Assembly: GCA_913777465.1 (NCBI GenBank)
Contig: CAJYRQ010000025.1
Location: 1 to 36,033 of the forward strand
DNA: 36,033 nucleotides
Reading direction: 5' to 3'
Source: an uncultured Chryseobacterium sp.
GTDB taxonomy: Bacteria > Bacteroidota > Bacteroidia > Flavobacteriales > Weeksellaceae
Part shown: piece after piece, positions 1-36,033 of the stretch
Layout of the letters: each line of letters opens with the position of its first letter
Position numbering within the stretch: position 1 is the first letter of the stretch
Made by a program: the position numbers and the translations under genes
Notes under the pieces: generated by a model
Told to the model about the DNA's origin: nothing
The model's input: only the letters and a program-made list of their open reading frames with translations
Database searches by the model: none

Positions 1-736
1 CGAAAGGCCCGGTTACTTTATCAGACCGGTACACGACCTGCCTCCGTTTTCCGCCTCTCGGCCAGGAAATCATCATCATGTAATATTTCCCGTCCTTTTT
101 GATGATCTGGTTGCCTTCCAGAAGTCCCGTTTCAGATTCATCTTTTTGAAAGACCTGCGTACCGTCGGGGTTTCCGATAACCGTTTTAAAATCCGGGCTC
201 AACTCGAAAACTTTGTTGGAAGTGAATACATAGACGCGGTCGTCATCATCAAAGAACAAAGAGGCGTCATGAAAATGCCTGGTCCTTGTAATGAGTTTCC
301 AGTTGCCTTTTTCAGGATTTTCGGTGACATAGAAATAGGATTTGAACGGCTCGTCATTCGGGGAAAACAAGACATAATATTTTCCTTTATGATACCGGAT
401 GGACGATGCCCATTGCCCGCGCCCGTAAACGGTTCCGTTCAGCAGGTCATATTTCGAATTGTCATTCAGGGTGTTGAAAATATAGCTTGCCATTTCCCAA
501 TGCACCAAATCCCTGGAATGCATAACCGGAGCGCCCGGCATCAAATGCATCGTGGTGCTGATGAGGTAAAAATCGCCGCCGTTTCTAGTGATCGACAAAT
601 CCGGTGCATCTGCCCAGATGATGGGATTGGTAAATGCCGTCGTTGCCTTCTGAGAAGGGTTTATCTGGGCTGAAAGTGAATTCAGCCCGATAAATCCCAA
701 AAAAGAAACTATATAAAATGATTTTTTAATATTCAA
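1..736 (-). CDS. Glycoside hydrolase family 43, N-terminal part (cut by window edge)
   Basis: This is the first 245 codons of a secreted GH43 beta-xylosidase or alpha-L-arabinofuranosidase; the rest lies left of the window. No ATG fits, and the reading frame begins at a TTG (734-736) that gives a clean signal peptide, MNIKKSFYIVSFLGFIGLNS followed by LSAQ. GH43 five-bladed propeller signatures follow in order: NPIIWADAPDLS with the expected general-base Asp, STTMHLMPGAPVMHSRDLVHW, QWASSIRYHKGKYYV, HDASLFFDDDDRVYVF with the pKa-tuning Asp, and LEGNQIIKKDGKYYMM with the expected general-acid Glu. The WADAPD and STTMH patterns resemble subfamily 12-type enzymes, but the subfamily is not certain. 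It is the last visible gene of the xylan locus, 69 bases downstream of another GH43 gene, with a hairpin between them. Confidence 0.9.
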   Translation of the reverse strand, partial: MNIKKSFYIVSFLGFIGLNSLSAQINPSQKATTAFTNPIIWADAPDLSITRNGGDFYLISTTMHLMPGAPVMHSRDLVHWEMASYIFNTLNDNSKYDLLNGTVYGRGQWASSIRYHKGKYYVLFSPNDEPFKSYFYVTENPEKGNWKLITRTRHFHDASLFFDDDDRVYVFTSNKVFELSPDFKTVIGNPDGTQVFQKDESETGLLEGNQIIKKDGKYYMMMISWPRGGKRRQVVYRSDKVTGPF

Positions 737-757
737 AGTGATATGGTTTTGTTTTAC

Positions 758-790
758 AAACCTTCAAGGTTTTAAAAACCTTGAAGGTTT
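758..790 (-). terminator. Long intergenic palindrome between the two GH43 genes
   Basis: A 33-base near-perfect inverted repeat: AAACCTTCAAGGTTTT followed by its reverse complement. It lies 16 bases after the stop of the upstream GH43 gene and 22 bases before the TTG start of the next. It could act as a terminator or attenuator or as an mRNA-stabilising hairpin. The palindrome also contains the shorter inverted unit CCTTCAAGG/CCTTGAAGG, a form often repeated between genes in Bacteroidota. No long T-run follows, so full termination is doubtful. Confidence 0.5.
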
Positions 791-805
791 AGAATTAGCG
801 TTAGA

Positions 806-2524
806 TTAATTCGGTACAATATCGTTAGACGACGTGCTGTACAGACCGATTAAACTTCCGGTGAAACCGCCTGCCACATCGGTGGATAAGATGTCTCCGG
901 AAACCGGTCCGCCCAGGTTTTTAAAATTTTTACCATCCAGTGCATAGTTGAAACTGATGTTGTCATTTTCACCGGTCACCTGTAATTTAATGGTTTTGGA
1001 AAGAGAAATTTTTTCGCTGGCAATTAAATTTGAAACTCCTTTTTCAGTTCTTTCCAAAACGATGTAATAGTCTTTGCCTTTTTTGGTAATTCCGAAGACA
1101 TAATTGAACCTTTCGCTTTGGTAGCAGGTAATTCCGGCCAGTTCCTTTTCAGATTTCGGTTTGAAATCCAGGGTTACGGAAGTTTCAAAATCTTCATGCT
1201 GCAGCCTGTGGAACAAAGCGGAAACCGGAGCCAAAGCTTTGATATTCGTTTCCATCGGATTCACTTTTACCCCATTTTTGGTGGAAGTAATGAAGTTCTC
1301 ACGCGGCCCGCGCATGGCGATCCAACGGTAATCCAGGTTTTTGTCGGTCAGTTCATCATTATAGGTAAAATTTCCGTTCGGGAAGAATCCGTTCTTTCCG
1401 GTCTGGTTTTGAGTGCCTTCGGGTAATTTCAGTTTCGGTTTCATCGGCACCAGTCCGTTCTGGAAAACCGGATACGTTCCGCTCCAGTCTACCGGTAAAA
1501 CGAAGGTTTCACGGCCTTTGTTCACGCGGTTGTTGACATTCGGACGGATAGCCAGGAATACGCCGTACCATTGTCCGTTCGGGCCTTCCACTAGATCGGC
1601 ATGGCCTGCCCAGTCTACTTTTTCTTTGCGGTCTTTCGGGAAATACCGCTGCGTCAAGATCGGGTTGTTCTTCGCCGGAACAAACGGTCCTTTCGGAGAA
1701 TCGGCCATAAAGATTACTTCGCTATGCCATCCTCCGGTACCGCCCTCCGCGCACATCAGGTAATATTTTCCTTTGTATTTGTATAAATGCGGACCTTCAA
1801 TCCAGATCGGTTTTTGGGTGATATCGACACCGGCATTAACAATAATCCTATCAGATCCTGCTACCACCTGGTCTTTTTCCAGATCGTAATCCCACATTTT
1901 GATGACGCGGTGCCCCTGATACTGCTCGGTTCCCTTTGGCGGTGCATCGTTGTGAACGATGTACGCTTTTCCATCGTCGTCAAAGAAGATCGCAGGATCA
2001 ATTCCGTCAAAATTCAGCTTCTGCACTTCGCTCCAGCCTTTGGCCGGGTCTTTGGTTTTTACGACCATGTTTCCCACTCCACCCGCAATCTGCGTAGTGA
2101 TCATGTAGAACGTGTCGTTGTATTTATTATACTTGATGTCCGGTGCGTAAATTCCCTGGGAAACACCTCCTTTTTCTACTTTTAACTGAGACGGGCGATC
2201 CAATACGTGGCCAATCTGTTTCCAGTTGACCATATCTCTTGAGGTGAAGATCGGAACCCCTGGAAACATCGAAAATGAAGAATTCACCAGGTAATAGTCG
2301 TCCCCTTTTTTGGTGATGCTCGGGTCCGGATAACAGCCCTGAAGAATCGGCGAATAGAACTCGTCCGGTTTCAGCGGATTGTCGTTGTATATTTTATCGT
2401 TTCCACGGTAGTTGAAATCGGAAAAGGTCTGAGCAGAAATGTTGCTCACGCTTAAGAACGCTGCTGCCGTCAGCAGGGTGAATTTGTTCTTTAAAAAATT
2501 CGGATTCATGGGTCTCTTTTTCAT
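806..2524 (-). CDS. Secreted GH43 beta-xylosidase with C-terminal beta-sandwich domain
   Basis: A 572-residue enzyme that probably removes xylose from the non-reducing ends of xylo-oligosaccharides in the periplasm or at the cell surface. A signal peptide ends near residue 31 (SNISAQ). An alternative ATG at 2509 (MNPNFLKNK) gives an equally good and more normal signal peptide. The GH43 propeller spans about residues 55-345: D67 in CYPDPSI is the expected general base, D176 in GIDPAIFFDDDG the pKa modulator and E243 in WIEGPHLYK the general acid. Residues about 385-570 look like the concanavalin-A-like C-terminal domain (GH43_C2) found in beta-xylosidases. It is flanked by GH95 upstream and a second GH43 downstream in the same orientation. 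The family is certain; xylose rather than arabinose specificity is inferred from the neighbouring xylA and xylB. Confidence 0.9.
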   Translation of the reverse strand: MKKRPMNPNFLKNKFTLLTAAAFLSVSNISAQTFSDFNYRGNDKIYNDNPLKPDEFYSPILQGCYPDPSITKKGDDYYLVNSSFSMFPGVPIFTSRDMVNWKQIGHVLDRPSQLKVEKGGVSQGIYAPDIKYNKYNDTFYMITTQIAGGVGNMVVKTKDPAKGWSEVQKLNFDGIDPAIFFDDDGKAYIVHNDAPPKGTEQYQGHRVIKMWDYDLEKDQVVAGSDRIIVNAGVDITQKPIWIEGPHLYKYKGKYYLMCAEGGTGGWHSEVIFMADSPKGPFVPAKNNPILTQRYFPKDRKEKVDWAGHADLVEGPNGQWYGVFLAIRPNVNNRVNKGRETFVLPVDWSGTYPVFQNGLVPMKPKLKLPEGTQNQTGKNGFFPNGNFTYNDELTDKNLDYRWIAMRGPRENFITSTKNGVKVNPMETNIKALAPVSALFHRLQHEDFETSVTLDFKPKSEKELAGITCYQSERFNYVFGITKKGKDYYIVLERTEKGVSNLIASEKISLSKTIKLQVTGENDNISFNYALDGKNFKNLGGPVSGDILSTDVAGGFTGSLIGLYSTSSNDIVPN

Positions 2525-2576
2525 ATATAAATTTCTTAATTTTTGTTTTAAATTTTGAACCGCGTTCGTTGTTTTG

Positions 2577-2622
2577 CCCAGGTCACACCTGTTGTTATAA
2601 TTGTTGAACCTTTCAGGGTTCG
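2577..2622. repeat. Interspersed palindromic repeat, copy A
   Basis: A degenerate copy of a roughly 47-base unit that has an inner CCCAGGTC/CACCTG inverted half and a second half ending GTTGAACCTTTCAGGGTT. Two more copies lie at 2642-2688 and 2764-2809 in the same orientation. It occupies the spacer between GH95 and GH43. Confidence 0.6.
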
Positions 2623-2641
2623 TGGTTTATTTTTCTTTTTT

Positions 2642-2688
2642 CCACAGGTTGCACCTGTGGCTATTTTTGTTCAACCCTTTCAGGGTTT
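2642..2688. repeat. Interspersed palindromic repeat, copy B (best preserved)
   Basis: This copy has two clear hairpin halves: CCACAGGTTGCACCTGTGG, which is a near-perfect palindrome, and AACCCTTTCAGGGTT, also a palindrome. Two stem-loops in tandem fit REP/BIME-like elements. Nothing in the unit codes for protein. Confidence 0.65.
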
Positions 2689-2756
2689 CAGATGATCCCG
2701 TTAATAGGATTTCATCCTTTCTACATTAAACCCTCCCTTCAGGACTTCTTGTTTTG

Positions 2757-5270
2757 TTATCCTTCCACAGGCTGTCCTTTGGCCATGGTTGTTAAACCCT
2801 TCGGGTTCGTTCTTATTTTTAATTTATAAATTTTTCCGGTCTCCGTTGGGAAATCGTAGATGAATTCGTTTTTAATTTCAACGGAATTGAGTTTTGCATC
2901 TTTTGAGATCAACGGTGTTTTTATTTCCGGTATTTCAAAAAAGGGGTTCGGATTTTTACCTTCCGCTTTTTTAAGTTTTGTTTTTCCTTTTAATTCCATT
3001 TCGTTTGGAATCCTGATTCTGCAGTTTCCGCCTAATGCTGATTGTATGGTAATTTCTTTAGTTTTATGATTTTCCCAGACGATGCTCACTTCAAATCCGC
3101 CATAGGTTTTCAGTCCGGAGATTTCGCCGTTTTTCCATTCGTCGGGAAGTGCAGGTAGAATGTCGATGAAACCGTTCTGCGTCTGCAAAAGCATTTCGGT
3201 GATTCCCGAGGTACAGCCGAAGTTTCCGTCGATCTGGAACGGCGGATGGGCATCGAACAAGTTCGGGTAGGTTCCGCCTTTGCTTCCCCAGCCGTCTTTT
3301 TCTACCAGGGTCAGTTGGTCTTTGATTAATTTATTGGCATAGTTTCCATCGAGCAGTTTTGCCCAGAGATTGACTTTCCAGCCCATACTCCAACCTGTGG
3401 AAACATCGCCGCGATGGATGAGAACGGTTTTGGCTGCGTCTGTCAGTTCCGGTGTGATAAATGGGTTAATTTGATTGGACGGAAATAATCCGTACAGATG
3501 GGAAACATGGCGGTGGTTATCTTTCGGGTCGTCCCAATCGCCCATCCATTCCTGCAACTGTCCGTAACGCCCGATCTGCATGGGCGGTAATTTTGAAATG
3601 ATGACGTTCCAGACCGGAATTTTATCATCATCAATATGAAGAAGCTGTGTTGCTTTTCTGGTTTTGGTAAACAAATCGAACATCAGTTGGTTGTCCATGG
3701 TATTTCCCGCTGCCAAAGCACTGCCCTGATGTCCCTGCGGAATATTTTCGGGAGACATGGACGGACTTACGACCAACCAATGATGCGTGGGTTCTTCAAT
3801 AAGAAAATCTTCGTAGAATTGGGTGGCTGATTTCAGAACCGGATACACCGATCTGAGGTAATTCAGATCTCCGTTGTACAGGTATTTCTCCCATAAATGC
3901 TGGGAAAGCCATGCTCCGCCCATCGGCCACATTCCGGCGTTGGCAAAATCCACCACTCCGGTAATTCTCCAGAGGTCGGTGTTGTGATGAGCGACCCAGC
4001 CACGGCTGTTATACATTAGTTTTGCGGTTTCTTTTCCGGATTCGCTCAGGTCTTTTACCATTTGGAGCAGCGGTTCGTGCATTTCCGGCAGACCGGTTTT
4101 TTCAGCTGGCCAGTAGTTCATTTCCGTGTTGATGTTGATGGTATATTTGCTGTCCCAGGCCGGTTTGTTGGAGTTGTTCCAGATGCCCTGGAGATTGGCG
4201 GGCTGTCCGCCGGGCTGTGAGGAGGAAATCAGCAAATAACGGCCAAACTGGTAATATAATGCGACCAGTTCCGGATCGTAAGATGTGGCAAAGTTTTTAA
4301 TCCTGATATCGGTCGGATTTTTAGCTGCTTCTGAAGTACCTAAATTAAAATCAACCCTTTTGAAATATTTCTGATAGGCCGCCAGGTGATTTTTAAATAA
4401 GTTTGTAAAAGATTTATTTTGTGCGGCTTCGATGTATTTTTTACTTTTTGAAACTTCGTCTGCCTGTAAGGTTTTATAATCTGTAAAATTGGTAGCGATC
4501 GAAATGAGGATCAATACTTCATCGGCATCACTTACCGAAATTTTGTCTTCTGAAACCTGGGTTTTACCGCCTTTGGTTATGAATTTTGCCAGTGCGTTAA
4601 ATTTCACGCGACCCTGAACACCATCCAATGTAGATGATAAGCCATCCATCTGCAAGGTATTGGCATCGATAGCTTTAACATTCTGTTTAAGTTCACCATT
4701 AAAGTGAGCTGTAAAACTGAGAGCTTTTTTTTGGTCTGAACTCAGTTTAATAACAATAACATGATCCGGAATAGAAGCAAAAGTTTCTCTTTTAAAGGTA
4801 ATTCCGTTTGAAGTAAATGTTGTAGTGGCAACGGCTTTTTCAATGTCTAATTCCCTGTAATAATTTTTAACCTCTTTAAAGTCGTTAAAATCAAGAATAA
4901 GATCGCCGATATTCTGATAAGCTGAACCGTGAAGGCTTTTTGCCGTTAGTCCCCGGTCTGCAAGAATCTGCGCCCGTTTGTAATTTCCGTTAAATAAATA
5001 ATACCGGATAGAATCCAGGACTTTCGGCCCGTCCGGGTTATCGTTCCTGGAAGGACCACCGGACCAGAACGTGCTTTCATTGAGCTGAAGCTTTTCTTTG
5101 GAAGGATCACCATACACCATTGCCGCAAGCCTTCCGTTTCCGACAGGCAATGCTTCTACCCACTGCTTGGCAGGCTTGTCGTACCAAAGCTTGTTTTTCC
5201 CACCTTTCTGGGCAAGAAAAGATCCGCTTATGAAAAGACAAAGGGTGAATATGCAATGTTTGGGTTTCAT
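2757..5270 (-). CDS. Secreted GH95 glycoside hydrolase (alpha-L-fucosidase or alpha-L-galactosidase)
   Basis: An 837-residue inverting exo-glycosidase. The signal peptide is about residues 1-21 (GSFLAQ). The N-terminal beta-sandwich begins LWYDKPAKQWVEALPVGNG (28-46) and LNESTFWSGGPS (63-74). The (alpha/alpha)6 barrel runs from about 310 to 700 and carries the family motifs NINTEMNYWPAE (N379 and N381, the water-activating pair), SPSMSPEN (E508), LQEWMGDWDD (E574), HRHVSHLYGLFP (587-598) and HPPFQIDGNFG (D681). A C-terminal beta-domain follows. In BbAfcA-type enzymes these Asn, Glu and Asp residues are catalytic; which Glu is the acid here I judge to be E508. In a xylan locus the substrate may be terminal alpha-L-galactose or alpha-L-fucose on xylan or xyloglucan side chains. 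The tail after about residue 820 is repeat-derived. Confidence 0.92.
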   Translation of the reverse strand: MKPKHCIFTLCLFISGSFLAQKGGKNKLWYDKPAKQWVEALPVGNGRLAAMVYGDPSKEKLQLNESTFWSGGPSRNDNPDGPKVLDSIRYYLFNGNYKRAQILADRGLTAKSLHGSAYQNIGDLILDFNDFKEVKNYYRELDIEKAVATTTFTSNGITFKRETFASIPDHVIVIKLSSDQKKALSFTAHFNGELKQNVKAIDANTLQMDGLSSTLDGVQGRVKFNALAKFITKGGKTQVSEDKISVSDADEVLILISIATNFTDYKTLQADEVSKSKKYIEAAQNKSFTNLFKNHLAAYQKYFKRVDFNLGTSEAAKNPTDIRIKNFATSYDPELVALYYQFGRYLLISSSQPGGQPANLQGIWNNSNKPAWDSKYTININTEMNYWPAEKTGLPEMHEPLLQMVKDLSESGKETAKLMYNSRGWVAHHNTDLWRITGVVDFANAGMWPMGGAWLSQHLWEKYLYNGDLNYLRSVYPVLKSATQFYEDFLIEEPTHHWLVVSPSMSPENIPQGHQGSALAAGNTMDNQLMFDLFTKTRKATQLLHIDDDKIPVWNVIISKLPPMQIGRYGQLQEWMGDWDDPKDNHRHVSHLYGLFPSNQINPFITPELTDAAKTVLIHRGDVSTGWSMGWKVNLWAKLLDGNYANKLIKDQLTLVEKDGWGSKGGTYPNLFDAHPPFQIDGNFGCTSGITEMLLQTQNGFIDILPALPDEWKNGEISGLKTYGGFEVSIVWENHKTKEITIQSALGGNCRIRIPNEMELKGKTKLKKAEGKNPNPFFEIPEIKTPLISKDAKLNSVEIKNEFIYDFPTETGKIYKLKIRTNPKGLTTMAKGQPVEG
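2764..2809. repeat. Interspersed palindromic repeat, copy C, lying inside the GH95 3' end
   Basis: A diverged copy: it starts TCCACAGGCTGTCC and ends GTTAAACCCTTCGGGTTCG. It overlaps the last codons of the GH95 gene, so the final 17 or so residues of that protein (from about TNPKG onward) are encoded by the repeat rather than by the ancestral gene. Confidence 0.6.
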
Positions 5271-5350
5271 TAATTTTTTATTTTGTCTGTTATGCTTAAA
5301 CAGGATATTTTTTCATCATCATCTGTGGATATCAAACAAAATTTTAAAAC

Positions 5351-5380
5351 GAGACCTCAACGTATGATAGTCAAGGTCTC
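5351..5380 (-). terminator. Hairpin terminator after the SDR gene
   Basis: GAGACCT and AGGTCTC form a 7-bp stem around a 16-base loop. On the minus strand it is followed by GTTTTAAAATTTT. It lies 34 bases beyond the SDR stop and about 80 bases before the GH95 start, so GH95 may have its own promoter or depend on read-through. Confidence 0.6.
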
Positions 5381-5413
5381 TCTAACTATATATGAAGAAA
5401 ATTAACAAACTTG

Positions 5414-6229
5414 TTAAACGCCGCTGAAGGCACTGAAACCTCCATCTACCGGCAATAAAGCTCCGGTAATAAAACTTGCGGCTTCCGAGCAGAGGAACTG
5501 TACAGTTCCGTTCAGCTCGTCCACTTCTCCAAAACGCTGCATCGGGGTTTTAGCAATTACTTTTTTGCTTCTGTCGGTTAATGAGCCATCCGGGTTCAGA
5601 AGAATCGCGCGGTTCTGATCGCCGATGAAGAATCCAGGCGCTACCGCATTCACACGGATTTTATCACCGAATTTCAAGGCCACATCGGAAGCCAGCCATT
5701 GCGTAAAATTGGTAATGGCGGATTTTGCTGCTGAGTAGCCTGCCACTCTGGTGATCGCTGAATATGCAGCCATGGATGAGATGTTGACGATGCTTCCGCT
5801 TCCCTGCTCTGCCATTGCTTTTCCGAAAACAAAGCTTGGGTAAACGGTTCCGTTGATGTTAAGATCGGTTACTTCATCCCATCCTTTCATATCCATATCA
5901 AAGAATGACTGGTCGGGAGATAAAGTCGCAGTGGGAATGTTTCCCCCAGCTATATTTAACAGAATATCGATTCTGCCGTATTTTTCAGTAATTTTTTTTG
6001 ATGCTGCTTCAAGGCTTCCGAGATCCATGACATTGGCTTCTACGGCAAAGGCATCGCCGCCTGATGCCGTTAATTCCTTAACAAAAGCATCCAGTTTTTC
6101 CTGGTTTCTGCCCAGTGCCACTACTTTTGCTCCCGCTTCGATAAAACTCTTTGCAAGACTACCTCCAAGAACACCGGAAGCTCCTGTAATAACGGCTACT
6201 TTATCTTTTATGCTGAATATTTCGTTCAT
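5414..6229 (-). CDS. SDR oxidoreductase, probable D-mannonate oxidoreductase (fructuronate reductase)
   Basis: A 271-residue cytoplasmic short-chain dehydrogenase. The NAD(P)-binding motif is TGASGVLG (15-22), NIAGG (92-96) matches the NNAG position, and the catalytic residues are the serine pair at 151-152, Y165 and K169 (YSAAK). VDGGFSAFSGV closes the protein in normal SDR fashion. It lies directly after uxuA with a 52-base gap, and SDRs in this position in Bacteroidota and Thermotoga are the non-orthologous fructuronate reductase that converts D-fructuronate to D-mannonate, feeding UxuA. The family is certain. The substrate is an inference from the partner gene; a general gluconate-type 5-dehydrogenase is the alternative. 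Confidence 0.85.
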   Translation of the reverse strand: MNEIFSIKDKVAVITGASGVLGGSLAKSFIEAGAKVVALGRNQEKLDAFVKELTASGGDAFAVEANVMDLGSLEAASKKITEKYGRIDILLNIAGGNIPTATLSPDQSFFDMDMKGWDEVTDLNINGTVYPSFVFGKAMAEQGSGSIVNISSMAAYSAITRVAGYSAAKSAITNFTQWLASDVALKFGDKIRVNAVAPGFFIGDQNRAILLNPDGSLTDRSKKVIAKTPMQRFGEVDELNGTVQFLCSEAASFITGALLPVDGGFSAFSGV

Positions 6230-6235
6230 TTTTAT

Positions 6236-6263
6236 GATTGATAATTGAAGATTGATAATTGAT
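6236..6263. repeat. Two tandem copies of a 14-base unit
   Basis: GATTGATAATTGAA is repeated head to tail, with the last base changed in the second copy. It fills part of the 52-base uxuA-SDR spacer, next to the SDR start codon. It may be slippage-prone, and no function is evident. Confidence 0.6.
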
Positions 6264-6281
6264 CAAAAGCAAGTGCTGATT

Positions 6282-7454
6282 TTATCTCGCCATTTCGTTT
6301 TGTACAGCGGCCATTACACCTTCGATCTGTCCTAAAGCCAGCATTCTGCCTAGGAATGAGTAGCCGGGATTATATCCTTTGTCTACATCTTCCGTCAGAA
6401 GCCTTCCATGATCGATCCGCATTGGTAGATCCGGGTTTTCTTTTTCAAATACCCTGATGACTTCGATTAATTTTCCTCTACCGCCTAAATGATGCGCTTC
6501 GATGAAATCCCCGTTCTCAAAAACATTGGTGCTTCTGAGGTGGACAAATTTTGTGCGGTGTGCAAATTTCTGAGCCAGCTTAGGTACATCATTCTGAAGA
6601 TTGGCGCTTAGTGATCCTGCACAGAACGTCAGTCCGTTGTGAGGATTATCTACCGCATTTAAGAACCAATCGATGTCCTCTTCATTGGTTACGATTCTTG
6701 GTAAACCTAACAAAGCGAAAGGCGGATCATCGGGATGTACACACATCTGGATGCCCCATTTTTCGCAAACCGGCATTATTCTTTCCAGGAAATATTTAAG
6801 GTTTTGGCGAAGCTGGTCTTTATCGATTCCGTCATACAGCGCCAGTAAATTATTGAATTTTTCAACCGGATTCAGGTCGCCTTCCTTAATGTTTCCATTA
6901 ACGAATCCCTGGGTTTTTACGATCACTGAATCGATCAGATGATTGTTATCTTCTTCGGTAAGGGTATTTTTGAGTTCTTCTACTTTCTGAAGAATTTCCT
7001 GCGTATAATCGTTTTCTGCTCCTTTTCTTTTTAAAATATGAATTTCAAAATAAGCAAATTTGGCTTTATCAAAATACAAAGATGACGAACCATCTTCCCA
7101 CGCGTGGAAAAGATCTGTTCTTGCCCAATCCAGCACCGGCATAAAATTGTAACAAACGGTGGTTACCCCTGCTTTGCCGAGATTTTCGAGACTGGTGATG
7201 TAGTTTTCTATCAAAAAGTCGCGGTCTCCACCTCCGTACTTGATCGCTTCGCTAACCGGGAGGCTTTCCACCACAGACCAGCGAAGACCGTAACTTTCTA
7301 TATAATTTTTGTAATCATTCACCGCCTCCAGACTCCAGACCTGCCCGTTCGGGATATCATGTAGTGCAGAAACAATTCCTTCGACACCGATCTGACGAAG
7401 CGTCTCTAATTTTATTTTGTCTTTTTTACCAAACCAACGCCAGGTTTTTTCCAT
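6282..7454 (-). CDS. uxuA: Mannonate dehydratase
   Basis: This enzyme dehydrates D-mannonate to 2-keto-3-deoxy-D-gluconate (EC 4.2.1.8) with a divalent metal in a TIM barrel. The start MEKTWRWFG matches the known N-terminus of the family, so the ATG at 7452-7454 is chosen; an in-frame ATG at 7475 would add seven residues. From this start the protein is 390 residues, the normal length. Motifs include LHDIPNGQVWS near residue 31, CYNFMPVLDW near 101, CVHPDDPPFALLGLPRIV, CAGSLSAN and FVHLRSTNVFENGDFIEAHH, holding the conserved Cys and His metal ligands. It sits between susD and the SDR, so uronic acid released from glucuronoxylan is handled by the same locus. Uronate isomerase (uxaC) is not in the window. 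Confidence 0.95.
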   Translation of the reverse strand: MEKTWRWFGKKDKIKLETLRQIGVEGIVSALHDIPNGQVWSLEAVNDYKNYIESYGLRWSVVESLPVSEAIKYGGGDRDFLIENYITSLENLGKAGVTTVCYNFMPVLDWARTDLFHAWEDGSSSLYFDKAKFAYFEIHILKRKGAENDYTQEILQKVEELKNTLTEEDNNHLIDSVIVKTQGFVNGNIKEGDLNPVEKFNNLLALYDGIDKDQLRQNLKYFLERIMPVCEKWGIQMCVHPDDPPFALLGLPRIVTNEEDIDWFLNAVDNPHNGLTFCAGSLSANLQNDVPKLAQKFAHRTKFVHLRSTNVFENGDFIEAHHLGGRGKLIEVIRVFEKENPDLPMRIDHGRLLTEDVDKGYNPGYSFLGRMLALGQIEGVMAAVQNEMAR

Positions 7455-7481
7455 AAGTTTTGAATTTTTCTTCATACTAAA

Positions 7482-7511
7482 CAAAATAGGTGCTTTTCAA
7501 CACCTATTTTG
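7482..7511 (-). terminator. Perfect 11-bp hairpin between susD and uxuA
   Basis: CAAAATAGGTG (7482-7492) pairs perfectly with CACCTATTTTG (7501-7511) around an 8-base loop. On the minus strand the stem's 3' arm ends in TTTTG. It lies 31 bases after the susD stop and within 30 bases of the uxuA start. It probably acts as a partial terminator or RNA-processing stem that separates expression of the SusCD pair from the catabolic genes. Confidence 0.6.
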
Positions 7512-7541
7512 CTGCTAATATGAATGTAGAATAAAATTTAA

Positions 7542-9503
7542 TTAGTATCCAGGGTTCTGGTATTTTGCTTTATCTGCCGCAGACATATCACTCATAGCAT
7601 CCAATTGTCCCTGAGGAATCGGTCTTAAGTAGTGATAAGGCTGAATATTTCTGGTGAAGGTCTGAGGTGTATGGTTTCCATATGCTGTCCCTCCGATTTG
7701 ATACGTAGCGCCATATTCTGCCCATTTTTGGGTTCTTACCAAATCAAACCATCTGTAAAACTCTCCGTAATATTCTCTTGATCTTTCTGCTAGAATATAA
7801 TCAATCGTGATTGTCGCTGGCGTTGCTGCAATCATAGCTGCACTATTGTCAGCAATATAAGTTGCATTGTTTTTATTGCTAAATCTCCATTTTCCAGCTC
7901 TTGCACGGATCACATTGATTAAATCTCTTGCGCTCATAGCACCCGAAGCTCCCTTAACCGCTGCTTCTGCTGCGATGAAATAGAACTCTGAGAACTTGGC
8001 TACAGGGAACGGTCTTGTTAAACCTGCATTCGGATACCCTAATCCGTTTGGATCATCCGTACGGTAAGTTCCGATTTTCCACAGTCCTGGATAAACGATT
8101 CTGCTGATTCCATTAGGTGAAATTACCCAATCGGCACGTCCAGGCAAAACCCCTGCACCTACACTATTTTGTCCACCACCGGAAGGATAAACGATATTTG
8201 GAAGCTGAGAATCATCATCTAAAAAGCTTAATATTGCTCCGCCTACCGGCACAGGAAGATTATTGGCATTGTATAATGTGGTCGTTGATTCCAGCCCTGT
8301 TCCTGTTTTCTGCCAGTTTCCTCTATAAGTCGTTACAAAAGTACCGTCATAACGGGAATCATTTGTTTTATCAGCAAAGGTATTTTTAATAACTCCAATA
8401 GGTGGAGCCATACGTACCCAAGGTCTTCCCAACGATTGTGCCGCTTCTCTTGTGATCGGACTTGCAGGAGTCCAGGAAGTAGCAGATTTACTACTTTTAA
8501 TATTGGTATAATTCCATGTTTGCATCCAGGCAGCAAAATTATCAGGAGCCCATCCTGAACCGAAACCGACAGGATCCGATTCGTTATAAAAAACGCTGGA
8601 AGCCGTGTGGTCTGCATAAAGCATTTGCTCTGAATTGCGGTCTTTGGAACCTTCGTTTACATCATAGTATGTCGGCTGAAGAGCATAGGATCCAGGAGTG
8701 TTAATGCCTTGTAAAGCTATATCGTAAGCCTGTTGGAAATACCATTGTGCATTATGTCCGTCCGGATCTGTTCTTGCAGCATCTGGATAAGTCGGGATGT
8801 TATTAGGGTTCTGTAACCACCATCCGTAAGTAAGGTAGGCTTTGGCTAAAAACAGCCTCGCCACATTCTTTGTAACACCGCCGGTAACTCTAGGACTGGC
8901 AGGAAGATTATTGATTGCTTTCAATAAATCCGGGAAAATACCTCTGGTATACACTTCCGGAACGGTATTTCTCTTAGACAGAGTCGTAGGTGAAATATTA
9001 AGAGCCAATTCTCCGGAACCTAAATCTAATGGTACCCCTCCATAGGTCTGTACCAATTGAAAATAATAAAATGATCTGAAAAAACGGGCTTCCGATACAA
9101 GGGATTCAGCAATATTAAATTTCGGTCCTCTTTCTATGATCCCATTAGCTGTATTGATATAAGGAAAAACAGATCCCCAAACCATACTTGTTGGGAAAGT
9201 ACTGGAATTAATTGCCGTCGCTCCCCCTGTCATATCTAAATCCTTGAAGTTCCCGTCTGCACTCTGTGCCCAGGTTGCTTCATCCGTTCCGTTCTGTGTT
9301 GCACTCATGTAATAGCCGTTTCCGTAAAGAAGACGTAAGCTTCTGTATAAAGCCGTTACACCAGATGTTACACCATCTGCAGAGTTGAAATAATCAACTG
9401 TATATCCTGATCTGGGTTGCTCGTCTAGAATTTCATTGCAGCTAGACAAGGCTAGTGAACTCACTAAAATACCCAATACAATTTTTTTGTTAATTTTTAT
9501 CAT
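7542..9503 (-). CDS. SusD/RagB-family glycan-binding outer-membrane lipoprotein
   Basis: A 653-residue surface lipoprotein that binds oligosaccharide and forms the lid of the SusC transporter. The signal peptide ends in the lipobox LSSC with lipidated Cys at residue 22. NEILDEQPRSGYT after it is the typical SusD N-terminus. The helical TPR-like core includes SEARFFRSFYYFQLVQTYGGVPL and NVARLFLAKAYLTYG, and the C-terminal part carries FYFIAAEAAVKG, YILAERSREYYGEFYRWFDLVR and YLRPIPQGQLDAMS. It is slightly longer than most SusD proteins (about 500-600 residues). It starts only 12 bases after the susC stop, so the two are co-transcribed. The glycan (xylan) is inferred from neighbours. Confidence 0.96.
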   Translation of the reverse strand: MIKINKKIVLGILVSSLALSSCNEILDEQPRSGYTVDYFNSADGVTSGVTALYRSLRLLYGNGYYMSATQNGTDEATWAQSADGNFKDLDMTGGATAINSSTFPTSMVWGSVFPYINTANGIIERGPKFNIAESLVSEARFFRSFYYFQLVQTYGGVPLDLGSGELALNISPTTLSKRNTVPEVYTRGIFPDLLKAINNLPASPRVTGGVTKNVARLFLAKAYLTYGWWLQNPNNIPTYPDAARTDPDGHNAQWYFQQAYDIALQGINTPGSYALQPTYYDVNEGSKDRNSEQMLYADHTASSVFYNESDPVGFGSGWAPDNFAAWMQTWNYTNIKSSKSATSWTPASPITREAAQSLGRPWVRMAPPIGVIKNTFADKTNDSRYDGTFVTTYRGNWQKTGTGLESTTTLYNANNLPVPVGGAILSFLDDDSQLPNIVYPSGGGQNSVGAGVLPGRADWVISPNGISRIVYPGLWKIGTYRTDDPNGLGYPNAGLTRPFPVAKFSEFYFIAAEAAVKGASGAMSARDLINVIRARAGKWRFSNKNNATYIADNSAAMIAATPATITIDYILAERSREYYGEFYRWFDLVRTQKWAEYGATYQIGGTAYGNHTPQTFTRNIQPYHYLRPIPQGQLDAMSDMSAADKAKYQNPGY

Positions 9504-9515
9504 GATGATGTAGAT

Positions 9516-12395
9516 TTAAAAAGATAAATTAAGTCCCAATATAAAGTTTCTTGTGGCAGGATTATTGGTTCCGATAATCAGCTGGCGATTTCTGTAGCTG
9601 CTTACCGCCTGGTTTTGATCACCTGTAGAATTCGGCTCAGGATCCATACCGGACATTTTGTGATATGGTGAATAAATTACCAATGGATTTGTAACAGTAA
9701 AGTAAATTCTTAAGCTGTTAATATTAAGATCCTTAAGGAAATCCTTATCTAAGTTATATCCTAATGTCAATGTTCTCAGTTTCACATATGATCCGTCAAA
9801 AAGAGCTAAAGTCGACAGATATTTAGGGTTATCACCACTTAGCAATCCGCCCGGTTTAGGGAATCTTGCGTCTGTATTATCATCCGTATAGTAATCTACG
9901 TCTACGTTATTTCCTCTACCGGTTAACCTGTTTAAGTACCCAGCAGATCCATAAATGGAACTGATCAGAACACCACCTTTCTGGAATGCTCCCACTGTAC
10001 TCAACTCAAATCCTTTGTAAGCAAAACGCATATTGAAACCTCCCTGCCAATCCGGGTTGGTATCTATAATCTGTCTATCTGCAGGACCGATAGCTCTTAC
10101 AGGTGTACCGTCCGCATTATATCCGCCGGTGTATAAAACTTTGATCATACCCGGAGCAGCTCCAACCTGAGGTTCCAAAATATTTAAATAAGGATCTCCT
10201 TTTTGCCATAGACCTACATATTGATAATCGAATAATGAATTTACGTTATGACCAACAAACCATAAGTTATTTTCATCTCTGTCAGCACCTGATGCAAGTG
10301 ATAAAATTTTGTTTCTGTTGGCATACCAGTTAACTCCTGCATCCCAGCTGAAACCATCTGGCTTATCAATAATAATTCCATTAAGGGAAGCTTCCCATCC
10401 TTTGTTTTCGATATCTCCTACATTTTGCAGAACACCACCAGGAATTCCTCCACTTGGCGGTAAACTTTTATTTTGAAGTATACCATAAGTATGTGTTCTG
10501 TAATATTCTACCGTACCGTTAATTCTGTTGTTCAAGAAACCAAAATCCAATCCTGCGTTATGGGTTTTAGAATATTCCCATCCTAACTGTGGGTTTGGTG
10601 CTGTGTTAATAGAAACTCCTGTTGAAAAAGCATTTCCAAAGTTATACGGGTTCACAGTTAAACTTCCTGCAGTTGTATAAGGTGAAATAGCCTGATTTGA
10701 TGTCTCTCCCCAGCCATATCTTAATTTGAATAAATTAACAAACTGGAAATTTTTCATGAAATTCTCATTAGCCACGTTCCATCCAACAGAGATAGCCGGA
10801 TAGGTATTCCACTTATGCCCTTCCGCAAGAACAGAAGCTCCGTCTGCCCGAAGTGTAGCGGTAATCATATACTTGTTGTCATACGTATACATTGCTCTAC
10901 CCATATAGGAAATGAGCCCTGTTCTTGCATAAAATTGATTATTTGGATTTACCGTAATGTCCGCTTGTGGAGACTGACCAAGATTGTAATACTGGAAAAA
11001 ATCTGACGGTACATTTTTAGCACTTATATAGCTGCTTGTAACAGTATTCTGTTCAGAAGAATATAATGCAACCGCGTTGATCTTATGCTTTCCAAAAGTC
11101 TTATCATAAGTCAGTAAGTTTTCTATAGTCCAGTGGTAAGTCTGGCTATTCCCCCTTCCAGCAGAAGAAATGGCAGCAGGATTTGTACTGAATACGCCTA
11201 CTCCTGTATAATTTCCACTGTTTGAAGTTCTGAAATCCAATCCTACATTGATACGGTATTTCAATCCGTCTACTGGTAATTTAACTTCACCATAAACGTT
11301 GTTATATGATGAGAAAGCCATTGTTTCATCTACATATTTATCTCCTAATGCATCAAGAGTTTGTCTAGTATAAACCCATGCCTGATCCATATTCGATGAC
11401 ATCGTTAATGTTCTTCTCGGATTACCGAATTCATCATAAGGACTGGCCAAAGGCGAATATCCTAAAGTAGGCGCTGAAGCAATACCATTTCCTTCGGATT
11501 TTACATAATTGGAATTGGTAGTGAAACCAAATTTGAAACTCTTTCCAACCTGCTGATCCAACCCAACCCTAATACCAAAACGTTCATAGCTTTGCAAAGG
11601 AACAACTGCATCCTGTTTTAGATATGACAATCCAACATTATAGTTACCTCCTTCTGTACCTCCGGAAACTCCAACATCATGGTTGGTAATCATCGCCGGC
11701 TTATAATACAACTTTTGCCAATCTGTATCAACACCATCTTTTTCGCTGTCTCCATTTTTTATAAGATCGCCTGCATCATGCCTTAGTTTCGTTAATTGAG
11801 CACCATTCATCATAGGGTATCTCGAAAACAAAGTCTGGCTTCCTGTAAAAGAGTTATAGGTGAATCTAGGTTTTTGTCCTTTAGATCCTCTGTTTGTTGT
11901 TACCAAGATCACCCCGTTTGCTCCTCTGGAACCATAAATAGCTGTTGCAGAAGCATCTTTCAGGATATCTACACTCTTAATATCACTGGAGCTTATATCT
12001 CCCAGGGATCCTGCAAAAGGAATTCCGTCCAATACCACAAGCGGATCGTTTGCATTGTCTGATAATGATCTCTGTCCTCTGATTCGTATTTTCATGGTTG
12101 CTCCCGGCTTACTGGAAGTCTGATTGATTTCGACCCCTGCACTTCTACTCTGTAGAGCTTGTGTAATATTGGCCGTAGGAACTTCTCTTAGGGTTTCACC
12201 TTTTACAGTTACTACCGATCCCGTTACAGCTTCTTTTCTTTGGGTACCATATCCGATGACAACTACTTCCTCTATCTTTTTCTCCTTGGGCACCGTATCT
12301 TTTTTTACCTGAGCATACGCCATGCCGGCAGGTAATAAGGCCATGGCAAAAAAGAGGGCCGCCTTATTGGTTTTTGAAAAATAAAATCGGTTCAT
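9516..12395 (-). CDS. SusC/RagA-family TonB-dependent outer-membrane transporter
   Basis: A 959-residue beta-barrel transporter that imports oligosaccharides across the outer membrane with TonB energy. The signal peptide is about residues 1-29 (AGMAYAQ). A SusC-type TonB box, EEVVVIGYGTQ (42-52), follows almost at once, then the plug domain (about 55-165) with KIRIRGQRSLSDNANDPLVVLDG, VDILKDASATAIYGSRGANGVI and the barrel ending in LRIYFTVTNPLVIYSPY and NFILGLNLSF. The carboxypeptidase-D-like regulatory domain common before the plug in this family is absent, which explains the shorter length. It is paired with susD 12 bases downstream. No promoter box was seen in the 96-base gap upstream, so it may be read from xylA. 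Confidence 0.96.
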   Translation of the reverse strand: MNRFYFSKTNKAALFFAMALLPAGMAYAQVKKDTVPKEKKIEEVVVIGYGTQRKEAVTGSVVTVKGETLREVPTANITQALQSRSAGVEINQTSSKPGATMKIRIRGQRSLSDNANDPLVVLDGIPFAGSLGDISSSDIKSVDILKDASATAIYGSRGANGVILVTTNRGSKGQKPRFTYNSFTGSQTLFSRYPMMNGAQLTKLRHDAGDLIKNGDSEKDGVDTDWQKLYYKPAMITNHDVGVSGGTEGGNYNVGLSYLKQDAVVPLQSYERFGIRVGLDQQVGKSFKFGFTTNSNYVKSEGNGIASAPTLGYSPLASPYDEFGNPRRTLTMSSNMDQAWVYTRQTLDALGDKYVDETMAFSSYNNVYGEVKLPVDGLKYRINVGLDFRTSNSGNYTGVGVFSTNPAAISSAGRGNSQTYHWTIENLLTYDKTFGKHKINAVALYSSEQNTVTSSYISAKNVPSDFFQYYNLGQSPQADITVNPNNQFYARTGLISYMGRAMYTYDNKYMITATLRADGASVLAEGHKWNTYPAISVGWNVANENFMKNFQFVNLFKLRYGWGETSNQAISPYTTAGSLTVNPYNFGNAFSTGVSINTAPNPQLGWEYSKTHNAGLDFGFLNNRINGTVEYYRTHTYGILQNKSLPPSGGIPGGVLQNVGDIENKGWEASLNGIIIDKPDGFSWDAGVNWYANRNKILSLASGADRDENNLWFVGHNVNSLFDYQYVGLWQKGDPYLNILEPQVGAAPGMIKVLYTGGYNADGTPVRAIGPADRQIIDTNPDWQGGFNMRFAYKGFELSTVGAFQKGGVLISSIYGSAGYLNRLTGRGNNVDVDYYTDDNTDARFPKPGGLLSGDNPKYLSTLALFDGSYVKLRTLTLGYNLDKDFLKDLNINSLRIYFTVTNPLVIYSPYHKMSGMDPEPNSTGDQNQAVSSYRNRQLIIGTNNPATRNFILGLNLSF

Positions 12396-12426
12396 AATTA
12401 TTATTTTTAAATATTAGGGTTAAAAT

Positions 12427-12481
12427 AAAAAGGCTGGTAATAATTATAGTTTTAATAATCCTTAGTGTTTAGCAGCCTTTT
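12427..12481 (-). terminator. Stem-loop terminator between xylA and susC
   Basis: AAAAAGGCTG (12427-12436) and CAGCCTTTT (12473-12481) form a stem with a loop of about 36 bases. On the minus strand the stem is followed by TTTTTATTTT, the pattern of a rho-independent terminator. It starts 11 bases after the xylA stop. Partial read-through could set the xylA:susC ratio. Confidence 0.5.
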
Positions 12482-12491
12482 CATTTATTTT

Positions 12492-13820
12492 TTAGATATA
12501 CATATTCACAATAGCTTCAAACAATTCCTGTTTTCCGCTTTTTGGCTGAGGTTCCCCAATTTCATGTGCGATTCTCTGAAGATCCTCTAACGTAAGAGAT
12601 CCTTCTTCAAATGCCTTTCCGTGCCCGTTGTCAAAAGAAGCATAGCGGTCTGTTCTTAATTTGTTGTAATCCGAATTTTCAAGAATATCGGCAGCAGCCA
12701 GAAGTCCTTTGGCAAATACATCCATTCCTGAAATATGAGAGATGAATAAATCTTCAGGATCGATAGAGTTTCTTCTGATTTTAGCGTCGAAGTTTACCCC
12801 TCCTTTTCCTAGACCTCCTGCTGGCAGCAATACCAACCATGCCTGAACCATTTCCAGATAATCTACCGGGAACTGATCGGTATCCCATCCGTTCTGATAA
12901 TCTCCTCTGTTCGCGTCGATGCTTCCTAACATTCCTGCATCTACTGCTGCCTGAAGCTCGTGCTCGAAAGTATGCCCTGCCAATGTAGCATGATTTACTT
13001 CGATATTTAATTTAAAATCTTTATCTAATCCGTAATATCTTAAGAATCCGATTACCGTTTCAGAATCGTAATCGTACTGGTGCTTGGTAGGCTCCATCGG
13101 CTTAGGCTCGATCAAGAAATTCCCCTGGAAACCTTGCTGACGGGCATAATCTCTGGACATTGTTAAGAAACGTGCTAAGTGGTCTTTTTCACGCTTCATA
13201 TCCGTGTTCAGAAGGCTCATGTATCCTTCTCTTCCACCCCAGAACACATAATTTTCTCCTCCTAGTGCAATGGTTGCATCAATAGAGTTTTTTACCTGAG
13301 TTCCGGCACATGCCAATACATCAAAATTCGGGTTGGTAGAAGCTCCGTTCATGTATCTTTCGTGGGTGAAAACGTTTGCCGTTCCCCAAAGAAGCTTAAT
13401 TCCCGTTTCTGCCTGCTTTTGCTTGGCATATTCTACAACAGCCTGAAGATTTTTCTCGTAATCTTTCCAGTTGTCTGCAGGATCTACCAAGTCGATGTCG
13501 TGGAAACAGTAGAAATTGAAGCCCATTTTGGACATAAATTCAAAACCTGCATCCAGCTTGTGCATCGCTCTTGTTACGGGATCATTTCCGATATCCCAAG
13601 GGTGGTGAATGGTTGCCCCCCCGAACGGATCGCTTCCGTTAGCACATAAGGTATGCCACCACGCCATTGCAAAACGGGTCCAGTCTTTCATCGGTTTCCC
13701 CATGATTACTTTTTCTGCATCATAATAGCGGAACGCCATCGGATTTCGGCTCTCCTTTCCTTCAAACTTAATCTTATCGATCCCTGTGAAAAACTCTTTC
13801 GTACCTGTTAAAGTGTTCAT
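12492..13820 (-). CDS. xylA: Xylose isomerase
   Basis: A 442-residue cytoplasmic enzyme interconverting D-xylose and D-xylulose (EC 5.3.1.5). It has the length of the class II enzymes. Catalytic and metal residues are all present: H107 in [12 protein letters not shown]238 in [17 protein letters not shown]274 and H277 in [18 protein letters not shown]302 in IDANRGD, D313 and D315 in GWDTDQFP, and D345 in NFDAK. It lies downstream of xylulokinase and upstream of susC in one orientation. This gene is the firmest evidence that the locus serves a xylose-based polymer. Confidence 0.98.
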
Positions 13821-13902
13821 ATTTGTCTTATTTATTTTTTAATTTTATTTACATTTTTGCATAAAAACTCCCGGCTCACTGATTTTTTGATTGTCAGTAA
13901 GT

Positions 13903-13921
13903 ACAATGGAATTTCCGTTGT
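13903..13921. promoter_or_regulatory. Palindrome upstream of xylA, operator candidate
   Basis: ACAATGGAATTTCCGTTGT is a 19-base palindrome with a single mismatch between arms. It lies in the 107-base xylB-xylA spacer, about 83 bases before the xylA start. The one-base centre is too small for an RNA loop, so a protein-binding site is more likely than a terminator. No TAnnTTTG box was found beside it. Confidence 0.3.
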
Positions 13922-13927
13922 CGTTTC

Positions 13928-15412
13928 TTAAATTATTTCATGAAGATGGTTTTTCCATCTCGAATAGGCTTCTAAATATTGTTCGCGCTTCTCGTGTTCC
14001 GGCTCTATGACGGCGATTTTTTCCAGTGATGAAAATGCTTCTTTTGAATCCGCATAGAATCCGATGCCTATTCCCGCAGCCCTGGCAGCACCTACAGCAC
14101 CGTCGGTATCATAAAGTTCAATCACCGCATTGCTGACGCTGGCAAGCGACTGGCGGAAAATCGAACTTAAAAACATATTGGCATTTCCTGCCCGGATCAC
14201 CTGGATGTCCATCCCGATGTTCCGCATAATGTTCATTCCATATTCGTACGAGAAGACGATTCCTTCCTGCGCCGCGCGCAGAATATCCCCTTTTGAGTGG
14301 ATGTTAAAATTGATTCCGTGGATCGAGCAGCTGGTATCTTTATTTTCCAGTACCCTTTCCGCTCCGTTGCCGAATGGGATAATGCTTAATCCTTTGGATC
14401 CGATCGGCGAAAGCGAAGCCATATCGTTCATATCTCCGTAAGAAGAAAGTGAAGTGGCAAAATTATGCTTCAGCCATGAGTTGAGGATCCCGGTTCCGTT
14501 GATGCAAAGCAGAACGCCCAATCTTGTCTGTTCCGGGGTGTAATTTACGTGGGCAAAAGTATTGACCCTGGACAGTTTATCATACTCCAGCTGATCCAGT
14601 ACTCCATAAACGACTCCTGAAGTTCCTGCGGTGGAAGCGATTTCCCCCGGGTTGAATACATTCAGTGACAAGGCGTTATTCGGCTGGTCTCCTGCCCTGT
14701 AGGAAATCGGGGTTCCTTCTTTTAATCCCAGTTCCTGAGCAGCGGCTGCAGAAACCGTAGACTGGATTCCGAACGTCGGTACGATTTTCGGGAAGAAGCT
14801 TTTCGGGATTCCGTAATAGTTGATGACATCTTCCGAAATGCAGTTGTTTTTAAAATCCCAGAAAATCCCTTCGGACAATCCTTCTATTGTGATTCCGATC
14901 TGTCCGGAGAGTCTCATCGCGATATAGTCTCCCGGAAGCATGATCTTATCTATTTTTTCAAAAATCTCAGGTTCGTTTTCTTTTACCCAGGCCAGTTTGG
15001 AAGCGGTAAAGTTTCCCGGTGAATTCAGCAAATGCGATAAACATTTTTCTTCTCCGATGGCCTTAAAAGCTTTTTCCCCATAAGGAACGGCACGGCTGTC
15101 GCACCAGATGATGGAGGGTCTCAGCAGGTTCTGGTCTTTGTCCACGAGAATAAGACCATGCATCTGCCAGGTAATACCGATTCCTTTGATGTCTTCCGCC
15201 TGTACGCCGGATTCGTGCATCACGGCTTCATGGGCAAGCTTAAGATTGGTCCACCAGTCCCCCGGATTCTGCTCTGCCCAGCCCGGATGGATTGCCGTAA
15301 TTTTCATTTCCTTTTTCGGAGAAAATTCTGAAGCAATCACTTTTCCGCTGGATGCCTCGATGAGACACACTTTTACAGAAGAACTGCCGATGTCATAGCC
15401 TAATAAGTACAT
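13928..15412 (-). CDS. xylB: Xylulokinase
   Basis: A 494-residue FGGY-family carbohydrate kinase that phosphorylates D-xylulose to D-xylulose-5-phosphate (EC 2.7.1.17) for the pentose phosphate pathway. Visible motifs are the phosphate-binding YLLGYDIGSSSVKV (2-15), GWAEQNPGDWW (44-54), GITWQMHGL (79-87), RPSIIWCDSRA (98-108) and YRAGDQPNNA with the catalytic base D242, followed by ASTAGTSGVVYG in the ATP-binding half. It is 107 bases upstream of xylA and 16 bases downstream of the Nudix-type regulator, so the three most likely share a transcript. The context of xylA makes xylulose the substrate over other FGGY sugars. Confidence 0.95.
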   Translation of the reverse strand: MYLLGYDIGSSSVKVCLIEASSGKVIASEFSPKKEMKITAIHPGWAEQNPGDWWTNLKLAHEAVMHESGVQAEDIKGIGITWQMHGLILVDKDQNLLRPSIIWCDSRAVPYGEKAFKAIGEEKCLSHLLNSPGNFTASKLAWVKENEPEIFEKIDKIMLPGDYIAMRLSGQIGITIEGLSEGIFWDFKNNCISEDVINYYGIPKSFFPKIVPTFGIQSTVSAAAAQELGLKEGTPISYRAGDQPNNALSLNVFNPGEIASTAGTSGVVYGVLDQLEYDKLSRVNTFAHVNYTPEQTRLGVLLCINGTGILNSWLKHNFATSLSSYGDMNDMASLSPIGSKGLSIIPFGNGAERVLENKDTSCSIHGINFNIHSKGDILRAAQEGIVFSYEYGMNIMRNIGMDIQVIRAGNANMFLSSIFRQSLASVSNAVIELYDTDGAVGAARAAGIGIGFYADSKEAFSSLEKIAVIEPEHEKREQYLEAYSRWKNHLHEII

Positions 15413-15428
15413 AGTATAAAGGAGGGTA

Positions 15429-16145
15429 TTATTTAATTAGTTTCGTATTGTTTTTCTTAAAGACCTTGGCATCAAACTTATAATATCTGGCGGCACGGTG
15501 CGATACATTTTTTTCAATTTCATCCAACGGCACGATATAGTTGAAGGATGATATTTTTTTATGAAAGTTTTTGATATCTATATATTTTTCGCTCAGCGCG
15601 CTGTACAGCTGGTAAAGCTGTCTGATCGTAAATCTTTTCGGCAGAAGCTCGAAAATAATCGAGAAATCCGACTCGATCCACTTTCTGATCTCGATCAGCG
15701 ATTCACTGATGATTTTATTATGGTCGAAGGGCAGTGAAGGCACCTGATCGATCGGGAACCAGTCTACCGTGCTGTATTTGGTGCTGTTGATCTTATGATC
15801 GATCTTGCAAAGCGACAGATACGCTACGGTAATAATCCGGTCGATATGATGCTTATACTCCTCTCCCATCCAGTTGATGTCTTTTTCATTATTCGCCCTC
15901 ATCGGGTCTGCAAAACATTTAAACTGCTTCAATACCATTTTTCTGATCCCTGTAAGCTCGTGAAGAACTCTTTCTGCTGCATCGTCTACATCCTCATCAC
16001 TAAAAATAAGACTTCCCGGAAGCTTAATCTGCTTTTCCGCATCCAGATGCCTTTCCACGAGTAAAATATTCAATCTGTTTTCATGGTCAAATCCAAAAAC
16101 AACACAATCAACAGAAACATAGGTATGTATAAATTCAGGGCTCAT
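15429..16145 (-). CDS. Nudix-domain sugar-responsive transcriptional regulator (NrtR/AraR type)
   Basis: A 238-residue protein with a Nudix fold (about residues 8-140) and a C-terminal winged helix-turn-helix (about 165-230, LPKRFTIRQLYQLYSALSEK). The Nudix box is present in outline, G44 to I67 (ending RVLHELTGI), but two of the REUxEE glutamates are Val60 and Leu64, so hydrolysis is unlikely and the domain is better read as an effector sensor, as in the NrtR-type AraR of Bacteroidetes. The ATG at 16143-16145 is preferred over the upstream TTG at 16175, which overlaps a promoter box. It is the first gene of the locus, 16 bases before xylB, so it probably senses xylose, arabinose or a phosphorylated product and controls this operon. 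The ligand is not shown by sequence. Confidence 0.88.
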   Translation of the reverse strand: MSPEFIHTYVSVDCVVFGFDHENRLNILLVERHLDAEKQIKLPGSLIFSDEDVDDAAERVLHELTGIRKMVLKQFKCFADPMRANNEKDINWMGEEYKHHIDRIITVAYLSLCKIDHKINSTKYSTVDWFPIDQVPSLPFDHNKIISESLIEIRKWIESDFSIIFELLPKRFTIRQLYQLYSALSEKYIDIKNFHKKISSFNYIVPLDEIEKNVSHRAARYYKFDAKVFKKNNTKLIK

Positions 16146-16172
16146 TAAAGTGTTAACATTTATGTAACATGA

Positions 16173-16180
16173 CAAATATA
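16173..16180 (-). promoter_or_regulatory. Promoter -7 box candidate for the regulator-xylB operon
   Basis: On the minus strand this reads TATATTTG, an exact match to the Bacteroidota -7 consensus TAnnTTTG, 27 bases upstream of the regulator ATG. No convincing -33 TTG sits at the usual spacing. AAGTGTTAACA next to the start codon (16147-16157) and CTAACACTTAA upstream (16215-16225) are inverted copies of one motif and may be operator halves on either side. Confidence 0.4.
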
Positions 16181-16276
16181 AAAATTCAGATGAATAAAAA
16201 AAATATTTTTATTGCTAACACTTAAATATCAGTAATTTACATATCGATTTTTTATGATAACAATTGTATATTATTA

Positions 16277-16292
16277 ATGATAAGGTTATCAT
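16277..16292. promoter_or_regulatory. Palindrome ATGATAA-GG-TTATCAT, operator candidate
   Basis: Perfect 7-base arms around GG in the region upstream of the Nudix-type regulator. The size fits a dimeric DNA-binding protein. Whether it is bound by this regulator is unknown. Confidence 0.35.
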
Positions 16293-16431
16293 ACTTATGA
16301 CACTTACAAATATTGTAAGAGATCATTTTACAAGCATTTATATAAAAAATTCACACAAAAAAGGCCTTATTTTTTCCGGTAAAATATTATGATAAGAATT
16401 GTTAAAAAATATTTTTAAAAAAAATATAAAC

Positions 16432-16450
16432 AAGTGTAAAAAAAACACTT
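16432..16450. promoter_or_regulatory. Inverted repeat AAGTGT-N7-ACACTT, operator candidate
   Basis: Six-base arms separated by an A-only spacer. The AGTGT core also occurs in AAGTGTTAACA next to the regulator start (16147-16157) and, inverted, in CTAACACTTAA at 16215-16225. The recurrence within 300 bases is the reason to note it. Confidence 0.35.
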
Positions 16451-16684
16451 TTATAGCCGAAAAAGCATTAAAAAAACATTAATTTTTTTACCGTTTTTGT
16501 ATGTAAGGCTCACTAAAGTTATAAAAAGTGGAATTTTGGCAAATGTTTACATGATGCGGGAAGGCTTTTAAAATCGGATGTAATTAAAATTACCGGGTAT
16601 ACCTGTAATGGGCAGGGCATTTACAATCAATTATGATGGTCTGACTATTATACCAGATCCCATTCATGTTGTTTTATCAAACGG

Positions 16685-16720
16685 AAAAGCAGCTTTGTTA
16701 AATCCAGTCCGGCTGCTTTT
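16685..16720. terminator. Stem-loop with T-run on plus strand
   Basis: AAAAGCAGC (16685-16693) and GCTGCTTTT (16712-16720) form a 9-bp stem with an 18-base loop. On the plus strand the T-run follows directly. No intact gene precedes it on the plus strand, so it may be left over from a lost gene. Confidence 0.5.
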
Positions 16721-16853
16721 TGAAAAAATCAGATTAAATTGTATAGAAATTTCATCATCCTCAATTCGGCTTCAAATAATCTCGATCGGGTTACATCCAT
16801 ACGCCGGTAAATAATCAACTTTGCTTCATTACATTTTAAAATCACTTAGAATT

Positions 16854-17000
16854 ATGCAGGACCACACAAACAAAGTTGCGCTGGTATCGGGTGCGAATAC
16901 CGGGGTAGGCTTCCAGATCAGTAAAGCCCTTATAGAAAACGGATACACGGTGTATACAGGCTCCCGCGACCTGCAAAAAGGAAGAACAGCAGCTCGCTGA
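16854..17000 (+). pseudogene. 5' fragment of an SDR oxidoreductase gene
   Basis: The first 48 codons of a short-chain dehydrogenase: an ATG, then NKVALVSGANTGVGFQISKA, which contains the dinucleotide-binding loop SGANTGVG (TGxxxGxG type), then ENGYTVYTGSRDLQKGRTAA and a stop. The catalytic half is missing. Within the last codons the sequence switches to a different frame that encodes the end of an AraC-type regulator, so a deletion has fused two once-separate genes. The fragment differs from the intact SDR at 22435-23247 (MNQTIFITGASSGIG). Confidence 0.8.
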
Positions 17001-17191
17001 TCGGGCAAAACGCCTGGCAGTATATTCGCAGCAAGCTCATTGAAAAAGACAAGGAAAAACTCATCGGAACCGATCTAGCGGTAGCAGAGATCGCCTATGA
17101 GCTGGGATTTGAACACCCGCAGTCGTTCAGCAGGATGTTCAGGCTCCGGACGGGCCTGTCGCCGCTGGAGTTCCGGGGTTCTTGTGAATGA
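16985..17191 (+). pseudogene. 3' fragment of an AraC-family regulator gene
   Basis: About 64 codons in the frame ending TGA at 17189-17191 encode the second helix-turn-helix and tail of an AraC regulator: LIGQNAWQYIRSKLIEK, then VAEIAYELGFEHPQSFSRMF and TGLSPLEFRGSCE. No start codon or N-terminal part is present. From 17041 to the stop it is about 90% identical in DNA to 24493-24643 in the AraC gene further right. The two copies lie in the same orientation, either side of the helicase gene. Confidence 0.85.
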
Positions 17192-17412
17192 GACAGGAAA
17201 TCTACGGATTTTTCAAAAAAGAATATTTAATTAAGATTTTAAACCCGAATGGTATAAACGGAAAATTTTATTTTACAAAATACTCAAATATTATGGTATT
17301 TGTTTTTCCGTTTATTATATTTTATTTAATTTAACCAATCTGAAATTAAATAAAGATTAATAAGCACTTTTTTCATTCAGACATATAAAAACAAAATAAC
17401 TATTGATTTACT

Positions 17413-20400
17413 TTGACAGAAATAGAGAAGCATATTGGCCTTATTTCTTATATCGATACGGAAATTGAACCTACCAGTCGCAAAATCCTTGATATCGGAG
17501 GAATAAAAGAAGACGGAAGTTCGTTTCATAAGACTTCTGTTACAGAATTTATTCAGTTTATTGAAACAACTCCATTTATCTGCGGGCATAATATCATCAA
17601 GCACGACCTTAAATATATCTGGACAGCTATCCGTGATGCAGGAATTGATGCTAAAAACATTATCGACACCCTGCCCCTTTCCCCTTTACTCTTTCCTACA
17701 AAACCTTATCATGCCCTTTTAAAAGACGATAAAATTCAGACAGAAGAGGTTAATAATCCTCTTTACGATTCCATTAAAGCAAGGGATTTGTTCCACGATG
17801 AAATAGAAGCTTTTTACCGGACCGATGAGAATCTCAGGCAGATCTTCTACCTGTTATTGAAAGACAAAAAAGAGTTTGCGGGTTTTTTCCGTTTTATCAA
17901 TTATACCGGAAAGGAACGTGATACCGAAGAGCTGATCCGGCAGAAATTCAGGAATCATTTCTGTGAACATGTCGATTTGGCAAAAATAATAGAAACCTAT
18001 CCTATCGAATTAGCTTACTGCCTCTCACTGGTTGACTCTTTCGTTCATCATAAAAAAATCCACTCCATTACTCCGCCCTGGGTGCTGAAGAACTATCCGG
18101 AGGTGGAAAGATTAATGCTGATGCTGAGAAACAGGCCCTGCATCAAAGGATGTACCTATTGTCATGAAGCATTGGATATATACAAAGGTTTAAAAAAGTT
18201 TTTCGGCTTCGATTCATACCGTAAGTATGCTGGTGAGGCCCTACAGGAAAAAGCAGTGCAGGCTGCCGTAAACAATAAATCCCTGCTTGCCGTCTTCCCG
18301 ACGGGCGGTGGAAAATCCATTACTTTCCAGGTACCTGCTCTGATGGGCGGAGAGAATTCAAAGGGCCTTACGGTTGTGATCTCACCTTTACAGTCTTTGA
18401 TGAAAGACCAGGTGGATAACTTGGAGAAAAACAATATTACGGATGCCGTCACAATCAATGGATTACTCGACCCTATCGAAAAGGCCAAATCATTTGAAAG
18501 GGTGGAAGACGGATCCGCTTCCCTTCTGTACATCTCTCCGGAATCACTGCGTTCGAAAAGCATCGAGCGACTGATGCTGGGAAGAAAGATCATCCGTTTC
18601 GTCATCGATGAAGCGCATTGCTTTTCATCATGGGGACAGGATTTCAGGGTAGACTATCTTTATATAGGTGATTTTATCAAATCTATCCAGGAAAAGAAAA
18701 ACCTCGATTACCGCATACCCGTTTCCTGTTTTACCGCTACGGCAAAACAAAAAGTAATAGAAGATATCCGGAATTACTTCAGGGAAAAACTGGATCTTGA
18801 CCTTGAATTATTCACATCAAAAGCATCAAGGACGAATCTCCGGTACAGAGTTTTTGAGAAAGCTGATGAAGAAGAAAAATACCAGGCCGTCCGCGATCTG
18901 ATAGAGGAGAAAAACTGTCCGGCGATTATCTACGTTTCCCGGACGAGGAAAGCCTACCTGCTTGCAGAAAGATTAAGCAAAGATGGTTTTGACGCAAAGC
19001 CATATCATGGAAAAATGGACAAGCAGGAAAAATCTGAAAACCAGGATTCCTTTATCAGCGGTAAAACACAGATTATGGTGGCCACGTCTGCTTTCGGAAT
19101 GGGCGTAGATAAAAAAGATGTGGGTTTGGTGATTCATTACGAAATTTCGGATTCGCTTGAAAACTATGTCCAGGAAGCGGGAAGAGCCGGGAGAGATGAA
19201 AATATTGTTGCCGAATGCTATGTGCTGTTTAACGAAGAGGATCTTGGCAAACACTTTATCCTGCAAAATCAGACCAAACTCTCCATTAAGGAAATACAGC
19301 AGGTTTGGCAGGCTATTAAAGCCATTACCAAATTCCGGTACACGGTTTCCCATTCTGCGTTGGAAATCGCCAGAAAAGCAGGCTGGGACGATAATATCAT
19401 GCAGATCGAAACGAGGGTAACGACCGCTATTGCAGCCCTGGAAGATGCCGGATACCTAAAAAGAGGACAAAATATGCCGCGGGTCTTTGCCAACAGTATT
19501 TTAACCAAAAATGCCCAGGAAGCCATCGACAAAATCAATCTATCCGCAAGATTTACGGAGAAGCAGAAAGAGAAAGGAATCAGGATCATCAAGAAGCTTT
19601 TTTCAAGCAAAAGCCGGAAGCAGACAAACGAAGAAACGGCAGAATCGAGGGTCGATTATATCAGCGACCATCTGGGTATCGTGAAGGAGGAAGTAATCAA
19701 TATCATCAATCTTTTACGTGAAGAAAAAATCTTAGCCGATACCAAAGACCTTACCGCTTTTATAAAAAAAGGAGAAAATAAAAACCGCTCCCTCAATATT
19801 CTGGAGACTTTCTGTAAAATTGAAAATTTCCTGCTCTCTTTTGTCGAACAACAGGAACAGATTTTCCACATCAAGGAACTTAATGAAAAAGCGGAACAGG
19901 CAGGATGTTTAAACAGCAATACGCAACAGATAAAAACAGTCTTCAACTTTTGGTCGATCAAAAACTGGATCAAAAGACGCAGCATGGAATATTCTAAAAA
20001 CCATTTGGCCCTTGCTGCTTTGTATCCCACGGAACTTTTAAAAGACAAACTTGAAAAAAGGCATGAACTGGCCGGTTTTATTGTTGATTTTCTGTATGAA
20101 AAAAGCCTTTCGGAAACTTCAGAAGATGACGCAGGCAAACAGGAAGTACTGGTGGAATTTTCCGTTCACGAACTGAAATCCGCTTACGAAAACAGCCCGA
20201 ATCTGTTTAAAAGGGATATAGTCCTGGAAGATGTCGAAGATACCTTGTTTTATTTATCAAGAATTGAAGCGATAAAAATCGAGGGCGGCTTTATGGTGAT
20301 CTATAACAGGCTGACCATCGAACGTACAGAACAGAACAACAATAAACGGTATACAAAGGAGGACTATCAGAGGCTGCATCAGTTTTATGAAAATAAAGTC

Positions 20401-22266
20401 CAGCAAATTCATATTGTCGGAGAATATGCAAAGAAGATGATTACCGATTATCAGCATGCGTTACAGTTTGTAGAAGATTATTTTCAGTTAAATTATTCAT
20501 CTTTTCTCAGTAAATATTTTAAAGGCAGCCGGCAGCAGGAGATCTGCCGTAATCTTACACCGGCAAAGTTCAGACAGCTTTTCGGAGAACTCTCGCCAAC
20601 CCAACTCAAAATTATCAATGATAAGGAAGCACAGCATATTGTGGTAGCTGCGGGACCGGGAAGCGGAAAAACCCGGGTTCTTGTTCATAAATTGGCTGCC
20701 CTGCTTTTAATGGAAGATGTGAAACAGGAACAGTTGCTGATGATTACGTTTTCCAGGGCGGCAGCAACAGAATTTAAAAAGCGGCTGATCCGACTGATCG
20801 GGAATGCAGCGCAATACGTGGAGATAAAGACTTTTCATTCGTATTGTTTTGATTTATTGGGTAAAGTGGGAAACCTGGAAAAATCTGATCTGATTATTAA
20901 AAAGACGATCGAGAAAATAAAAAATGGTGAAGTGGAAGCCAGCAGGATCACCAAAACCGTTTTGGTGATTGATGAAGCCCAGGATATGAATGAGGATGAG
21001 TACCTGCTTATCAATACGCTGATGGAGCAGAACGAAGAGATGCGGGTGATTGCGGTAGGCGATGACGATCAGAATGTTTATGAATTCAGAGGCTCCAGCT
21101 CAAAATATCTGGAAGCATTTATTTCAAACAACAGCGCCGTAAAGCATGAACTGGTTGAAAATTACAGAAGTAAAAACAACCTGGTAGCCTTAGCAAATGA
21201 ATTTGTAAAGCAGATCCCTCACCGACTGAAGAATACCCCGATCGTACCTGTACAAAATGATAACGGAAAAATAAAAATCATTAATTACAAAAATAGAAAT
21301 CTCATTGTCCCTCTGATTGAAGACCTGCTTCATACCGGTCTGTCCGGTACGGCCTGTGTACTGACGAAGACCAACCATGAAGCTTTGCAGATTACCGGCT
21401 TGCTTTTAAAAAATAAAATACCGGCAAAACTGATCCAGACCAATGACAATTTTAGTTTGTATAACCTTGTGGAAGTCAGATTTTTCCTGGACCGGTTGAA
21501 TTTATACAGTGATGCTTTTACCGTCAGCGATGAAGTTTGGGATTCCGCCAAACAAGAGGTAAAAAATAAATTTCACAGCAGTAATAAATTAGAGATCTGC
21601 ATCAACATCATTAAAGAATTTGAAGCGACCAACACGAAGAGAAAGTATAAATCCGATCTGGATGCATTTATCAGGGAATCAAAGCTGGAAGATTTTTTTA
21701 ATACCAACGGTGAAACGGTTTTTGTTTCCACCATTCATAAAAGCAAGGGAAGGGAATTCGACAACGTTTTCATGCTGCTTGAGAATTTCAGTCTCTCAAC
21801 AGATGAGGCCAAAAGGCAATTATATGTAGCCATGACCAGGGCAAAAAACAACTTAACCATCCATACGGATGCTACATTTCTGGATCATTTTTTCATTGAA
21901 AACCTGACCCGGACCCAGAATAAAGAAACATATTCACAGCCGGACGAATTAGCTGTGCACCTAACATATCAGGATGTATATCTGGACTTTTTTCTTAACA
22001 GCCAACACCTGATTTCCGGGCTTACCTGCGGTGATTTGCTGATTTTTTATGGAAATATTTGTATGAATTCCTGCCACCAGCCTGTTCTGCAATTCTCTCA
22101 GCGTTTTATCGAAAAAATAGAAACCCTGAAAAAACAGTCATACGAATTAAAAACGGTAAAAGTGAACTTTATCGTTTACTGGATGAAAGAAAATACAAAC
22201 CAGGAAATAAAAATTATCTTGCCGGAAGTCTGTTTCAAAAAAATTGGTCCTTCTACAGTCGGTTAG
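17413..22266 (+). CDS. Exonuclease-like/RecQ/UvrD triple-domain helicase
   Basis: A 1617-residue protein. Residues 1-130 resemble a DnaQ-like 3'-5' exonuclease: IDTEI (D15, E17), GHNIIKHD (59-65) and NNPLYDS (114-120), though the third motif is not canonical. A C-x3-C-x2-C-H cluster is at 243-251. RecQ domains span about 275-610: FPTGGGKS (K301), IDEAHCFSSWGQDFR (D399, H402), CFTATAK and QEAGRAGRD (587-595). Residues 610-1050 hold winged-helix-like and unassigned helical sequence. A UvrD/Rep SF1 helicase spans 1060-1490: AAGPGSGKT (K1086), LVIDEAQD (D1187), VGDDDQNVYEFRG, STIHKSKGREFD and VAMTRAK. Start is TTG, the only option after an in-frame stop at 17404-17406; the first internal Met would remove the nuclease domain. 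Likely roles are DNA repair or replication-fork processing, or defence. No partner gene is adjacent. Confidence 0.9.
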   Translation: MTEIEKHIGLISYIDTEIEPTSRKILDIGGIKEDGSSFHKTSVTEFIQFIETTPFICGHNIIKHDLKYIWTAIRDAGIDAKNIIDTLPLSPLLFPTKPYHALLKDDKIQTEEVNNPLYDSIKARDLFHDEIEAFYRTDENLRQIFYLLLKDKKEFAGFFRFINYTGKERDTEELIRQKFRNHFCEHVDLAKIIETYPIELAYCLSLVDSFVHHKKIHSITPPWVLKNYPEVERLMLMLRNRPCIKGCTYCHEALDIYKGLKKFFGFDSYRKYAGEALQEKAVQAAVNNKSLLAVFPTGGGKSITFQVPALMGGENSKGLTVVISPLQSLMKDQVDNLEKNNITDAVTINGLLDPIEKAKSFERVEDGSASLLYISPESLRSKSIERLMLGRKIIRFVIDEAHCFSSWGQDFRVDYLYIGDFIKSIQEKKNLDYRIPVSCFTATAKQKVIEDIRNYFREKLDLDLELFTSKASRTNLRYRVFEKADEEEKYQAVRDLIEEKNCPAIIYVSRTRKAYLLAERLSKDGFDAKPYHGKMDKQEKSENQDSFISGKTQIMVATSAFGMGVDKKDVGLVIHYEISDSLENYVQEAGRAGRDENIVAECYVLFNEEDLGKHFILQNQTKLSIKEIQQVWQAIKAITKFRYTVSHSALEIARKAGWDDNIMQIETRVTTAIAALEDAGYLKRGQNMPRVFANSILTKNAQEAIDKINLSARFTEKQKEKGIRIIKKLFSSKSRKQTNEETAESRVDYISDHLGIVKEEVINIINLLREEKILADTKDLTAFIKKGENKNRSLNILETFCKIENFLLSFVEQQEQIFHIKELNEKAEQAGCLNSNTQQIKTVFNFWSIKNWIKRRSMEYSKNHLALAALYPTELLKDKLEKRHELAGFIVDFLYEKSLSETSEDDAGKQEVLVEFSVHELKSAYENSPNLFKRDIVLEDVEDTLFYLSRIEAIKIEGGFMVIYNRLTIERTEQNNNKRYTKEDYQRLHQFYENKVQQIHIVGEYAKKMITDYQHALQFVEDYFQLNYSSFLSKYFKGSRQQEICRNLTPAKFRQLFGELSPTQLKIINDKEAQHIVVAAGPGSGKTRVLVHKLAALLLMEDVKQEQLLMITFSRAAATEFKKRLIRLIGNAAQYVEIKTFHSYCFDLLGKVGNLEKSDLIIKKTIEKIKNGEVEASRITKTVLVIDEAQDMNEDEYLLINTLMEQNEEMRVIAVGDDDQNVYEFRGSSSKYLEAFISNNSAVKHELVENYRSKNNLVALANEFVKQIPHRLKNTPIVPVQNDNGKIKIINYKNRNLIVPLIEDLLHTGLSGTACVLTKTNHEALQITGLLLKNKIPAKLIQTNDNFSLYNLVEVRFFLDRLNLYSDAFTVSDEVWDSAKQEVKNKFHSSNKLEICINIIKEFEATNTKRKYKSDLDAFIRESKLEDFFNTNGETVFVSTIHKSKGREFDNVFMLLENFSLSTDEAKRQLYVAMTRAKNNLTIHTDATFLDHFFIENLTRTQNKETYSQPDELAVHLTYQDVYLDFFLNSQHLISGLTCGDLLIFYGNICMNSCHQPVLQFSQRFIEKIETLKKQSYELKTVKVNFIVYWMKENTNQEIKIILPEVCFKKIGPSTVG

Positions 22267-22405
22267 CTGGTCAGAATTCAATATTTCATGCTTATGCAGA
22301 AACAATATCAATTGATCCGTTTCATCTTGTCCTTTTTTACGAAAGGCATTCCATTTTGGCTACGACAATTACCATTTAGGCTTCTCCTATGCTTGGCCGG
22401 TAAGA

Positions 22406-22413
22406 TACCTTTG
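22406..22413 (+). promoter_or_regulatory. Promoter -7 box candidate for the SDR gene
   Basis: TACCTTTG matches TAnnTTTG exactly, 21 bases before the SDR ATG, giving a short leader. No -33 TTTG lies at the usual spacing; TTGG at 22393-22396 is too close. Confidence 0.4.
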
Positions 22414-22434
22414 CTGTAATAAATTTAAAAAATT

Positions 22435-23247
22435 ATGAATCAGACAATTTTTATTACCGGAGCTTCTTCAGGAATCGGAAAAGCGACGGCCAGGTTATTC
22501 GCATCAAAAGGCTGGAACGTCATCGCTACGATGCGTACACCGGAAAAAGAAACGGAACTCAACACAATCGGGAACATTACCCTGCTGAAACTGGATGTTA
22601 CCGTACCGCAGGAGATACACGAAACGGTACAGAACATTCTTCAGAAATATGAAGTGGACGTGGTTTTCAATAATGCGGGCTACGCGCTGATGGGTGCCCT
22701 GGAAGCCGTGTCCGACGAAGAGATCCGTGCCCAGATGGAAACCAATTTCTTTGGCGTCGTGCGGGTAACCAAAGCCTTTATCCCATATTTCAGGGAAAGA
22801 GGCCATGGATTGTTTATTACGACCGGTTCGTCTGCAGGCCTGGCAGGATTCCCGATGGGATCGATGTATGATGCCAGCAAATGGGCCATTGAAGGATGGA
22901 GTGAAAGCCTTTCCTATGAACTCACCGAATTCAATATCGGAATCAAAACCATCGAACCCGGTATGGTATCTACGGAAATCATGAACAAATCCCCGATGGT
23001 TTCCCATCCTGCCTACGATTCCCTGCTGAATAAATTTGTAGCGGCGGTCATGCAGCAGGAAAACATGACGACGCCCGAACAGATTGCCGAGGTAGTTTAC
23101 GGAGCGGCCACTGACGGCTTAAAGAAACTGAGGTACGTCTGCGGTAAAGATGCCATCGCCATGTACAGCCACCGTCTGGAAGTCGGCGACGAGGCCTTCC
23201 GCGAGGGAATCTTCGAAATGCTGAATGGCGGCAGATCTCTTATTTAA
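22435..23247 (+). CDS. Short-chain dehydrogenase/reductase of unknown substrate
   Basis: A 270-residue classical SDR. TGASSGIG (8-15) binds the cofactor, NNAG is at 79-82, and the catalytic residues are the serine pair at 132-133, Y145 and K149 (YDASK). MRTPEK after the second strand has an Arg at the position that favours NADPH. The protein has the usual C-terminal extension for substrate binding. Genes of this SDR type are often found next to AraC regulators in Chryseobacterium-like genomes, and here a broken AraC gene follows 476 bases downstream in the same direction. The gap to the helicase gene is 168 bases and a promoter box lies in it, so it is not obviously in one operon with the helicase. 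The substrate is not recognisable. Confidence 0.92.
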   Translation: MNQTIFITGASSGIGKATARLFASKGWNVIATMRTPEKETELNTIGNITLLKLDVTVPQEIHETVQNILQKYEVDVVFNNAGYALMGALEAVSDEEIRAQMETNFFGVVRVTKAFIPYFRERGHGLFITTGSSAGLAGFPMGSMYDASKWAIEGWSESLSYELTEFNIGIKTIEPGMVSTEIMNKSPMVSHPAYDSLLNKFVAAVMQQENMTTPEQIAEVVYGAATDGLKKLRYVCGKDAIAMYSHRLEVGDEAFREGIFEMLNGGRSLI

Positions 23248-23284
23248 AATCTTAAATATAGCAGCATAAGAAAATTATGGATTA

Positions 23285-23626
23285 TTTTAGCGATTTATGT
23301 AAAGAAAAGTGGAAATTTTAAAGATTTTAGCATAATGTGAATCCGACGTTAACTATTTGTTTTTAAGCGATTTAATGGAATTAAAAGAAAAGTGAACATC
23401 TTAAAGACTTTACATTAGTGAAAAAAAATCAGTTGATATTCAAAATTATGGGTAATATCCTTTTCGACTGTGCTTCCGCCATCCAGCATCCCTCTTCCAG
23501 CTTTTTAAGTACGGTTTGTAGCTCGAATCCATGTTAGCTTAGTGAAAAATCAGTTGATATTCAAAATTCCCGGCAATATCTTAACTAAGATGCTTCCGGC
23601 ATCCGGCTTCCCTCTCCCAGCCTGTC
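23285..23626. repeat. Composite degenerate direct repeats
   Basis: The 476-base gene-free gap between the SDR and AraC genes is mostly repeats. Unit 1 (AGCGATTTA...AGAAAAGTG...TTAAAGA...CAT...GTGAA) occurs at about 23285-23341 and 23362-23421. Unit 2 begins TTAGTGAAAAA, contains TCAGTTGATATTCAAAATT and continues through AATATC to CTTCCGGCATCC; it occurs at 23415-23501 and 23539-23621, about 124 bases apart. No coding potential was seen, and the copies are too few and too irregular for CRISPR. Confidence 0.7.
23592..23626 (+). repeat. Dispersed CTTCCGGCATCCGGCTTCC repeat
   Basis: A roughly 35-base unit, GCTTCCGGCATCCGGCTTCC followed by CTCTCCCAGCCTGTC. Related copies in the same orientation lie at 23472-23501, 24837-24864 and 31824-31859. 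All four are intergenic and sit close to a gene end or between repeats. Confidence 0.65.
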
Positions 23627-23710
23627 AATCCGGTTGATACCGGAAGTTCACATTATTTAAACCTTCCAAAGAAATCTGACGGCCACTATACCGGCCGTTG
23701 GATTTTTATG

Positions 23711-23718
23711 TACATTTG
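23711..23718 (+). promoter_or_regulatory. Promoter -7 box candidate for the AraC gene
   Basis: TACATTTG matches TAnnTTTG but ends only 5 bases before the proposed AraC start codon, implying an almost leaderless transcript or a start at the later Met18. No -33 box was found at normal spacing. Confidence 0.3.
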
Positions 23719-23723
23719 AAATT

Positions 23724-24643
23724 ATGAAATCTAGAGAAATTCATCATCCCAGGCATTTCCGGACGCTTTCCGAAATGCAGCACGCACTGAACCTTCCCAA
23801 GCCGGCGCATCCTTTAATCAGCTTGCTGGATTACCGGGAAGCCGCCATTACCAATGAGATGCTGTCCTTTGATTTTGTGATGGATTTTTATCACATTACC
23901 TATAACGATTCTTCGGGATGCCGGATGAAATACAGCCAGACGACCTACGATTTTAATGAGGGCGGCATGTGCTTTACCTCACCCGGACAGTCTTTGGCAG
24001 GCATCTCATCTTCGGGAAACCCTGCAGGTTTTACCCTGCTGATCCACCCTGATTTTTTCCGGGGCTATCCGTTGGAACGTAAAATCAAAACGTACGGCTT
24101 TTTCTCCTATTCGATTAATGAAGCGCTTTATCTGTCGGACAAAGAGAAAAATATCATCACCCATATTGCCGGTACGATCAACGATGAACTGAAAACATCA
24201 ATCGATGATCTGAGCCAGGATGTCCTGATTTCCCAGGTAGAGCTTCTTCTGACCTACAGCCAGCGGTTCTACAAAAGGCAGTTCATTACCCGTAAGATCA
24301 TCAACAACGATTTGCTAAGCAAAATGGAAATGCTGCTCGATGCGTATTTCCATTCGGAAAAGCCGTCATCGAAGGACTCCCGACCGTAAAATACCTGTCG
24401 GATCAGCTGAAAGTTTCCCCGCGTTATCTCGGGGATATGCTCCGGTCGGTTACCGGATTCAATACCCAACAGCACATCCACATGAAACTTATCGAAAAAG
24501 CGAAGGAAAAACTCATCGGAACAGATCGAACGGTAGCAGAGATCGCTTATGAACTGGGCTTTGAACACCCGCAGTCGTTCAGCAAAATGTTCAGGCTCCG
24601 GACAGGCCTGTCGCCGCTGGAGTTCAGAGGTTCTTATAATTGA
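23724..24643 (+). pseudogene. AraC-family transcriptional regulator, frameshifted
   Basis: Two frames together encode one AraC regulator of about 306 residues. The first (to a TAA at 24387-24389) holds the N-terminal sensor region and ends in the off-frame residues PSSKDSRP after YFHSEK. The second continues with EGLPTVKYLSDQLKVSPRYL, the start of the first helix-turn-helix, through LRSVTGFNTQQHIHMKLIEK and VAEIAYELGFEHPQSFSKMF to FRGSYN. Adding one A to the run AAAA at 24358-24361 restores the full protein, so this is either a sequencing error or a recent inactivating deletion. As read, the protein lacks DNA-binding helices and would not regulate. It probably controlled the SDR gene upstream. 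The 3' end duplicates the relic at 17041-17191. Confidence 0.85.
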
Positions 24644-24666
24644 TGTGAATGGTGAATGGTGAATCC

Positions 24667-24806
24667 TGCTCCGCAAGTCAATTTTGCTTCGCAAGTGAAT
24701 TTAAACGGCATAGAAAATGACTATTCATCCGAAGGAATTGACCATTGACAAAAAGTGAAAGGTGAATTCTGTTTTACAGGTCAATGATGCTTCGCAAGTG
24801 AATTTA
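24667..24806. repeat. Three copies of TGCTTCGCAAGTGAATTTA
   Basis: Exact copies at 24685-24703 and 24788-24806, and a diverged copy (TGCTCCGCAAGTCAATTTT) at 24667-24685. They fill the convergent gap between the AraC gene and the response regulator. The inner GCTTCGC could form small stems. No gene is present here. Confidence 0.7.
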
Positions 24807-24836
24807 TATGATAAAAATTAACCATTAACACAAAAA

Positions 24837-24864
24837 CTTCCCGCATCCGGCTTCTCTTCCAGCC
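24837..24864 (+). repeat. Dispersed CTTCCGGCATCCGGCTTCC repeat, short copy
   Basis: CTTCCCGCATCCGGCTTCTC followed by TTCCAGCC, a copy with a small deletion. It lies 20 bases beyond the stop codon of the minus-strand response regulator. Confidence 0.55.
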
Positions 24865-24883
24865 ATTAAACCGCATTTTACAT

Positions 24884-25585
24884 TTAAAACAACCTTTTCG
24901 CCGAAAAAAGCTGGGCAAAACCATCAAATGCTTCCCGGAAACTCCGGCCGACAGGAACAGAAACTTTCCCAATCAAAACTTCATGATGGCTGATGGCCGT
25001 TACCCTGTTCTGATTGATGATGAATGACCGGTGGATCCTTAAAAACCCTTTGTTTTGAAGACGGGCAGCCATTTCGGAAACCGACGTTTTAGGAACGGTA
25101 ACCCACTCATCCTGAAGTACCGCCTTAATATCATTGCCGCTGCTTTCAAAATAAAGGATGTCTTTCAGCAGAAGTTTCCGGCTGAATCCATAGGATTTAA
25201 AAATGACAAAATCCTCTTCATTTTCCTTTTCTGCCCTTCTCAGGATCCGGTCCACCGATTTGAAAAAGCGTTCGAAGGTGATCGGCTTCAACAGATAGTC
25301 TACCGCTTCAAGCTCAAAGCCATCGATGGCAAACTCGCGGTAAGCGGTGGTAAAAATGGTAGGCGGTTTTTTATGCAGCGATCTTAAAAATTCAATACCA
25401 TTCAGATCGGGCATCTGAATATCGAGAAACAGAAGATCCACTTCCTGCGTCTGTAAAATCCGGTAGGCTTCCAGCGCGTTTTTGGCCGTAGCTGCCAGAT
25501 TCAGTTCCGCTATTTTCGAAATATGATTTTCCAGAAGCTTTACAGCCAGAGGTTCATCGTCGATTATGATACAGTTAATCGTCAT
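24884..25585 (-). CDS. LytTR-family response regulator
   Basis: A 233-residue two-component regulator. The receiver domain (1-120) has the acidic pair D9-D10, the phospho-acceptor D55 in FLDIQMPD, and a conserved Lys in VDYLLKPI. The LytTR DNA-binding domain (about 130-230) carries LLLKDILYFESSGNDIKAVL and FLRIHRSFIINQNRVTAI. It binds DNA as beta-strand-based LytTR dimers rather than through a helix-turn-helix. Its start codon overlaps the stop of the histidine kinase gene by four bases, so the two are translationally coupled. No target repeats could be assigned in the window. The nearest divergent gene, an acyltransferase, is a possible target only by position. Confidence 0.95.
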   Translation of the reverse strand: MTINCIIIDDEPLAVKLLENHISKIAELNLAATAKNALEAYRILQTQEVDLLFLDIQMPDLNGIEFLRSLHKKPPTIFTTAYREFAIDGFELEAVDYLLKPITFERFFKSVDRILRRAEKENEEDFVIFKSYGFSRKLLLKDILYFESSGNDIKAVLQDEWVTVPKTSVSEMAARLQNKGFLRIHRSFIINQNRVTAISHHEVLIGKVSVPVGRSFREAFDGFAQLFSAKRLF

Positions 25586-26667
25586 TTCAGAGGAGTTATT
25601 AATTGAATAGCGAAGCGGTTACTTGCCTGTTTTATTTCTAATGAATACTGATTGGGATAACAGAGGTCCAGCTGCCTTCTGATGTTTTCCAGTCCGATTC
25701 CGGTGTCGGTATTCTGATGTTTTTCTAAAAGCGGATTGTCTACGGTAAAAACGGCGTACTCTTCATCGGTTTTAACAGAAATCCTGATGGTCACCTCGCC
25801 GCTTGTTTTTTCAGCACCGTGCTTAAAGGCATTTTCAACGAAAGACAGATACAGCAAAGGCGGAATAAGGCCGGGAACTCCAATGTTTTCCCGCACTTCA
25901 ACGCTTAGGCGTTCGTCATAACGCAGCTTTTCAAGGGCGACGTAATCCTTTACGATTTTTATTTCTTCGTCAATTGAAACCTTCTCTTTCTGCCCATGGT
26001 AAAGCAGGTAATCCAAAATGTCCGAAAGCCGGCTGATCGATTGAGAAACCGCGCCGGAACCGGTAACGGACAAGGAATAGATATTATTCAAAGTGTTGAA
26101 CAGAAAATGAGGATTCAGCTGGGCTTTCAGGGCTTTCAGTTCCAGTTCGGATTTCTCCTTCTGAAGCTGCAAGGCATTCTGCTTTTCATCCCTGTACAGG
26201 AGCATGAATTTCACCGAAATGAAAATGAAAGATCCGGAAATAATGGGCAGGACGTAGTGAAACAGAAGGTATTTAACATCGATGAAAATATCGGAAACCA
26301 GTTCCTGAGGATAGCCGGCAAACAAAGGTTCGGCCAGATACACGATGAAAAGACGGTTCAGTACACCTAAAAGGTATATTCCACCAACAAAATAAACGGT
26401 GAAAAGGAAATATTTCTTAGCCTCGAAAAATTTCCGGATCAGAACGGAATAGATCCAGTTGGCCCCGATGATCTGGAAGATCCAGTGGCATACGTCATAA
26501 TAAAATATCTCCCTGAAATCCGGCTGCTCCAGCTCACCGTAATTCCGGAACATACCGAACACGAACAGGGCGATCCAGAATACCGCCTGCCGGATGATCT
26601 CGTTTTTTAATTTCTCTTCTGATATTTTTTCCACAGTATGTAAAGATATTACTAAAAAGCTTTGCAT
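25582..26667 (-). CDS. LytS/YehU-type sensor histidine kinase
   Basis: A 361-residue membrane kinase that phosphorylates the overlapping LytTR regulator. Four membrane segments lie at about 25-40, 58-78, 86-110 and 132-157, with no large extracytoplasmic sensor domain. The His_kinase domain (PF06580 type) has the phospho-acceptor H187 in LNPHFLFNTLNNIYSL, and a HATPase region has VENAFKHGA (N box) and TGIGLENIRRQLDL (G box). The ATG at 26665-26667 is taken as the start; a GTG at 26634 giving VEKISEEKL is an alternative that would trim eleven residues. The signal sensed is unknown. The gene is divergent from the acyltransferase with a 153-base gap. Confidence 0.93.
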   Translation of the reverse strand: MQSFLVISLHTVEKISEEKLKNEIIRQAVFWIALFVFGMFRNYGELEQPDFREIFYYDVCHWIFQIIGANWIYSVLIRKFFEAKKYFLFTVYFVGGIYLLGVLNRLFIVYLAEPLFAGYPQELVSDIFIDVKYLLFHYVLPIISGSFIFISVKFMLLYRDEKQNALQLQKEKSELELKALKAQLNPHFLFNTLNNIYSLSVTGSGAVSQSISRLSDILDYLLYHGQKEKVSIDEEIKIVKDYVALEKLRYDERLSVEVRENIGVPGLIPPLLYLSFVENAFKHGAEKTSGEVTIRISVKTDEEYAVFTVDNPLLEKHQNTDTGIGLENIRRQLDLCYPNQYSLEIKQASNRFAIQLITPLK

Positions 26668-26820
26668 AAGCAGAGCGGTTTTAAAAGTATCTTTTCGGAT
26701 GGTGAACGGCAGCCAAATGCATTTATCCGACAGGTCATGTTATCTGAAGGCAAAAGCGGTCATTCTGCATACTTCGTTTGAAGTTCATTGCAAATAGAAA
26801 GACTTTTGCCGTAAAAAAGA

Positions 26821-27951
26821 ATGGAAAAAGAAAAATTCATCGGGCTGGATCATTTAAGGGCGGCTGCGATCGTGTTGGTATTCCTTTATCATTACCGGAT
26901 GTTTGAGCACCCCGGCTGGATCGATGACATCGGATGGATCGGATGGACGGGCGTTGACCTGTTTTTTGTATTGAGCGGTTTTTTAATTTCCAATCAGCTG
27001 TTCAGTGAAATCCGGGAATACCGGACCATCCGACTGAAAATCTTTTTTACCAAACGATTTTTCAGGATTATTCCGCCGTATCTGTTCACACTTTTTCTCT
27101 ATTTCTGCTTTCCGGTGTTCAGGGAACGGGAAGCTTTGCCTCCGCTGTGGAAGTTTCTTTCCTTCAACCAGAATTTCGGTCTGGATGTAATCGATCAGGG
27201 AACCTTATCCCATGCCTGGTCGCTGTGCATCGAGGAGCAGTTTTACCTCGCACTTCCCCTTTTACTGCTGGTTTTAATCAGATTAAAAAAAATAAAATAC
27301 CTCAAGCCGATTATTGTTTCACTGATGGTGTCCACCCTGCTGCTGCGTGTTTTCTGCTGGAATGAATATGTTCTTCCCTATCTGGAATCCCCGGATTTCT
27401 GGAAAGAATGGTACATGAACATCTATTATCCAACGTATACAAGACTGGACGGACTGGCCATCGGGGTTCTGATCGGTTTCCTGTTTCAATCCTCAACATT
27501 CAGGACAATCATCAACAGGAACGGGAATCTTCTGGTTTTTACCGGATTAACAGCTGTTGTGTTTTCCCTCTGGTGCTGCAGGGATCAATATTCAGAGCAG
27601 GCCTCTCTTTTAGGATTTACCTTGATAGCTGTGAGCTATGGATTAGTGGTAACCGGAGCCATTTCAGGCACTTCGTTTATGAGCAGAAAATCGAATATCA
27701 TCACCGCTCAATTAGCAACACTCTCCTACTCCGTTTATTTATCACATAAAATCGTTATCCATCTGGTACAGAAGCTTCTTGAAAAAACAGAGCTTCCGGT
27801 TTCAGGTACATCAGGGCTGCTTATCTGCTTTATCTTCTGCATTTTGGCAGGCTTCTTTTACCGCTATTGCATTGAAAAACCATCTGCTGTGCTCAAAAAT
27901 AGAATCCTTAATTCGCCAAATATTTACCATCAAAAGTTTATGAACCAGTAA
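26821..27951 (+). CDS. Acyltransferase 3 family membrane protein (OafA/YrhL type)
   Basis: A 376-residue integral membrane protein with about ten hydrophobic segments. It begins IGLDHLRAAAIVLVFLYHYR, the family signature with the conserved His, then GWTGVDLFFVLSGFLISNQL and FFTKRFFRIIPPYL (R-x10-type membrane-edge motif), and SLCIEEQFYLALPLLL. Such proteins move acetyl or other acyl groups onto surface glycans, peptidoglycan or lipids. The protein has no C-terminal SGNH domain. It is transcribed away from the two-component genes and stands alone, 111 bases before a small secreted protein gene. The acceptor cannot be told from sequence. Confidence 0.93.
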   Translation: MEKEKFIGLDHLRAAAIVLVFLYHYRMFEHPGWIDDIGWIGWTGVDLFFVLSGFLISNQLFSEIREYRTIRLKIFFTKRFFRIIPPYLFTLFLYFCFPVFREREALPPLWKFLSFNQNFGLDVIDQGTLSHAWSLCIEEQFYLALPLLLLVLIRLKKIKYLKPIIVSLMVSTLLLRVFCWNEYVLPYLESPDFWKEWYMNIYYPTYTRLDGLAIGVLIGFLFQSSTFRTIINRNGNLLVFTGLTAVVFSLWCCRDQYSEQASLLGFTLIAVSYGLVVTGAISGTSFMSRKSNIITAQLATLSYSVYLSHKIVIHLVQKLLEKTELPVSGTSGLLICFIFCILAGFFYRYCIEKPSAVLKNRILNSPNIYHQKFMNQ

Positions 27952-28062
27952 CAAAGGTCTCGCTTTATGAGTTCCCGATACATTTTTCTCCGCTGCGCTG
28001 CAAAAAACACCCGAATAGACGTAGTCGTTCATTAACAAATTCTAAAATAAAACCTCTCATTT

Positions 28063-28557
28063 ATGAAAACATTTATTCTCAGCATTTTCATGCTGTTTTC
28101 TCATCTTGCCGTAGCCCAGAAGTTCATTACGGAGCAGACGGAAATCCAAAGCGTCATCCGGCAGTTCAAAGAAAGCATTATTCAAAAGGACTCAGCTGCT
28201 TTCCACAGCCTGTTCCATGAAAATCCGGTGGTCTGGACCGGCGTTGTTAAAAACAGATCCCAGCAGAAACGATTGGAAAAGAATCCCGGGAACCGTAAAA
28301 ATTATTTCAAAGATACCTATGAAAATTTTTTCCGCTACATTATGGAAAAAGGCCATAAAGAAGAAAAATTTAAGAACATCAGGATCATCAATGATGATGT
28401 GACCGCGAGTGTCACCTTTGATTATTCATTCCTGGAAGAAGACATCATAACAAATTGGGGAAGCGAATCCTGGCACCTCATCAAAGCGGAAGGAATATGG
28501 AAAATCGTGAGCATCATCTATTCTTACGAAAATGCAAAGTTTTTCCGGAAACCGTAG
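28063..28557 (+). CDS. Secreted NTF2-like (SnoaL-type) protein
   Basis: A 164-residue protein with a signal peptide ending about residue 19 (MLFSHLAVAQ). The mature part has the cone-shaped NTF2-like pattern: an N-terminal helix pair (QTEIQSVIRQFKESIIQKDS), AAFHSLFHENPVVWTG, then strands VTASVTFDYSFLEEDIITNW and SWHLIKAEGIWKIVSIIYSY. WHLIKAEGIWKIVS matches the usual last two strands. Members bind small ligands or act as enzymes, and no catalytic set is evident. It is on the same strand as the acyltransferase, with a 111-base gap that contains a stretch resembling intergenic repeats (CTCCGCTGCGCTGC). The function is unknown. Confidence 0.8.
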   Translation: MKTFILSIFMLFSHLAVAQKFITEQTEIQSVIRQFKESIIQKDSAAFHSLFHENPVVWTGVVKNRSQQKRLEKNPGNRKNYFKDTYENFFRYIMEKGHKEEKFKNIRIINDDVTASVTFDYSFLEEDIITNWGSESWHLIKAEGIWKIVSIIYSYENAKFFRKP

Positions 28558-28634
28558 ACTTGAACCGGGAAGCAGGATGCCGGAAGTTTTTATGTCAAAA
28601 GTATGGTCGAAGTTATTTCCTGGTCAACTACCTG

Positions 28635-28827
28635 AGAGCCTGTTTAAATTTAATTCAGAAATTTCCAAAGATCTCTTTTGCGCTTAATTTTCTAAATTAA
28701 AATAAACTTTGTTTATTCTTAACTTTTGCTCAGTACAAATAATAAAAGCGGTACTCGGTAGATTATATTTTAACTGAAATATCTTAAATTCTTAATGTTA
28801 AAAAAATTCCAAATTTAAACAGACTCT
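28635..28827. mobile_element. MITE-like element with 17-base terminal inverted repeats
   Basis: The left end AGAGCCTGTTTAAATTT (28635-28651) and the right end AAATTTAAACAGACTCT (28811-28827) are inverted copies with one mismatch. The 193-base element is AT-rich and has no coding frame, which fits a non-autonomous element moved by an IS transposase elsewhere. No clear target-site duplication was seen. It fills most of the gap between the NTF2-like gene and the following terminator. Confidence 0.6.
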
Positions 28828-28834
28828 AAAAAAT

Positions 28835-28859
28835 AAAACCCACCTATGCAGTGGGTTTT
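28835..28859. terminator. Bidirectional rho-independent terminator
   Basis: AAAACCCAC (28835-28843) and GTGGGTTTT (28851-28859) make a 9-bp stem around a 7-base loop. T-runs occur on both sides: TTTT on the plus strand and TTTTATTTTTT on the minus strand. It serves the NTF2-like gene from the left and the DUF2182 gene, whose stop is 57 bases to the right. Confidence 0.85.
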
Positions 28860-28915
28860 ACAAGTATTGATTTAATATATTTTCAATAATATCCGTGTGA
28901 ACACAATTGCTTACT

Positions 28916-29674
28916 TTACCCTAGTCCCTGCCATTTCATTTGGGTCCGGGCAAGCGTATATTTCAACAGCTTTACCGGAAAACGGATCCGCCATACCTTG
29001 GCAGCGGGAAGCTCCAGATGCTCGGCGATCATAAGGTAAGTCACTGCGATCATCGCAAGGTTATGACCTTGCGGCAGCAACATCGGGAACAGCATCAATG
29101 CCCAGCCGGAACCCACGCACCAGAGGCCGTGCTTTACACCGAACTCCAGCGAATCGCGATAAGCGTCCCATCCGAAGGCACGTAAGGCATAATGATCATG
29201 GCTGAGGTTGAGAAACTTCTGCTTCACCGGCGAAAACTGCCACACCACTGCAATGGTCAACACGCCCAACGCAGGAAGGTACGATCCCGGCATCAAAAGA
29301 TTTAAACCGATGATAATGCCTACCATAAATACCCCCGCTGTCATCCATACCGTAAGATAGCCTAGCACAAACCATACGGAGCATATCAACCGGTACCGTC
29401 TCAGGCTCTGGAGATAAATGGCCTGGACAGGCACGATCAGTTTAGGCAGCATCATGGCAATGACCATCAGTCCCCAGCCCGTGAGCTGCGAAGAAAATGG
29501 ATTCATCTGCAACAGCATTTTCAGGGAAGCAGCCGACGGTCCGGCGGCAGAAATGTGGCAATGTTCCATTGTCATGATATGGCCTGGATTTACCAGCAAC
29601 AGCAGCCAGGCGACGAGGCTGATCCAGATGATCACAAAGCCGATCTTAAAACGGTCAGTTCCTGAAAGTATCAT
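28916..29674 (-). CDS. DUF2182 integral membrane protein, possible copper handling
   Basis: A 252-residue membrane protein with about six hydrophobic segments. It carries the DUF2182 (COG5486) hallmarks: a helix with GWGLMVIAMMLPKLIVPVQA and a second block GVKHGLWCVGSGWALMLFPM. Met-rich, His-containing stretches, MTMEHCHISAAG near the N-terminus and HCH in particular, could bind metal. The family is annotated as predicted metal-binding, but no reaction is established. It starts 7 bases after the tyrosinase stop in the same orientation, which makes copper delivery to, or copper handling with, that enzyme the best guess. A bidirectional terminator lies downstream. Confidence 0.8.
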   Translation of the reverse strand: MILSGTDRFKIGFVIIWISLVAWLLLLVNPGHIMTMEHCHISAAGPSAASLKMLLQMNPFSSQLTGWGLMVIAMMLPKLIVPVQAIYLQSLRRYRLICSVWFVLGYLTVWMTAGVFMVGIIIGLNLLMPGSYLPALGVLTIAVVWQFSPVKQKFLNLSHDHYALRAFGWDAYRDSLEFGVKHGLWCVGSGWALMLFPMLLPQGHNLAMIAVTYLMIAEHLELPAAKVWRIRFPVKLLKYTLARTQMKWQGLG

Positions 29675-29681
29675 GATCCGA

Positions 29682-31343
29682 TTATTGGGCTACACGGTAA
29701 ACACTGATCCGGTCGATGGTCAGGTCATTGTTCTCCGGCAGAGGATTCTTGGTTTTGATCACCACATTCAGCGCGCTGAGATCGACCTCGTTGTCCAGGT
29801 ACAGTTCGTCGATAACATTGGTGATATTCAGGGTAAACGTTAGTCCCGAACCTCCGTGCGCACCGTCTTTCTGCGATGCCATCCGGATTCCGAAAAGCGC
29901 CACCGATCTTACGAATTTATCATTCACAAATACCGAAAGGAAATTGGAATTGTTGGTTCCTTTCACGTTTTCCAGCTGAAGAAATACCTCATCCGGCAAT
30001 TTGGAAACGGAAGCATTTTTCAGGCTCTTTGAAACGGTTTTCCACGATGGGGTATCCAGCTTCACTACGGCTTCCGTTTCTCCGCTGTTCAGCGACAGGG
30101 CACCGGCATTGGCCCCGATGATTTCATGTCTCTTTTTTTCGCTCATTGGGATTTTATTTTCAGGAACGGACGCGCCCAGTTTATTTAACCGCTCCGTTAA
30201 ATTTTCAGGTTCAGCCTTTGGAGCAGCCGTTTCGTATGAAGTTAAAGACAGATCGTCGTAGGTGTAAGAATAGGGAGATCCGTTAAAATTAAGACCGGTG
30301 GTGCTGTCAACATCCGCCGGAGTATAGTACCACGGAGTTCCTTTGGCATCCAGGGGCATTGCAAACTGCGAATTACCGTGTGCGGAAGGCCCTTTCAGCC
30401 AATCGGGCTGGTCGGGATTGCTGTTTTTACCGGTAACGTTCCACGCATCCCACATCCGGTCGATATTGGCATGGTGCAGGTAAAAGATGGGGTCCAGCCC
30501 GGCTGTCGGAGGATCGGACATCAGGCCTTCCACCTTTTCCAGGTTTGGATCAGGGTCTGTCCAGGTCTTTCCGTCAAAGCCGCCTACCATAACGTGTACG
30601 AAATTATGGGGATTGGATTCCAGGTCTCCGAAACCGCCGTTGCTGTGGCTGAATCCCGTCTCCTGCCCGCCGTAATAATAGCCGTACAGGTTGCCGGTTC
30701 CCGTCTGTCCGGGCGAAGATTCGCTGTAGATGGTATCCAGCTGGCATTTGTCGTTGGCCATCGGATCATCCGGGCTGTCCGGTCCTACCACGACATACAC
30801 ATTGCCGTCGCCGTTCGGGCCATATCGTTCCGGCACATACAACGGATTGGGTGAACCGTCAGGCAAAGTTTTCACCGTGAATGCCGTTGGAATTTTAGAT
30901 TGGTTACCGGGAGCCGACTGGTTCAGATAATTCCAGTACGGTAATGCCCAGTCGGCCGGTCCGCCCAACTGTTCCACGATAATGGTACGGAGCAGGTTTT
31001 CGAGAGCCACGAGGTATCCCCGGTGCCATGGCGGGAAAAACCAGGTACCATGCTGGCACTGATCCCAGAACAGCTCATACACCTGGGCCGGAGGAAGTGA
31101 AGAGAGTTTAGCTCCTGCCGGGATGTACGGGATGTCCGTCCAGTTCGGATAGCCCACCGGCGGCTCCCCGGTATTGTTATTGACCAGATACTGACCGTGC
31201 ACCGCGGCATAGAACCACCAGCTGGTGGCATCATCAATCGGTTTCGCCTGCATTACCTGCACCGCCTTCGCGTACCATAAAAGATCCGGATTGTCGAATG
31301 TCCCGTTGTTGTTCCAGGCATTCTTTCTTGTAAATGTTGTCAT
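29682..31343 (-). CDS. Tyrosinase/polyphenol oxidase (type-3 copper protein)
   Basis: A 553-residue enzyme expected to oxidise mono- or diphenols to quinones with O2. CuA ligands are H49 (AAVHGQY), H98 (DQCQHGTWFFPPWH) and H107. CuB ligands are H246 and H250 (NPHNFVHVMVGG) and the H290-H291 pair (DPIFYLHHANIDRMWDAW). C96 and H98 make a CxH motif, as in fungal tyrosinases and molluscan haemocyanin where Cys and His are cross-linked by a thioether. Residues about 410-553 form a beta-rich C-terminal domain (SVFVNDKFVRSVALFG) that recalls the KFDV domain of plant polyphenol oxidases and could cover the active site. No signal peptide or Tat motif is visible, so it is probably cytoplasmic or exported otherwise. 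It is followed by the DUF2182 gene. Confidence 0.93.
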   Translation of the reverse strand: MTTFTRKNAWNNNGTFDNPDLLWYAKAVQVMQAKPIDDATSWWFYAAVHGQYLVNNNTGEPPVGYPNWTDIPYIPAGAKLSSLPPAQVYELFWDQCQHGTWFFPPWHRGYLVALENLLRTIIVEQLGGPADWALPYWNYLNQSAPGNQSKIPTAFTVKTLPDGSPNPLYVPERYGPNGDGNVYVVVGPDSPDDPMANDKCQLDTIYSESSPGQTGTGNLYGYYYGGQETGFSHSNGGFGDLESNPHNFVHVMVGGFDGKTWTDPDPNLEKVEGLMSDPPTAGLDPIFYLHHANIDRMWDAWNVTGKNSNPDQPDWLKGPSAHGNSQFAMPLDAKGTPWYYTPADVDSTTGLNFNGSPYSYTYDDLSLTSYETAAPKAEPENLTERLNKLGASVPENKIPMSEKKRHEIIGANAGALSLNSGETEAVVKLDTPSWKTVSKSLKNASVSKLPDEVFLQLENVKGTNNSNFLSVFVNDKFVRSVALFGIRMASQKDGAHGGSGLTFTLNITNVIDELYLDNEVDLSALNVVIKTKNPLPENNDLTIDRISVYRVAQ

Positions 31344-31415
31344 GTTTAATTTTTAATACAGTGGTTAAAAAGTTATTTTAAAAATTTTAGCGTTTTGTTT
31401 TTTAACGATGCTTTC

Positions 31416-31423
31416 CAAAGTTA
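31416..31423 (-). promoter_or_regulatory. Promoter -7 box candidate for tyrosinase-DUF2182
   Basis: On the minus strand the bases read TAACTTTG, matching TAnnTTTG, 72 bases before the tyrosinase ATG. No -33 element at normal spacing. Confidence 0.35.
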
Positions 31424-31823
31424 AAAGATCTTTTAGAAAAAAGATTCCGTATAAATACGCAATTGCTTATTCACGGATCTTGAGATAACATCAGGGTTTA
31501 AAAAGATTATTATTAACGTAAGTCCGGCCGTATCAACATTATATTCAACCTATTATTTAATTCAAAAATAAAAATGAGGCTGACCCAGCCGGGATTTTAA
31601 ATATCACTCATCTTGCCGGAACAAATAAACGGTTTATGCTTCTGATAGAATTTGCTCCTATCCATACAAAGCCGTCCATTCAGAACTTTAAAATAATATA
31701 AATCTGTCCCTTATTAAAAAGAAATAAGGCCGGTTATTCAGGTTTAAATAAGAACTCCTTGGAAAAAGCGATAACCTATTCAGTTTGATGATCAAGATAC
31801 TGATCCTATGTTTGATAAGAGAA

Positions 31824-31859
31824 ACTTCCGGCATCCGGCTTCCCTCTTCCAGCCTGTCC
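31824..31859 (+). repeat. Dispersed CTTCCGGCATCCGGCTTCC repeat
   Basis: ACTTCCGGCATCCGGCTTCC followed by CTCTTCCAGCCTGTCC. It ends 2 bases before the stop codon position of the minus-strand LodB-like gene, so it forms the start of that transcript's 3' tail. It is the closest match to the 23592-23626 copy, 8 kb away. Confidence 0.65.
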
Positions 31860-31861
31860 AT

Positions 31862-32968
31862 TTACTGCTGCGTCTCACCCACTTCCATCATCTGCTCCGC
31901 ATGCCTTCTTTTCCAAAAAGGTTCATTTTTCCACCGGGTTTCCTTTTGGTAAAATTCGGTCCGCTGTTCGTTATACAGCCGGAAAGCCAGTTCGATTTTT
32001 TCATGATAACCGTTGCCGGCAGAAGAAATCCCTGTAAGCTGCTCTTTTGCAGCCAGGGCAGCATCAATACCGCTGCGCAGGGCAAAGGCAATGCCGTGTG
32101 ACGACAGAGGATCCAGCGAACAGGCGGCATCTCCCGCGGCCAGCCAGCCTTCCCCGGCATAATGTTCCAGATGGTGGCTTCCTGCAGAAGTAAATTGTAA
32201 AGGCAGAATTTCCTTATAACGGTTTACCGGGACGCGGTGCCTGATGAATTTTGTCTGCAGACTTTTGTTCTCCCAGTACAGGGGATCCAGCCAGGAATTC
32301 CGGTCATGCAGGTCGGGATCCGTAAAAAAGATCCGGGCGATTTTTCCTTCCCCGATATCGGAAACATACCACCAGCCATCGGAAACCGCTTCAATCAGAC
32401 TTTGCCGGTTATTCAGCGGATCAGTGGCGGCCAGGATGCTGATCACAGCGACCTGTTCGTCCCTGCGGATGCGTCTGATCCCGAGCTGCCGGCTCAGCCA
32501 TCTGTTTCTGCCACTGGCATCGATTACCATCGTCGGACTGATTTCTAAATGGTCTCCGGCGTATTTCCAGCCGTTGTCTTCTCTGTAAAGCCTGAAAGAA
32601 CGATCCGTTTCATAAAAAGATACTCCTAAAGAGGTAGCTTTCCGGGTCAGCATCGACTCAAAAGCCGGACGGTCGACATACCAGCCCTGCCCGGACGGTG
32701 ACTGGATAAAATCGTTGAAGTACAGCCGGTCGTCTCCCCAGCAGGAAGCATTTCCGTAGCAGGGTTCATGTCCGTCGTTCAGAAATTCTTCCCATACCTC
32801 CAGTTCCGCCAAAGAAATCCGGGCGGAAGCCGCAAGGCTTTCCCCTGCCCGGAATTTATTGCTGTCAGCCGGCCGGTGCACGACCATCACTGATGCGCCC
32901 TGCTGACGCAAAGTGATGGCCGAAGCCAGCCCGGCCGGACCGTTGCCTATGATCAGTATATCAATCAT
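31862..32968 (-). CDS. LodB-like FAD-dependent maturation protein
   Basis: A 368-residue flavoprotein of the tryptophan-halogenase/geranylgeranyl-reductase type. The FAD-binding Rossmann motif is IIGNGPAGLASAITL (5-19), AGESLAASA follows the redox-site pattern, and GWLAAGDAACSLDPLSSHG is the second FAD motif (GD). Its start overlaps the stop of the LodA-like gene by four bases, so the two are translationally coupled. LodB-type proteins are needed to form the cysteine tryptophylquinone cofactor in LodA and GoxA, so that role is inferred here rather than halogenation. The halogenase Trp motif WxWxIP is not seen. No signal peptide is present, so it acts in the cytoplasm. Confidence 0.88.
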   Translation of the reverse strand: MIDILIIGNGPAGLASAITLRQQGASVMVVHRPADSNKFRAGESLAASARISLAELEVWEEFLNDGHEPCYGNASCWGDDRLYFNDFIQSPSGQGWYVDRPAFESMLTRKATSLGVSFYETDRSFRLYREDNGWKYAGDHLEISPTMVIDASGRNRWLSRQLGIRRIRRDEQVAVISILAATDPLNNRQSLIEAVSDGWWYVSDIGEGKIARIFFTDPDLHDRNSWLDPLYWENKSLQTKFIRHRVPVNRYKEILPLQFTSAGSHHLEHYAGEGWLAAGDAACSLDPLSSHGIAFALRSGIDAALAAKEQLTGISSAGNGYHEKIELAFRLYNEQRTEFYQKETRWKNEPFWKRRHAEQMMEVGETQQ

Positions 32969-34908
32969 TCGCCTCTTCTTTTCTCTGCACGGCTGACCAT
33001 CCAGAGGTAGCCCGGATCTTCTTCAGCAGGTGACTGATCAAAAGCCCCTTTCATTGATGATCTCATTTTCGGCTGCTCTATTATTGTCCGTCCGTTTTCC
33101 ACCCAAAGTTTATCCGGGAAATTGGCATCGCCGTTTCCTTCCTTCTGAATCAGGATGCCTACATCCGGCCATTTGGTAATAAACTCGTTGATGCCTTTGG
33201 TATAAGGGCTTACTTTTTTCGGTGGATACCCGTATTCGTAAACGATGCCCCGAAGCCACTTCACGCGGTTGCCGAAAGCCTCATTCTTTTCTTCAAGGCT
33301 CGCCGATTGATTCATCATCACTTCATAATCGGCTTCGGTCATCACGTCATTCGGTACCCGCACCGGCCAGAAGGTCGGCACATACTGGCCCATGATCGGC
33401 ACATAACCGCTTAGGCAGCTTGACGTATCGGTCTGCCACGGCACAGCCATCCATTTGGTAATATCGCCGGCTGCCGAGCCGTCCAGCGGTCCGCCCGGGG
33501 CCAAAGCATTTTCAGAATCCAGAACCGGCCCGAAGGTCAGCGGATCGTCCATCCTGCGTTTGATCCGGAATGGCTCGGCATACATCATCGGCTGCCGCAT
33601 CGGCCAGGTAAATTCGCATCCCGGATGGAAAGGCCCGCCGATGGTTTCATCAAGCGCCGTACGGTCCAGCTGGGCGGCCTGTTCTTCGGGGGAAAGGTCT
33701 TTCCATGCTATGGTTCCCGGTTTATTTCCCAGGGTAAAATTGCCGTTAGCCCACTGCCGCATATATTCGTACTGGAACGGCAGTACGGCCATAAAATTTC
33801 GCGGATCGGTATCCGTTTTCACAAAGCCCTGCAGCCCGTCTCCGTACACCGGCGGGAAAAGTTCAGCCTGCATCGTCACATAATCCGGGTTACGGAACTG
33901 GCGGAAGATGGCCTGGCGCAATTCAAAAAAGCGGTCGGAAGCATCCGAAAGCCTCTCAATCATTTCCGGGGTGGAAAGGTTGCCGGGACTTCCCCATCCG
34001 TTCTGCTTGAAGATACCTGCATTTACCCAGCCGTTCAGCGGCATCCGTTCCAGCATCGGGTAGATATGTTCCCAGAATTCCGGTGTTTCCGGCAGGACGG
34101 ATTTTCCCATATCGGCAGCCGTCTGCGCCAGCAGGTCATAGCCGGTTACAAAAGCCTGCACGCCCGGGGAATAGTCCGGCGGTGCCGTAAGCACCCATGC
34201 TCCTGTAGCTTCCAGCACCTCTCCGGTTTTCAGCCTGATCTTCGCATCCACGGGCCCATCCGAAATATCGTCATGCCAGGTCTCATTGTTGGCGAAAGTA
34301 GTCGCGGGAAGATTGGCGTAGGAAGCAGAAAGCCCGCGTCCTCCGAGGAAAAGAAGGCGGCCTTCTTCATCGGTACGTACTTCCCCCAGGTATACCGGTT
34401 TATCGTTACAGTCTAAGGAATAAAAAGTTCCTTTATCAAATGCAAACTGACGGTCTTTACCGTCGGCATTCGTATTCGTTCCTGAGATTTCAATTTTTCC
34501 GCCGTCGATGATCAGCCTCTTCCGATGATGATCGGTGATGGAAGCATTCCGCAACGTGCTTTTCACGGCGGGATATCCTTCCTTCTTGTAAACGCCTCTG
34601 GCCTGCGGAATATCCAGGGCAAGGTCGAAATCGTACCAAGCCGCTTTTTTGTTCGCTACGTGGACGGTCCAGGTGATGTCGCCGTCTTCCGCGGTCAGTT
34701 CGCGGATGATCTTACCGTTTTCATCGGCCCCGAAAAGGCGGAACCGGGTTGCCTGGCGCTTGATCCGGCCTTTATCGTCGCGGAAATTTCCGGAATCGGT
34801 AATCGGTTCGTTGATCTGCTCCGGAATCAGGAAATATTCCTCCGGACTGTTTCCCACCCTGGCAACGCCTATGGCCGGATGGATGATGACTTTTTTAATT
34901 TGAGACAT
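32965..34908 (-). CDS. LodA-like CTQ-dependent amino-acid oxidase
   Basis: A 647-residue oxidase that would deaminate an amino acid and release H2O2 and ammonia. The start ATG at 34906-34908 gives MSQIKKVIIHPAIGVARVGN, the usual LodA N-terminus; a TTG further upstream at 34953 overlaps a promoter box. C498 in TDTSSCLSGYVP and W514 in YVPTFWPVRVPN are the likely cysteine-tryptophylquinone pair. D494 lies four residues before C498, the same spacing as LodA D512 and C516. Other LodA-type blocks are EVRTDEEGRLLFLGGRG, PPDYSPGVQAFVTGYDLLAQ and CEFTWPMRQPMMY. Family members oxidise lysine (epsilon position) or glycine; the substrate here cannot be told. It is first in a two-gene operon with the LodB-like gene. 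Its own terminator is not evident. Confidence 0.92.
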   Translation of the reverse strand: MSQIKKVIIHPAIGVARVGNSPEEYFLIPEQINEPITDSGNFRDDKGRIKRQATRFRLFGADENGKIIRELTAEDGDITWTVHVANKKAAWYDFDLALDIPQARGVYKKEGYPAVKSTLRNASITDHHRKRLIIDGGKIEISGTNTNADGKDRQFAFDKGTFYSLDCNDKPVYLGEVRTDEEGRLLFLGGRGLSASYANLPATTFANNETWHDDISDGPVDAKIRLKTGEVLEATGAWVLTAPPDYSPGVQAFVTGYDLLAQTAADMGKSVLPETPEFWEHIYPMLERMPLNGWVNAGIFKQNGWGSPGNLSTPEMIERLSDASDRFFELRQAIFRQFRNPDYVTMQAELFPPVYGDGLQGFVKTDTDPRNFMAVLPFQYEYMRQWANGNFTLGNKPGTIAWKDLSPEEQAAQLDRTALDETIGGPFHPGCEFTWPMRQPMMYAEPFRIKRRMDDPLTFGPVLDSENALAPGGPLDGSAAGDITKWMAVPWQTDTSSCLSGYVPIMGQYVPTFWPVRVPNDVMTEADYEVMMNQSASLEEKNEAFGNRVKWLRGIVYEYGYPPKKVSPYTKGINEFITKWPDVGILIQKEGNGDANFPDKLWVENGRTIIEQPKMRSSMKGAFDQSPAEEDPGYLWMVSRAEKRRGE

Positions 34909-35272
34909 GATATAATGGTTTTTAATTTGAATTAAAGATCGAAAAACCAACAAATTTATTCACTAATTTGTGATTTTATATAAATGCGATCATTAAAAAC
35001 TGACCGCTTTACTGACTCAAAATAACGAAGAATACAGCAGGTATTGTTCAGTATTAGCTACCAATCGGTAGATTCAGTAAAAATACTTATAAAAGGTTCC
35101 GGATACTCCCTGTTTCTTAATCAGGAGAATTCCTGACCAGGATTACAAACTGGTTTAAAAAAAATCGTTGATGATGAAACAAGGTAATTCCGGAAATGAT
35201 CCAATTTGTTAGTAATGGAAGTGTATAGTATTTGTAATCAGCACAGTGAATTGCTATCACTTCTACTAAGAT
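34909..35272. other. Gene-free stretch upstream of the LodA-like gene
   Basis: A 364-base stretch with no gene. Near the LodA side is an inverted repeat CAAATT-N8-AATTTG (34951-34970). Further right are CTACC-AATC-GGTAG (35058-35071) and TCAGGA-GAAT-TCCTGA (35121-35136), both perfect small stems without a T-run. Confidence 0.55.
34951..34958 (-). promoter_or_regulatory. Promoter -7 box candidate for the LodA-LodB operon
   Basis: On the minus strand the bases read TAAATTTG, matching TAnnTTTG, 42 bases before the LodA ATG. The box forms one arm of a 20-base inverted repeat (34951-34970), so a repressor could sit directly on it. No -33 match. Confidence 0.4.
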
Positions 35273-35824
35273 TTAAAAACAGTTACAGTCTATTTTCTTA
35301 AAATCAGGGCTGATATGAATGTTGTTTTTTATGTTATCGAAGATTTTATCAGCAGATTCTTTTTCCTCAGGTAAATAAAAATTGATTAATTCATTTTTTT
35401 TATCAAAAAATGTACTCCAAACATAATCCTCATCATAAAAAGATGTATTATTTTTAGATTTATCTCTATTTAAAAACACTCTATTGGATTTCCCGATTGA
35501 TTTTTTTAAAAACTTCAGATCTTCATTAGTTTTCCCTACTAATAAGATTGTAATATTACCATATGCTTTTTTTACTTCTTTCGGTGATACAACCTTAAAG
35601 GTTTTAATATCGCCAGAAGTAAGTTCAAAATCAATGTTATAGTTTCCATCTTTATCCTTCAAACTTATTAAAGTTAAATAATTTTTATCCAAATTAACTT
35701 CTTTGCTAATTAGGTTTTCTATAAAAACATTTACAAAAGGATTTAGAGAAAAACAATCACTCTTTTTTGTTTGTGAAATAGCATTGTTAAAAAATAAAAT
35801 AAATGCTATGATATAAATTTTCAT
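35273..35824 (-). CDS. Secreted protein of unknown function
   Basis: A 183-residue protein from the ATG at 35822-35824; a second in-frame ATG at 35839 adds five residues. The signal peptide MKIYIIAFILFFNNAIS ends before QTKKSDCF. The mature protein is rich in Lys, Asp and Asn, has one Cys near the N-terminus (CFSLNPFVNVFIENL) and ends in the Cys pair DCNCF. YLTLISLKDKDGNYNIDFEL and ITILLVGKTNEDLKFLKK look like alternating strands and a helix. No family is recognised. Codon use is more AT-rich than the LodA region beside it, which may mean a different origin. No partner gene is visible. Confidence 0.75.
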   Translation of the reverse strand: MKIYIIAFILFFNNAISQTKKSDCFSLNPFVNVFIENLISKEVNLDKNYLTLISLKDKDGNYNIDFELTSGDIKTFKVVSPKEVKKAYGNITILLVGKTNEDLKFLKKSIGKSNRVFLNRDKSKNNTSFYDEDYVWSTFFDKKNELINFYLPEEKESADKIFDNIKNNIHISPDFKKIDCNCF

Positions 35825-35925
35825 ATTCCTAATTTGCATGGCTTAAATCATATCTGTTTTTTCAGAATATGTCATCTATGAACATTTCCCCTTACAGAGT
35901 CTTTTAATAGGGCAAACGCATGAAA

Positions 35926-36033
35926 TTATGAGATTAAGTCTTTTAGATATTGTACATCATATGCAGCTCTTACCTTTCGCTTCTTGAGGCTTAGTTTATC
36001 ATCATGCTCCTTGAGGATTTGCAAAGCAAACTT
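35926..36033 (-). CDS. C-terminal end of an unrecognised protein (cut by window edge)
   Basis: The last 35 codons of a minus-strand gene that continues beyond the window: FALQILKEHDDKLSLKKRKV, then RAAYDVQYLKDLIS and a TAA at 35926-35928. The frame is open to the window edge and the composition, charged and helical, is protein-like. I do not recognise the family; mobile-element or DNA-binding proteins often end in such basic helices but nothing here proves it. Confidence 0.45.
   Translation of the reverse strand, partial: KFALQILKEHDDKLSLKKRKVRAAYDVQYLKDLIS

Follow-up and report, generated by a model that had tools for sequence, protein, structure and literature searches.

What does a gene do that joins an exonuclease to two different helicase motors in a single chain? 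The window analysed here, a stretch of 36,033 nucleotides from an uncultured Chryseobacterium sp., carries such a gene at positions 17413-22266 (stop codon included). It lies on the plus strand, as do all its domains, and is open throughout from a TTG start; the first start found in the copies at loci L027-L030 is likewise TTG. The encoded protein, of 1,617 aa, has the order exonuclease, cysteine block, RecQ, probable winged helices, UvrD. A limited literature search found no published account of this architecture, and in the annotated plasmid copies (six of six examined) the sole label is 'RecQ family ATP-dependent DNA helicase'. An earlier note, made from the DNA alone, had read three enzyme folds in this chain, and the Pfam motors, the profile-profile comparison and the modelled nuclease fold all agree with that reading.

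An exonuclease and two helicase motors in one chain

Residues 259-622 (18187-19278) form an SF2 motor of the RecQ type, with Q278, GGGKS at 298-302, DEAH at 399-402, R591 and R594, supported by Pfam, NCBIfam, PDB sequences and conservation. Residues 1051-1490 (20563-21882) form an SF1 motor of the UvrD/Rep/PcrA type, with GSGKT at 1083-1087, DEAQ at 1187-1190, R1252 and R1476, supported by Pfam and conservation. The Pfam matches above cut-offs are DEAD (277-451), Helicase_C (488-594), UvrD-helicase (from 1061) and UvrD_C (to 1484); NCBIfam and Pfam together place the motors at about 260-630 and 1055-1490, and PDB sequences agree. The two complete motor sets that the note had described, with K301, DEAH 399-402, K1086 and DEAQ 1187-1190, were thus confirmed. 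Counted over 76 selected full-length relatives, the motor residues checked are invariant, save A1189 (75/76). The first motor exceeds the cut-off of the RecQ family model TIGR00614 (271.5 against 219.8 bits) and falls short of the curated cut-off of the RecQ equivalog TIGR01389 (310.3 against 640.2 bits, best stretch 260-630). The second has UvrD-helicase and UvrD_C with Walker motifs, as expected of SF1A enzymes, and scores far below the UvrD and PcrA equivalogs (TIGR01075, 119 of 1144.45 bits; TIGR01073, 126.4 of 911.2 bits). RecQ and UvrD motors both belong to 3'-5' families, and the same polarity is presumed here.

No Pfam model finds its strongest stretch inside residues 1-260, 650-1050 or 1491-1617. 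The last of these (21883-22263), the C-terminal region, is less conserved and has no library match. Behind the RecQ motor, no Pfam match to the RecQ zinc, RQC or HRDC domains was seen up to E 1; since the structure model predicts a winged helix after the motor, this may be a divergent RQC. The linker of about 440 residues between the motors (610-1050) had been said to hold no nameable motif and perhaps a novel domain. The first part stands, as no library model names a domain there; the second is not supported: the structure model suggests, with moderate confidence (pLDDT 76.5, pTM 0.49), tandem winged helices, probably a row of them over residues 623-985 (19279-20367). Residues 986-1050 (20368-20562) are, by conservation and the model, a conserved helical stretch leading into the UvrD motor, and the helicase IV model NF008276 matches over residues 977-1152.

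At the N-terminus, conservation, profile-profile comparison and predicted structure place a DEDD (DnaQ/RNase T-like) exonuclease fold at residues 10-136 (17440-17820). Pfam gave no match to a DnaQ-like domain; the profile-profile comparison found one with probability 74.3 and E 2.7e-5, against probabilities of 0.0-1.5 for three column-shuffled controls. The model of residues 1-262 (pLDDT 90) comprises this exonuclease plus a helical block, and its best structural match is Staphylococcus aureus DinG. The DEDD-like nuclease proposed from the letters is therefore upheld by both approaches, residues 1-136 of the model folding like an exonuclease. The four acids are almost always present: each of the 74 relatives with a residue there has D15 and E17, and D65 stands in 76/76 and D119 in 75/76. 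DEDDh enzymes (DnaQ, RNase T, TREX) carry a His five residues ahead of the last Asp. At this site, position 114, the relatives have Asn (71), Ser (4) or Lys (1) and neither His nor Tyr, so that the third motif is non-canonical, as had been noticed; the domain has the RNase H-like fold with four acids in three motifs, without the His of the DEDDh class. H100, invariant among the relatives, could be a stand-in, and from sequence and model we infer nuclease activity despite the absent histidine. Between the exonuclease and the RecQ motor, the helical block (residues 137-258; 17821-18186) contains four invariant cysteines, C184, C243, C247 and C250, which the note had overlooked and which make up a candidate zinc site.

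A sporadic and transferred gene

The gene is single-copy in its own genome, which has two further RecQ-like genes (37-39% identical over the RecQ part). It occurs in 5 of 59 genomes of close relatives, its own included, one of which (G021) has two copies on separate contigs. Across the phylum, near-full-length relatives were found in 15 of 395 genomes (own included) and 12 of 170 genera, so homologues are not universal. In the named collection at least 80 loci were retained from 587 candidates, and the phyla in titles and tree labels, among the matches listed, are Bacteroidota, Bacillota, Thermodesulfobacteriota, Lentisphaerota and Balneolota. Matches at 1e-40 occur in 175 plasmid records, six of which cover at least 80% of the query; the other plasmid matches among those listed are about 26-32% identical and include Pseudomonadota and Cyanobacteriota. 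IMG/VR yielded 11 loci, nine matching over at least 60% of the query, and 25 phage records match, none over 80%. On a plasmid of Nostoc sp. ATCC 53789 the order is a DEAD/DEAH helicase gene, an IS1634 transposase gene and then the match, which looks like a split copy. The gene lies in two pieces at 6 of 107 loci, all of them MAGs.

At the same locus of a genome of the same genus (G033), about 5.1 kb is missing (17190-22298). There, some 62 bp separate positions 17188 and 22299; the variable segment therefore contains the 17413-22266 gene alone, and this genome has no match to the protein at 1e-100. The difference may reflect either gain or loss. No mobility gene lies in the segment, and no target-site duplication was seen by eye. 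The note had described the gene as isolated, which is right within the 36-kb contig, and as flanked by repeats. The latter is partly right, in that a single 174-nt direct repeat flanks it: the left copy (17018-17191, plus strand) is the end of a broken AraC-like gene (by eye) and abuts the left edge of the segment, and the right copy (24470-24643, plus strand) is 86% identical to it. By eye, these are parts of two AraC-like genes and not the ends of a mobile element. Remnants resembling an SDR and an AraC-like gene were seen by eye upstream (16857-17190); the AraC-like ORF downstream (23724-24645) is probably broken too, because it has 221 aa against 306 aa in G014. Short intergenic repeats occur at 31811-31861 and 24652-24806; the first matches four places in one stretch (L172) of the genome that lacks the gene, so it is likely to be a dispersed repeat.

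The copy from another class (G089) is 77% identical to the protein, and that from the same genus (G034) 73%. This, the 15 of 395 genomes and the empty site indicate, by genome comparison, that the protein is not housekeeping. A tree of 76 rows groups its members strongly by phylum: the Bacteroidota label changes 6 times where shuffled labels average 17.8, the Bacillota label 4 times where they average 11.4, and 0 of 500 shuffles came as low. Transfer between phyla is therefore limited. Family labels are mixed: the eight families with at least two rows need 15 changes, the least possible being 7, and a single clade of Sphingobacteriaceae, a group picked after the tree was seen, was rejected (p-AU 3.5e-7). 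Many of the rows are MAGs, so some of the mixing may be wrong binning that mimics transfer. Over the whole gene, comparison with the 84% copy of G021 gives a dN/dS of 0.084, and comparison with the 96% copy of G014 one of 0.144. For the exonuclease domain it is 0.108 against the 84% copy; the value of 1.08 for the nuclease part against the 96% copy of G014 has very few changes behind it. The ORF is a real, conserved and moving single-gene family, and the gene is under purifying selection, sporadic, transferred and without a recurring partner gene.

Neighbourhood and likely role

The neighbours in the window are sugar-utilisation, regulatory and oxidase genes, with no defence genes among them. 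A polysaccharide-utilisation locus occupies 806-16175 on the minus strand (GH43, GH95, SDR, UxuA, SusD, a TonB-dependent receptor, a TIM-barrel protein, an FGGY sugar kinase and an NrtR-like NUDIX regulator). At 28916-34953, a PpoB2-like copper chaperone, a tyrosinase with DUF7868, an FAD-binding halogenase-like protein and a LodA-type lysine oxidase may form a quinone-cofactor oxidase group.

When 1,271 ORFs from 107 loci, duplicates among them, were clustered, no recurring partner emerged; the broadest cluster, by eye one of histidine kinases, reached 11 loci. For comparison with the 136 nearest flanking genes of 89 loci, 112 control genes were taken from 10 carrier genomes, in which 16 stretches had been fixed beforehand. 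At 1e-10 the flanking genes matched 196 PADLOC models and the controls 9, figures that count models and not proteins, as one protein may match many and model-rich families inflate them. At 1e-60 there remained 25 models for the flanking genes (methylases, type IV and II restriction, AbiEi and PDC candidates) and one of the 9 for the controls (DpdF, at 3e-114). Among the best 25 of 152 Pfam families, none occurs in more than 3 of the 136 flanking genes (Fic 3; McrBC, ResIII and Schlafen 2 each; HindIII 1), and no single defence family is thus closely linked to the gene. A neighbourhood survey for defence genes had been proposed in the note; in the one made here, the PADLOC counts favour defence indirectly, and no family recurs. 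In 18 carrier genomes, 25 N6-methylase matches fall under 1e-50, of which two, in G088 and G405, lie no more than 20 kb from the gene, a slight enrichment.

Among distant plasmid copies (26-30% identity), one is near a type I RM system, one near Cas genes and one near a viperin-family gene. The viperin-family gene at 15754-16587 of locus L215 is some 4 kb away from the Nostoc plasmid copy that looks split. In G146, a second RecQ-like gene (764 aa; 14169-16463 of L040, the same place as L090) stands some 2 kb away from the long gene.

On this evidence we regard the protein as a horizontally moving single-gene DNA-processing machine, which most likely, with a chance somewhat above even, defends its host against the DNA of invading phages or plasmids. 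Patchy presence, transfer, the empty site and the excess of PADLOC models over controls argue indirectly for this reading, as do copies on plasmids and IMG/VR contigs, distant plasmid copies near defence genes and the precedent of Hna. Against it count the ordinary neighbours in the window, the want of a recurring defence family, the PADLOC matches to motor parts only (best 25 of 64 families), the third motif without His and the limited transfer between phyla. The defence or mobile-element role that the note had thought possible draws on the same points, but not on the window's own neighbours. In the mechanism that we propose, the row of winged helices would, with the cysteine block, hold a junction of the invader's DNA, either branched or between single and double strand, as in intermediates of replication or recombination. 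Both motors, RecQ and UvrD, would unwind this DNA and strip it, and exposed 3' ends would be taken off by the N-terminal DEDD exonuclease, so that the invading element fails to replicate. A bolder form, which we advance tentatively, is a hitherto undescribed RecBCD-like two-motor immune enzyme in one gene, built from RecQ and UvrD with an exonuclease lacking the usual general base. Unaided, and in many phyla, it would recognise foreign DNA that is replicating and destroy it.

RecQ, UvrD and exonuclease-bearing DinG are repair enzymes, and the nuclease model resembles DinG. An accessory enzyme for repair or replication restart, acting on the host's own recombination intermediates or stalled forks and patchy since dispensable and exchanged between strains, would fit this and the ordinary neighbours described above, with no defence family recurring in more than 3 of 136 genes beside relatives. 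Such a role has perhaps one chance in a few: the gene is in few genomes of the phylum, is absent from a genome of the same genus and is accompanied by two other RecQ-like genes in its own, and defence models are commoner beside its relatives than in controls. The composition of position 114 would also suit a nuclease fold that is non-catalytic, binding 3' ends or nucleotides and regulating the motors of a remodeller that degrades nothing; this is compatible with the other readings and, with D15, E17, D65 and D119 kept, the domain constrained against the 84% copy and H100 as a possible replacement, rather unlikely. That the protein serves mobile elements, aiding the replication or recombination of plasmids and integrative elements or their competition with rivals, with chromosomal copies as leftovers, is improbable: one plasmid copy adjoins ParA, ParB and replication genes, another has ParA about 6 kb off, and among 89 genes around the IMG/VR loci six match an integrase family and six an invertase family (possibly the same proteins), but the segment in the window has no mobility gene, many chromosomal copies sit among ordinary genes (by eye, no count), and strong selection persists.

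If the defence reading is true, a hidden immune family could be tested by transferring a single gene, and two normally separate motors would be seen combined with a nuclease in one chain.

Comparison with known systems

WRN likewise carries its exonuclease ahead of a RecQ motor on the same chain, and the RecQ parts align; it is a eukaryotic repair enzyme with other C-terminal domains and no UvrD motor. The DinG of S. aureus and B. subtilis has an N-terminal exonuclease and a DinG/XPD-type motor, without a UvrD motor, in contrast to the RecQ plus UvrD found here. The first motor scores as RecQ, and no DinG model appears among 16 Pfam families or the best 25 of 42 NCBIfam families. RecBCD and AddAB unite motors and nuclease in a machine of several subunits with another nuclease family and no RecQ motor, whereas the 1,617-aa protein is one chain with RecQ. 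The defence proteins DpdF, PsyrT and GajB match in their RecQ-type or UvrD-type motor parts, the best stretches listed each covering one motor only. Among the best 25 of 64 anti-phage families matched in PADLOC 2023, none covers the protein along its length, each having its best stretch in one motor part.

The closest counterpart in operation is Hna (helicase-nuclease abortive infection) of Sinorhizobium, described as a single-gene defence with an SF2 motor and an exonuclease, present in about 2% of bacterial genomes (PMC13381803). Like the gene studied here, it joins an SF2 motor to an exonuclease in a single gene. Unlike it, Hna has 845 aa, one DinG-like motor and a C-terminal PD-(D/E)XK nuclease, and the parts of the account considered here name no RecQ, UvrD or DEDD domain for it (PMC13381803). 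Pfam found no PD-(D/E)XK nuclease in the 1,617-aa protein, region 1491-1617 being judged from its residues alone. The best reading is that the protein would work like Hna while probably belonging to a different family.
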